Shown: positions 1-64,000 of the stretch, piece after piece
Position numbering within the stretch: the stretch's first letter is position 1
How the letters are laid out: the number at the start of each line of letters is the position of its first letter
Assembly: GCA_006386115.1 (NCBI GenBank)
Contig: VFIW01000002.1
Location: 1 to 64,000, forward strand
Direction: 5' to 3'
Source: Globisporangium splendens
Lineage: Eukaryota > Oomycota > Peronosporomycetes > Pythiales > Pythiaceae
Length of the DNA stretch: 64,000 nucleotides
Position numbers and translations under genes: made by a program
The notes under the pieces: model-generated
Database searches by the model: none
What the model saw: the letters and a program-made list of their open reading frames with translations, nothing else
Told to the model about the DNA's origin: nothing

Positions 1-535
1 TGTGACGGGGTTACACTGTAACATGGTTACGCACTTGTGTTGTGCCACACAACCAAACCGAACCTTGCGGTACGTAGAGTACGCGCAACAAGTTTAAGAC
101 CGAACCATGAGGTTCGTCGTACTTGATCGAACCTTCACGGTGGAGTCGGCACCCAGTCTGAGTGACGGCGCCTCCGATTGAATATAATTGAACATGCATT
201 TCGTCCAATCACATAAGACAATTAGCGTTAGTCTTTCATAGCCACTCATTGCCCCATGGGGAGTAATTACACTTGAGATTGCTATTGTTCATAGTTACAT
301 AAAGATAATCCAGGTTGTTCTGCACAGGGCAACCTCCAACAAATAAACAGTTCCATTTTTACCGTTAACTAAAGTCTTTGGTTATCGACGGTTACTCTAT
401 AGAGACCTATAGGTAACCGATTGTTGCACTGCAGGAAGCAGGCAACCGCTCTCGGAACAGAGTCCTTGAGAGAAGCGTTGCATACGCTTCCTCACACACG
501 TACCGTGCTGCGTAACTCGGAAGTGTCCGGTTACA
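1..535 (+). repeat. 5' LTR of element B
   Basis: It begins TGTGACGGGG and ends GGTTACA, matching the ends of the 3' LTR at 15619-16166 (TGTAACGGGG...GGTTACA). The right-hand 230 bases are nearly identical to the 3' LTR, while the left 300 bases match only in short patches. The LTR seems to start exactly at the window edge; a few bases could be missing. Confidence 0.8.
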
Positions 536-537
536 AT

Positions 538-1188
538 TGTAATGGGCCATAACCAGCCATTACATGAAGGTGGATCTGTCCCCAGATCTAGTGTGCCACA
601 CACCACCTTCAGCGTGCATTGTGGAGACACAAATAACAAAGGGATTACGGTACGACAGTCCCCACATGCACGTGTGACGTCATTCGATGACGTCACGAGT
701 GTTCTCTGTGCTGATCAGTGCAGAATGTTGTTCTCATGTACTAATCAGTACAGAGTGAATGACATCCATGTACTAATCAAGTACTGAGTGATGGTTCCTG
801 CTTGGGAAACTGGACTGGCGACGAGACCGACGTGTCTCTGCCACCTGGAGTGAGTGGCGCGAGTCGATCACTTTGCAGAGATTTTAAACAAGACTTGAAG
901 TTCAAGCTTCTAGAAGATCCCGTAGGTTCAACCTCAGTGTACCCAAGGTTTTATATATCAGATTCATAGGTTTTATTGTGTATATTTAGGTTTTAGTTAT
1001 AAAACGTGTAGGATCCCTTGGGGTTCATTAGTAAGTAGCGACAGGAACCATAACTACTTTTAATTCAGTTATAAATTTTCCTCCAAGCCCTAGAGTCTTC
1101 TTTCTCCCTCCAAGTCGGGAGATCGCTTCCTCTGGCACAAGCGTGTGTGCCGTGTTTGAGGGACTGTTTGGAACAGCGCCCTCTTACA
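538..1188 (+). repeat. 5' LTR of element A
   Basis: The ends are TGTAATGGGC...CTCTTACA (TG...CA). It is about 32 bases longer than the 3' LTR because it keeps two copies of a CATGTACTAATCA unit near 735-780. It contains two TGACGTCA palindromes (675-682, 688-695). An AT-rich TATA-like stretch lies near 950-965. Confidence 0.92.
675..695. promoter_or_regulatory. Paired TGACGTCA (CRE-type) palindromes in LTR
   Basis: Two perfect TGACGTCA palindromes at 675-682 and 688-695. The pair recurs in the 3' LTR of A (7675-7682, 7688-7695), in both LTRs of A', and in the LTR of C (22327-22334, 22340-22347). TGACGTCA is the known binding site of CREB/ATF-type bZIP factors; a role in element transcription is inferred. 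Confidence 0.5.
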
Positions 1189-1190
1189 CC

Positions 1191-1208
1191 TGGTAGCACT
1201 TCGAGCGG
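1191..1208 (+). other. Primer-binding site of element A
   Basis: Two bases after the LTR end comes TGGTAGCACTTCGAGCGG. The leading TGG would pair with a tRNA CCA end. The same sequence follows the 5' LTR of A' and a near-identical one follows that of C'. The donor tRNA is not identified here. Confidence 0.6.
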
Positions 1209-1307
1209 TCCTTTCAACGACCCAGTGAAGTGAAGAGGTTTGACGACGCGGCTTTAAGCACGTCGAGCATTCCTGTCCAAGACCCTGCGAGCATCCTTGT
1301 TTGGAAC

Positions 1308-2358
1308 ATGGATGCTACAGGAACCCCACTCGGTCCAGCAGTACCGGAAACTGTCGAGTTGACTATTGAGGGTTTCCCTCATTTGTCTTCTCATGAGTGG
1401 ATGGCGCTTGAGCGCATGCGAGATGTCATCGGAGAGGCTGCTGTGGTCAGTCTGCTTCGATCGGCGTCTCCGGAGGACCAGAAGAGTGCGGTGGTCAGCT
1501 TCATGCACCACGAGATCATGTCCTCCCGGAAGCAGGTCGCAACCCCTGTTTCCTCAATCAGGACGGTGCCACTGAAGCTTGACGTCTCTCCGTATCGCGG
1601 CGGAGAGAACGAGCCTCTCTCACGATGGTTCGTCGAGTTGGATGCAGCCATCGCTGCAAGACAACTGCGAGACCCTTCGTAGCAAGTGTTGTTCGCGATG
1701 TCCAACCTTGCGGGTCGTGCGAAGAGCTGGGCGTATGGCAAGCGTTTAGTCGATCTAAACTGCTTCCCCAGCTACGACCACTTCAAGACCGAACTCAAGA
1801 AGGCGTTTGAACCTCCACAGAGTGAGTTCCGTGCACGCGCCGAGTTCCTCAAGCTTCGTCAAGGCCGTTTCGACCTTCACTCGTATGCACAACGTGCTCG
1901 CTACTTGGTGTCGAGTATCGTTGACGAGCCGATTGACGTTCCGACGCAAGTCGTGACGTTCATGACGGGTCTGAACGATGGTCCGATTCGGAACCAATTG
2001 TTCCGCGAGTATCCCCAAGACGCTGGACGAAGCCATTGAACGTGCGATGCAAGAAGAGTTCAGCATCAAGCAAGCGAAGTTCCATGGGTTTGCGTCGAGA
2101 CCAATGCGGCAATCAAATGCCGTGCATGATGGTCCCGAGCCCATGGACATCTCGTACATTTCCACGCCTGGAAATGAGCGTCCTCGCAACGATGGGAAGT
2201 GTTTCCGTTGCGGGAAGCCGGGTCATATTGCTCGGAACTGCAAGGTGTCTTTGCCGGGTCGGCAAACGACACAAGGTGCTCGTTCGAACAACCACGATCG
2301 TTCTTACGGTCGTCGGTTCGAGCGGTCACCTGGGCCAAAAAACGGGAATGGACAGTAG
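1308..2358 (+). pseudogene. gag: gag of element A (broken)
   Basis: Gag forms the retrotransposon particle and binds RNA. The start is taken at the ATG at 1308, because the earlier part of the open frame has no ATG. A CCHC zinc knuckle (CFRCGKPGHIARNC) is encoded near 2200-2240. Two lesions break it: an in-frame TAG at 1681-1683 (CAG in A') and a frameshift near 2011-2016, before the conserved KTLDEAIERA stretch. The A' copy shows the intact form at about 349 residues. The 3' end overlaps the pol frame and carries the -1 frameshift signal. Confidence 0.85.
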
Positions 2359-2376
2359 GGGAGGGGCCTCCTACTG
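2337..2376 (+). promoter_or_regulatory. -1 ribosomal frameshift signal between gag and pol, element A
   Basis: The slippery heptamer A AAA AAC (2337-2343) is read as CCA AAA AAC in the gag frame. After nine bases follows a hairpin with arms CAGTAGG (2353-2359) and CCTACTG (2370-2376). The gag stop TAG lies inside the 5' arm. Pol is in the -1 frame relative to gag, as this signal requires. The layout is the same in A', C and C', and in B with a different heptamer. Confidence 0.75.
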
Positions 2377-5300
2377 GCCCGGAAAAGAGGACTGTGGACG
2401 TTGTGGAGACACAGGACTCTGGCCCCTATGTGCATCAAGCACATGCAGTTTCCACTATGAGTGAGAAGAGTGTCAGTCAAACGTCAAGTTTGATCGTTCA
2501 CAAAGTTCATGTAGACGGTATTTCAACGCCTCTACGAGCTTTGGTTGACACCGGTGCGTCGAACAACTTTGTTCGAAATGAAGTGATCATCAGGCATGGT
2601 ATCTTCGTGCCCGATGCGAATGAAGAGAAGGCGATGATTGTCCGGTTGGCAAATGGGTCAACTGTGAAGATGCCGAAGCGCGTGGTGCGCTTGGCAATCA
2701 AGTGTGAAGATTTCCGAGGTGAAGACGAGTTCATCTTACTCGACCTCGATGACAAGTTTGACATCATCCTGGGAATGCCGTGGTTGAAGCGTTATCAACC
2801 TAGCATTGACTGGATGAATATGAAGATCTCCGTTGGCAAGTCACGAGATGTTGACTTGTGCTGCACAACAACGGATGAAGTGGTGTGGGTGTACACATCT
2901 GTGGAAGAGATCCCAGATGGCCCTTGTGACATTGCGGTGTGCGATGGCCCCCCATGTTCACAAGTGGTACCCATTTTGAAGACGACGAACGGAGGTGGAG
3001 CAGTCAGGCGCCAGAAAAAGACTGTCTCCTTTGCCATCGACGACGAGAAGGTTCACGATGGCGTTGACAAGAGTGAATGGAAGAGGAACAAACACCCTTC
3101 CCAAGACAAGAAGAAGAAGACCAGCAAGAGAAGTTTTGCGCCAAGAGTTTTGAGTACCCCTGATCAAGGTACAAGTGGTGATGACGAAGGGAGTGTCCAA
3201 GCACAAGACATTCCAAGCGAGTTTGTGAATGTCGCTGTCTACAATGAAGAAGGTGACGTGGATGTAATCCGTCACGTGAAGATTGAAAATCCTCCAAGTT
3301 CAGTCGAAGAATTGATTTCCTTGCCACCGATGAGCAAGAAGACACTGGAGCGCAGCCTAGCGAGAGGCAATATTGCGCAGGTGTGTGTGATCGTCGAAAT
3401 GGTCGACGAAGGCTTCGTCAACACAGCATCGAGTGCGGATGCAGATGTGTTGGACGAAAAGACACGGAAGGAAAGGTTCGAGGAGCAGTCGTGGGACTCC
3501 CTCAAGAAGAACCCCGTGTATGCGCTTGCCAGGGAATATGAAGACATTTTCCCTGACAAGGTGCCGGACGAATTGCCATTCGATAGAGGCATTCGTCACG
3601 AGATTGATGTACTTCCTGGCACGAAGTACTGCATCACAAGACAGTGGCCGTTGCCAAAGGAACAAGTCGAGGCGACCGACGAGTTCTTTGCACAACGTGC
3701 TAAGGCTGGTCATGTGCGGGAAAGCAAGTCTCCGCATTGCAGCCCCACTTTCTGTGTGAAGAAGGCAACTGGAGGTTGGCGCATTGTTCATGCTTTCAAC
3801 AAGCTGAACGACGCGACAATTCCAGCCCAGACTCCGGTGATCCTTGATGGAATGGTTGGCAGCACCGTCTTTAGTGCTATCGATCTGAAAGATGGGTTCT
3901 ATCAGATCCGAATGCGCGAAGACGATGTTCCACTAACCACAGTGAGTACCCCGAGTGGTATGCTGTGGGAATGGTTAGTGATGCCACAGGGACTGAAGAA
4001 TGCTCCTGCGACCTTCAATCGAATGGTCACGAACGTTCTTCGTCCTCTGCGAACATTTGCACCAAGTTACTTTGACGATATTTTCGTTCATAGTAAGGCC
4101 ACGAATGGGAAGTCTGATGTCGATGTTCATCTCGATCATCTTCGTCAAGTTTTCCAGGTCATGCGTGAGAATAAACTCTACGCAAACTTGAAGAAGTGCA
4201 TGTTCTTCGCCCCCGAGATCCCTGTTCTCGGTTGTTTTGTGGGCAAGAGCGGTGTTCGAGTCGATCCGGAGAAGGTCAAAGCTATTGACGATTGGCCAGT
4301 GCCAAAGAACGTCAAACAGCTACGACAATGGTTGGGTTTAGCCAACTACTTGCACAAGTACACGCGCAATTATGCAGCGTTGGTGCAACCCCTCACACAG
4401 CTCTTGAAGAAAGACGTTGAGTGGAAGTGGTCGAAAGACCATCAGACGGCGTTCGAAGAAGTCAAGAGGAGTCTTCGAGAAGCTCCTGTCTTGGCTCTGC
4501 CAAACCACGACAAGCCGTTCCACGTCGTCTGTGATGCGAGCGACTATGCCATCGGTTGCGCCTTAATGCAACACGATGATGAGGGTCACGAGCGAGCTGT
4601 GTCGTATCAGTCACGACAACTCCGACCCGCAGAACGGAACTACCCAGTTCATGACAAGGAACTTCTGGCGATGAAGTATTCTTTGGTCAAGTTCCGTGTG
4701 TATCTGCTTGGCGAGGAGCGCTTTGCTATCTACACTGATCACGCATCTCTGCGTACGGCAGTGAAGACTCCTCATTTGCCGCAAAGAATGGCGAGATGGT
4801 TCTCCTTCTTTGCAGAGTACAACTTTGTTGTACACTACAAGCCAGGCAAGACGAACATCTTAGCCGATGCGCTGTCAAGACGTCCGGATTACGATCCGAA
4901 GGCCAAGAGTGAAGACACGGACGGAGCGTGTCGACTCTGTGAAGATATCCAAGCGATCGCGGTGCGAGCTGTGACTACAGTGCGAGAAGAGATCGTCGAA
5001 GGGTACAAGTCTGACGAAACATGTCAGGACTTGTTGAAGTACTTCAAGGACCCTTCCGACAAAGCACTGCAAGGTCTTCCGTCGCGCACAAGATCGCGAG
5101 TTCACCGCTTCCGAGTACACAATGGGTTGTTGTACTATGCGGTCGAACAAGGGGATACAGCAAGGGTTGTTGTTCCCAACGACGAAGGTCTGCGCCATCG
5201 ACTCTTGTATGAGTACCATGACAGTCCTTCGGGTGGCCACCTCGGACGTGAGAAAACGTTTCTCAGTCTTTCCCGGGATTACTACTGGCCACACATGTAC

Positions 5301-7118
5301 AAGTGGGTACGCAAGTATGTGAGGACTTGCGAGGTCTGCCAACGAGTGAAACCCTCTGGTTCCACGCAGGCACCACTTCGTTCATTGGCTGTCCCATCGG
5401 ACAGTTGGAAGTCTGTGAGTATGGATTTCATATTCGGACTTCCAAGAGACACACATGGACGCAATGGCATCCTTGTGTTTGTGGACCGATTCAGCAAGAT
5501 GGTTCATCTTGCGCCTGTTTCGGACAAGATCTCTGCTGAGAAGACTGCCAAGGTCTTTGTAGACGTCGTATTCCGTCTACACGGATTACCAGTCGAGATC
5601 GTGTCTGACCGTGACACCCGTTTCACGTCCAAGTTCTGGCGTGCACTGCTCGGACTTCTGGACACCAAGTTGTCCATGTCAACAGCGGCACACCCTGAAA
5701 CGGACGGTCAAACAGAGCGAGTGAATCGTGTCCTCGAAGACGTGTTGCGCAGCTACGCAACGTCTTTCAAAGAGTGGAGTGAGTTTCTCCCTCTTGCCGA
5801 GTTTGCGTTGAACAACTCCACGCATGTCTCGACAGGTCACTCTCCATTTTATGTGAACTATGGCATTCATCCTCGAGTGCCTGCTTCCATAATGGGTGAG
5901 GTCTCTACCTTAAGTGGGGGAGGGACTCCGGCTCATGGTAACAAGCCGAAGTCGTCTTACGACCTGAATGCTGCTACCGAGTCGAAAGCAAATTTTGACT
6001 CGATGAAACCCCTCGACGACCTAACAAGTCGTGAAGAGCAGCAAGTCGATGACTTTGTTGTGAGGAGACAAGCCGTTGTGAGGTTTGTTCGAGACGCAAT
6101 CGCGAAGGCTCAGGATCTGCAAAAGGAACAAGCAGACAAGAGCGGAAGGAAGAACAAGCAAGTGTATAAGATCAATGATCTTGTATTACTTAGCACGGCG
6201 AACCTGCCTGAACATGCAGTGTCCAACTTGGGAAGCTCCAAGCTTCTGCCAAGGTTCATTGGACCGTTCAAGGTAGTGAAATGCAATGGCGATGCCTACA
6301 CGCTAGACATACCTACACGCATGCGTCTACACCCGACATTTTATGTGGGTAGACTAAGCCTTACCTTCCAAGTGGATCTGCGGATCCTACGAGATCTTCC
6401 GCAAACGATCGAGCTGATCGTGAAGCTTCTCCACTTGATTGCGAAGAGCAAACAGCTCATCGCTCTGGAGATTCTTCTCGGCGTACAGGAGTTGCAGGAC
6501 GTCGAAGGATTGGTCCTTCACTGCCTCCAACGCTTGAAGACGAGAATGGTACTCGCCACGAAGTACCTCGAGAGCCGAACCTGCCTCTTCCACAGAGCGC
6601 AACAGGCGATCGTGAGCCAACTCACGAGACTTCTCGTTCTTCTGGAGTCGAACAAGTTCGTCCTGAACCTGTTGGAACCGTTCCTCGAAACGGGACTCCA
6701 AAGCCGAACACTGGGCAGAACCTTCTGTCAGATCGTCGATCTTCGATCTTCGACTCGTGATCGGCGACAAGGTTCTCGAGACTCTCGCAGCGTTCCTCAA
6801 GCGCCGAACAACGCTGCTGCAAAGCCTCGATTTGCCCACGGTGAGCACTCTTCCACTTCCAGAGTCGCTCAATCGTTTTCTCGTTCAGCCCCACCCCCGT
6901 TATTAGACTCTCAGGGAGAGCATCGCTGGGTGGTTGAGTCGATTGTTGATCATGAAGATCGACCGACTCATCGTCGAGGAAAGAAGTAGTTGAACCATCA
7001 ACGCTTCTACAGAGTTCGGTGGCGTGGATATCCACCGAGCTCGGACACGTGGGAGCCTCGTCAGACATTGGAGTCTGATGTTCCCGACGTGGTCCGCAGC
7101 TATGAGAACTGCTTGTAG
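2337..7118 (+). pseudogene. pol: pol of element A: protease, RT, RNase H, integrase, chromodomain (broken near 3' end)
   Basis: One long frame runs to 6989 (the open frame begins upstream at 2199 inside gag). Visible in order: aspartic protease motif DTGA near 2550; reverse transcriptase with YFDD near 4070; RNase H (CDASDYAIGC) near 4530; integrase HHCC finger (HDSPSGGHLGREKT ... CEVCQRVK) near 5220-5350 and its acidic catalytic core (MDFIFG, SDRDTRF, ETDGQTERVN) near 5420-5740; then a basic linker and a chromodomain ending at 7118. Lesions: a 15-base deletion after QTPV in RT (near 3837), a 1-base loss near 6355, a 7-base tandem duplication near 6740 that brings the frame back, and TAG at 6987-6989 inside the chromodomain. 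Confidence 0.9.
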
Positions 7119-7461
7119 CGTCGCCAGGGGCGACACTACGACGACCAGAGCTACGGTTCGCTCTGTCGTCAGCGGGAGTTCTTCTTTCGGCACGAGCATT
7201 GCCACGACGAAGAAGACGCTCCATCTTGTTCTCATTCTCAAGACGAACAAATGTTCGCCATGAGTCTCTCTGGGCTGCGATGTGTTGGTTCGGATCATCG
7301 CGATCGTTGATCCGACGCCAACTGAAGAACCGCTCCTTGTAGAACTCGAGCTCCCCCTTCTTCTTCAGAATGGGAGAGATGTCGAAGAGTTCTGGAGCTG
7401 CCTGCTGTCGCTTGGACGACGGACGTTCTTCTCGGTTCACTTGGTCACTTGGTCGCTTCAT
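6387..7461 (-). pseudogene. Antisense coiled-coil gene of element A (broken by 7-bp duplication)
   Basis: On the minus strand an ATG at 7461 opens MKRPSDQVNREERPSSKRQQ, homologous to the intact antisense gene of A' (29084-30151). The frame runs to about 6745, where a 7-base tandem duplication (GATCTTC) shifts it; the coiled-coil half continues in another frame to a stop at 6387. It begins 77 bases inside the 3' LTR and overlaps the pol linker and chromodomain on the other strand. Function unknown. Confidence 0.7.
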
Positions 7462-7464
7462 TGC

Positions 7465-7480
7465 CAATTGCAAAGTGAAC
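7465..7480 (-). promoter_or_regulatory. Initiator-like motif before antisense gene, element A
   Basis: GTTCACTTTGCAATTG on the minus strand, ending four bases before the antisense ATG. By eye it matches 13 of 16 positions of the oomycete core initiator GCTCATTYYNCAWTTT. The same motif is found in A', and a variant in C. Confidence 0.4.
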
Positions 7481-7524
7481 TGCTCCGAAAGGTCTGCAAA
7501 AGTACGCAAGGTACTTGTGACTTT

Positions 7525-7537
7525 AAGGAGGGGATGA
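7525..7537 (+). other. Polypurine tract of element A
   Basis: AAGGAGGGGATGA directly before the 3' LTR, the plus-strand primer site expected for LTR elements. A' has the same tract and C has AAGGGAGGGATGA. Confidence 0.75.
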
Positions 7538-8156
7538 TGTAATGGGCTATAACCAGCCATTACATGAAGGTGGATCTGCTCCCAGATCTAGTGTGTCACA
7601 CACCACCTTCAGCGTGCATTGTGGAGACACAAATAACAAAGGGATTACGGTAATACAGTCCCCACATGCACGTGTGACGTCACTCGATGACGTCACGAGT
7701 GTTCTCTGTGCTGATCAGTGCAGAATGTTGTTCTCATGTACTAATCAAGTACTGAGTGATGGTTCCTGCTTGGGAAACTGGACTGGTGATGAGACCGACG
7801 TGTCTCTGCCACCTGGAGTGAGTGGCGCGAGCCAATCACTTTGCAGGGATTTTATACAAGACTTGAAGTTCAAGCTTCTAGAAGATCCCGTAGGTTCAAC
7901 CTCAGTGTACCCAAGGTTTTATATATCATATTCATAGGTTTTATTGTGTATATTTAGGTTTTAGTTATATAACCTCTAGGATCCCTTGGGGTTCATTTGT
8001 AAGTAGCGACAGGAACCATAACCATTTTTAATTCAGTTGCAAATTTTCCTCCAAGCCCTCGAGTCTTCTTCCTCCCTCCAAGTCGGGAGATCGCTTCCTC
8101 TGGCACAAGCGTGTGTGCCGTGTTTGAGGGACTGTTGTGAACAGCGCCCTCTTACA
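7538..8156 (+). repeat. 3' LTR of element A
   Basis: TGTAATGGGC...CTCTTACA, near-identical to 538-1188 apart from a loss of about 32 bases between two CATGTACTAATCA direct repeats and scattered substitutions. Both TGACGTCA palindromes are retained. Confidence 0.92.
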
Positions 8157-8161
8157 ACAAC

Positions 8162-8179
8162 TGGTAGTACTAGTAGTCA
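8162..8179 (+). other. Primer-binding site region of element B
   Basis: TGGTAGTACTAGTAGTCA follows the right-hand target-duplication copy of A. Joined to the B 5' LTR end at 535 it sits where a primer-binding site is expected. It starts TGGTAG like the site in A but then differs. Confidence 0.5.
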
Positions 8180-8231
8180 ATCTACGACCCGGCAGAGGTA
8201 ACTGCCTGAATCGCTTCCTCAAGGATTCGTA

Positions 8232-9392
8232 ATGGCGTCAATTGACCCTGCGCAGTTCCCGCACCTCTCGGCTGAACACCGGAGTGTGCTGATCCGAATG
8301 GCACGAGCTCTAGGCGACCAAGTCGCTCTAGACGTGCTCTCGGCGTCGCCGGAACAGCAAATCTTTCGACTCGAGCAGTTCGAGAACTTCTCGAACGCTC
8401 AGCGCCTCGAAGGAGAGCGAAGTGCGCAAGCACAAATGCAAGCCACCGCAAGCTTGACCGCAGAGATGCTGCGCTCAGCTGCTGAGTCGCGCGAAGCGCT
8501 CGAGCGAGTGGTATCTGTGGTTGCTGGTGCAGCCACGTCTTTGTCGAGTGCGGCTTCTGCGCCTCAGACACCCACGTCCCAAACTCCCCGCCCAAGAGCT
8601 GTCAAGATTGACGCTCCGAAATTCGATGGTGCGGATGGCGACAAGCTCATCCACTGGCTACTTGCCGTGGAGCGTTGCGCCAAGGCTCAGCTCATCGACA
8701 GCAACGAGCAGATGGTGTCTTACGCCATCTCGAACCTGCGCGGTCGAGCGTCGGAATGGGCATTCTCGACGTTGCTCACCGATGAGTGTGCATTCGACAC
8801 GTGGGATATTTTCCGTGCGAGAATCACCGCCATGTATCAGCCTCCGAACAACGAAGTGCTGTTGCAAGGTCGTTTCTTCTCCTTGAAACAAGGGAAGCTC
8901 TCGCTGGAACGATACATCCAGGAGATGAGAAGCCTGTGCGCGGCGATCACGACTAGCCCTTTGTCTGAGTCTGTGAAAGTGCCTGCGTTTCTCAACGGCC
9001 TCAACAGTGGACCAGCGCATCAGGAGTTGTACCGACGCTTGCCGGTCACGATGGAAGATGCGATCCGCATTGCGCTCGTTGAGCAGCAATCGTTCAGAGT
9101 CAGCCGACCTGATTGGAACGCTGGCCGCCACAACGGTGCGCATCACAGCCACCGAGCAGTCACGAATGAGCGGCGCTTCCATGGTCCGACACCAATGGAT
9201 CTCAGCAGCGCCGAAGTGACCTGCTTTAATTGTGGCAAGCGAGGACACTATCAGTCGAAGTGTCCCGCTCCAAGGCAGTCTGCTCCTCGCACTGGAAATC
9301 AGGCGAGGGACTACCAAACGCCGCGCGGCAACCACGCTCACCGAGGTGGCAGAACCGCTGTGGCAAGAAAGGGAAACGGAATGTCTCAGTAG
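8232..9392 (+). CDS. gag: gag of element B, intact
   Basis: This 386-residue Gag starts MASIDPAQFPHLSAEHRSVL. It has a capsid-like retrotransposon gag region in the middle (conserved WL...R.KAQL, LRGRASEWA, GLNSGPAHQELYRRLP) and one CCHC zinc knuckle (CFNCGKRGHYQSKC, near 9222-9263), which binds element RNA. The ATG at 8232 follows about 70 bases of leader after the primer site. The stop at 9390-9392 lies inside the frameshift hairpin. No lesion is seen, in contrast to pol of the same element and gag of A and C. Confidence 0.9.
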   Translation: MASIDPAQFPHLSAEHRSVLIRMARALGDQVALDVLSASPEQQIFRLEQFENFSNAQRLEGERSAQAQMQATASLTAEMLRSAAESREALERVVSVVAGAATSLSSAASAPQTPTSQTPRPRAVKIDAPKFDGADGDKLIHWLLAVERCAKAQLIDSNEQMVSYAISNLRGRASEWAFSTLLTDECAFDTWDIFRARITAMYQPPNNEVLLQGRFFSLKQGKLSLERYIQEMRSLCAAITTSPLSESVKVPAFLNGLNSGPAHQELYRRLPVTMEDAIRIALVEQQSFRVSRPDWNAGRHNGAHHSHRAVTNERRFHGPTPMDLSSAEVTCFNCGKRGHYQSKCPAPRQSAPRTGNQARDYQTPRGNHAHRGGRTAVARKGNGMSQ

Positions 9393-9414
9393 AAGCGGGA
9401 CGCTCTACTGAGAC
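9371..9414 (+). promoter_or_regulatory. -1 ribosomal frameshift signal between gag and pol, element B
   Basis: The slippery heptamer G GGA AAC (9371-9377) is read AAG GGA AAC in gag. After a five-base spacer comes a hairpin with perfect 10-bp arms GTCTCAGTAG (9383-9392) and CTACTGAGAC (9405-9414), extended by an inner AGCG/CGCT stem. The gag stop is the end of the 5' arm. Pol is in the -1 frame. Heptamer, spacer and hairpin match the known requirements for programmed -1 frameshifting. Confidence 0.8.
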
Positions 9415-12400
9415 AGACTCTATAGCTTCGGCGTCGCCGACTACTAGAGTCGTGCAGATGGGAAGCTTAGTCCCAGGAGCTCTTGACAACAAGGCTCCGA
9501 GTGAGATGTTGGTATATAGCGCCGATGTGAAGGGCTATGAGAAGAAAATGACGGTTCTTGTTGACTGCGGTGCGTCACAGAACTTCGTCTCGAAGGCAGC
9601 TCTGGAACAGAGTCTGCAAGCATATGAGCGACTTGTCCACAGTGGCAAGCGCGAGAAGATGATCGTACGTCTGGCCGATGGGTCGATAGTACACACTGAA
9701 GGGGTTCAAGTCGAACTCTCTTTCAGTTTTTGCGACTTTGTCTGCAAAGAAACGTTCGTGGTACTAGCGATGGGGTCGAAGTACGACCTCATCCTAGGGA
9801 TGCCTTGGCTGGCGAAACATCAGCCTTGGATCGATTGGCGAGCACGCACAATCGGAAGCTCCACCCCTTCCTCTGATGAAGAGCGAAGGTTGCGGGAAAA
9901 TTTCCACGCAATGGATGCGAGCTTTGAACACGCTGTGGCAGGGAGCCCAGCAGGAACACATGCGGCGGCAGCGAGCCCCGCTCAAAACACACTTGCTGTG
10001 GCAGGGAGCCCAGCTAGAAGATGCGCTGAGGCAGGGAGCCCAGCAAAGAGATCAACTGCAGCAGGTAGCCCAGTTAGTGCGGAAGCGCCAGAAAGTCCAG
10101 ACGTGGACACTGGTGCGCAAGTGTGCGGCTCCAGAGCACCCGAGCCAGCCCCCGCAAGTGACAGCGACAGTGCAGGTGTACACGCGTCAACCAGCTCGTA
10201 CCACCCTGACGGTGCAGTACTGGAGCTCAGAACCGCGAGGTCGCGCGTTCGCATCAACCGACGAGGGCGACGCAAGTTGTCAGCTCGCGAGAGAGACAGT
10301 ACATTGGCATCTGTTGCTGAGGAAACGGCCGCCTCGCATATGATTGCCCCATCTCTCAACGCAGCTGCAACTTCGCTGCGCGCCTTCGACAGGATCTCGG
10401 ATCCGTCGATAGATCGCGCTCACGTTGACGTGGCGCTCAGATGCGCGACGCGCAGTCCGGAAGCAAACGCATCAGACGAAGTGTTCTTCGCTGAATTTGC
10501 GGCGCTCCATGAGCTGCCGAGTACCGCTGAGGCGATTGTATCCCTCGAAGAAATGAGCTATGAGCTCTTTCTTACGGATCTAGAGCGTGATCAGATCCGC
10601 GAGATCGTCGTTCCGACTGCGTTCACGCGTAGCGAACTATGCACCTCGTCCACTGCGGATGAGAGTGTTTTGGAGCCAGACAAACAGAAACGGTTTGCTG
10701 CTCAGGATTGGGACACCGCGAAAGGCAGTCCATACTTTGACTTGTTGTGGGAGTTCAAAGATGTCTTCCCCGACAAAGTGCCAAGTGCCCTGCCCGTTGA
10801 TCGTGGCGTACGGCACGAGATTGACCTCGAGCCTGGGAGCAAATATTGCGTGACCAGACAATGGCCGCTGCCCCGCGAGCAGGTTGAGGCTATCGACGAG
10901 TTCTTCGCGAAACGAGCCCTCGCCGGTCATGTGAGAGAAAGCAAGTCTCCACATAGCTCACCCACGTTTTGTGTGCGGAAAGCGACTGGTGGCTGGCGCA
11001 TTGTTCACGCTTTCAACAAGCTGAACGCCGCCACCATTCCGGCACAAACGCCGATCCCAAGGAAGGATGTCTTAATCGACTCCATGGGCGGCTCGACAGT
11101 GTTCTCCGCACTGGATCTGATGGATGGGTTCTATCAGATCCTCATGCGAGAGAGTGACGTTCCCTTGACGGCAGTAAGCACACCCAGCGGGATGCTGTGG
11201 GAGTGGCTCGTTATGCCGCAAGGTTTGAAGAATGCACCAGCGACGTTCAACCGTCTGGTAACGCATCTTCTGCGTCCTCATCGTGCGTATGCACCGAGCT
11301 ATTTCGATGACATCTTCGTGCACAGTCGTGCCGAAGGAGATCTCAGTGCCGTTGACGTGCACAAGAGACATTTGCGCTCAGTGTTGCAGTGCTTACGAGA
11401 CAACAGTCTGTATTGCAACCTGAAGAAATGCATCTTTGGCGCCTCAGAGATACCGATCCTGGGCTGCTATGTTGGCAAAGCTGGCGTCCGCGCGGACCCA
11501 GAGAAGATCAAGGCGATCGCCGACTGGCCGATCCCAAAGAATGTCAAGGACTTGCGCAAGTGGCTTGGCTTGGCAAATTACTTGCACAAGTACAGCCACA
11601 GCTATGCGGTGAGAGTCCGTCCGCTCACGCATCTCTTGAAAAAGGATGTCGAGTGGGACTGGACGAATGATGTCATGAATGCATTCATTGACGTGAAGGA
11701 GTCGCTTGTTCGCGCTCCTGTCCTGGCGTTGCCGGACCACACGAAAGCTTTCAGTGTCGTGTGCGATGCCAGCGATTTTGCAATTGGCTGTGCGCTGATG
11801 CAGAAGGATGATGACGGCCATGAGCGCGTCGTGTCATACCAAAGCAGACTGCTTAAGGCAGCTGAAAAGAATTATCCTGTGCACGACAAGGAGCTGCTTG
11901 CGATCAAGTACGCTCTCTTGAAGTTCAGGGTCCACCTTTTGGGTGCGACACCGTTCGTTGTGTACACGGATCACGCGTCCTTGCGGACCGCGATTAATTC
12001 CCCCCATTTATCGCAGCGAATGGCGCGATGGCTTGCATTCTTCTCCGAGTCCAACTTTCGGGTCGAATACAAGCCGGGAAAGGAAAATGTTCTGGCGGAC
12101 GCGCTCTCGCGCCGTCCAGATTACGAGTCGAGCGCTGACAGCAGCTCTGGCGCCCTGTGTTTGGAGCGCACTCCTGATCTCATGCATCTGAGCATCAGTC
12201 GAGTGCAAGCAAAGCTCAAGGACAATATTCAGTCGCTTTATCCAAAGGACGATGAATGTCGCTTGTTGATTGCTCACTTTGACGGCTCGTCCAAAGAGTC
12301 ATTGCCTGCCAAACTCGAGTCAAAGCTTGCTCGGTTTAGTTACCACGACGGGTTGTTGTGGCATCGACTGTCCAACTTTGATTACCCGCGTGTGTATGTA

Positions 12401-14486
12401 CCGCATGACCAGGATCTGAAACTTTCGATCCTGCATGAGTTTCACGACGCACCAGCGAGTGGGCATCTCGGACGTGAAAAGACCTTCTTGCAAGTGTCTA
12501 ATGTGTTTTGGTGGCCACACCAATACACATGGGTGGCCAATTATGTACGCTCATGCGAGCAGTGCCAGCGCGTGAAGCCTGCGGGCAAGAACAAAGCGCC
12601 GCTGCATCCGCTGCCGATTCCGCAAGATTGCTGGAAGTCGGTCGGCATGGATTTCGTCTTCGGTTTCCCGGAAGACAAGGCGCGCAACACAGGCGTCGTC
12701 GTGTTCGTCGACCGACTGAGCAAAATGGTGCACGTTGCACCTGTGCGCAAGCATGTCACTGCGCAAGAGACGGCGTGCCTATTTTTAGAGCACGTGTTCC
12801 GCTATCACGGCTTGCCCGAGTCTATTGTATCAGACCGGGACCCGCGTTTCACCGCTGCCTTTTGGCGCGAACTCTTTCGCCTGCTCGGCACAGATCTGGC
12901 GTTGTCCACTGCCGATCACCCCGAGACAGACGGGCAAACCGAGCGCGTGAACCGTGTCGTCGAGGATATTCTTCGCAGCATCGCTGTCGATCATCCCCGC
13001 GACTGGAGCCGCTGGCTGCCGTACGCCGAGTTTGCTATAAATAGCAGCGAGCACGCCTCTACGGCCGTGACTCCGTTCTATTTTAACTCGCTGCGGCACC
13101 CGCGCGTACCCGCCACTCTGTTTGAGGGCGTCGAACGTTCTGCGGTAGGAGGGCAACTCGCTGCGCTCGCTGCGAGTGCGCGACCTCCGTCACCGGACGT
13201 AGCGTCAACCGCTCACGTGGACGCGTGCGATGCGCCGCCTGTGCGATCGCGTTCCGAATCTTTCACGGTCTTACCGGACAGCACGAAGGGTATTGACATG
13301 ACGGGCACGGTACTGAGTTACAGTACTCGTGTCCCTAAAGATGAATCACCCACGGTACAGAGTTACGGTACTCGTGTCCCTATAGATGGCTCTCACACGG
13401 TACCGAGTTACGGTACCCGTGCTAAAAATAGCCAGTCCAGACGGAATCAGGCGACCGCTCGTGTGAGCGCCAGCCACGAATGGAAGGACGCGCGGTGTCA
13501 CACACCCGCCCAGAAATAGAACTCTCTGCAGCACGCGCTGCGAGAGCAACGAAAAAGCAAGACAAAGCCGTCGCGGCAGCACGGCAATTTGTCGATGAGC
13601 GCGCAGCATTGTTGCATCGCGTACGCGACCAATTAGCTGCTGCGCAAGACAAACAAAAGCTCTACGCCGATAAATCGGGTAGAAAGAACAAACAAACGTT
13701 TTGTGTGGGTGAAAAGTGCTTTTAAGCATTAAAAACCTACCAAACGATGCAGTCACAACGCTCCCCAGCGGGAGTAAGTTGTTGCCACGATTCATCGGGC
13801 CATACACTGTTGTGGAGAAGATTGGAGACTTGAATTACAAGCTCGATCTCCCAACGAGAATGGCAACGCACCCCGTGTTCAACGTGGGTTTGCTGAAACG
13901 CTACCATGACGCTACTGTGGATTTTTATCCCAGTCCGGGAGAACGTCGGTCTCATCAGGGGGCTCAGACGCCGCCCATCGAGACACGAGCGCGTTGTGCC
14001 TCTCCCAAAGCGTCTTCACTCGCGGAGCGTACCTCGCGTGGAAGTGCTTCCCGCGGACATGGTACTCCTCCAGCATCTGACGAGCTTCCTTCAGCTCCGT
14101 CTCAAGCGCTGTCACCCTCTGCTTCAACAGCGAGGTTTCGTCCAGATATTGCTGGCGAAGGGTACGGACGGCTTGCTGTAGCGCCCCCAAAGACGATGCG
14201 TTCGCGTGAACCATCTGAACCATCGCATCTGGTGCAACCACCGATGCTGAAGCGAAGTAGGGCGCCACCTGTCCCGCTGATTGACAAGCAGGGACAGCGC
14301 CAGTACCATGTTGAGCGCCTGCTGCGTGTGCAGCGGCGTAAGGGGAACACGCACTACCTTGTGAAGTGGCGTGGGTACGATGTGTCGCAGAGCTCGTGGG
14401 AGCCTGCTGAGCGTCTTCGCGAAGACGTCCCGGATCTTGTTGACGCCTTTGAGGCGCAACTGAGGGACTGTCATTCGCGCGAGTAA
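9374..14486 (+). pseudogene. pol: pol of element B with C-terminal chromodomain (two frameshifts)
   Basis: The main frame runs to 13519: protease DCGASQNFV near 9560, a long variable region with repeated AGSPA-type units near 9950-10090, reverse transcriptase (YFDD near 11300), RNase H (CDASDFAIGC near 11763), integrase HHCC finger near 12440-12580 and its core (MDFVFGFP, SDRDPRF, DHPETDGQTERVN) to about 12960. The integrase C-terminal part is in another frame (13480-13725), and a third frame (13716-14486) holds LPRFIGPYTVV, a variable linker and a clear chromodomain (YHVERLLRVQ, THYLVKWRGY, SWEP) near 14300-14450. Two frameshifts are needed to join these, so this copy cannot make a complete product. 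Confidence 0.88.
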
Positions 14487-15573
14487 TATGTCGCCTGATA
14501 CCAGCGCGACCGCCCGCTCGCAGAGGCGTGCCACCGCCCTGCTTGGAGCGAAACAGACGAACACGGTCAACTGCAAATTGCATGCGTTGACTGCGTTGCA
14601 CTGTCGGATCGGTAGACACTGTGCGAGTGCTACCTCCCTTAATTTTATTGATGCACGACATGAAGTCGGCATCGTACTCTTCTTCCGTCTCTCCAACAAA
14701 GAGGACGACTGGGATCGGGTGAATACGCAATTCCCCATTTTCATCCCGCAATCGCTTTTCACGCCAATTTTTAAATTGAGCGTCATAGTCCCGCGCACAA
14801 AGTCTGGCTCTCGCGAGCAGATTCGATGCGGTCTTGCCAGCCGGCCATAGTTCTGGCGGCGGCATTTCGGGCAGTGAGTACTTGAGCTCATCGTGAACGA
14901 TGGCTCGCACTCCTGCCTCTTCGTTTGTAATGAGGACTTCGTGCTTCCTCTTACGATTGTTGACAGCCTCAACGGCGTCATTTTCCTCCTTCGTCCGATA
15001 CATCGAGACGTCAGCGGATGGATCTCGCTCGAGCTCGTGGAGATAAGCGGCGTGTCGCTCGCTTTGCAACTCCTCGTACTCGACCCACTCGTCAATGGAG
15101 CCGAGCTTCACGGTGATGTCTTCCCCTTCCTCCTCTTCTTCGGGCGAGAACTCTTGGTAGTCGACTGCCGTGTCGTCTTCGGCGTCGCTTGTCCTGCTCA
15201 TCGGCGTGATGGCAGGGAGGTCGCCAAATTGTAGCTCACTGACACAGTCAGGAGCAGCCTTCGATTGAGCCGACTCGTCGTCGCTCATGCTCACGTCTTC
15301 CGTGGCAGTCGTGATCGCAGCGGCAGCGCGTTGTTTTGCGCTTGCCGCCTCGCGCTTCTCAGCGTCGAGCTTCTGCAGGCTTTGAACGAGTCCTTCTGCA
15401 GGACCGCTTGCGCTTCGGGCGATCTTTCCGCGCACCGATTTGTTCGTCGCCATCACGTGTGCGTTCACACTTGTGATATAACGATGCTTTTCGGAGAGAT
15501 TTGCACGCGCGTTCGCAGTGCCTCTCCCGAAGAATACTGAGCACGACATCGTGCGTCGAAGCGCGACCACCAC
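13912..15573 (-). CDS. Antisense gene of element B: 553-residue protein with C-terminal coiled coil
   Basis: An uninterrupted minus-strand frame starts with ATG 46 bases from the 3' LTR and ends inside pol. About 1.09 kb lies beyond the pol stop at 14486 where no sense frame exists; the remaining 575 bases overlap the pol linker and chromodomain. Visible parts: a basic N-terminus (ATNKSVRGKIARS), an Ala/Lys/Glu-rich helix (LVQSLQKLDAEKREAASAKQ), an acidic stretch (EFSPEEEEEGED), a KRKHE cluster, a central region ending in GETEEEYDADF, a Gln/Ser/Ala-rich segment, and a coiled coil near residues 455-500 (LRQQYLDETSLLKQRVTALE). No family is recognised. It is not visibly related to the A/C antisense protein except in position and coiled coil. 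Internal ATGs, such as the one opening MATNKSVRG, are alternative starts. Confidence 0.65.
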   Translation of the reverse strand: MVVALRRTMSCSVFFGRGTANARANLSEKHRYITSVNAHVMATNKSVRGKIARSASGPAEGLVQSLQKLDAEKREAASAKQRAAAAITTATEDVSMSDDESAQSKAAPDCVSELQFGDLPAITPMSRTSDAEDDTAVDYQEFSPEEEEEGEDITVKLGSIDEWVEYEELQSERHAAYLHELERDPSADVSMYRTKEENDAVEAVNNRKRKHEVLITNEEAGVRAIVHDELKYSLPEMPPPELWPAGKTASNLLARARLCARDYDAQFKNWREKRLRDENGELRIHPIPVVLFVGETEEEYDADFMSCINKIKGGSTRTVSTDPTVQRSQRMQFAVDRVRLFRSKQGGGTPLRAGGRAGIRRHITRANDSPSVAPQRRQQDPGRLREDAQQAPTSSATHRTHATSQGSACSPYAAAHAAGAQHGTGAVPACQSAGQVAPYFASASVVAPDAMVQMVHANASSLGALQQAVRTLRQQYLDETSLLKQRVTALETELKEARQMLEEYHVRGKHFHARYAPRVKTLWERHNALVSRWAASEPPDETDVLPDWDKNPQ

Positions 15574-15603
15574 TCTTTTGAAACCACTCCCGTGTTTCGC
15601 ACT

Positions 15604-15618
15604 TTAGGTGGGGGGTGG
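15604..15618 (+). other. Polypurine tract of element B
   Basis: A G-rich run (TTAGGTGGGGGGTGG) directly before the 3' LTR start TGTAACGGGG, the expected place for plus-strand priming. Confidence 0.6.
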
Positions 15619-16166
15619 TGTAACGGGGTCACACGCTAAGTTGCACCACAGCAACTTAGCTCAATCTGTTGACATTGGACTAAGCCCGCATGCAACTAAA
15701 GTTTCCGTACTTAGTTACGAGAAACACCAAAGCAGCCGAGCCATTAGGTTCGCCGCACTTACTCGAACCACAAAGGTAGCCAAGCTGCTCTGATTAGAGG
15801 TCGGTCACAGACACGACTCTCATAGGCTGAAACTATATGCTTTTAGACCAATTGAATAACACGGCAATCCAGAGCCATTCACTTATGCTCACATTGAAAT
15901 GAGCGGAAGTTCACTATGCTAGATAGTGAACTAAAGATAACTCAGGGTGTCCTGCAGAGGGCAACCCCCAACGAATAAACAGTTCCATTTTTACCGTTAA
16001 CTAAGTCTTTGGTTATCGGCGGTTACTCTGTAGAGATCTATAGGTAACCGATTGTTGCACTGCAGGAAGCAGGCAACAGCTCTCGGAACAGAGTCCTTGA
16101 GAGAAGCGTTGAATACGCTTCCTCACACACGTACCGTGCTGCGTAACTCGGAAGTGTCCGGTTACA
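15619..16166 (+). repeat. 3' LTR of element B
   Basis: TGTAACGGGG...GGTTACA. From about 15940 to the end it matches the 5' LTR closely; the first 300 bases are strongly diverged from it. The next base begins the interrupted gag of element C. Confidence 0.85.
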
Positions 16167-17112
16167 CCTCGAGCGTATGCGAGCAGTCATCGGTGAGGCA
16201 GCTGTAATCAGCTTGCTGAGATCAGCGTCACCGGATGAGCAGAGGAATGCGGCTACGAGCTTCATGCATCACGATATCATGAACACTCATCGACAGCCTG
16301 CAACTCCTGTCACGACGATGAGAGTGGCGCCTCTGAAGCTCGATGTATCTCCGTACCGTGGCGGAGAAAACGAACCTCTAGCGAGATGGTTCGTTGAGTT
16401 GGATGCAGCTATCACTGCAAGACAACTACGGGACCCAATGCAGCAAGTGTTGTTTGCGATGTCAAACCTTGCGGGTTGAGCCAAGAGTTGGGCGTATGGG
16501 AAGCGATTGGCGGAGCCACATCGCTTCTACGACCTAGACGACTTCAAACGAGAGCTGAAGAGAGCTTTTGAGCCTCCGCAGAGCGAATTTCGAGTTCGTG
16601 CTGAGTTCTTAAAGCTTCGTCAGGGTAGATACGACCTACGCTCGTGCGCTCAACGAGCACGATACCTTGTGTCAAGTATCGTGAATGAGCCGATTGATGT
16701 CTCAACGCAAATTGTGACACTCATGGCAGGGCTCAATGACGGTCCGATTCGGAACCAGCTGTTCCGCGAGTATCCGAAGACGCTGGATGAAGCCATCGAG
16801 CGAGCGATGCAAGAAGAATTCAGCATCAAGCAAGCCAAGTTCAACGGTTTCGGCCCTCGCCCTGTTCGACAACACGCAGTCACATACGACGGTCCAGAGC
16901 CGATGGACATCTCGTATGCCGATGCGACCGCTAACAGACAGCCACGCAATGACGGGAAGTGTTTCCGTTGCGGCAAGCCCGGTCACATCGCGAGAAATTG
17001 CAAGGTGTCCTTGCCAAGCCAGCAAGCGACACACGGTTCGCGATCGAATCGATCAGGCAGAGGCCGACGATTCGAGCGTTCCCAACAGCCAAAAAACGGG
17101 AACGACCAGTAG
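16167..17112 (+). pseudogene. gag: gag of element C (5'-truncated, internal stop)
   Basis: The frame enters at the B insertion point (ERMRAVIGEAAVISLLRSAS) and is broken by TGA at 16477-16479 in LAG-stop-AKSWAYGKR; A has CGT there. It then continues through the capsid-like region to a CCHC knuckle (CFRCGKPGHIARNC) near 16960-17000. The identical TGA is present in C' at 26877-26879. The 3' end carries the frameshift heptamer. Confidence 0.85.
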
Positions 17113-17131
17113 GAGCGGGGCTCCCTACTGG
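17091..17131 (+). promoter_or_regulatory. -1 ribosomal frameshift signal, element C
   Basis: A AAA AAC at 17091-17097 (read CCA AAA AAC), an eight-base spacer, then a hairpin with arms CCAGTAGGAGC (17106-17116) and GCTCCCTACTGG (17120-17131). Same layout as in A with a stronger stem. Confidence 0.75.
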
Positions 17132-20100
17132 GCGAACAAAGAGTTCTGTGAATGTCGTGGAAGCGCAGAACTCTTGCCCCGGTGTGCGCAATGCACATGA
17201 AGTTTCCGCGAACAGATGTGAGCGTGTCGAGCAAGAGCCAGCCTTGATAGTCCACAAGGTTAAGGTAGATGGTTATTCAGAACCTCTACGGGCTCTTGTA
17301 GACACTGGTGCGTCGAACAATTTTGTCCGCACACAAGTGGTGAGAAGGCAAGGTTTGGACCTGCCTAACTCAAACAAGGAAATGATCGTTCGCTTGGCGA
17401 ATGGATCGAAAGTGACGATGCCTAAGCGCGTGTTGCGTATGGCAATCGAATGTGATGATTTCCGAGGTGAAGACGAGTTTATAGCACTCGACCTCGATGA
17501 CAAGTTTGATCTGATTCTGGGAATGCCCTGGTTGAGAAGGTACCAACCGAGCATTGACTGGAAGAAGAAGAAGATCAGCGTCGACAAGCAAGTCGACGAA
17601 GACCTCGGCTGCCTGGCAGCAAGAGAGGTAATTTGGGCATATACATCTGTGGAAGATGTGTCTAATGAGAGTCAGGCGTGCGATGGCCCCTCACACTCAA
17701 ATGACAAGCCCGTGAAGACCACTGGAGGTGGAGTAGTCAGGCGCCAGAAAAAGACTACTCCTGTAGCCAAGAGCGATGAAGGAGTTCCGCTCTGGCAGAA
17801 GGAAAGAAGACAAGAAGACCGACGAAGAAGAACGAAGATCTGCAAGCGTCCCTGATCAAGACACAAGAGAAGCAGAAGATGAAGTGAAGAAAGAAAAACA
17901 AGCCACTTCAAGCGAATATGTGAACGTCGTAGTCTACAATGAAGAAGGTGACAGCCAGATAGTGCGTCACGTACAAGTTGAAAATCCTCCAAGTCTGGCT
18001 CAAGAATTGATTTCCTTGCCGTTGATGAGCAAGAAGACGCTCAAGCGTAGCCTGGCGAAAGGCGAAATTTCGCAAATTTGTGCGATCGTCGATGAAGCTG
18101 CCGACGATGTCATCAACACTGCGGAAGTGTTAGATGAGAAGACACGGAAGGAAAGGTTTGACGAGCAGTCGTGGGACGCTCTAAAGACAAACCCCGTGTA
18201 TGGACTTGTCAAGGAATATGCGGACATATTCCCAGACAAAGTGCCTGACGAATTGCCGCAAGACAGAGGCATTCGTCACGAGATAGATGTACTTCCGGGA
18301 ACGAAGTACTGTATCACAAGGCAATGGCCGCTACCGAAGGAACAAGTCGATGCAATCGATGAGTTCTTCGCGCAGCGACAGAAGGCTGGCCATGTGCGCG
18401 AGAGCAAGTCTCCGCACTGTAGTCCCACCTTCTGTGTTAAGAAGGCCACAGGTGGTTGGCGTATTGTTCATGCATTCAACAAATTGAATGATGCGACCAT
18501 GCCTGCTCAGACCCCAGTTCCACGTAAGGATATGATCCTTGATGGAATGGTTGGCAGCACTGTCTTTAGCGCGATCGATCTGAAGGATGGATTCTATCAG
18601 ATTCGTATGCGTGAGAGCGATGTACCATTTACAGCAGTAAGCACCCCTAGTGGTATGCTGTGGGAGTGGATGGTAATGCCACAAGGTCTGAAGAACGCGC
18701 CAGCAACTTTCAACAGAATGGTCACGAATGTACTTCGTCCATTGAGAGAGTTTGCACCGAGCTACTTTGACGATATCTTCGTCCATAGTAAGGCTTTGGG
18801 AAAGAAGAAGGATGTTGATGTTCATCTTGAACATCTCCGTCAAGTTTTTCAGGTTATGCGTGAAAACAAATTATACGCTAACTTGAAGAAATGCATCTTC
18901 TTCGCCCCTGAGATCCCTGTACTCGGTTGCTTTGTTGGCAAGAATGGCGTTCGAGCTGATCCTGAGAAAGTCAAGGCTATTGACGATTGGCCTACTCCTC
19001 AGAATGTCAAACAACTACGCCAGTGGTTGGGTTTGGCGAACTACCTGCACAAATACACACGCAATTGCGCAGCATTAGTGCAACCTCTCACGAGTCTCTT
19101 GAAAAAGGACAATGAGTGGGAGTGGTCTGAGGAACATCAGGCAGCGTTTGCTGAAGTGAAGAAGAGCTTAAGAGAAGCTCCTGTCCTAGCTCTCGCAGAT
19201 CATGAGAAGCCGTTCCATGTAGTCTGCGATGCGAGCGATTATGCCATCGGGTGTGCACTGATGCAACACGATGATGAGGGCAAAGAAAGAGTTGTGTCGT
19301 ATCAATCACGACAACTCAGGCCCGCAGAAAGGAACTATCCGGTCCATGACAAAGAACTTTTGGCCATGAAGTATGCATTGGCAAAGTTCCGAGTCTATTT
19401 GCTTGGTGAGGAGCAGTTCGCTATTTACACTGATCACGCATCACTGCGGACAGCTGTAAAGACGCCTCACCTATCGCAAAGAATGGCAAGATGGTTTTCC
19501 TTCTTTGCTGAGTATAACTTTGTTGTACACTGCAAGCCCGGCAAGTCCAACATACTTGCTGACGCTTTGTCAAGACGTCCGGACTATGATCCGAAGAACA
19601 AGAGTGACGACACGAACGGAGCGTGCCGACTCTGTGAAGACGTCAACGCGATTGCTACGGGAGTGACAAGCACAATCCAAGAAGAAATCACTGAGGGCTA
19701 CAAGCAAGACGAAGCATGTCAAGAACTGATCAAGTATTTCAAGAATCCCTCAGATAAGGCACTCCAAAACCTCCCATCAAGAGCAAGATCGCGTGTTCAC
19801 CGTTACAGTATGCACAATGAGCTGTTGTATTATGCAGTTGACGAAGGGGATCCAGCGAGGATCGTTGTCCTCCAACGACGAAGGTCTGCGTCATCGACTC
19901 TTGTACGAGTATCATGACGGTCCTTCGAGTGGCCATCTCGGACGTGAGAAAACGTTTCTCAACTTGTCTCGAGATTACTACTGACCTCACATGTACAAGT
20001 GGGTTCGCAAGTATGTGCGTACTTGCGAAGTGTGCCAAAGAGTTAAGCCATCCGGCTCTACTCGGGCCCCACTTCGTTCATTACCTGTCCCTCAGGACAG

Positions 20101-21795
20101 TTGGAAGTCTGTGAGTATGGATTTCATATTCGGACTTCCAAGGGACAAACATCGCAGGAATGGTGTCCTGGTGTTTGTGGACCGATTCAGTAAGATGGTG
20201 CATCTTACCCCGGTCTCGGACAAGATCTCGGCAGAGATGACTGCGAAAGTCTTTGTAGACGTGGTGTTCCGCCTACATGGTCTGTCCTCAGAGATCGTAT
20301 CAGACCGTGACACTCGGTTTACATCCAGATTCTGGCGTACTCTGCTTGGCATTTTGGATACGAAACTATCCATGTCAACAGCAGCACACCCAGAGACAGA
20401 TGGTCAAACTGAACGAGTGAATCGTGTTCTGGAGGACGTGTTGCGCAGTTATGCGACGTCTTTCGGAGAGTGGAGCGAGTTTCTCCCTCTCGCTGAGTTT
20501 GCGTTGAACAACTCCACGCATGTCTCGACAGGTCATACCCCGTTCTATGTGAACTACGGACTCCATCCGAGAGTGCCAGCGTCACTAGTGGGAGAGGTTT
20601 CTACCTTAAGTGGGGGAGGGACTATGGCTAAGGAGCCACAGTCGGACCTGAATGCTGTCACAGAGTTAAAAGCGAATTTTGACTCGATGAAACCTCTAGA
20701 CGACATGACAAGTCGTGAGGCACAGCAAGTCGATGACTTTATTGTGAGGAGACAAGCCGTTGTGAGGTTTGTTCGAGACGCAATCGCGAAGGCTCAGGAT
20801 CTGCAAAAGGAACAAGCAGACAAGAGCGGAAGGAAGAGCAAGCAAGTATATAAGATCAATGATCATGTATTGCTTAGTACGGCTAACTTACCTGAACATG
20901 TAGTGTCTAACTTGGGGAGTTCGAAACTTCTGCCAAGATATATTGGGCCGTTCAGGGTAGTTAAATGCAATGGGGATGCATACACGCTAGACATACCTAC
21001 ACGCATGCGACTACACCCTACGTTCTACGTAGGTCGACTAAAGCCTTACCTTCCAAGTGGGTCAGCGAACCCTATAGAGCCCTTGACGGATGATCAAGTT
21101 GATCCTGAAGTCGCTCCACCAGCTCGCGAAGAGTCTGTAACTCATCGCCATGGAGCTTCTTCTCGGCATAAAGGCGCTGAAGCACATCAAAGGACTCGTC
21201 CTTTATTGTCTCCAACGCGAGAAGGCGACCATGATACTCCTTCCGAAGTATCTCAAGAGAAACCCCTGCCTCTTCCACAGAGCGCAGTAGACGTTCGTGA
21301 TACGCATCACGAGCTTTCTCAGCCTTCTGGAGTCGTTCAAGCTCGACTTGAATCTTCTCGAACCTCTGTTCGAAACGTGACTCCATTGCCGAACGCTGGG
21401 CAAGACCATCGAACAGCAAGTCGATCTTCGACTCCTGCTCCTTCAACCGGTCTTCGAGGCTTTCGCACCGGTCTTCGAGTACCGCGTTGCGAACTTCAAG
21501 AGCCTCGATCTGAGCGCGGTGAGCACTCTTCCACTTCCAGAGTCGCTCAATCGTTTTCGTGTTCAACCCCACCTCCTCTGATCGATCACCAGGGAGAGCG
21601 CCGTTGGATCGTTGAGTCGATAGTCGATCACAGGATCGATCGACTCGTCGTCGAGGAGAGAAGTCGTTGAACCGTCAACGCTTCTACAGAGTACGGTGGC
21701 TTGGCTATCCACCGGACTCAGACACGTGGGAACCTCGAGAGACTCTTCAGTCTGATGTTCCCGACGTGGTTCACAGCTACGAGCAGAGCTTGTAG
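17091..21795 (+). pseudogene. pol: pol of element C (frameshifts and stop)
   Basis: Protease DTGA near 17310, reverse transcriptase YFDD near 18765, RNase H, integrase HHCC and acidic core, GPF-type module (LPRYIGPFRVVKCN near 20940), linker and chromodomain ending at 21795. Lesions relative to C' or A': an extra base near 17781, an extra base near 19870, TGG to TGA at about 19983 in DYYWPHMYKW, and a 1-base loss near 21635 at the start of the chromodomain. The last one also breaks the antisense frame. Confidence 0.88.
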
Positions 21796-22120
21796 TGCTC
21801 TTGCGAGCACTAGAACGACGAGAGCCAAGCTCTTTATGGTCGTTCTCGAGCGTGCCTCCTAGGTTCCCTAGCAAACGCTCGACAAGATGCTCGTTCTCGA
21901 GTCGGACAAACGTCTTCCACGACTCGAGCTTCGCTGTGCTGGACTGGCCTGGATCGTCGCTGCCGGACATCTTGCGCCAGAGGAAGAACAACTCCTTGTA
22001 GAACCGACGTCCTCCACGCTTCTTGCGAATAGCGGAGATGTCGTACAAGCCGGGAGTCGTCCGCTGCCGCTTTGGCTCGGGCTGTTCTTCGCGCTTCACT
22101 TGGTCGCTTGATCGCTTCAT
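21072..22120 (-). pseudogene. Antisense coiled-coil gene of element C (one frameshift)
   Basis: The ATG at 22120 opens MKRSSDQVKREEQPEPKRQR, clearly homologous to the A' gene. The N-terminal half runs to about 21635, where a single-base loss shifts the frame; the C-terminal half (from GLNTKTIERLWKWKSAHR) is open to 21072. The coiled-coil half aligns with that of A' without gaps over about 165 residues, with well over half the residues identical by eye, whereas the overlapping sense linkers are much less alike. The start lies 77 bases from the LTR. Confidence 0.72.
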
Positions 22121-22123
22121 GGT

Positions 22124-22139
22124 CAATTGGAAAGTGAGA
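22124..22139 (-). promoter_or_regulatory. Initiator-like motif before antisense gene, element C
   Basis: TCTCACTTTCCAATTG on the minus strand, four bases before the antisense ATG, a diverged form of the motif in A and A' and a good match to the oomycete initiator consensus. Function inferred from position only. Confidence 0.4.
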
Positions 22140-22196
22140 GCGGGTACCTCTTCCGAAAGAAGTAAAGTCCGTGATGGAACTTTAAGGGAGGGATGA

Positions 22197-22805
22197 TGTA
22201 ATGGGCTAAGGCTGCCATTACATGCAAGGTGGCTCTTTGTGTGTGTCACACACCACCTTGTGGAAGTGCATTGTGGGTGCGAAGATATTGGGTGAAGCAC
22301 ATAAAAGTGATCCCCACATGCACAGGTGACGTCATCGTCTGACGTCAGAGCAATCTGTGTCTGAGTTGAGTGTTGGTCGCTCGCAATCATTGAGGTTCGG
22401 CGTGATTACGCACAACAGTACTCGAGACATGCGAATGATGGTTCCTACTTGGGGAAACAACACTGGTGATGAGACGGACGTGTGTCTACCACCTGAAGTG
22501 ATTGGCTCACGCCAGTCACTTCGCAGGGAATCTTCGCGGTACTTCAAGTTCAAGTTTCTCGGAGATCCCGTAGGCTCAACCTCAGTGTACCCAAGGTTTT
22601 ATATATCAGATTCATAGGTTTTATTTCTGCATGTTTAGGTTTTATGCATAAAATCTCTAGGAGTCCTAGTGGTGTTTTATATGTAGTGTCAGGAGCCATA
22701 AGCTCATTTCAATTCAGTTGCATTTTTGCCAAGTTCCTCTCAAGTCTCCCTCTCAAGCGCGAACATGCGTGCTGTGTTTGAGGCTGTCTCGGATAGCCTC
22801 TTACA
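22197..22805 (+). repeat. 3' LTR of element C
   Basis: TGTAATGGGC...CTCTTACA. It keeps the ends, the two TGACGTCA sites (22327-22334, 22340-22347) and the block around GATCCCGTAGG...TTTTATATATCAGATTC of the A LTR, but is otherwise diverged, including in the stretch after the palindromes. Confidence 0.9.
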
Positions 22806-25800
22806 GTAGCTCGCATAGAACGGGGTATGACCTGTCGAGACATGCGTGGAGTTGTTCAACGCAAACTCAGCGAGAGGGAGAAACTCACTCCACTCTCCGA
22901 AAGACGTCGCATAACTGCGCAACACGTCTTCCAGGACACGATTCACTCGTTCAGTTTGACCATCTGTCTCTGGGTGTGCTGCTGTTGACATGGATAGTTT
23001 CGTATCCAAAATGCCAAGCAGAGTACGCCAGAATCTGGATGTAAACCGAGTGTCACGGTCTGATACGATCTCTGAGGGCAGACCATGTAGGCGGAACACC
23101 ACGTCTACAAAGACTTTCGCAGTCATCTCTGCCGAGATCTTGTCCGAACCGGGGTAAGATCACCATCTTACTGAATCGGTCCACAAACACCAGGACACCA
23201 TTCCTGCGATGTTTGTCCCTTGGAAGTCCGAATATGAAATCCATACTCACAGACTTCCAAACTGTCCTGAGGGACAGGTGATGAACGAAGTGTAGCCTGA
23301 GTAGAGCCAGATGGCTTAACTTTTGGGCACACTTCGCAAGTATGCACCATACTTGCGAACCCACTTGTACATGTGTGGCCAGCAGCAATCTCGAGACAAG
23401 TTGAGAAACGTTTTCTCACGTCCGAGATGGCCACTCGAAGGACCGTCATGATACTCGTACAAGAGTCGATGACGCAGACCTTCGTCGTTGAGGACAACGA
23501 TCCTCGCTGGATCCCCTTCGTCAACTGCATAATACACAGCTCATTGTGCATACTGTAACGGTGAACACGCGATCTTGCTCTTGATGGGAGGTTTTGGAGT
23601 GCCTTATCTGAGGGATTCTTGAAATACTTGATCAGTTCTTGACATGCTTCGTCTTGCTTGTAGCCCTCAGTGATTTCTTCTTGGATTGTGCTTGCCACTC
23701 CCGTAGCAATCGCGTTGACGTCTTCACAGAGTCGGCACGCTCCGTTCGTGTCGTCACTCTTGTTCTTCGGATCATAGCCCGGACGTCTGACAAAGCGTCA
23801 GCAAGTATGTTGGACTTGCCGGGCTTGTAGTGTACAACAAAGTTATACTCAGCAAAGAAGGAAACCATCTGCCATTCTTTGCGATAGGCGAGGCGTCTTT
23901 ACAGCTGTCCGCAGTGATGCGTGATCAGTGCAAATAGCGAACTGCTCCTCACCAAGCAAATAGACTCGGAACTTTGCCAATGCATACTTCATGGCCAAAA
24001 GTTCTTTGTCGTGGACCGGATAGTTCCTTTCTGCGGGCCTGAGTTGTCGTGATTGATACGACACAACTCTTTCTTCGCCCTCGCCATCGTGTTGCGTCAG
24101 TGCACACCCGACGGCATAGTCGCTCGCATCGCAGACTACATGGAACGGCTTCTCATGATCTGCGAGAGCTAGGACAGGAGCTTCTCTTAAGCTCTCCTTC
24201 ACTTCAGCAAACGCTGCCTGATGTTCCTCAGACCACTCCCACTCATTGCCCTTTTTCAAGGGACTCGTGAGAGGTTGCACTAATGCTGCGCAATTGCGTG
24301 TGTATTTGTGCAGGTAGTTCGCCAAACCCAACCACTGGCGTAGTTGTTTGACATTCTGAGGAATAGGCCAATCGTCAATAGCCTTGACTTTCTCAGGATC
24401 AGCTCGAACGCCATTCTTGCCAACAAAGCAACCGAGTACAGGGATCTCAGGGGCAAAGAAGATGCATTTCTTCAAGTTAGCGTATAATTTGTTTTCACGC
24501 ATAACCTGAAAAACTTGACGGAGGTGTTCAAGATGAACATCAACATCCTTCTTCTTTCCCAAAGCCTTGCTATGGACGAAGATATCGTCAAAGTAGCTCG
24601 GTGCAAACTCTCTCAATGGACGAAGTACATTCGTGACCATTCTGTTGAAAGTTGCTGGCGCGTTCTTCAGACCTTGTGGCATCACCATCCACTCCCACAG
24701 CATACCACTGGGGGTGCTTACTGCTATAAATGGTACATCGCTCTCGCGCATACGAATCTGATAGAATCCATCCTTCAGATCGATCGCGCTAAAGACAGTG
24801 CTGCCAACCATTCCATCAAGGATCATATCCTTACGTGGAACTGGGGTCTGAGCAGGTATGGTCGCATCATTCAATTTGTTGAATGCATGAACAATACGCC
24901 AACCACCTGTGGCTTCTTTACACAGAAGGTGGGACTACAGTGCGGAGACTTGCTCTCGCGCACATGGCCAGCCTTCTGTCGCTGCGCGAAGAACTCGTCG
25001 ATCGCAACGACTTGTTCCTTCGGTAGCGGCCATTGCCTTGTGATACAGTACTTCGTTCCCGGAAGTACATCTATCTCGTGACGAATGCCTCTGTCTTGCG
25101 GCAATTCGTCAGGCACTTTGTCTGGGAATATGTCCGCATATTCCTTGACAAGTCCATACACGGGGTTTGTCTTTAGAGCGTCCCACGACTGCTCGTCAAA
25201 CCTTTCCTTCCGTGTCTTCTCATCTAACACTTCCGCAGTGTTGATGACATCGTCGGCAGCTTCATCGACGATCGCACAAATTTGCGAAATTTCGCCTTTC
25301 GCCAGGCTACGCTTGAGCGTCTTCTTGCTCATCAACGGCAAGGAAATCAATTCTTGAGCCAGACTTGGAGGATTTTCAACTTGTACGTGACGCACTATCT
25401 GGCTGTCACCTTCTTCATTGTAGACTACGACGTTCACATATTCGCTTGAAGTGGCTTGTTTTTCTTTCTTCACTTCATCTTCTGCTTCTCTTGTGTCTTG
25501 ATCAGGGACGCTTGCAGATCTTCGTTCTTCTTCGTCGGTCTTCTTGTCTTCTTTCCTTCTGCCAGAGCGGAACCCTTCATCGCTCTTGGCTACAGGAGTA
25601 GTCTTTTTCTGGCGCCTGACTACTCCACCTCCAGTGGTCTTCACGGGCTTGTCATTTGAGTGTGAGGGGCCATCGCACGCCTGACTCTCATTAGACACAT
25701 CTTCCACAGAGGTATATGCCCAAATTACCTCTCTTGCTGCCAGGCAGCCGAGGTCTTCGTCGACTTGCTTGTCGACGCTGATCTTCTTCTTCTTCCAGTC

Positions 25801-26265
25801 AATGCTCGGTTGGTACCTTCTCAACCAGGGCATTCCCAGAATCAGATCAAACTTGTCATCGAGGTCGAGTAGAATAAACTCATCTTCACCTCGGAAATCA
25901 TCACATTCGATTGCCATACGCAACACGCGCTTAGGCATCGTCACTTTCGATCCATTCGCCAAGCGAACGATCATTTCCTTGTTCGAGATAGGCAGGTCCA
26001 GACCTTGCCTTCTCACCACTTGTGTGCGGACAAAATTGTTCGACGCACCAGTGTCTACAAGAGCCCGTAGAGGTTCTGAATAACCATCTACCTTAACCTT
26101 GTGGACTATCAAGGCTGGCTCTTGCTCGACACGCTCACATCTGTTCGCGGAAACTTCATGTGCATTGCGCACACCGGGGCAAGAGTTCTGTGCTTCCACG
26201 ACATTCACAGAACTCTTTGTTCGCCCAGTAGGGAGCCCCGCTCCTACTGGTCGTTCCCGTTTTTT
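22806..26265 (-). pseudogene. pol: pol of element C' (truncated and frameshifted)
   Basis: Reading leftward from the frameshift site at 26259-26265: protease, then a frame open to 24871 covering the region up to the start of reverse transcriptase (CSPTFCVKK). A 1-base loss near 24916 (AAGGCC to AAGCC) moves the rest into the frame 24874-23849 (RT with YFDD, RNase H). Further indels in integrase split it into short frames, and it ends at 22806. No integrase C-terminus, chromodomain or antisense gene is left in the window. Confidence 0.87.
26225..26265 (-). promoter_or_regulatory. -1 ribosomal frameshift signal, element C'
   Basis: Reverse complement of the C signal: A AAA AAC at 26265-26259 followed by the CCAGTAGGAGC hairpin down to about 26225. 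No change from C in heptamer or arms. Confidence 0.75.
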
Positions 26266-27287
26266 GGCTGTTGGGAACGCTCGAATCGTCGGCCTCTACC
26301 TGATCGATTCGATCGCGAACCGTGTGTCGCTTGCTGGCTTGGCAAGGACACCTTGCAATTTCTCGCGATGTGGCCGGGCTTGCCGCAACGGAAACACTTC
26401 CCGTCATTGCGTGGCTGTCTGTTAGCGGTCGCATCGGCATACGAGATGTCCATCGGCTCTGGACCGTCGTATGTGACTGCGTGTTGTCGAACAGGGCGAG
26501 GGCCGAAACCGTTGAACTTGGCTTGCTTGATGCTGAATTCTTCTTGCATCGCTCGCTCGATGGCTTCATCCAGCGTCTTCGGATACTCGCGGAACAGCTG
26601 GTTCCGAATCGGACCGTCATTGAGCCCTGCCATGAGTGTCACAATTTGCGTTGAGACATCAATCGGCTCATTCACGATACTTGACACAAGGTATCGTGCT
26701 CGTTGAGCGCACGAGCGTAGGTCGTATCTACCCTGACGAAGCTTTAAGAACTCAGCACGAACTCGAAATTCGCTCTGCGGAGGCTCAAAAGCTCTCTTCA
26801 GCTCTCGTTTGAAGTCGTCTAGGTCGTAGAAGCGATGTGGCTCCGCCAATCGCTTCCCATACGCCCAACTCTTGGCTCAACCCGCAAGGTTTGACATCGC
26901 AAACAACACTTGCTGCATTGGGTCCCGTAGTTGTCTTGCAGTGATAGCTGCATCCAACTCAACGAACCATCCCGCTAGAGGTTCGTTTTCTCCGCCACGG
27001 TACGGAGATACATCGAGCTTCAGAGGCGCCACTCTCATCGTCGTGACAGGAGTTGCAGGCTGTCGATGAGTGTTCATGATATCGTGATGCATGAAGCTCG
27101 TAGCCGCATTCCTCTGCTCATCCGGTGACGCTGATCTCAGCAAGCTGATTACAGCTGCCTCACCGATGACTGCTCGCATACGCTCGAGGGCTGCCCACCC
27201 GTGGCTAGACAAATGAGGGAAACGCTCATTCGTTAGCTCCACGGTCTCTGCAGGTATCGTACCCATCGGCATCTCCATCCCTTCCAT
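26244..27287 (-). pseudogene. gag: gag of element C' (one internal stop)
   Basis: The start ATG at 27285-27287 gives MEGMEMPMGTIPAETVELTN, followed by the region where C is interrupted by B. TGA at 26877-26879 breaks it at the same codon as in C. Downstream the frame is open to the gag stop at 26244 with the CCHC knuckle. Apart from this stop it is full-length and shows what the C gag looked like before B inserted. Confidence 0.86.
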
Positions 27288-27395
27288 TGTTTCTCACAAT
27301 CGAACAGGGGGTCTTGGAATGTCCGCGCACGCTACACAAGCGGCCTATGCAGACTCTTGACTTGGTCGTTGGAAGGACTACGAAGTGCTACTAGG

Positions 27396-27545
27396 TGTAA
27401 GAGGCTATCCGAGACAGCCTCAAACACAGCACGCACGCTCGCGCTTGGGAGGAAGACTTGAGAGGAACTTGGCAAAAATGCAACTGAATTGAAATGAGCT
27501 TATGGCTCTTGACACTACATATAAAACACCACTAGGACTCCTAGA
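27396..27545 (-). repeat. Fragment of the 5' LTR of element C'
   Basis: Only the part from TCTAGGAGTCC to the LTR end (CTCTTACA on the minus strand) is present, about 150 of some 610 bases. The upstream promoter part is missing; its place is taken by a SINE-like sequence ending in an A-rich tail. A primer site CCTAGTAGCACTTCG follows on the gag side. Confidence 0.8.
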
Positions 27546-27795
27546 TTTTGATTTTGAAGGTGAGGTATATTTAGGTTCATCGTTGTGACCTACAATAGCC
27601 GATTATTATTGAAGAGGTAGGAATTACAGGGCTGGGTCTTATTGCCCCCCATGGGGTCCCACCGCTACCCCTGATTGGGCCCGAAGAACTTCGAATTTCC
27701 GCTCGTTGAAAATCCCGCTCCGAACGGGACTCGAACCCGCAATCAACAGCGTAGAGGTCAGAAGCTTACCCCACTAGAACCGCGCCACCGGTTAC
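27546..27795 (-). mobile_element. tRNA-related SINE-like sequence
   Basis: On the minus strand a tRNA-like head carries an RNA polymerase III box A-like motif (TGGCGCGGTTCTAGTGG, 27771-27787) and a perfect box B (GGTTCGAGTCC, 27727-27737). The T-arm folds, but the acceptor arms do not pair and no clean anticodon arm is seen, so it is not a working tRNA. A body of about 170 bases follows, ending in A-rich sequence (TTCAAAATCAAAA) exactly where the C' LTR is truncated. tRNA-related SINEs are known in Phytophthora; the family assignment is an inference and no target duplication was confirmed. Confidence 0.5.
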
Positions 27796-28356
27796 GCTAG
27801 CTACAACATAGCACAAAGCGTTGTCAATGTTTGCACTGCTTACCTCATTGAGCATTACCCACGCTTCAAAAAGCTTCAAGACGATTCGCCCGCTGTCATT
27901 CGCATTGAACAATGTACACTTCAGGCTGGCGTTGAGACCGAGGAGCTCTCTGCTTGGCGGTGACGTTGGAGCGCCAGGGATACGCGGATAACTAACCTTT
28001 CAAGTGTGTGGTTGGAGTTGTACGCGTCGGATCCACGAGGCCGGTTGGCGGAAGGTGGTCGAAAGAAGAAGTCGACGTCGAGACTCGTCGTCGCGTACAC
28101 GAAGCTCTTTCTTCCTGACAGCATCTCGCTAGACGCAGACACCACAATGTATGAAGATGACTTGATGAAGTACGGACTCCAAGCTGAAAGTCGGTTCACG
28201 AACTGTTGGCGTCGAAAGGCGTGAGATCAAAGGGGAACGGCAGAATCGTCAAACGCATGCGTGAGCTTCATCGCTCCGGCGAACTTAGTGAGGAAATTCG
28301 CAACTTTAATCAGCTGAAGATGATTGGACTTGTTGATCTGGACGCCAGTCATACAC
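27790..28356 (+). pseudogene. Decayed coding sequence split by element A'
   Basis: Coding-like frames: one from about 27790 to a stop at 27963 (contains VVNVCTAYLIEHYPRFKK), one at 28006-28224 (contains KLFLPDSISLDADTTMYEDD), and one from about 28245 (contains MRELHRSGELSEEIRNFN). The last frame, with the A' insertion and one TACAC copy removed, continues from 36020 to a stop at 36067-36069. At least two frameshifts separate the pieces. The protein is not recognised; it could be a host gene remnant or part of an older transposon. Confidence 0.4.
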
Positions 28357-29007
28357 TGTAAGAGGGCGCTATTCCAAACAGTCCCTCAAACATGGCACAC
28401 ACGTTTGTGCCAGAGGAAGCGATCTCCCGACTTGGAGGGAGGAAGAAGACTCGAGGGCTTGGAGGAAAATTTGCAACTGAATTAAAAATGGTTATGGTTC
28501 CTGTCGCTACTTGCTAATGAACCCCAAGGACTCCTACAGGTTTTATAACTAAAACCTAAACATACACAATAAAACCTATGAATATGATTTATAAAACCTT
28601 GGGTACACTGAGGTTGAACCTACGGGATCTTCTAGAAGCTTGAACTTCAAGTCTTATTTAAAATCCCTGCAAAGTGATTGGCTCGCACCACTCACTCCAG
28701 GTGGCAGAGACACGTCGGTCTCGTCGCCAGTCCAGTTTCCCAAGCAGGAGCCATTACTCAGTACTTGGTTAGTACATGGATGTTATCGCTCAGTACTGGT
28801 TAGTACATGAGAACAACATTTTGCACTGATCAGCACAGAGAACACTCGTGACGTCATCGAATGACGTCACACGTGCATGTGGGGACAGTATTACTGTAAT
28901 CCCTTTTGTTATTTGTGTCTCCACAATGCACGCTGAAGGTGGTGTGTGACACACTAGATGTGGGGACAGATCCACCTTCATGTAATGGCTGGCTGTGGCC
29001 CATTACA
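28357..29007 (-). repeat. 3' LTR of element A'
   Basis: Reverse-complement LTR with TG...CA ends, containing the paired TGACGTCA sites near 28850-28870 and both CATGTACTAA-type repeats near 28757-28810. The polypurine tract follows at 29008-29020. Confidence 0.93.
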
Positions 29008-29020
29008 TCATCCCCTCCTT
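29008..29020 (-). other. Polypurine tract of element A'
   Basis: TCATCCCCTCCTT on the plus strand, i.e. AAGGAGGGGATGA reading with the element, directly adjoining the 3' LTR. Confidence 0.75.
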
Positions 29021-29064
29021 AAAGTCACAAGTACCTTGCGTACTTTTGCAGACCTTTCGGAGCA

Positions 29065-29080
29065 GTTCACTTTGCAATTG
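29065..29080 (+). promoter_or_regulatory. Initiator-like motif before the antisense gene of A'
   Basis: GTTCACTTTGCAATTG, agreeing with about 13 of 16 positions of the oomycete initiator consensus GCTCATTYYNCAWTTT and ending four bases before the ATG at 29084. It would give a very short leader, as is common in oomycetes. No transcript evidence is available. Confidence 0.42.
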
Positions 29081-29083
29081 GCA

Positions 29084-30151
29084 ATGAAGCGACCAAGTGA
29101 CCAAGTGAACCGAGAAGAACGTCCGTCGTCCAAGCGACAGCAGGCAGCTCCAGAACTCTTCGACATCTCTCCCATTCTGAAGAAGAAGGGGGAGCTCGAG
29201 TTCTACAAGGAGCGGTTCTTCAGTTGGCGTCGGATCAACGATCGCGATGATCCGAACCAACACATCGCAGCCCAGAGAGACTCATGGCGAACATTTGTTC
29301 GTCTTGAGAACGAGAACAAAATGGAGCGTCTTCTTCGTCGTGGCAATGCTCGTGCCGAAAGAAGAACTCCCGCTGACGACAGAGCGAACCGTAGCACTGG
29401 TCGTCGTAGTGTCGCCCCTGGCGACGCTACAAGCAGTTCTCATAGCTGCGGACCACGTCGGGAACATCAGACTCCAATGTCTGACGAGGCTCCCACGTGT
29501 CCGAGCTCGGTGGATATCCACGCCACCGAACTCTGTAGAAGCGTTGATGGTTCAACTGCTTCTTTTCTCGACGATGAGTCGGTCGATCTTCATGATCAAC
29601 AATCGACTCAACCACCCAGCGATGCTCTCCCTGAGAGTCTAATAACGGGGGTGGGGCTGAACGAGAAAACGATTGAGCGACTCTGGAAGTGGAAGAGTGC
29701 TCACCGTGGGCAAATCGAGGCTTTGCAGCAGCGTTGTTCGGCGCTTGAGGAACGCTGCGAGAGTCTCGAGAACCTTGTCGCCGATCATGAGTCGAAGATC
29801 GACGTCCTGACAGAAGGTTCTGCCCAGTGTTCGGCTTTGGAGTCCCGTTTCGAGGAACGGTTCCAACAGGTTCAGGACGAACTTGTTCGACTCCGGAAGA
29901 ACGAGAAGTCTCGTGAGTTGGCTCACGATCGCCTTTTGCGCTCTGCGGAAGAGGCAGGTTCGGCACTCGAGGTACTTCGTGGTGAGTACCATTCTCGTCT
30001 TCAAGCGTTGGAAGCAGTGAAGGACCAATCCTTCGACGTCCTGCAACTCCTGTACGCCGAGAAGAATCTCCAGAGCGATGAGCTGTTTGCTCTTCGCAAC
30101 CAAGTGGAGAAGCTTCACGATCAGCTCGATCGTTTGCGGAAGATCTCGTAG
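29084..30151 (+). CDS. Antisense coiled-coil gene of element A' (intact, 355 residues)
   Basis: It is encoded opposite to gag-pol. The ATG at 29084 is chosen because the same MKR-SDQV start occurs in A and C and it follows an initiator-like motif; the frame is open further upstream into the LTR. Visible parts: a basic, possibly nuclear-targeting N-terminus (MKRPSDQVNREERPSSKRQQ), a conserved block (FYKERFFSWRRINDRDDP, SWRTFVRLENEN), a Ser/Arg-rich variable region, then from about residue 190 a long heptad-type coiled coil (IERLWKWKSAHRGQIEALQQ ... LHDQLDRLRKIS) to the end. The last 725 bases overlap the pol linker and chromodomain on the other strand; the first 343 lie beyond the pol stop. 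No known family recognised. By position it resembles antisense genes of some plant LTR elements and HTLV HBZ, but no bZIP basic region adjoins the coil. Confidence 0.75.
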   Translation: MKRPSDQVNREERPSSKRQQAAPELFDISPILKKKGELEFYKERFFSWRRINDRDDPNQHIAAQRDSWRTFVRLENENKMERLLRRGNARAERRTPADDRANRSTGRRSVAPGDATSSSHSCGPRREHQTPMSDEAPTCPSSVDIHATELCRSVDGSTASFLDDESVDLHDQQSTQPPSDALPESLITGVGLNEKTIERLWKWKSAHRGQIEALQQRCSALEERCESLENLVADHESKIDVLTEGSAQCSALESRFEERFQQVQDELVRLRKNEKSRELAHDRLLRSAEEAGSALEVLRGEYHSRLQALEAVKDQSFDVLQLLYAEKNLQSDELFALRNQVEKLHDQLDRLRKIS

Positions 30152-33100
30152 GATCCGCAGATCCACTTGGAAGGTAAGGCTTCAGTCTACCCACATAAAA
30201 TGTCGGGTGTAGACGCATGCGTGTAGGTATGCCTAGCGTGTAGGCATCACCATTGCATTTCACTACCTTGAACGGTCCGATGAACCTTGGCAGAAGCTTC
30301 GAGTTTCCCAAGTTGGACACTGCATGTTCAGGCAGGTTCGCCGTGCTAAGTAATACAAGATCATTGATCTTATACACTTGCTTATTCTTCCTTCCGCTCT
30401 TGTCTGCTTGTTCCTTTTGCAGATCCTGAGCCTTCGCGATTGCGTCTCGAACAAACCTCACAACGGCTTGTCTTCTCACAACAAAGTCATCGACTTGCTG
30501 CCCTTCACGACTTGTTAGGTCGTCGAGGGGTTTCATCGAGTCAAAATTTGCTTTCAACTCGGAAGCAGCATTCAGGTCGTAAGACGACTTCGGCTTGTTA
30601 CCATGAGCCGGAGTCCCTCCCCCACTTAAGGTAGAGACCTCACCCATTATGGAAGCAGGCACTCGAGGGTGAATGCCATAGTTCATATAAAATGGAGAGT
30701 GACCTGTCGAGACATGCGTGGAGTTGTTCAACGCAAACTCGGCAAGAGGGAGAAACTCACTCCACTCTTTGAAAGACGTTGCGTAGCTGCACAACACGTC
30801 TTCTAGGACTCGATTCACTCGCTCTGTTTGACCGTCCGTTTCAGGGTGTGCCGCTGTTGACATGGACAACTTGGTGTCCAGAAGTCCGAGCAGTGCACGC
30901 CAGAACTTGGACGTGAAACGGGTGTCACGGCCAGACACGATCTCGACTGGTAATCCGTGTAGACGGAATACGACGTTTACAAAGACCTTGGCAGTCTTCT
31001 CAGCAGAGATCTTGTCCGAAACAGGCGCAAGATGAACCATCTTGCTGAATCGGTCCACAAACACAAGGATGCCATTGCGTCCATGTGTGTCTCTTGGAAG
31101 TCCGAATATGAAATCCATACTCACAGACTTCCAACTCTCCGATGGGACAGCCAATGAACGAAGTGGTGCCTGCGTGGAACCAGAAGGTTTCACTCGTTGG
31201 CAGACCTCGCAAGTCCTCACATACTTGCGTACCCACTTGTACATGTGTGGCCAGTAGTAATCCCGGGAAAGACTGAGAAACGTTTTCTCACGTCCGAGGT
31301 GGCCACCCGAAGGACTGTCATGGTACTCATACAAGAGTCGATGGCGCAGACCTTCGTCGTTGGGAACAACAACCCTTGCTGTATCCCCTTGTTCGACCGC
31401 ATAGTACAGCATCCCATTGTGTATTCGGAAGCGGTGAACTCGCGATCTTGTGCGCGACGGAAGACCTTGCAGTGCTTTGTCGGAAGGGTCCTTGAAGTAC
31501 TTCAACAAGTCCTGACATGTTTCGTCAGACTTGTACCCTTCGACGATCTCTTATCGCACTGTAGTCGTTGCTTGTACCGCGATCGCTTGAACATCTTCAC
31601 AGAGTCGACACGCTCTGTCCGTGCCTTCACTCTTGGTCTTTGGATCGTAATCCGGACGTCTTGACAGCGCATCGGCTAAGATGTTCGTCTTGCCTGGCTT
31701 GTAGTGTACAATAAAGTTGTACTCTGCAAAGAAGGAGAACCATCTCGCCATTCTTTGCGACAAATGAGGAGTCTTCACTGCCGTACGCAGGGATGCGTGA
31801 TCAGTGTAGATAGCGAAGCGCTCCTCGCCAAGCAGATAGACTCGGAACTTGACCAAAGAATACTTCATCGCCAGAAGTTCCTTGTCATGAACTGGGTAGT
31901 TCCGTTCTGCGGGTCGGAGTTGTCGTGACTGATACGACACAGCTCGCTCGTGACCCTCATCATCGTGTTGCATTAAGGCGCAACCGATGGCATAGTCGCT
32001 CGCATCACAGACGACGTGGAACGGCTTGTCGTGGTTTGGCAGAGCCAAGACAGGAGCTTCTCGAAGACTCCTCTTGACTTCTTCGAACGCCGTCTCACGG
32101 TCTTTCGACCGCTTCCACTCAACGTCTTTCTTCAAGAGCTGTGTGAGGGGTTGCACCAACGCTGCATAATTGCGCGTGTACTTGTGCAAGTAGTTGGCTA
32201 AACCCAACCATTGCCGCAGCTGTTTGACGTTCTGAGGCACTGGCCAATCGTCAATAGCTTTGACCTTCTCCGGATCGACTCGAACACCGTTCTTGCCCAC
32301 AAAACAACCGAGAACAGGGATCTCGGGGGCGAAGAACATGCACTTCTTCAAGTTAGCGTAGAGCTTGTTCTCGCGCATGACCTGGAAAACTTGACGAAGA
32401 TGATCGAGATGAACATCGACATCAGACTTCCCATTCGTGGCCTTACTATGAACGAAAATGTCGTCCAAGTAACTTGGTGCAAATGTTCGCAGAGGACGAA
32501 GAACGTTCGTGACCATTCGATTGAAGGTCGCAGGAGCATTCTTCAGTCCCTGTGGCATCACTAACCATTCCCACAGCATACCACTCGGGGTACTCACTGT
32601 GGTTAGTGGAACATCGTCTTCGCGCATTCGGATCTGATAGAACCCATCTTTCAGATCGATAGCACTAAAGACGGTGCTGCCAACCATTCCATCAAGGATC
32701 ATGTCCTTGCGTGGAACCGGAGTCTGGACTGGAATTGTCGCGTCGTTCAGCTTGTTGAAAGCATGAACAATGCGCCAACCTCCAGTTGCCTTCTTCACAC
32801 AGAAAGTGGGGCTGCAATGCGGAGACTTGCTTTCCCGCACATGACCAGCCTTAGCACGTTGTGCAAAGAACTCGTCGATCGCCTCGACTTGTTCCTTTGG
32901 CAACGGCCACTGCCTTGTGATGCAGTACTTCGTGCCAGGAAGTACATCAATCTCATGACGAATGCCTCTGTCGAATGGCAACTCGTCCGGCACCTTGTCA
33001 GGGAAAATGTCTTCATATTCCCTGGCAAGCGCATACACGGGGTTCTTCTTGAGGGCGTCCCACGACTGCTCCTCGAACCTTTCCTTCCGTGCCTTTTCGT

Positions 33101-34217
33101 CCAACACATCTGCATCCGCACTCGATGCTGTGTTGACGAAGCCTTCGTCGACCATTTCGACGATCACACACACCTGCGCAATATTGCCTCTCGCTAGGCT
33201 GCGCTCCAGTGTCTTCTTGCTCATCGGTGGCAAGGAAATCAATTCTTCGACTGAACTTGGAGGATTTTCAATCTTCACGTGACGGATTACATCCACGTCA
33301 CCTTCTTCATTGTAGACAGCGACATTCACAAACTCGCTTGGAATGTCTTGTGCTTGGACACTCCCTTCGTCATCACCACTTGTACCTTGATCAGGGGTAC
33401 TCAAAACTCTTGGCGCAAAACTTCTCTTGCTGGTCTTCTTCTTCTTGTCTTGGGAAGGGTGTTTGTTCCTCTTCCATTCACTCTTGTCAACGCCATCGTG
33501 AACCTTCTCGTCGTCGATGGCAAAGGAGACAGTCTTTTTCTGGCGCCTGACTGCTCCACCTCCGTTCGTCGTCTTCAAAATGGGTACCACTTGTGAACAT
33601 GGGGGGCCATCGCACACCGCAACATCACAAGGGCCATCTGGGATCTCTTCCACAGATGTGTACACCCACACCACTTCATCCGTTGTTGTGCAGCACAAGT
33701 CAACATCGCGTGACTTGCCAACGGAGATCTTCATATTCATCCAGTCAATGCTAGGTTGATAACGCTTCAACCACGGCATTCCCAGGATGATGTCAAACTT
33801 GTCATCGAGGTCGAGTAAGATGAACTCGTCTTCACCTCGGAAATCTTCACACTTGATTGCCAAGCGCACCACGCGCTTCGGCATCTTCACAGTTGACCCA
33901 TTTGCCAACCGGACAATCATTGTCTTTTCTTCATTCGCATCAGGCACGAAGACACCATGCCTGATGATCACTTCATTTCGAACAAAGTTGTTCGACGCAC
34001 CAGTGTCAACCAAAGCTCGTAGAGGCGTTGCAATACCGTCTACATGAACTTTGTGAACGATCAAACTTGACGTTTGACTGACACTCTTCTCACTCATAGT
34101 GGAAACTGCATATGCTTGATGCACATAGGGGCCAGAGTCCTGTGTCTCCACAACGTCCACAGTCCTCTTTTCCGGGCCAGTAGGAGTCCCCTCCCCTACT
34201 GTCCATTCCCGTTTTTT
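29427..34217 (-). pseudogene. pol: pol of element A' (one nonsense mutation)
   Basis: Open from the gag overlap to 31551 (934 residues of open frame) and from 31508 to 29427 (693 residues), separated only by TAA at 31551-31553 where A has GAA. Order: protease (DTGASNNFV), reverse transcriptase (YLDD), RNase H, integrase HHCC and catalytic core, GPF-type module (LPRFIGPFKVVKCN), a long Ser/Arg/Pro-rich linker, and a complete chromodomain (WVVESIVDHEDRP, FYRVRWRGYPPSSDTWEP) at the C-terminus. Chromodomains guide integration to particular chromatin in this clade (chromoviruses). The linker and chromodomain are the parts overlapped by the antisense gene. Confidence 0.92.
34178..34217 (-). promoter_or_regulatory. 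-1 ribosomal frameshift signal, element A'
   Basis: A AAA AAC at 34217-34211 in the gag frame CCA AAA AAC, then a hairpin with arms CAGTAGG (34201-34195) and CCTACTG (34184-34178). The gag stop at 34196-34198 is within the hairpin. Confidence 0.75.
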
Positions 34218-35245
34218 GGCCCAGGTGACCGCTCGAACCGACGACCGTAAGAACGATCGTGGTTGTTCGAGCGAGCATCCTGTGTCATTTGCCGACCCGG
34301 CAAAGACACCTTGCAGTTCCGAGCAATGTGACCCGGCTTCCCGCAACGGAAACACTTCCCATCGTTGCGAGGACGCTCATTTCCAGGCGTGGAAATGTAC
34401 GAGATGTCCATGGGCTCGGGACCGTCATGCGCAACATTTGACTGCCGCATTGGTCTCAACGCAAACCCATGGAACTTTGCTTGCTTGATGCTGAACTCTT
34501 CTTGCATCGCACGTTCGATGGCTTCGTCCAGCGTCTTGGGGTACTCGCGGAACAGTTGGTTCCGAATCGGACCATCGTTCAGACCCGTCATGAACGTCAC
34601 GACTTGCATCGGAACGTCAATCGGCTCGTCGACAATGCTCGACACCAAGTAACGAGCACGTTGTGCATACGAGTGAAGGTCGAAACGGCCTTGACGAAGC
34701 TTGAGGAACTCGGCGCGCGCACGGAACTCACTCTGTTGAGGTTCAAACGCCTTCTTGAGTTCGGTCTTGAAGTGGTCGTAGCTGGGGAAGCAGTTTAGAT
34801 CCGCTAAACGCTTACCATACGCCCAGCTCTTCGCACGACCCGCAAGGTTGGACATCGCGAACAACACTTGCTGCGAAGGGTCTCGCAGTTGTCTTGCAGT
34901 GATCGCTGCATCCAACTCGACGAACCATCGTGAGAGAGGTTCGTTCTCTCCGCCGCGATACGGAGAGACGTCAAGCTTCAGTGGCACCGTCCTGAGCGAG
35001 GAAACAGGGGTTGCGACCTGCTTCCGGGAGGACATGATCTCGTGGTGCATAAAGCTGACCACCGCGCTCTTCTGGTCCTCCGGAGACGCCGATCGAAGCA
35101 GACTGACCACAGCAGCCTCTCCGATGACATCTCGCACGCGCTCAAGCGCCACCCACTCATGAGAAGACAAATGAGGGAAACCCTCAATAGTCAACTCGAC
35201 AGTTTCCGGTACTGCTGGACCGAGTGGGGTTCCTGTAGCATCCAT
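34196..35245 (-). CDS. gag: gag of element A', intact
   Basis: 349 residues from the ATG at 35245 (MDATGTPLGPAVPETVELTI). It has the retrotransposon capsid-like region (RWFVELDAAITARQLRDPSQ, AGRAKSWAYGKRL, GLNDGPIRNQLFREYPKTL) and a CCHC zinc knuckle (CFRCGKPGHIARNC) near the C-terminus. It carries neither of the two lesions seen in A. Its end overlaps pol, which is in the -1 frame. Confidence 0.92.
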   Translation of the reverse strand: MDATGTPLGPAVPETVELTIEGFPHLSSHEWVALERVRDVIGEAAVVSLLRSASPEDQKSAVVSFMHHEIMSSRKQVATPVSSLRTVPLKLDVSPYRGGENEPLSRWFVELDAAITARQLRDPSQQVLFAMSNLAGRAKSWAYGKRLADLNCFPSYDHFKTELKKAFEPQQSEFRARAEFLKLRQGRFDLHSYAQRARYLVSSIVDEPIDVPMQVVTFMTGLNDGPIRNQLFREYPKTLDEAIERAMQEEFSIKQAKFHGFALRPMRQSNVAHDGPEPMDISYISTPGNERPRNDGKCFRCGKPGHIARNCKVSLPGRQMTQDARSNNHDRSYGRRFERSPGPKNGNGQ

Positions 35246-35344
35246 GTTCAACACAAGGATGCTCGCAGGGTCTTGGACAGGAATGCTCGACGTGCTTAAA
35301 GCCGCGTCGTCAAACCTCTTCACTTCACTGGGTCGTTGAAAGGA

Positions 35345-35362
35345 CCGCTCGAAGTGCTACCA
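35345..35362 (-). other. Primer-binding site of element A'
   Basis: TGGTAGCACTTCGAGCGG on the minus strand, two bases after the 5' LTR, identical to that of A. Confidence 0.6.
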
Positions 35363-35364
35363 GG

Positions 35365-36014
35365 TGTAAGAGGGCGCTGTTCACAACAGTCCCTCAAACA
35401 CGGCACACACGCTTGTGCCAGAGGAAGCGATCTCCCGACTTGGAGGGAGGAAGAAGACTTGAGGGCTTGGAGGAAAATTTGCAACTGAATTAAAAATGGT
35501 TATGGTTCCTGTCGCTACTTACTAATGAACCCCAAGGGATCCTACAGCTTTTATAACTAAAACCTAAATATACACAATAAAACCTATGAATCTGATATAT
35601 AAAACCTTGGGTACACTGAGGTTGAACCTACGGGATCTTCTAGAAGCTTGAACTTCAAGTCTTATTTAAAATCTCTGCAAAGTGATCGACTCGCGCCACT
35701 CACTCCAGGTGGCAGAGACACGTCGGTCTCGTCGCCAGTCCAGTTTCCCAAGCAGGAACCATCACTCAGTACTTGATTAGTACATGGATGTCATTGCTCT
35801 GTACTGATTAGTACATGAGAACAACATTCTGCACTGATCAGCACAGAGAACACTCGTGACGTCATCGAGTGACGTCACACGTGCATGTGGGGACTGTCTT
35901 ACCGTAATCCCTTTGTCATTTGTGTCTCCACAATGCACGCTGAAGGTGGTGTGTGGCACACTAGATCTGGGAACAGATCCACCTTCATGTAATGGCTGGT
36001 TATGGCCCATTACA
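35365..36014 (-). repeat. 5' LTR of element A'
   Basis: Reverse-complement LTR, 650 bases, TG...CA ends, followed by the right-hand TACAC target duplication. It contains the two TGACGTCA palindromes near 35855-35880. Confidence 0.93.
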
Positions 36015-36069
36015 TACACGCATTACAAAGGGTTTGATTGCATTAAACAATGAACACATTTACGTTTGA

Positions 36070-36642
36070 GCGATCACATTCATCGCGAAGTTCGTGTAGC
36101 ATCTCTATTGGAAGGCTGCGATAGAGTCGATTTGTGCCCTTTGGACAAAAAACGATGAATGAGGGAGCAGGAAGGAAGCGCAGTTGTTGTCCACCCATAT
36201 GGTTTACAAAAGCGGTTAGATTCCTTTAACCGAACGTCAGAACCGGTCCAGCACGAACCGTAACCGCTGGCATGAATTCTAGAAATACCCCAATTGTGGC
36301 CCCACACATGCCACTCGACCCTCATTGTTCAATTTGCAGCCTCGTGAGTGCATCGATCCCGCCACGTTTTTGCCTGGTTTAGACCAAAAACCGTTTTTCC
36401 CTTCTTCTCAGCTTGTGGCTGTTTAGAGGCTCACGCCTATAAACTCGATTGTTCTGGTCCTGGCATCTTCTCGCACCCACTATTTGTACCCACACGTCTG
36501 ACCTAACCGCAAAGCCAAACGAGCTTTTATTTGGGTGGTGTGACGTGTCACACGCAATGTCAGAATGTGTCAGAATTTTTACGGTATGGACATACAACGA
36601 CCAGACTCGGGCACCTCCTTCCACTTACTATATGCTCATCCA
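36070..36642. other. Intergenic region between element A' and the WW-NELF gene
   Basis: After the last codons of the split pseudogene (stop 36067-36069) no coding pattern, repeat or RNA gene is recognised. It is the boundary between the transposon block and gene-dense DNA. Confidence 0.5.
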
Positions 36643-39600
36643 TTACTCTTGTGAGCTGATGGTCAGTGCCTGCAGTTGGTCCGACGAGAGCATCGACGCG
36701 TTCTTGCGGCAGTAGCTCACGAAGCTCTTGAGCTTCAGCTTCAGATCGGGTGGACATGACTTGATTGCGTTCTGCACTTTCGGATGAGTCAGGATCTTCG
36801 TCAACCCGACGACAAACCTGGACGAGTACGGCGCCGCGATTTGCGCAAAGAGCATCGTGATGAAATTGCGGAGAAGCGCCTGGTCGAGTTCCACTGTGTT
36901 CTTGAACACAAACTCCAACACAGGCAGCACGTAGCCGCTCGTGATCATGAACACCATGCTTCGAAGCGACTCACGCTTGAGTTCCAGCGCCTATTGAAAA
37001 AAAAGAAGGATACTGTAAGCAACGAAGTCATTGGAAACCAACGTCACAGACATGCAGCTGTCATACCTTGACCGGGTTGATTTCTGGATGCAAGCGGAGA
37101 GACGTCACTAATACTCGGAACGCGATTGGCCACTGCCCAGTGTGCAATTTGATGGAAGCCTTCAGCACGCGAAGTAAACTCGGGAAGCAAATGTGAAGCA
37201 GCGTGCTGTTGAAAAAGGCAGGAGACTTCAGAATGACTTCCAACCAATGCAGCACTCCCATGGACACGACTGGGACGCGCATCGCAGAGATCAACTTTTC
37301 CACGACACCAGATTGGTTCATCTAAACAAGTTGCAGTAAACAATGAAAACAGTGAGCACGGTGCAGTTGAACAAGATGCCATCATGCCAATCGAGCACAC
37401 TCACATTGTATCCAAGCGTATGGTCCGATTTGCAAATCGCAGAGGCCTCTAAAAGCGCCTTCTTGATATCCTCGATCGCCTCTTCGTCAATTTCAACGGG
37501 AGCCGACGCGTTGGACGATTTCGCCGTCTGCAAAATGCTTCGTTCATCCTTCGTCGATGCGGCATACGCTAATAAGTAAATGCAGTTTTGAGCATAGCTC
37601 GACGAGATCGAGTCTGACGGATTAAAAAGCGGGTCGATGAGCGAGCGAAGGACCTAGTGGGAGGCGACAAACCGTCAATGCATCAGTGTGAAGCCCCTCC
37701 TTTCCAACCAACACGCTGATGAGCAGACGTCAGACTTACAATGGGGTCTCTCAAATGTGCAACGGGCGGCGGGGTTTTCGTGATTCGGTACTCTTTCGCG
37801 AGAACCTCTGCTGCAATCTCGGAACACTTTTTCGTCTTGATAATACTCAGGATTGCATCGCTGAGGCGCGGATTCGAGTCAAACAGGTGTCGTCGTCGCA
37901 AAGGATGGAAAACGCCGACTTTGGCGCCAAACTTCTCGACCGCGGTCTCTTGAAGCTCGAAGTGTACGCGACTCAACTTGGAGCGAGCCACCCGGTAGCG
38001 GACAGCCTCGTGGCTTTCAGCACCACTCTGCAGTAAATAGAGCTTATTGTCCATGGTGCAGAGCAGCTCTTCCGCATACAAATATGAATACGCCGACTGG
38101 CAGCAGATTTTGTTCAGTGCTGCTATATCCTCGCACGCTTCTTCTTCGCTTGCAAACGGAATCTAGTATACACATAACGCGTTAGAAGATTCTCCTGCCA
38201 ATAAAAATAACCAAGCATGTCAACCACACTCACTCGACAGAACGAGTCGACAAGCACCCCGCTGAAGACAGTGAAAAACGCATTGGCGTTTGTAATTGAC
38301 GCAATTTCCTTGTGGTGGCCAGCGTCAGAAATACGACGGATAGCATACTGCAGCAGACTGCATGCCTGCGGATGTTCATATGCAAAGTAATACATCATGA
38401 GAGAATGATTCAATACGTGTGAAAAAAATCATGAGCATACCTTGTGGGTTTCCGCGAGCTCAATCAGCATCAAGCGCCACTTCCGAGCTCCAAGCATCTG
38501 CGTCAACCATTCTGGTTCTGCGGCTGATCCACTCAGCACATTTGACACCTACCAAGAAGTAATCAATGTCAACATACGCTCAGCGGTTGTATCAAGACAG
38601 CATTTTCAGCAAGCATTTGCTTCTCATATACCAGCGTTGGATCGTAATGCTCGGCCACGACGTCTTTTAGATGCTGGTACAGGATATCTTCAGCAGGATC
38701 CCAAGACGCTCCTTTGTTTTCGTGCACCGCACCTTCCGAGACGTCATACGTCACTTTCTTCTCGAGTGCCGATTTCGAGACAGGAAGCGTATCGAGCCAC
38801 GACGCCACGAGGCTAACCATTTGTGCATGGCCGCGGTACGACGAAGAAAGTGCTTCCACGAGAATTTCTGGTCCGTTGGATTCGTTGTGTGCTCGGAGGA
38901 AGCCATTGATGACGTTCAGAACGTTCATTTCCATAATCGCATCTGTCTTGGAGAGCTCCTGCAGCAACCGGGTCGCTTCTTTCCCATCTTCAGTGTCTTT
39001 TTCTTGGATCGTTCGGCTCTGCATCCGGTCGTCGTCGTCACAGATGATCATACGCGTCTCCATGTCCTTCACGCGTCGTTTCTTTCGCCAGTTGCTGCTA
39101 TTACTGTCAATTTCCCCCTTTTCTTTGTCTTTCTTCGTCTTTTTCTTCCGCTTCTTCAGCGCTGGCGCATCGTCGTCGTGGCCATTTTGGTCGTCTGCCG
39201 CGTCGGCATTGTCTGCGTCGTTATCCTCGTTCTCTTCGTCTGCAGCATCATCACGTTGGCTACTCGACTCTTCGTCTTTCACGCTATCTTCTCCTTCTTT
39301 CACAGTTTGCTTCAGCTTCTTCGTGTGTGCAGCAGCGGCATCTCTCTCCCGGTCCTCTTTTCGAGCTGCAGCATGCTCTTTCTTTCCGTGAGGCGAAGTC
39401 TTTTTCGTCTCGTCCTTCTTCTTGTCGTGATGGCTGTGGTCCACACTGCCTCTGCGCGTCGCCTTGGCACTCGCATGCGAAGTCGAACTCGTCGCAGTCG
39501 CGGTCTCACTCGCCGTGCTCGTAGCAGCGCTACCGTTGCTCTTCTCCGCGCTCTTCTTCGCTTTGCTGCTACTCTCCGTCTTCTTTGCTACTGCACCAGT

Positions 39601-39957
39601 CGCTGCCGCTGCCCCACCATAAGGCTTGATCTCCACGTTCTCTGGACGCAGCCACTGCGTTTTCCGCGTCGCGCGGTTGTAGTAGTACGGCCGCTCGTTC
39701 TTCGGGTCCCAGAGTTCTTCCCACTCGGCATCGCCCTTGGTTTGCGCCTTCTTTGAATTCTCCGAAGCGCCGCCTGATGTCTGTTTCGCCACGTCACCTG
39801 ATGCTGACGCAGACGACTCGCCGTCAAAGTCCGCGGGTTTCTCCCAGGAGCTCTGCTTGGTGCTGCGGTTGTAGTAGTACACGCGCCCCTCCTTCGTGAA
39901 GTGCTCGCTCCACACACTCGCCATGGCGCCTGCTTTCCCTCCCTTTTCCTTGTGCAC
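36643..39957 (-). CDS. WW-domain protein fused to NELF-C/D (TH1)
   Basis: Seven exons, all in phase 0: 39957-38632, 38548-38441, 38365-38234, 38162-37740, 37653-37405, 37321-37067, 36990-36643. The start may be the second ATG at 39924, giving about 935 residues. Two WW domains lie at residues about 5-30 (W...YYYNRSTKQSSWEKP) and 67-94 (W...YYYNRATRKTQWLRP); then comes a long Lys/Glu/Asp/Ser-rich region, then from about residue 330 a region matching NELF-C/D: LQELSKTDAIMEMNVLNVIN, a block like AWLEQM (EPEWLTQMLGARKWRLM), ISDAG, LLAYAAS, PVVSMGVLHWLE and SGYVLPVLEF near the C-terminus. NELF-C/D is a subunit of the negative elongation factor that pauses RNA polymerase II; WW domains bind proline-rich peptides, possibly the polymerase tail. 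The first donor is uncertain: a site at 38577 would leave an improbable 29-base intron, so 38631 is preferred. Confidence 0.8.
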
Positions 39958-40149
39958 ACCACACTCACTCCAACACCGAATGCAGTGTCGAGTACCTCAC
40001 GACCGCACAATACTAGCCCCCCATCGTTGCAATACGAGCCGACAGCATGACGGCTCGGCTTGGCACAGCTTCAATGGGCTTGTGATCCGACCAACCCAGA
40101 CCCGACCCGACTTGCCTTTAATTCCAGAACACCCAGTTGGCAACAGAAG
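39958..40149. promoter_or_regulatory. Shared promoter region between divergent genes
   Basis: Only 192 bases separate the start codons of the WW-NELF gene (-) and the Aha1-domain gene (+), so both promoters must lie here. No single clear core element was recognised. Confidence 0.4.
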
Positions 40150-40981
40150 ATGTCGGACAACGAACAAGCGTCGCCCAAGAAGGCCAAGAAGATCCACAAT
40201 GGCTACCACGGTTGGATGAAGAGCATCGCCAAGACCGAGCAGGTGTGTATGCGCATGCGTGTGTGCTGTCGGTCTGTCCATTCACCATGCAACTATGTGA
40301 CTGTGCTTTCGTTAGGATTTTACCCCCGTGCGCATTGAGAGCACGGCGAGTGTGGCCGCCCCGACGCAGGGCAACTCGGTCTGGAACTCGGCGGGAACAT
40401 GGTAAAGTATCGCTAATGGGTTCCGCATGTGTGCGTGGGCTTATTAAGTGAGAGCTGACCGTACGTGTGGCTGGTTTTTGTGGTGTTTAGGGAAGAAAAG
40501 GACAAGTCGGTATGGGCTCGCGAGCGCTTGAAAGAGCTCATTCTGGACTCGTTCAGCTTTGTGGACGGGTCGCACAAGGTGTCGATCAAGGCCAACTCGA
40601 TCGTGAAATGCGACGGCGAAGCGAAGGTTCGTGGCTTATACGGGTATCACTTTTGAAGTTTCATACACTGACACGTCAATACTTCTACTGCAGATCGTGT
40701 TCAGCCGCGGCAAGAAGCGCTGCGGGTATGACATTTCGCTCAAGTTTGAGTGGACGTCGACGCGCGCGGACGGCGAGGAAGACCCCGAGGGCGTGGACGA
40801 AGTCACGGGCCACGTGGAGGTCCACGACTTTGACGACACGAGCGGCGAGGACTACGAGATCAAGGTCACGACGGAAATGAGCCGCAAGCACGAGACAGAC
40901 GCGAAAAAGTCGGTGCTCAAGTGGGAACCCGAGCTGCGCAAGATCCTCGCGACCTGGAAGGAGGAGTTGCTGCAGCAGTAA
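40150..40981 (+). CDS. Aha1 N-terminal domain protein (Hch1-like Hsp90 co-chaperone)
   Basis: Four exons (40150-40242, 40316-40401, 40491-40626, 40694-40981) give a 200-residue protein. It contains the Aha1 N-domain pattern: NSVWNSAGTWEEKDKSVWAR, ERLKELILDS, IVKCDGEAK, FEWTSTR, GHVEVHDFDD and a C-terminal helix ending ATWKEELLQQ. This domain binds the middle segment of Hsp90 and stimulates its ATPase. The C-terminal AHSA1 domain of full Aha1 is absent, as in yeast Hch1. A short basic leader (PKKAKKIHNGYHGWMKSI) precedes the domain. The 3' end lies 87 bases from the end of the convergent coiled-coil gene. Confidence 0.85.
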
Positions 40982-41068
40982 ACAATAAACGCAAATGGAC
41001 AACTACTTTCATTCTTTTACATACGACTTTGCTATAAAACATTGACATCCATCCCCTTCTAAACATTC

Positions 41069-44000
41069 TCAGTGGTCGAGATGGAACGAGCTGTGGGACG
41101 ACAGCGAGTCTTTGCGGAGATTGTGCAAGGATTCCTCCATGAGACTCGACAAGTCCGCGATCGCGGATGATGGTCGGCGCGGGGTACGAGGGGTACGAAG
41201 CGTGGGCGTACGAGGCGTACGAGGTGTGCGTGGGTTGAGCGGAGGGGGAAAGAGCATTCGGAACGATGTATCCGAGTCTGGTTCCGTGCCGTGAGAGGAT
41301 GCCGACATCAGGAAATGAGCGCGCGTTGGCGTATTCGCACCGACACTGGACGTTGTCGATTTCACTGCTAGTTTCGCCTTCCGCTTCCATTTCACCGCCT
41401 ATAGTTCACAAAAACGAGCGAGTTCATTTGCTGGACAATTTGTACTGACTGCGTGTTCGACGTGAACGTACCGCATCCCGGATCTCGTCGATTTGTTTCT
41501 CAAGTCGAGCGTTCTTGTCTTTGAGCTCCTCTTGTGCCTTCTCCATCTCCATTTGCTACAACAACGAAGTAAATCACACGGTCAAAAATACTTCGCGGGC
41601 AACAAATGATTGCATTTGGGTACTTGTAAACTTACGTAGGTCAATTGCTGGCTTTTCATGGAGCTGGTAGCTCTTCGCTCAACTTCCAGAGCTTCTCGGA
41701 GTTGATCGATTGTTGTCTATCCTCGAAAAAAATGTTAGTCAGCGACAGTGAGGCAGCAAGCTCTCGATTCTGTAACAAAACACACGCACCTGGTACTCTT
41801 GGGTGGCCATCATTTGCTCCTTGCCGTGACGGTGGTTGGTTTGCTCGATCTTTCGTTCGCAGTCAAGCCGCAACTCCTGCAGCTCTTGCTCTCGTTTCTT
41901 GCTCAAAGTCTGCGACAGCAAAGCCATTTCCCGAACCACAGTCTCTTTCTCAAATCGAAGCACGTTATTTGCTTCCTGGAGTTGAAGCTTTCTCTGACGA
42001 AGTTCCTGTATGGCTGCTTTCTTTGATGCCAATTCGAGCTTCAACGACGCAATCTCGCGCTCTGTCTTGTCTTGCAGCTGTTTGATCGACCGATTCGGGA
42101 TCAAATACCATGGGAGATGCTGATACACGTCATCGTTCTCGGCTGCATCCGCTTTACTCCAAAGTGAGTGCATGGCCTTCTTCGCAGACTCGAGTTCATG
42201 CAGAACCGAGTCCGTCCCTTCTTCTTTTGCCTTAAGTATCGCTCGTTGGCTGTTCTCGTAGAGGATCTCGGCAACTCGATCGAGTTCAGCGGCAAGCTGC
42301 TCCTCTTCCCACTTCTCCTGCGAGCTCGCGCTCACTTCTTTCAGGAAGCTGCCGGGGATATCCAGGCTGTGTGCTTTGATCAATGACAGAACAAAGCTGT
42401 GGAAAATCCGACAAAGTTTCGTTCTCTTCTCGAGCGTTGCTTGAGTCCGCGCTTTTTCTTCTGCAGTGCGGTCAGTGCTGATCATCGTAGACGACAGTCG
42501 ATCCTCTAGGTACGATTGCTCCAGTCTGTGTCGCTCACTGTCCGCCTCCATCTTGTGTATAGTGAGCTGCAGTGTTGCATTCACATCCTTCTGATCTTTC
42601 ACTTGCGCTTCAATCTCCTTGAGTTGCGTTGTCTTTGCATCTAATCGCTGGACCACCTGGTCGTATTTTGACTGATCGTCGACACGTCGATTTCCTAGCA
42701 CGGCGTTGATCTCATTGTCTTTTTGCTGCAATCGCTGCTCCCATCCTCTCCGCTCGGCGTCGAACCGTTGCTGATACGAACTCAACTGGGTTTGCAGCGA
42801 CAAAGCTGCTTGCTTCTCGTACTCACCACTAGCCCTGAACAGATCTTTCTCTAGATAACTCAAAGTCATCTTTAGTTCGTTCTTGAACGCCTTCTGCATC
42901 TCAATCGTTTCCTTTTTCAGTTGACCCAAGTGCATCTTGTACACCAACAGCACTCTCTCTTTATGGAGTTTGACGCTGTTGATCTCCTTCTCCGCAGTAC
43001 GAAGAAGGCTCTCTACTTTGAGCCTCGCCGATAGTTCTTCGCCGATTCTCGTATCCATTGTCTCAGACAGGTTCTTGTGTATCCGAGTAAGGTTGTTAAA
43101 CTCTTTCCTTTGCTGCAACCGATCTTGTTTTGCTTGCTGCAAATCGCTCTCAAGTTTTGACTTTTCTTGCTTCGTCTCGCGCACCTCTTTCTCCAGAAGA
43201 CTGACTTTCTTCTCTGCATCACCCAGGAGCAACCGCAAATCAGCTTCTTTTTCCTCAACTTGACGCAGCCGACGATCAAGTTGCGACGAAGATGTTTGGA
43301 TCTCCAGCTGAGTGCGTTCGCTAGAACCACGTTGTTCTGCTGACAGGTCTTCCTGCGATTTCAGCAATTCCTCTTGAAGCTGATAAATCTTGGCTTGTAG
43401 TTGCTTCTGTGTATCATGCATCACTTTCAGCTCACTCTCTTGATGCTCCTTTAGCTTTGCCAAAAGCTGCAGCTGGTCGCTTAGCTCCGCAACACCCTGA
43501 CGAGCTTCCTCAGCAGCTAATGCACTCCGCTCTTTCGCTTGATAAACGTCTTTCATTTCTTGCTCCAAACGGTGGCACTTCTCCTGCGACTCTTTTATCA
43601 CAACTCGCAACTTGCCGATATTGTCGTTAGCTTCTTCTAATCGTTGTACAGCAGTTTGCTTGGCCTCTTTTGCTTCGTCAAACTCTTGCCTCAGCGTCAC
43701 AAACGCTTGACGCTCACTCAACAATTCCTGCTCGACCCGCTTTCGCTCCTTTTTGGAATCGTCTGCCGCGAGCTCTAGTTTTCGGATGCCTTTTCTCACG
43801 TTGACCATCGCCGCTCGAAACTCCTTTTCTTTCTTGCTTTGAAGTTCCAGCAAAGCCTTCTGAAGTCTCTCCTCACATTGCAATGTGACTTGAGCTTCTC
43901 GAGCCTGCAGCTCAGCTTCATGTTGCGCTTTCAGAATTGAGTACTCTCGTTGAATCTGATGGACTTCTTCCACTCGCTCAGAATTCCGACTCGTATCCCT

Positions 44001-46222
44001 TCTCGCAGAAACCGTAGCACTACCAGCCTGAGTCTGTTTTGGCCCTGACTCAGCACCATCTTCTGCTGCTTGCACGTTGAGGACAACCACGCTTGGAGGA
44101 GATGTACTTTGTTGCGACGATTCTGCTCTTCGTTTTTCTTCCTTCCGTTCCTTTTCCATAAGAGCTTTCTCTCTTTCCGATAACCGTTTTTCTCTCTCTT
44201 CAAATTCTAGCTGCATTCGCTTGCGGGTAGCCTCTCGTGCACGCTCACTGTCTTTCATTGCCCGCTCCCTTGCAGCTGTCTCCTCTCTCCGTCTTCTATC
44301 CAGCTCTTCGCTCTCACGTTGAGACCGCTTCGACGCCTCATACTTTGAGGTAATGGCTGCTGATGAGTCCAGTGCTTGCTGTCGAGCACGAAGTAACTCA
44401 GCTTGCTGGTTTTCCAGCACCGCATCGTATTTGTTTTTCAGCGCCTCAATCCTCGCTTCTTGCTTGGCGACAAACTTATTCTGCCAGCGTGTTCGAGCTT
44501 CTGCTTCTTTCTCCTTCACGCTCTGCAGCATGCGCTTCTCAATCGACTCTTGCAGCAATGCAATTTTGGCTTCGTACTTCTCTTTTGTCTCAGACAAGAT
44601 TTTGTCTGCCGCCTTTTCCGCTGCAACAACTTTTTCTTCCTCTTTTTCAACGCCATGTCTCCAATGCGCGACGTCTTTCTCGAATTTGCTCGCAAGATTT
44701 GAATTGCGTAGTTTTTCGTCGGCAATTTGGGATCCCAACGTCTTGATCCGATCTTCTAGGCTCACGATTTGCTGCTCAGCTTTGGTGAGCGCTTCCTGGC
44801 GAAATTGAACTTGGTCTGCGAATCGAACGACTTCAAGCTGCTTTGCTTTCAGAGCATCCTGGCTTTGCTGGCGAATGGCATCCAACTGCGCTTGCACTTG
44901 CCTCACTTGCTCTTCTCCCTTCTTGAGTGCTGCAGCTTTCTCTTGAGATTGCTCCTTCATGTAAACTTCGACTTGTGCGCCAAACTCTTGATACTTGTTC
45001 TTCAACTCTTCGTTTTCTTTCTCCAGCACAACCATATCTTGCTTGGCGCGTGATAATTCGGCTTCAAGTCGCGCAATTTTGCTCGGGTAGTCTTTGCTTT
45101 GGACATGGCGCAGACTGTCGCTTAATTCTCGGCTTTTTGCGTCGGACAACGATAATAAATGCTGTAAATGGGCGATTTCCTGTTCGCCTGCGTGCTTCTC
45201 CATCTCTTGTTTCTGTTCACATACATAAAGAACCATTTTCGATGGCAAGAGTCAAAACATCATCTAACCCTAACTACATATGCTCCGCAAGTACATACCA
45301 CGTTAATCGCTTTCAAGGACTCGATTTCCTGTACGAACTTCGCGTATTTCTCCTGTGCGGACGCCTCTCTCTCGCGCTCGTTTTGGTGTCGGACCTGCAG
45401 CGCTTCGTAATCTCTCTGCAGTGTCTCGAACGATTGCAGATGCAGCTTCATTTTCTCCAGCTCCAGTTCCAGACGTTCGCTTTCGCCACGTTCTCCTAAA
45501 TACTTTTCTTCTTGTTGGGCAGTAATCTGTTTTTGACCACGAAGTTCCTCAACGCGGTCCTTCAGCTGCTCTTGCAGCACGTGAATCTCTCGCTCGGACT
45601 GCTCCCACTTCTGCTGCGTCTCTTTCTCTCGCTGCTGAACCGTGCGCAACTTTCGCTGCACTTCCCGGAGATCGCTCGCCTGCCACGCGACTTGATCGCT
45701 CACCACTTGGATGTACTTCTCGCGCTCACCAAAGAAACACTCCTGCACGATCTCGCCGAGTCGGATCCGCGCAAACTCGCTCGTCAGCGGGTTCTCCTGC
45801 AGACAGAACACCGTCGTGTCGTTCTGGATCTGATCCACGGCCTGCTGTACTTGCACCGCGAGCGCGTGGAGGCGGTTCTCGTACGCCTCTTGCAGCGACC
45901 GGTACCGCGTGCGGAACTTCTTCTCCACGGTCTTCTTCATCTCGTAGCTCGTCGTAGTAACAGCCTGCGCACCGTGTGCATTCGCGCGCCTCGAGCGCCG
46001 ATGAGCCACGTGCGCCACCTCTTTCTCTATCGTCGTGGTAGCCTGCTTCTGCGCGTCGATCGTCCTTGTTGCAGTTGGGTTTCCGCACTGGGGCTCGTTC
46101 TCAGACCCGCCGCCGAGGAAACTGGAGTCGCTCTCGCTTCCGCTCTCGCTCTGCTCACTGAACCTGGTACCGGCAGACACAGCGCGCACGGCGCTACCGA
46201 CGATGATGTGGGTGGGAGCCAT
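41069..46222 (-). CDS. Large coiled-coil protein of unknown function (about 1613 residues)
   Basis: Five exons, all phase 0: 46222-45299, 45212-41790, 41716-41636, 41555-41472, 41398-41069. The start is the ATG of MAPTHIIVGSAVRAVSAGTR; the open frame upstream lacks support. After a Ser/Glu-rich N-terminus there is a conserved-looking block (LTSEFARIRLGEIVQECFFG, EREKYIQVVSDQVAWQASDL), then nearly continuous heptad coiled coil from about residue 170 to 1500, rich in Glu/Lys/Gln/Arg, with a highly charged stretch of R/E repeats mid-protein. The C-terminus is different: short TPRTP-type Pro/Thr/Arg repeats (41160-41230) and a Ser-rich tail. The form suggests a cytoskeletal, centrosomal or flagellar scaffold, but no family was recognised. 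Confidence 0.75.
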
Positions 46223-46565
46223 GCAGTCACGACAGACGCAGAGAAGGGAGCAGGAAGCGCGGGAGGAGGAGATGACGAATGCTGCAACTTGATGGAAGCC
46301 CTGCTGCAAGAGAATGGCGAGCGACAACATTCGCGAGGTCGCACGAAGGTAACACCACCATTTTTGCTGCACATATCGCGTGCCTATCGGTTATGTGGCG
46401 AGTTGATGGTTCCAAACTTCCATTGACTTAAATCAGTTTGCCGACCATAACCAGATCATTGACACACACGCAAATGGACATAATTCGTTATGCAGGATAG
46501 AAAAGAGCTCAGCGAGCTGCCGATGTGCATGCCCATCAAGCAGCATCGAGATGTACTGTTTTTAC

Positions 46566-48659
46566 TTAGTGCGCAAACGGCTTGAGCGTACGACGTGGAG
46601 GGTAGTCGAAGAGCGATGGCACGGCGCGACCTTCGTAGAACGCCACCAGCTTGCGCGCCTCGTCGGCGACAGTCTCCTTGTTGAAGCCGAACTGTTCCTT
46701 GAGCTGCGCGATCGTGGCCGACGTGCCGAAGCGGTCGAGACCGAACTGCGCGTGCGAGTAGTCGCTCCAGCCGAACGTGGCCGCAGCTTCCACCGAGATC
46801 ACCGGGATGCCCTCACCGAGGATCTCCTTCTTGTACTCGACCGACTGCTCGTCGAACAGATCGCGGCACGGCACCGACACGATGCGCACCTTCTTGTCCG
46901 TCAAGAGCTTGGCGGCTTCCACCGAGAGCGACACTTCCGAGCCCGAGGCGACGAACACCAAGTCTGGCTTGCCTTCGAACGACTCGACGTACTCGCCGTT
47001 CACGATGTGCTGGAGCACGTACGCACCCTTGGCCACGTTCTCCGCGGTCGAGCCGGCCAAATTTGGCAAACCCTGGCGGGAGAGTGCGAGCACCGACGTC
47101 TTGGTCGCGTTCTCCACGGCGCAGATGTACGAGCCGACAGTCTCGTTACCATCCGCTGGGCGATACACGTACATGTTCGGCATGGCACGGAGCGACGCAT
47201 TCATCTCGATAGGCTGGTGGGTTGGACCATCCTCGCCCAAGAAGATACTGTCGTGGGTGGCCACGAAGATGATACCGAAGCGCGAGAGCGCGCTCACACG
47301 CACGGCGCCGAGCGCGTAGCCGACGAAGTTGTAGAACGTCGCGCAGAACGGACGGAGCGCGCCGTGGGCGAACAGACCGTTCGAGATCGCCACCATGGCG
47401 TGCTCACGCACACCGTAACGGATGTAACGACCAATTGGCGTGTCCTTCTGGAAGTCACCCGACATCGTCAAGTGGGTCAGGTTCGATGGCGTCAAATCGG
47501 CCGAGCCACCGATCATTTCAGGCAAGCCCGTAGCAGCCGCGTTCAAGGCGATTTCCGAGAACTGACGCGTCGCGAGCGCCTTGTCCGAAGGCGTGTACAC
47601 TGGGAAATGCTTCTTCCAGTCCGCAGGGAGCTTGCCCGCGAAACGGCGTTCGTATTCCGACGCCAATTCAGGGAACTCAGCCTGGTACTTGGCGAACGCT
47701 TCGTTCCACTTGGTCTCAAGCTCAGCGCCCGACTTGGTCTTGTCGTAGTACTGCTTCACCTTCTCTGGCACTTGGAAGGACTCGTCGCCGTTCAAGCCGT
47801 ACTTCTCCTTCGTGGCTGCGAGGTCGTCCGCCTTTAATGGCGCGCCGTGCACCGAGTGCGTGTTCTCGAGCTTCGAGCCCAAGCCAATGGTGGTGCGGAT
47901 CTTGATCAGCGTTGGCTTGTTGGTCTCCTTCTTGGCCTCCGCGACAGCCTTGTTGATCGCTTCGTGGTCGTAGTTGCCGTCTTCGACGACAAGCACCTGC
48001 CAGTTGTACGCCTCGTAGCGCACCTTCACGTCTTCCGTGAACGACAAGTTGGTGTGGCCGTCAATGGTGATCTGGTTGTCATCGTACAACACGATGAGCT
48101 TGCCGAGACCAAGGTGGCCGGCCAGCGACGACGCTTCGCCCGACACACCTTCCTGGAGGCAACCGTCACCGCAGATCACGTACGTGTAGTGGTCGACGAT
48201 GTTGTGTCCTTCGCGGTTGAACTCGGCGGCCAAGTGCTTCTCGGCGATCGCGAGACCCACGGCGTTCGAGATACCCTGGCCAAGCGGACCCGTCGACACT
48301 TCAACACCCGGCGTGCAAAAGTTCTCTGGGTGGCCTGGGCACTTGGAGCCAAGCGAGCGGAACGAGCGCAGGTCGTCTGTGGACACGTCGTAGCCCGTGA
48401 GGTGCAGCATACTGTACTGCAGCGCGCACGCGTGGCCGTTCGAGAGCACGAAGCGGTCACGGTTGCTCCACTTTGGGTTCTTCGGGTTGAACTTCATGTG
48501 CTTGCTGAAGAGCACGTGCGCCATTGGCGCGCAGCCCATGGGAGCGCCCGGGTGGCCCGAGTTGCCCGCCGTCGGCTGGTCGGCCGAGAGCATGCGGATG
48601 GTGTTGATGCAGAGGTCCTCCTCGCTGATGCGGGGCTTCTTGTCGACGTGGGTGGTCAT
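46566..48659 (-). CDS. Transketolase
   Basis: A single-exon gene for 697 residues, the usual size. Transketolase moves two-carbon units between sugar phosphates in the non-oxidative pentose phosphate pathway using thiamine diphosphate and a divalent metal. Seen: substrate-site [11 protein letters not shown] (near residue 33-42), [23 protein letters not shown], the cofactor-binding GDG...N motif ([13 protein letters not shown] near 164, DDNQITIDG near 193), the pyrimidine-binding domain ([29 protein letters not shown]) and the C-terminal domain ending RTLKPFAH. Codon use is strongly biased to C-ending codons, fitting a highly expressed gene. A (GA)n run lies about 100 bases upstream of the start. 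Confidence 0.97.
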
Positions 48660-48763
48660 CTTGCGCAGAGGGAAGAGGGCGGACAGAGAGCGATCGGCTT
48701 GTGCGGCGCGCGGCTAAACAAGGAATGACGCATGCACAGCAGCCCCACGCGTTCCTGCCACAG

Positions 48764-48803
48764 AGAGAGTGAGCGAGAGAGAGAGAGAGAGAGAGAGAGA
48801 GGA
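48764..48803. repeat. (GA)n microsatellite upstream of transketolase
   Basis: About 40 bases of GA dinucleotide repeat, roughly 105 bases upstream of the transketolase ATG (the gene reads leftward). In the transcribed direction it is a CT-rich tract. Confidence 0.9.
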
Positions 48804-49766
48804 GCCTTCCCCTTGTGAGGCATAACCCGATTTTCAGCCAATGATTGCGCATTATGGGAAGAGCATTCTTCCAATGGCGTGGCGTTCTTGAAGTTTTTGG
48901 CCCTACCCCTTGCTTGGCGTACCGAGTGGATGGAGTAGGAGACGCTTAAGTGCGCATGTTCCTCCGCTAAAGTTCGATCACGCAAACGCATTCAACTGCC
49001 GACAATGAGTGACAAGCAAGGCGAAGAGCTCAGTTGGAGCCGTTGAGAACGTCTCCTTCACCTCCGAAATGGGACACGACTGCGCACGGTCGAACGCCTG
49101 GGAGACCATAGCAGTGCAGCTAGCCTGAGGTTAATGGATGTGGAGGCAGGCAGTGGACCAGTACTGGTGGCGACAAGCCAAGTGGGCGATGATAATGACG
49201 TAATAGGTGTCGTTGACATAGTCCGCGATGACGAGATGTCCCAAGCCCCTCTCAAAATCGCACCCCATTGCGCATGAGCGAGTGGTTCAGGAGTCTTAAC
49301 CACATGGTGAAGCCATTTGATCCTTTCCATGCTTCCTGGTGTATCAACCTAGCATCAAGTGAAGCGTTTTGCTCGTCAACATCAACACGAGAGCGAATCG
49401 CGATGAAGCCATTGCGTCGTCATCTTTCGTGAGGGCGACCCCCATGTTGACGCTCTAAGTTTTCTTTTGGCAGCGTGCGAACATAAGCATCTGAGTTGCC
49501 TTGAATCTTCTTGCCTTGCTTGAATGGCGTGCATACTGCAATCAAGTATGGATCTACCTATGATGTGCATGGTACATGGAGAAAAGACTGACGTTCGGCT
49601 GCTGCTCATGCACACGCGTGCGTATTTGGAATAATTCCCCCAACCTGCTACTTCAGCAAAGATCTGGGTTTGATTTGTATGTAAACCCACGGGTTGTTTT
49701 GACAGACCCGTACCCACCCGTCCGCCAGTCACAATCAATTGGCGGCAACTGCACACACGACTGACC
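48804..49766. other. Intergenic region between transketolase and the Cgi121 gene
   Basis: About 960 bases with no convincing gene. Open frames here, including one on the minus strand running to 50053, lack recognisable domains and overlap Cgi121 exons. The two flanking genes diverge, so both promoters lie in this stretch. Confidence 0.5.
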
Positions 49767-50503
49767 ATGGCGATGGCGAAGCACACGTTCGAGCTCTTCC
49801 CCGGCAGGTGCGTAGATGCGCGTGTCCAGTAGCTCGCTCTACTAGGATGGGGAGGTGGCGTATGCTTTAGTGAGTGCTGACGTCTCCTACGGTGTGCTTT
49901 CCATGCTGCAGGACGCTCCACTCGGCGTTCTACAAGGACGTCAAGAACAGCGCGGCGCTGCACAAGGCGCTGCTCAACCAGGAGTTCGACGCCGCGCTCG
50001 TCAATGCGAGTCTGGTACGTGGAGAGTTTGTTTGCATGCATTTTTCTATACACATGCAGCGTTTATGGCGAATGCTGACTGCGCTGGGTGTTTACGCTGT
50101 ATTCGAATAGCTGGTGGATCCGTTCCAGGTGTATGCGGCTGCCTCGCGCGTGCTGCTCTGTGAGACGACGACCAGGCTGACGACCAAGAGCATGCACGCG
50201 GAGCTCGTGTTCAACCTGTCGGGCTCACGCAACGTGACCGAGTCGTTCCGCCGCTTCGGCGTCGCCGACGACTGCACTTCGCTTGTGCTCTGCGTGTTTG
50301 ACGCTGACGACGCCACATTAGCGAGTCTGGCGTCTCTCGTGGAAGGCACACTGACGCCGTTCAATGAACTGGGTCAGCACTTGACGCCAGCGGGTGTGAA
50401 GGCGATTCGAAAGTTCTACAAGATCCAAGACTTGGAGCTTGGGAGCTCTACGTTAGTGGATGCGATCGTCTGCAGAATAGCGACCAAGAGCTGCAACAAG
50501 TGA
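49767..50503 (+). CDS. KEOPS/EKC complex subunit Cgi121 (TPRKB)
   Basis: Three exons (49767-49807, 49912-50014, 50111-50503) give 178 residues. The protein matches the Cgi121/TPRKB family along its length: FELFPGR at the start, FYKDVKNSAAL, VDPFQVYAAASRVL, the strand AELVFNLSGSRNVTESFRRF, and the terminal LVDAIVCRIATKS. TPRKB binds the kinase Bud32/PRPK within KEOPS, which makes the universal tRNA modification t6A on ANN-decoding tRNAs. Length is normal. The gene ends about 100 bases before the convergent RPAP3 gene. Confidence 0.9.
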
Positions 50504-50603
50504 CGAGCATCATCAAGGATATCAAGTGGAGTGGCGAGTCCAAATGCATTCATTTCATCTTTTGCTGAGTTGCCTTGCTACTGTGTGTGGTTGTGTAGGG
50601 ATC

Positions 50604-52239
50604 TCACTGCAGCGCATACAATTTTGCCAGCGTATCGACTTCGCGCGCTTGCTGGTCATCGTTCATCTCTTTACCATCACTGCGCAATCGCTCGACGACC
50701 CACACGAGATCTTCTTTCTCGCACACGCTTAGAAACATCACGGCCATGCTGAAGCGAGGTACCTTTGCGAGTCCCATGGCAAAGTCCAGCACGAACCGCT
50801 TATCTGCTGACGTGGCTTGCATCGCATGACGGAACACATGGAAGATGTCGCAAAGAATCTCCGCCTCGATCGAGTTTTTGAAGATCGTGCCGAGCGCTGC
50901 AGGCTGAATGAGCCGCAAGTATTCGGCGCGTAAACCGAGCAGCGCTTTCTGCCGCTCAGCGTCGCCTTTTGGCGCTAGCGTCTTCCACACGCGACCAAAC
51001 TCGTACGATGTCGTCGGTGCTTTCTTTGGAAGTTTCGGTAGGATTACTGTGGGCTTTGAAGACGAGGTTTCAGCAACTGGCGCTGGAGTTGTGGTCGGTG
51101 GTGATGATGCTTGTAGTTGAGCCTCTTGAGAAGGCTTCTCTGATACTGCACTGCGCTGTTTTGTGGTTGCAATAGGTGTTGTAGGCTTGTTTCCAACCGA
51201 GTTCTTATCTTCTAAGTCGTCCAGTGTGCCATGATGCGACTCGTTGGTGGTTTTGCCGATCACCTCAATCTTGAACTGAGTGCGCTTGGGTGCGCGCTTG
51301 ATGGCTGTTCGAATCAGCTCTCGAGTGGATGCAATTTGTGTTTGGATCTGTCGGCTCTTTGGATCGAGCTCAGCCGCGCGTTCAAAGTCCAGTAGCGCCA
51401 GCCGATGCTTTCCCAGCGAGTTGCGCGCCGTGCCTCGTCGCGACAGCGATTTCAGGTGGTTCGGGTCGATCTTCAGTGCCAAGTTGCAATCGTCCTCGGC
51501 TTTACCAAACTCCCTGTTTTTCAGATGTGCCATGGCGCGATTCGACAGCACGACAGCATTGCGAGGGTTATACCCCAAGCACTGCGTGTAGCACTTGATT
51601 GCAGCCACATAGTCGCCTCGCTGGTAGTGTGCGTTCCCATCCTCTCGTTCAAGCTCTTCTCGACTTTTCGTTGACACGCTCGCCTTCGCTGCTGCTGCCC
51701 TCGGTTCTTCAACTGCCACTGCCTTAGAGTCCGATTTCTTGGTAGCCGCAGTGGTAGAAGTTGCGTCTTTACTGGACGTGTTGTCTTCATCCGCTTCTCT
51801 TAGTGCGGCATCCTATAAATCGTCATTCCCAGCAACTCGTCTCAGTGCGCACAGTTCAGACATATCCTTGTTTGGTTCAACAGCGATCCCTCAGACTCAC
51901 CACATCGAACTTCGCCCACTTGCTGTACCCCTTATCGTACGTGTGTCCAGCTGGATCTGCTTTCGTTGCAGCAGCTTTGTCATGTACCTTGTCGCCAGTG
52001 CCATGCGCTGGAGTCGCGTCAGTTTTCTGCTGCACTCTGCGGCGCGGCGCGGGTATCGCTGCTGCTTCTGGTGTTGTTGCCGTGTCGCTCGCGCTCCGCT
52101 TCGTGCGCGCGGCTTCCTCCTCGTTGATCGATCTCTCCCACGAGTACAGGTCCGAGAAGTAGTCCTGCAGCTGTGCCGCGTTCGCGCGGATCTGGTGCTG
52201 CATCTGCAGCGTCGAGGCGGACGCGCCACTTGCTGCCAT
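50604..52239 (-). CDS. RPAP3-like TPR protein (R2TP complex)
   Basis: Two exons, 52239-51901 and 51812-50604, both phase 0, for about 515 residues. The N-terminal exon has the LQDYFSDLYSWE and KGYSKWAKFDV motifs typical of RPAP3. Exon 2 holds TPR repeats (REDGNAHYQRGDYVAAIKCY, AVVLSNRAMAHLKNREF, KSLSRRGTARNSLGKHRLAL), a variable Thr/Pro-rich linker and the C-terminal RPAP3_C domain (TTSYEFGRVWKTLAP ... EKEDLVWVVERLR). RPAP3 links Hsp90 to the RUVBL1/2-PIH1D1 R2TP complex used to assemble RNA polymerases and snoRNPs. There is one TPR array, while the human protein has two. The start is placed at MAASGASAST; an ATG 69 bases further upstream is possible. Confidence 0.87.
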
Positions 52240-52410
52240 GCTGCTGTCAGTGGGATTTTGGATTGTGGCACTTGGCGCAATGGACGTCAGAGTCAAGACA
52301 GCAAACAAAAACTGCTAAACAGCATTTCGTAGAAAGAATCAAATTAGATAGATCCGACCTTTAACAAATATGAGAGGTACAGTCTGAACATTAGAGTAGA
52401 GAGGAACAAG

Positions 52411-52668
52411 ATGGACTGTCTCTGTCGCAGTTTGAAGGTTTTGTGGTCCAAAATGGAGCTTCAGTGCAAAAAAACACAAGGAAGAAGCATGGCTATGCTG
52501 AAGATGCGATGGGGGTGCTGTGTGACGAAAGGCGACATGGATGCGCTGTTGTTTTTGCATCAGCGTCGCAGCGAAAAGTGCCCCGAGAGAGTTGCAAACC
52601 ACGCTGCGGTGATGAGCCACCTCGAGATCTTTCGGTGGATTGTCCTGACAAAGTGGACGTCGACTTGA
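52411..52668 (+). pseudogene. Ankyrin-repeat gene fragment
   Basis: The plus frame 52411-52668 contains KGDMDALLFLHQRRSEKCPE followed by AVMSHLEIFRWIV, the layout of one and a half oomycete-type ankyrin repeats (LHE-RSEGC ... GHLEVVKWL). No start context, no repeats on either side and the frame soon stops, so this is probably a relic of a member of the expanded ankyrin family. It lies between RPAP3 and the NUDCD1-like gene. Confidence 0.4.
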
Positions 52669-53262
52669 TTCCATCCGTGTGCCACTACAATGTTGACTTC
52701 GCCGAAGCGCTCCAAGAGATGGGGTTACTGAATCCTCTAGGCGATCAATGAGCAGGCGTCTGATTGACTGGTGGGTTTGAGGATAAGACCACGCAAAGTC
52801 TGCGAATGAGATCTCGCGGTCCTGTGTCTGCTCACTTGCGAGTTCGCAAAAAAGCAGCAGTTGCAAATCAGACAGCACACTTAAGACGACAACGTGTCGT
52901 TAAACAAGGACTTTAGAGATAGAATGCAACCTTGAGGCAAGCGCCAAAGTCTAAAGAGGTTGGTTGTCTCTGTTGGCATGGCGACATTGCAAAGACGAAT
53001 TGTAAACTCCGTGTCCTGTTTATGAAATCAATGCACTTCAACCACGAGCGGGTGGGTTCTTGTTTGCTCGACGGGTCATCGGGTTCATTTTTCAGCAAAC
53101 GGTCTCTCAAACCCGTCACATTGACACGATCCTCACATATAAACTCCTAGATTTACTCAACGGGTTGAATGACCCGTCTAACCCGTTTGGGACAACCAAA
53201 ACCCATGAGTGCATGCCTGTAGGATGTATCCTAGTTGCCATTCCCGAAAAGCCAAGAAACAA
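52669..53262. other. Intergenic region upstream of the NUDCD1-like gene
   Basis: No gene recognised. The right part has several scattered ACGGGT/ACCCGT words (53045-53190) in both orientations, possibly a decayed repeat. Confidence 0.4.
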
Positions 53263-53301
53263 GGGAAGAAGAAGAAGAAGAAGAAGAAGAAGAAGAAGAA
53301 G
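53263..53301. repeat. (GAA)n microsatellite in the leader of the NUDCD1-like gene
   Basis: About twelve GAA triplets ending six bases before the ATG at 53307. They are in frame with the gene, but no ATG precedes them in that frame, so they are read as untranslated leader. Confidence 0.85.
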
Positions 53302-53306
53302 CGACG

Positions 53307-55153
53307 ATGGCGGCCAAGCACATGAGCGTGGACCGCGCGCTGCTGGACAAGGACTTTGACCGCTACGTGCTGTCGACGACCGGCGTGGAGAAGCAGACGA
53401 CGGCGCTGCCCACGAGCGCGCTGGCGCCGCTGAACGCCGTGCAAACGGTGCGCAAAGCGCAGTGGGACGCGCGCGTGCACTACAACGCGCTGGTCGCGGA
53501 TCCGTTCCTCAGTCAAGAGGAGGCTGAGGAGGAGGAAGCGCAACGGCAACGCAGTGTGGCGTATTACGTTTCGGCAGAGTTTGAATTGATGCAAGTGATC
53601 TTTAGCAAGGTATGGAGGGAGCTTTGTGATTGTGGGATCTTGGGTATGAATGTGGCGGTTTGCCTTGTATTTGCATTGCAGTTTACTGACGATATGGATA
53701 TTTATGTTGCATTCGGCATTTGCAGGCGGAAGGCTTGAAAGTGCAAAAGCTTTTGCAATTTACATTGTGCACGAGTCGCGACGAGAATGTGTCGCTGCAA
53801 GTCGCAGGACGTGGACTGATTGCGTACAGCGATGGCCATGGCGAATTGGTGCTGGTGAAATCGGACGGCGACCCACTGAATGCGGGTTCATGGCGCATTT
53901 TGTATGAATGCAAGCCGCTTGGCAGCAATGCGTCCACAATGCTGCTCGGCGCATCGTTTGATGAGGTCACGCAGCGTTTCCACGTGCTTGCGACGGAGCT
54001 GATCGACTACAACGACAAGGATGCCGTGTACCGTTTGCATGCGATTAGCGTTTACAGTGCAGCGGCAAAGAACGCGATGGCTGTCGACGTTGGTGGTATC
54101 GTGGGTCTACAGCACACTGCGACAGTGATCGCGGTGCTGGCGTCGCTCCCATCGCACGTCTCGTTCGCTGGGTCAGAAGCCCTCGTTCTGGTCGAAGGGA
54201 AGCACGAACTGATGGTTGAGCTATCGCAAGCACCAACTGACGCCACGATGCCTGACGCCGCTATGACTCCATCCAACGCAGAACTGCCGCATGTGCCACA
54301 CAAACGTCATCACGACGAATCCGATTTCGACGACGAGCTGGGCGACCTGCTCGCCAAGCTTCCACGCGCGGGCATTGGCTACCAAGGCGACGTCTCAGAG
54401 CGCAAGCATTCCCAGGATCTGGCGCTTGATATCCACGAGAAGCCACTGGAAGAGCGCTTCCAGAAGTCAAGCACCCCGTTCAGCACGTTAGATGAGCCAT
54501 TGCACAGTGCTCCTGATGATGGCTCGGCTCGGAATGCTGCAGAGCGACTTGCACGCGAAGGCGCAAAGTTCGAAGTCCCGACACCCGATTCGATCCTCGG
54601 TGGCTTTGAGGAATGCGACGACGTCGATCCGAATGCGACGGCAGCGGTGCTGCGCATGCAGTTGGCATCGGACGACGACAATGTCGTGGTGCAAGCGAAA
54701 TACGACATCAACTGCCGCAAGTTCCGCTTTTTATGCCCGAGTGCGCGAACTCCTGCGACATTCGCAAATGATACGACGTTTCTATTCCAAAACGACGTGC
54801 ATGGCGTGATCTTCCAGGCAGTCGAGTCAGATTCTGACGCCGAGCAGCAGCAAGTGGCGCTGGTGCATACAGCCACGTTGCCTGCGTTCGGGTTCGTGCA
54901 GGCGTCCAAGCAGGAGAAGAAGTTCATGACGTTCCACGCCACAGGCGCGTTTGCGTGCATCGGCGAGTTCGAGAAGCGGCTCTTCATCTACCACGGCGCG
55001 CCCGGCGACGCTGAGGAGGCGAAGCTCCACACGCGCAAGCAGCACGTCGTGGAACTGGGCGACCACCAGTTGCTGGGGCTGCGCGTCACGAACGACAGGA
55101 CCATCCTGGTGCTGACGGCGCACCACATTGTCGCTGTTACGATGCCAGTGTAG
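53307..55153 (+). CDS. NUDCD1-like protein lacking an evident CS domain
   Basis: Two exons, 53307-53609 and 53726-55153, for 576 residues. Family match is clearest at the C-terminus: LPAFGFVQASKQEKKFMTFH, FACIGEFEKRLFIYHGAP and VTNDRTILVLTAHHIVAVTM, as in NUDCD1, and in the N-terminal half a WD-like region (LIAYSDGHGELVLVKSDG, WRILYECKPLG). NUDCD1 belongs to the NudC co-chaperone group, which uses a CS (p23-like) domain with Hsp90. At the matching place here there is a charged, low-complexity segment (HHDESDFDDELGDLLAKLP and following) and no clear CS fold, although a diverged one cannot be excluded by eye. Confidence 0.75.
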
Positions 55154-55368
55154 ATAGGAGTTTCATTTTCGTTCGACAGTGAGACAATAGCAAAGCATTT
55201 CTAGCCAATCATAAACTATAAAAGGACAATAATTGCATGTGATTGGCTGAAAATACTCACATGGTGGATGTCACTCAAAGGAGGGGATTTTGTGGTGGTG
55301 GAGCGATTTGCGGCCAATGACGCATAGACGAACAAAACTCCTCACGAGAAGCGGAAACAAGCGACAGG
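55154..55368. other. Short intergenic region before OXA1
   Basis: 215 bases between the stop of the NUDCD1-like gene and the OXA1 ATG; it must hold the terminator of one and the promoter of the other. Contains repeated ATTGGCTGAAAA/ CCAATCATAA-like words near 55205-55250. Confidence 0.4.
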
Positions 55369-56744
55369 ATGGTGGTGCTCACTCACATGCGCCGCATGCA
55401 GCCAGCCGCAGTGGCGGCCGCCAGAGCCATGGGCCACAGGTACATATACAGGCACTGCATCTGTGTCTGCCTGTATGTTATTGACGCTTCTATTTCTCTA
55501 CTCTCTCTTCTCTCTTTCTGCGTAGCGCTCGCGTGCCGTTCCCTGCCCCCGCGCAGCACTTGCGCTTCGGCACCAAGCTCTCGGCGGTGCAGCTCATCAT
55601 GCCAACACATGGCGCTGCGTTCGGCAGCGGAGCGCGCCGCTCGTTCTCGTCCACGCCAGTGGTCTCGGGACTCGCGGATGACGACAAGGTCGTCGCCATG
55701 TCGCCCGTGGAAGCCGCGCAGCAGGCGCTCGAGACGGCGTCTGGTATGCTTATACACTTTCGTCAATGTATCGCACACATGCAATATAGACTAAACGGTG
55801 CTCTTTGTGTTTGTAGGTGTTGTTGAGTACGCGAACATTGCGGACTTGGGCTTCGGTCTCTCGGACATTGCCATCCGCTCGCTGGACTTGATCCACGCGA
55901 CGACGGGGCTGCCGTGGTGGGCTACGATCATCGCTACCACCTTCGCGGTGCGCACGGTCTTCTTCCCCATCACCGTCATCTCGGTGCGTCCTCCATATAA
56001 GCGGACTGAGGTTTATATAAGCATAATGCTGAACGCTCTTTCTTTCCTCTCTCTGTGTAGATGCGCAACTCGGCCAAGATGAAAGCGTTCCAGCCGGATA
56101 TGGAGAAGCTCAAGGCCGAGATGGACCTGAACCCGCAAAAGGACCCGGCCGCGATCAAGGAGTTCCAGACCAAGTACAAGGCGCTGATGAAGAAGCACGA
56201 CGTGAACCCGTTCCTGGGCATGATCACGCCCATGAGTCAGATCCCTGTCTTCCTCGGCTTCTTCTGGGGGCTCCAGGAGATCGCCAAGTACTTCCCCGAG
56301 TACTCGACGGAGGGTACGCTCTGGTTTAACGACCTGAGTGCCGCAGACCCGACGCTCGCGCTCCCGGTCATCTCGTCGGCGCTCATGGTGGCCTCGGTCG
56401 AGCTCGGCGGCGAGGCACTGCCTGAGGAATACAAGGACCAGGTCAAGTTCGGCATGCGCGCGCTCGCGGTCGTGATGATCCCGATCACGATGAACTTTTC
56501 GTCGGGCATCTTCGTGTACTGGGTGAGTTCCAACCTGTTCACGGTCGCGCAGACGGCGGCGCTGCGCGTGAACGCGATCAAGCGCGTGCTCAAGATCCCC
56601 GTGCAGGAAACGCGCCGCATTCCGGTGACCGCGACCACGAACCTCTCGCCGTTCCAGGCTGCGGTCTCACGCGCCAAGGAAGGCACGACAATCCAGACCC
56701 ACTTGCACAAACCGGTGAAGAACAACCAGAAGAAAACCAACTAA
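55369..56744 (+). CDS. Mitochondrial inner-membrane insertase OXA1 (YidC/Oxa1 family)
   Basis: Four exons (55369-55439, 55526-55743, 55817-55983, 56061-56744) for 379 residues. Oxa1 inserts proteins into the mitochondrial inner membrane. A basic, acid-free N-terminus (MVVLTHMRRMQPAAVAAARA) and a later RRSFSS are consistent with a mitochondrial targeting signal. The membrane core shows TGLPWWATIIATTFAVRTVF, a charged hairpin (MRNSAKMKAFQPDMEKLKAE), a second hydrophobic stretch (MITPMSQIPVFLGFFWGLQE), LALPVISSALMV, and MIPITMNFSSGIFVYWVSSN, with the family pattern P-x-FSSG-x-x-YW. It has a basic C-terminal tail, where mitochondrial Oxa1 binds the ribosome. Confidence 0.93.
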
Positions 56745-57037
56745 ACAAAGATATACAAAATGTTGAGTGAGGGAAGCGGGGGGATTAGAGACATCGATGC
56801 ATAACTAGGACGCTTCTCCGCTCATAGACGACTTTCTTTCCCGAGTATTTTTGTTTTCTTCATTCGTCATGCGGTCTTGAACATCTCACGGCAAGCAGAC
56901 TCTGCAGAAACAACATGTGCAAGGCAGGTAGACGCCAGTGTCCAGCGTCTTGGCAGCATGCGTGTCACTCACTATATGACCCTTCCAGCAGACAACCTTT
57001 TCTTCCAGGTAGCATCCTCGATCTCCTTACGTGGCTG
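56745..57037. other. Intergenic region between convergent genes
   Basis: About 290 bases after OXA1 and before the 3' end of the ATG17-like gene; no feature recognised. Confidence 0.4.
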
Positions 57038-58722
57038 TCATAATGCAGGAGCAGCAACGGCAGACCCGTCGCCTTCTTCTTCTTCCACGCGTACAATGTC
57101 GTATTGATCCGGAAGATACTGCAAACAAGAACGACCACCAAATTGTAAATGCTGTGTCAATCGATACGCACGTGTCGTGTTTGAATTGTGCGATTCTTTT
57201 CAAACCTTGATCTGGGGACATAGAGAGGATGGGAGAAACCGCGCGTGATCCTGACAAAACGTGACACGCAGCGCGCTTTCTTCTTCGTCCAACTTTGCCA
57301 GTTTGGCTTTGGTCTCTTCAATCTGGCGCAAGACACAACACACACACGCATCATGGTCATAAATCTCCCCCTAGCAACTCACATTGAGACAAAAATGCTA
57401 CGGCTGAGGGAAAAAACGTACAATCTGGTTGACTTTGCGCTCATACTCCCTTCGGCGTTCAAGTTCAGGTGTGAGTTTGAGGTACGCGTGCGAGAAATGG
57501 TGGTAGAAATCGCGAAGGCTTCGCAGTTCGTCAAAGAGCGTCTGGGTTTCCGCAAAGAGCGAGTCGTAGCTAGAAAAGAGAGAGAGAGACGTGTAAGCTT
57601 ATGATATGAAGTAGCCACACAGTACGAGCAAAAAAACACGGCAAATTCGTACTGTGGATGGATATCATTGATGGTCGTGAAATAGTGCCGAAGAAAGCGA
57701 TCACACTGCTCCATGTCCACAAAGAAGCTCACCTGCCGTAATAATAACAACTGTTAGCTGCCGCAATCGTAAAGATTTTGACACGACAGAACGCCACAAT
57801 GTCAACGTGCTGCGGTATCGTAGAGCGCTTGCAGTTGTTGGACACTCCCGTCGTTTCTGCACCAATTTCACGCACAGCGCAGCAGTTTGTTAGTGCGCAA
57901 CGTATTACACACAGTCCTGCGAGAAAATGCCATTGTCTTTTAATGAAGCAACGCACACGGTCGCGTCGACAAGAGCCCGCATTTCCTTGCCGTGCTCGGT
58001 CTCAAACGACTGGAAAAACTGGTACATCGCCGCAATGCGCTCGAGCGCGTGCTCGTGGGCACCCAGTACCTCTTCCACTCTGCAGCGAAAATGGGACCAT
58101 TAGAGACTGATGTCGATCACCACATGACAACAAATACGAGGCAACACAAGAGCCGTACTCGCGCGTTTGTTCGATCGCGTCCTGCTGCAGAGACTGGACG
58201 GTCTCTGCGTCCACGAAGTCGAAGAGCGTCTTGCCGCTTTCGCCCGCGACCATACTCGGGTCGACGGGCGTCGACTGTAAGCGAGCGAACACGCGGTCCA
58301 TTTCCGCAATCAACTGATAGAAAACCGCAACAAGCCAAGAAACACCAACAGTATGCACACGTGAGCCAACGCACCTGATGACCCTCATACTCGGTCTGTA
58401 CAATCATATGTACAAGCTGTGTGCATGTGCACGCACGGGTGTGTACTTCATGATGGTTTCCTGCGCAACCTGCCGCGCATTCTCAAACTTGACCGTCGAT
58501 GTGTTCAGCATGCGTCCGAGGATCTGACGACACAACGAGCAGCAGAGAGCCAAGTCTGTGAGACCACAAAGAGAGAGAGCGAGAGAGAGAAGGACTGAAC
58601 TGCACAATGCGAGCCACAGTGCGCTACACTATACTGCTCTACCTCGCGCTTCTCGGCGATGGTCTTGGTCACGTCGCGGATCGCCGCAGCAAAGTACGCG
58701 GCTTCCTCGTGTCGCATCATGA
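57038..58722 (-). CDS. Small protein with an ATG17/FIP200-like helical domain
   Basis: About ten short exons on the minus strand: 58722-58643, 58523-58437, 58395-58375 (a 21-base exon, TEYEGHQ), 58313-58159, 58079-57957, one near 57865-57815 whose donor is uncertain, 57732-57653, 57569-57422, 57322-57206 and 57118-57038; roughly 310 residues. The 5' start is uncertain; MMRHEEAAYFAAAIRDVTKT may be the N-terminus. The product is almost all helical. The C-terminal part (LTPELERRREYERKVNQIIE, EEESALRVTFCQDHARFLPS, SLCPQI) has the Arg-Arg ... F-x-x-x-H-x-x-x-LP pattern of the ATG17-like domain of fungal Atg17/Atg11 and animal FIP200, autophagy scaffold proteins. Assignment is by pattern only. Confidence 0.5.
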
Positions 58723-58739
58723 CTGCAAGTCCCAAAGTT

Positions 58740-59383
58740 ATTGAGGTGGACAATTGAATGATAATTTTGGGTGACGTTGCTTTCCTCTGAAGTAACACGA
58801 TCAAAGAGATCTGAGTCTGTATCAGATCTGAGAGTCTTTTATTCGGAGCAGTCACGGTACAGCTCCAAAGTGAAGGTCCGTCCTCCCCCAACTGCAAGTT
58901 GGCCCGACTGTGTTCCACACTCTCAGTTCAACCACCAGCAGTATTGCTCGTGACAAGCATTTTAGAGAGGTGCAGACACTTCTGCCTGTTGTTGCTGTAA
59001 TGGCGTTTTAACATATGTAGAATCGGATAGCAGAGTTAAAAAAGGTTTCTAAAAACAGACCGACGTCAAAGGAATCCAGAGGGTCCGCGTTCGAAAAAAG
59101 GGCATCTTCCAGTACACTCGCATCACACACTCAACATGGTAGCGCAGCGCAATTCGCTGCATTGCGCGCCTTCTTTCTGCTCCTCTGACTGCTCTCCTGT
59201 GTTTGCGTCTTTTCTCGGAGAGGGAGGATGAGACGAGAGCGATCGAGAAGCAAACCGACTGGCACCACCGCCCGCCCCCTTCTGTCGCTGCTGTCACGCC
59301 TGCACTTCAGAAATCGCTGCATGCGAGAAGCGCGCGCGTAATCGCGGCCGCAGTTCGCATCTTGCAAGAGAGCGAGAAGGGAG
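58740..59383. other. Intergenic region between divergent genes
   Basis: About 640 bases between the presumed start of the ATG17-like gene (-) and the first HECT gene (+). A first exon of the former could lie here near 58800-58918, but no consistent splice was found. Confidence 0.4.
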
Positions 59384-61640
59384 ATGGCGACGTCGATAGA
59401 CACGCTGGTGCTGAACCTGCTGTTCGCGTTCATGATCGTCTGTGGCTTCTTCTGCATGCGCTACAAGCTCATCCGCATGCAAGCGCAGCAGATGCAGGAG
59501 CTCGGCGCGCCGCTGCTGGCAAAGTGCGTTCGTCTTGTGGTTATTTAATGCCGCTTTTTGTGACGATATGAACAATGCTAACGTTTGTGGGTATATCTAC
59601 TCTGCATTGATGGTATGCAGTGCGGCGGGGACAGCGCATCGCTTGGATACTGCGACAAGGTGCGCTTTCTTCCTATTGTGCCAAGCGCTTTTCCGGTGTG
59701 TGATTACTTTGTGTTAAACAATCGACTCATGTGATGCATGGAAACTACTGTGGGGTTGCAGAGAGGCAGCCAAGGGGTACAACGTGTGCAAAGTGTGCGC
59801 GTTCGAGAACTTCAAAGCGTCCGCGTATTGCACGATCTGCGGCGAAAAGATCTCTGGCGAGAGTGCTAGTAGTCCTGACGACTCTGTCAGTGAAAGTGTG
59901 GAGACGGAAGAGGCTGGCGTGCAGCTCCACCAGATTCAGATCAAGCCTAGCGCTGAGCATCTAACGCAGCGGCAGCTACGTGCCAGGTAAAGTATCGCTG
60001 CAGCTGTATTCTATGCTTCTTTGGCTTTTTTTCCTGAAGCGAATGTATGATATTGATGCAGGAAACGACGCGAGTGGACTCGGAAGCTCGACATTGAGGG
60101 AAAGATGTTCTGGTATCGCGAACCTGTTAGCAGTCTTGGTGACTTAACGAGTCCGCTTGAAACTGGTTTTGTCGTTCGGTTCCACGTCAATTCGACAGAA
60201 GACGAGAACGAAGAGAAGGCGGCAGTAGTTGCGAACACAACTGAAGCAAATGAAGGTTCTCATGCGACGGAACGCAACAGCGCGAGCGACAACAATAGCG
60301 GAAGCAGCAGCAAGAATCGAACGGTCAGCGCCACGAAAAACGAGCCACTACCCATTTTCTCGATGGAGATCTCGATGGACGTCCTCGTTGCTGGTGAAGC
60401 CGATGCGTCGGAGCTTGCGACAGGCGAATCGCTGGACACGCTCGAACGGCGGAAGGAGGTGGTGACCCAGGCATCGCAGGACTTTCCGACCAAGTTTGCC
60501 AACTTTGTCGTGAGCACGGCGTCGCTGCTCGTGCCCGCCGAAGTGGAATTCCTCAAGGTGTCGGTGCACCGCGCGTTCGTGCTGGAGGAATCCATGGAGC
60601 ATTTGTGTTGCATCGACGACAAGTTCATTCGATCCGTGATGCGCATCAACTTTCTCGAGGAGAGCGGCATCGACGCCGGGGGATTGCACCGCGAGTGGTT
60701 CATGCTGCTCAACGATCTGCTCATGGAGCCGTCCACGGGGCTCTTTGTGTGCACGAACCCAAGCGAGCAGGTGTACGCGCTCAACCCAAACTCGAAGCGC
60801 GACAATGGCGACGACCATTTAATGTACTACTTCGCCGCCGGTCGCCTCGTTGGTCGCGCGCTGCTGGAGGGAGTGGTGATGAACTTCCACCTCGTGATCT
60901 CGCTGCTCAAGATCATTCTGGGCATCCCCGTCACGATGAGCGACCTCGAGTACCTCGACCCCGAGACGTACAAGAGCATGCAGTGGATCGCCGACCACGA
61001 CGACGCCGAGTCATTGTGTCTCAATTTCAGCGTGACGCACGTCACCTCAAGCAGTGGAGATGTTGAGGTCGTGGATCTCGTCCCGAACGGCCGCAACATC
61101 GCGGTCACGGACGCCAACAAGCGGCAGTACCTGGAGCGCAAGTTCCAGTACATGATGTTTGAGAGTGTCGCGTCGCAGTTGCACATGTTCCTCAAGGGTA
61201 TATACGACGTGATTCCGGTGTCGCTGCTCATGCTCTTCGACGCCGAAGAGCTCGACTACCTGCTCTGCGGCTTGCAGGAGATCGACGTGAAGGACTGGAG
61301 GCGCAACTCGGTGCACTCATCTTACTTGGCACAGACGCCCGTGCTCGACGCGTTCTGGGAGATCGTGGGCGAGATGCCGAACGAGTACCGGCGCCGCCTG
61401 CTGCAGTTCACGACCGGGTGCTCGCGCGTGCCACTCGTGGGCTTCAAGGGCCTGACGAGCTACGACGGCAAGGTGTGTCTGTTCACTTTGAAGACGCTGC
61501 CGGCGTTCGGACCGCAGTACATCCGCAGCCACGCGTGCTTCAACCGCGTTGACCTGCCCGTCGGTGTCTCCAAGCGCGAGCTCCAGGACATGCTCTACGC
61601 CATCCTGGACACCGAGCGCTACGGCTTCACGACCAACTAG
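59384..61640 (+). CDS. Membrane-anchored RanBP2-zinc-finger HECT ubiquitin ligase, copy 1
   Basis: Four exons (59384-59523, 59621-59659, 59762-59986, 60062-61640) give 660 residues. An N-terminal membrane segment (about residues 7-25, LVLNLLFAFMIVCGFFCM) is followed by a RanBP2-type zinc finger, C69-x2-C72-x10-C83-x2-C86 (VCKVCAFENFKASAYCTICG), a WTRKLD...FWYRE region, a Ser/Asn/Glu-rich linker and a HECT domain from about residue 300 (RINFLEESGIDAGGLHREWF, YYFAAGRLVGRALLEG, FLKGIYDVIP). The catalytic Cys is at about 627 in SHACFNRVDLP. HECT enzymes take ubiquitin from E2 onto this Cys and pass it to substrates; this one would face the cytosol from a membrane. It has the same exon pattern as copy 2 downstream. 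Confidence 0.9.
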
Positions 61641-62086
61641 TGGCGAGCGTATATAAGTATAAGGAAGGCGTTAATGTAGTGTGGATATGTGTCGTTCTAG
61701 TGCAGTTTTGCTCGGCAAAGTGTCGTAATGAGCATTTGGAGAAATGTGCTCTCGATGTGGATTTGCACGTGGGTACACAGATCCCACTCTCGCTCAGTCG
61801 AATACTGCAGATCCCATGAACTGACACCTACTATATGTAACAGGGTATGCACTTATAAAGGCAACACTCGAATAAACAGATGCTATTTTAATCAAATGAT
61901 CTCGACCAAATTAAAGAGAGTATTAAAAACATAAGAGGCTATCTGGCTCAGTACACCTTTTCTGAGAACATGGAGCACAATCAAACGGCCATGATGACCG
62001 ACTGACAGCGCACATGCACCCCGCGCTTCTTTGTTTTTCTGCCGTCATCCTTCCCGTTGCTCGTTCATTTCCCCATTCGCGCAGTC
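61641..62086. other. Spacer between the tandem HECT genes
   Basis: 446 bases holding the 3' end of copy 1 and the promoter of copy 2. No other gene seen. Confidence 0.45.
62063..62078 (+). promoter_or_regulatory. Initiator-like motif before HECT copy 2
   Basis: GTTCATTTCCCCATTC agrees by eye with 13 of 16 positions of the oomycete initiator consensus GCTCATTYYNCAWTTT and ends eight bases before the ATG at 62087. Confidence 0.4.
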
Positions 62087-64000
62087 ATGGTGAGCTCCAC
62101 GACCATCGTCGCGGGCAACCTCGCGTGGTGCGTGCCGCTTGTGGTCGTACTCATCTACCTCACCAAGCGCCTGGCGACCAACAAGCGCTTCGTGGCCTGC
62201 CAAGTGCCGCTGCTCTCCGAGTGAGTCGCCTACTGCATGCATGGGCTCTCATTTTTACAAGCTGCAGCTCTTATTAGTGGTTTCCCTGTTGTTGCTCCTG
62301 TGTAGAGACAATTTGGTGGATCATCGCATTGACGCAGCCAAGAGGTACGTCTCCGTAAGCTCTCTGGTTTGTCCGATGGTGACTCATACTTTGGCATGAT
62401 GCCTTATGCGTAGAGAAGCAGAGCATGGCTACTTGCCGTGCGCCGTGTGCGGCTTTGAGAACTTCACGCGATCTCACCACTGCGCCATCTGTGGCGCGAA
62501 GTGCTTTGACACGGGAGAAGATGACGATGACGCCGTGTTCCACGCGTTCCTCTCGCCATCGCGGGAGCTCACGCCACTGCAGCGCCGCACCAGGTAGTAC
62601 TTGTATGGTGCTAGGTAGCAAGGAGGTATATAATGGACACTTACACACTTGAACGTACGCATGTTTGTATCACGCAGAAAGCGTAAGGAGTGGACTCGGA
62701 AGTTGGATCTCCAGGGGCGGCTGTTCTGGTACCGCAGCGCCGTGGACGGCAACAAACACGGCAGTTTGTTCCCAGGATACACGATTCGCTTTCGACAGGA
62801 ACCAGAAGGCGTTGAGGTGAACGAGAAAGAGCTCGCTGAAAAGAGTGCAGTAGAGATTGACACACGCGAAGGTAGCGACGGTAAGGAAGCTTCCATTGAG
62901 GTCCCAGCAGCTCAGGCTGAGACGCAGGAAGCAAAGAAACCCGGGTTTGACGTGAGCACATTAACCTACGAGGTCGTAGACGCAGCACACGCTGTGTTTG
63001 AAGACGAAGAATCTCCACCAGACAGCACCGCGCTGGACGAGACGAGAAAGCATGATATCGAGATTTCTGAGAAAGACTTTCCGACAAAGTTTGCGCACTT
63101 CGTGACGAGCGCTGCGGTGCTGCTGGTGCCTGCAAGCATCAAGCATCTGAAGCTCTCCGTGCATCGCGCCTACGTGTTGGAAGAATCGATGGAGCTCCTC
63201 AGTTGCATCCAAGTGCAGCATGTGCGCACAGCGATGCGGATTGATTTCTTGGAAGAAAGTGGCGTCGACGCCGGCGGACTGCATCGCGAGTGGTTCATGC
63301 TGCTCAACGACATGCTCTTTAACCCAGAGCTGGGACTCTTCAAGTGCACCAGTCGCCAGGATCAGACGTATTTCATCAACCCGAACTCCCAACACGACAA
63401 TGGCGACGACCATCTGATCTACTTTTACGGCACGGGGAGACTCGTCGGCCGCGCGCTGCTTGATGGCGCCGTGCTGCACTCGAACTTCTGCGTGTCGCTA
63501 CTCAAGCTGATCCTGGGCGTGCCTGTGAGTTTCAGCGACCTGGAGTACTACGACGCGCAGTTGTACAGCAACCTGGTGTGGATGCTCGAGAACGACAATG
63601 TCGAGTCCCTGGGGCTCGACTTCAGCGTCTCAGAACAGGTCGGAGATCAGGTCGTCGTCACGGAGCTGATCCCACGCGGACGAGAGATTCCCGTCACTGA
63701 TGCCAACAAGCACGAGTACGTTGATCGCAGATTCCGCCATTTGATCATTGACAGCGTCGCGCCTCAGTTGAGTGTGTTTCTCAAGGGCATCTACGAAGTG
63801 ATCCCGCACAAGTTGCTCAAGCTCTTTGACTACGAAGAGCTCAATTACCTGCTCTGCGGTACGGGCGAAATCGACGTCGACGACTGGGAGCACCATACAC
63901 GGATCTCGTTGAGCTTGGAAGACAACAAGCGCGTTGTGACGTGGTTCTGGGAGATCGTGCGCGCCATGTCGGGCGAGTACCGCCGCCGCTTGCTGCAGTT
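62087..64000 (+). CDS. Membrane-anchored RanBP2-zinc-finger HECT ubiquitin ligase, copy 2 (partial)
   Basis: Exons 62087-62220, 62306-62344, 62414-62593 and 62678 to beyond the window end. It shares architecture with copy 1: a membrane segment near residues 8-25, a 39-base exon 2, a zinc finger C67-x2-C70-x10-C81-x2-C84 (PCAVCGFENFTRSHHCAICG), RKEWTRKLDLQGRLFWYRS, a longer acidic linker, and a HECT domain (RIDFLEESGVDAGGLHREWF, GTGRLVGRALLDG, FLKGIYEVIPHK). The sequence ends at EYRRRLLQ, before the catalytic Cys, which should lie about 50 residues further on. Linker and tail are diverged from copy 1, so the duplication is not recent. Confidence 0.9.

What the first reader, a model, noticed from the sequence alone, without database searches (positions are those of the whole stretch)
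29084..30151. Conserved antisense coiled-coil gene in the A/C Ty3/Gypsy family
A' has an intact 355-codon frame on the strand opposite to gag-pol, beginning 77 bases inside the 3' LTR and running back through the 3' UTR, chromodomain and linker. A (7461-6387) and C (22120-21072) have the same gene, each with a single indel. It has a basic N-terminus, a conserved FYKE-F-WR block and a long heptad coiled coil. Ordinary antisense shadows in this window (for example opposite transketolase) do not extend past the sense stop, start at a fixed site or recur with a conserved N-terminus. I know of no described protein like this; antisense genes in plant LTR elements and HTLV HBZ are the closest concept.
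Basis: partly seen in the sequence, partly recalled or inferred. Interest (0 to 1): 0.9.

Follow-up and report, generated by a model that had tools for sequence, protein, structure and literature searches.

The report
Antisense gene interlocked with retrotransposon polymerase
A family of jumping genes in a soil water-mould carries a second, backwards gene on the opposite DNA strand, partly on top of its polymerase gene, and the pattern of mutations shows that natural selection preserves both proteins.

Summary
On the + strand, 29084-30151 is an intact 355-codon frame opposite the gag-pol of Ty3/Gypsy element A'. Elements A and C carry the same gene, each with one frame break. The genome (by its hits, Globisporangium splendens) has at least 114 matching places, and database relatives reach 43% identity.

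It is a real protein-coding gene. In the overlap, antisense codon position 3 falls on sense position 2, so the two frames can be told apart. Substitutions follow the antisense frame from the ATG to the pol stop, the sense frame across the chromodomain (weaker), the antisense frame across the 185-residue pol linker, and the sense frame beyond the antisense stop. Antisense dN/dS is mostly 0.2-0.5 outside the chromodomain. A conserved oomycete initiator (INR, with an imperfect FPR) lies 17 nt upstream of the ATG, outside the LTR.

The protein has a basic N-terminus, a three-helix domain without known relatives, a disordered hinge opposite the chromodomain, and a 171-residue coiled coil opposite the pol linker. 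A second Ty3 family in the window (B, 13912-15453) has the same layout with a different N-terminus; a third has a long frame in the same place. Function (nuclear, oligomeric accessory factor) is inferred. New variant of a known kind.

The parts
29084..30151 (+). antisense gene of element A', 355 codons plus stop
   Evidence: codon-position and dN/dS tests
29067..29082 (+). INR (TCACTTT), 2-nt gap and FPR-like block; putative core promoter of the antisense gene
   Evidence: motif definition from PMC3599244
29156..29362 (+). N-terminal three-helix domain, residues 25-93
   Evidence: AlphaFold2 models; conservation
29366..29614 (+). disordered hinge, residues 95-177, mostly opposite the chromodomain
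   Evidence: pLDDT below 50
29633..30145 (+). coiled-coil helix, residues 184-354, opposite the pol linker
29427..31508 (-). 3' part of pol of A' (integrase, SH3_Tf2-1, linker, chromodomain)
29439..29618 (-). pol chromodomain
   Evidence: PF00385 at residues 631-690, E 1.6e-11
29619..30173 (-). 185-residue pol linker whose substitutions follow the antisense frame
30174..30362 (-). integrase SH3_Tf2-1 domain; the antisense gene stops 22 nt short of it
   Evidence: PF24626 at residues 383-445
28357..29010 (-). 3' LTR of element A'
35365..36015 (-). 5' LTR of element A' (94.5% identical to the 3' LTR)
6390..7461 (-). antisense gene of element A, frame broken once
   Evidence: INR+FPR core at 7467-7478 (-)
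21093..22120 (-). antisense gene of element C, frame broken once
   Evidence: INR+FPR core at 22126-22137 (-)
13912..15453 (-). antisense gene of element B, 513 codons from the MATNK ATG, same layout
13713..13907 (+). integrase SH3_Tf2-1 domain of element B
14304..14456 (+). chromodomain of element B pol

Best explanation
Chromodomain-bearing Ty3/Gypsy elements of this oomycete carry an accessory protein gene on the strand opposite gag-pol. Shown by sequence: its coding region starts in the internal region, about 75 nt from the 3' LTR edge, runs back through the 3' UTR, the chromodomain codons and the pol linker, and stops 22 nt before the integrase SH3 domain. Both overlapping proteins are under purifying selection in an interlocked way. 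The pol chromodomain faces the antisense protein's disordered hinge, and the antisense coiled coil faces the pol linker, whose amino-acid sequence is therefore largely dictated by the antisense gene.

Inferred: the gene is transcribed from its own oomycete-type INR+FPR core promoter between the LTR and the ATG. The product is a nuclear, coiled-coil oligomer whose N-terminal helical domain binds a nucleic acid or host protein and regulates the element's own expression or integration, as proposed for maize Grande GENE23 and described for HTLV HBZ. My probabilities: real selected protein gene 0.97; own promoter at 29067-29082 0.8; nuclear regulatory role 0.35.
For: Selection: NG86 on 11 pairs. 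Non-overlap: antisense 0.17-0.42 in the 9 pairs with 18 or more differences. Linker: antisense 0.24-0.64 and sense 1.2-2.9 in the 9 pairs with 57 or more differences. Chromodomain: sense 0.17-0.30 and antisense 1.2-1.6 in the 5 pairs with 30 or more differences. Sliding windows over 61 loci show no periodicity in the LTR and 3' UTR up to 29083, antisense-type changes at 29084-29443, sense-type at 29384-29683 (weak), antisense-type at 29684-30103, and sense-type from 30104 on (p down to 5e-7). The control pol region beyond the antisense stop has 126/122/274 changes at sense positions 1/2/3 in 57 loci.

Promoter: TCAYTYYNCAWT occurs 5 times in the window on both strands (0.69 expected). Three of the 5 are 17 nt upstream of the antisense ATGs of A, C and A'. 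In four representatives (L001, L061, L057, L071; the first two are alike), positions -17 to -11 are 7 of 7 invariant, against 2 of 28 for -45 to -18.

Persistence: 90 of 114 scored places have no in-frame stop (hand count; 114 of 480 first-look candidates were scored). 82 database relatives reach 43% identity.

Structure: three-helix domain, hinge and long helix.

Second family: the B antisense frame has dN/dS 0.33 in its non-overlapping part (one pair).
Against: No transcript or protein evidence was available. A TSS at the INR adenine (29069) would leave a leader of only about 15 nt, shorter than the 32-144 nt (median 50) of the high-confidence set in P. infestans (PMC3599244). The FPR half matches MWTTTNC at 5-6 of 7 positions in the representatives that I compared by eye. 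In 3 of 79 loci (L020-L022) the ATG is out of frame. In 5 of 33 P0051-type copies codon 73 is a stop, so some copies persist without the gene. One other frame also has lowish dN/dS, the mirror frame -1 (0.28-0.79 in the linker), but it holds stops (6-13 per pair), and its third positions coincide with antisense third positions. Pairs with few changes or with L069 are weaker: non-overlap 0.90 (L057/L067), linker 0.64 (L069/L073). The N-terminal domain has no Pfam or PDB match, so the function is not read from homology. Nuclear localisation was not tested. Subfamilies recombine (L067 is a mosaic) and windows overlap, so the tests are not fully independent.
Confidence: 0.75

Rival explanations
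1. The antisense frame is a shadow of the sense pol gene: an accident of codon usage with no product.
For: The frame relation (antisense 1/2/3 = sense 1/3/2) leaves room for open antisense frames. The segment opposite the chromodomain does behave as a shadow (antisense dN/dS 1.2-1.6 in the 5 pairs with 30 or more differences).
Against: 343 nt lie outside pol and show antisense constraint. In the linker the fastest position is sense position 2. Only 4 of 5000 synonymous shuffles of the sense protein stay open. The fastest position switches at the antisense stop.
Confidence: 0.02
2. The antisense RNA, not the protein, matters: antisense transcription limits the sense RNA by interference or dsRNA silencing.
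For: A conserved core-promoter-like motif points against the 3' end of pol. Such a role is discussed for plant elements (PMC7264820, passages read).
Against: An RNA-only role does not predict codon-position constraint, open frames in 90 of 114 scored places, or conserved residues at 43% identity.
Confidence: 0.08
3. The protein is a structural or nucleic-acid-chaperone component (a second Gag-like or ORF1p-like coiled-coil protein) acting in the particle and not in regulation.
For: Predicted long coiled coil joined to a small helical domain with a basic start. Profile matches to coiled coils include LINE-1 ORF1p, but only weakly (E 0.026).
Against: The match is coiled coil only, among many coiled coils. 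The element already encodes Gag with capsid and zinc-knuckle domains. A separate promoter is not needed for a particle component.
Confidence: 0.25
4. A host gene captured by the element by transduction, kept for the host or by chance.
For: Gene capture is known in retroelements (PMC7264820, passages read).
Against: The matches listed in the own genome look like repeat copies, though the lists are capped and not every place was checked for flanking element genes. The C-terminal half overlaps pol, which points to overprinting instead.
Confidence: 0.07

Closest known systems
Antisense additional ORFs (aORF-3R) of plant Ty3/Gypsy elements: Grande gene23, RIRE2, Retand (TRP28, PF04195)
   Same: Antisense gene between pol and the 3' LTR, present in most copies. 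Its own upstream promoter is reported for Grande gene23, and nuclear localisation too (PMC7264820, passages and section 5 read; PMC11963269, passages read).
   Different: Here in an oomycete. The gene overlaps the pol linker and chromodomain codons, with selection resolved codon by codon. No PF04195 match in 26 members. The passages read describe the plant ORFs as lying between pol and the LTR, and the word 'overlap' does not occur in either main text.
brtn of Boty-like elements (Botrytis cinerea)
   Same: Antisense gene of a Gypsy element in a filamentous plant pathogen (named in PMC7264820 section 5, and in passages of PMC8365987; the original paper by Zhao et al. 2011 was not read).
   Different: Fungal. 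No sequence comparison was made here.
HTLV-1 HBZ and HIV-1 ASP
   Same: Antisense genes of retroelements, with overlap to sense genes in ASP (recalled). HBZ is nuclear and important in the virus life cycle (PMC11963269 passages).
   Different: The HTLV antisense promoter lies in the 3' LTR (PMC7264820 passage). Here the motif lies outside the LTR. No Pfam match to a bZIP family.
Oomycete INR+FPR core promoter
   Same: Same 16-nt block: YCAYTYY, 2 nt, FPR (PMC3599244: abstract, section 6 and passages read). Also found in Pythium ultimum (abstract).
   Different: Shorter distance to the ATG than in P. infestans, and FPR matched at 5-6 of 7 positions.

Membership tests
Antisense aORF of LTR retrotransposons (aORF-3R) | ORF on the strand opposite gag-pol, between pol and the 3' LTR | tested here: met
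   the start and 343 nt lie between the pol stop and the LTR, the rest overlaps pol
Antisense aORF of LTR retrotransposons (aORF-3R) | present in most copies of the family and conserved as a protein | tested here: inconclusive
   conserved as a protein: met. Open in 90 of 114 scored places, but these are the best-scoring candidates; the share of all element copies that carry it was not counted
Antisense aORF of LTR retrotransposons (aORF-3R) | transcribed from its own promoter | not testable with these tools
   promoter motif only; no RNA data
Retand TRP28 (PF04195) proteins | match to PF04195 | tested here: not met
   26 of 26 members scanned at E <= 0.01, no such match
HBZ-like antisense proteins | bZIP domain; transcription from within the 3' LTR | tested here: not met
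   no bZIP Pfam match; motif about 58 nt outside the LTR edge; the transcript itself was not tested
Ty3/Gypsy chromovirus (host element) | RT-RNaseH-integrase order with a C-terminal chromodomain, LTRs | tested here: met

The most novel reading that the evidence does not exclude
An interlocked antisense gene is an ancestral, defining part of a lineage of oomycete chromodomain Ty3/Gypsy elements. In at least three families (A/C, B and the C140-type) a long antisense frame in the same register ends at the end of the integrase SH3 domain. The pol linker is a passenger that exists to carry the antisense protein's C-terminus, while the N-terminal domains have been swapped or diverged beyond recognition.
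Probability: 0.5. Interest if true: 0.85.

Novelty: new variant of a known kind. Interest (0 to 1): 0.72.

Why it matters
Antisense genes of LTR elements have been reported in plants and fungi, with functions still unknown. Here a high-copy family gives clear codon-level proof that such a gene makes a selected protein, that it overlaps pol with reciprocal constraint, and that a lineage-specific core promoter motif sits at its start. It is a compact natural example of two genes on opposite strands sharing DNA by placing each protein's floppy part against the other's folded part. It also warns that a long chromovirus linker may be shaped by an antisense gene, and that sense dN/dS above 1 need not mean positive selection. 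The question of what such genes do becomes testable with one small protein.

Tried and rejected

Led nowhere: IMG/VR scans with both families (no relatives confirmed). The heptad test on the third family's antisense tail was negative (755 of 1000 shuffles as good), so its coiled coil is not claimed; for B it was modest (19 of 1000). The B linker was uninformative because the two copies were nearly identical there (1/1/2 differences). No YCAYTYY motif was found within 300 nt upstream of the B start codon MATNK. The literature search mostly failed: only searches returned; timed out and 93 met the cap; paper look-ups also failed, and the same paper was then read under its PMC id. The statement that I found no report in oomycetes rests (0 papers) alone.

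Full report
WHAT IS THERE. Element A' is a Ty3/Gypsy element on the - strand with LTRs at about 28357-29010 and 35365-36015 (94.5% identical). It has Gag with zinc knuckle, protease, RT-RNaseH, integrase with H2C2 and SH3_Tf2-1 domains, and a C-terminal chromodomain. On the + strand an ATG at 29084 opens 355 codons to a stop at 30149-30151. The frame crosses 343 nt of 3' UTR, the chromodomain codons (29439-29618) and nearly all of the 185-residue pol linker (29619-30173). It stops 22 nt before the SH3 domain match (30174-30362). Elements A and C have the same gene, each with one frame break. The start is about 75 nt outside the LTR, contrary to a literal reading of the finding.

HOW COMMON. 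A protein search gave 82 relatives: mostly G. splendens proteins named hypothetical FI667_g*, and proteins from short contigs of other sources (jgi, ena, lgn; probably metagenomes) down to 43% identity. A profile search gave 90, largely the same. In the own genome 114 of 480 first-look candidates were scored and match; 90 of 114 have no in-frame stop (counted by hand; this is the best-scoring part). Searches with other members gave 116, 245 (pieces included), 116 and 107 matches, overlapping sets. I fetched 79 loci of this family, again from the best matches; 69 of 79 have at least 300 open codons.

IS IT A SELECTED PROTEIN? In the overlap, antisense codon positions 1/2/3 fall on sense positions 1/3/2, so the third position of the antisense codon is a sense second position. 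Three results agree. (a) Pairwise counts: for L001 against L071, differences at antisense positions 1/2/3 are 30/27/37 in the non-overlap, 10/20/8 in the chromodomain and 27/27/61 in the linker. (b) NG86 on 11 pairs. Non-overlap: antisense 0.17-0.42 in the 9 pairs with 18 or more differences; 0.48 and 0.90 in the two with 16 and 8. Linker: in the 9 pairs with 57 or more differences antisense 0.24-0.47 in eight and 0.64 in L069/L073, sense 1.2-2.9. Chromodomain: in the 5 pairs with 30 or more differences sense 0.17-0.30, antisense 1.2-1.6; in the six others (5-12 differences) sense 0-0.41, antisense 0.56-1.30 or undefined. The sense value above 1 in the linker is the mirror of antisense constraint and not positive selection. 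The mirror frame -1 also has lowish values (0.28-0.79 in the linker) but holds stops. (c) Parsimony changes over 69 loci are 114/97/196 in the non-overlap, 34/66/44 in the chromodomain and 194/209/361 in the linker; in 57 loci beyond the antisense stop they are 126/122/274 at sense positions 1/2/3. Sliding windows over 61 loci show no periodicity before 29084 and flips near the chromodomain edges and at the antisense stop. Single windows inside the chromodomain are weak (p 0.03 to 1). Synonymous shuffles show that each frame is open beyond what the other protein imposes (4 of 5000 each way).

PROMOTER. The block TCACTTTGCAATTGGC lies at 29067-29082. The published oomycete INR is YCAYTYY, followed after 2 nt by FPR MWTTTNC (PMC3599244, section 6). 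The INR matches fully and the FPR at 6 of 7. The core pattern TCAYTYYNCAWT occurs 5 times in 64 kb on both strands, 0.69 expected. Three are at the antisense genes of A, C and A'; the other two are at the same place in the pol of A and A'. A strict pattern is found within 60 nt upstream in 70 of 79 loci, at -17 in 67; the other 9 differ by small changes. Between four representatives, 2 of 28 flanking positions but 7 of 7 INR positions are invariant. Caveats: the implied leader of about 15 nt is short, and no motif was found at B.

THE PROTEIN. An AlphaFold2 model from 26 sequences (mean pLDDT 74.9, pTM 0.28) shows helices at 38-51, 61-76 and 80-93, disorder at 95-177 and one helix at 184-354. 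A model of the N-terminal 102 residues gave the same three helices (mean pLDDT 71.7). The hydrophobic periodicity of the long helix is that of a coiled coil. The disordered stretch covers most of the part opposite the chromodomain (residues 119-179), where the antisense frame is not constrained. No fold or family match was found beyond generic coiled coils. The first 24 residues hold 6 K/R and 4 D/E; a nuclear signal is an inference.

OTHER FAMILIES. Element B, on the + strand, has SH3_Tf2-1 at 13713-13907 and a chromodomain at 14304-14456. Opposite lies a frame from an ATG at 15453 to a stop at 13912-13914, within 5 nt of the end of the SH3 match. 78 places were scored, and 32 database relatives reach 37% identity. 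The frame relation is the same. Against copy L080, antisense dN/dS is 0.33 in the non-overlap (other frames 0.45-1.73, all with stops) and 1.54 in the chromodomain, where the sense frame has 0.27. A third class with a 288-nt SH3-to-chromodomain gap also has an antisense frame in the same register (L081, register worked out from the coordinates), ending inside the last 14 nt of the SH3 match. In 18 of 59 matches that frame is 565 codons long, 584 at most; selection was not tested there.

MECHANISM. Shown: a selected antisense protein gene with an interlocked overlap. Supported by motif: its own core promoter. Inferred: oligomerisation, nuclear action, and regulation of the element. The plant antisense ORFs are the closest concept (PMC7264820, passages and section 5 read; PMC11963269, passages read).

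NOVELTY. The kind is known in plants and, as brtn, in Botrytis (PMC7264820 section 5; PMC8365987, passages). I found no oomycete report, but only two paper searches worked. The reciprocal overlap with pol and the oomycete core motif make it a new variant.

Noticed in passing
window 13912-15453 (-), opposite element B pol: A second antisense gene with the same layout and no detectable similarity in its N-terminus; dN/dS 0.33 in its non-overlapping part.
   Followed up: partly
window 9230-14486 (+): The pol of element B lies in two separate frames in this copy (9230-13519 and 13716-14486), so it appears broken between the integrase core and the SH3 domain.
   Followed up: no
L081:199-765 (-) and the copies listed: A third chromodomain Ty3 family has a long antisense frame (565 codons in 18 of 59 matches) ending at the integrase SH3 domain.
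   Followed up: partly
L067 (and perhaps L068): Mosaic copy: the linker half is like L001, the N-terminal half like L057, so modules of the antisense gene are exchanged between subfamilies (L068 not tested in the same way).
   Followed up: partly
L048, L054, L058, L060, L074, codon 73: The same premature stop recurs in 5 of 33 P0051-type copies that are otherwise hardly more alike than the rest (0.989 against 0.985 identity), suggesting a mutation hot spot or recombination.
   Followed up: partly
window 538-8156 (+) against 36014-28357 (-); 16167-20557 (+) against 27189-22806 (-): Two pairs of nearly identical elements in inverted orientation, 97% and 98% identical; element B lies between A and C.
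   Followed up: no
P0043, P0054, P0093, P0097: Public annotations that match these antisense genes also carry Copia, SH3, Gag or protease domains, so gene models appear to fuse antisense genes with neighbouring element genes.
   Followed up: no
window 38671-39753 (+): 361-codon frame opposite a WW-domain gene (38572-39957, -); no Pfam match, probably an ordinary antisense shadow.
   Followed up: no
window 60480-61408 and 63075-64000: Two stretches 68% identical in tandem, probably paralogous genes.
   Followed up: no
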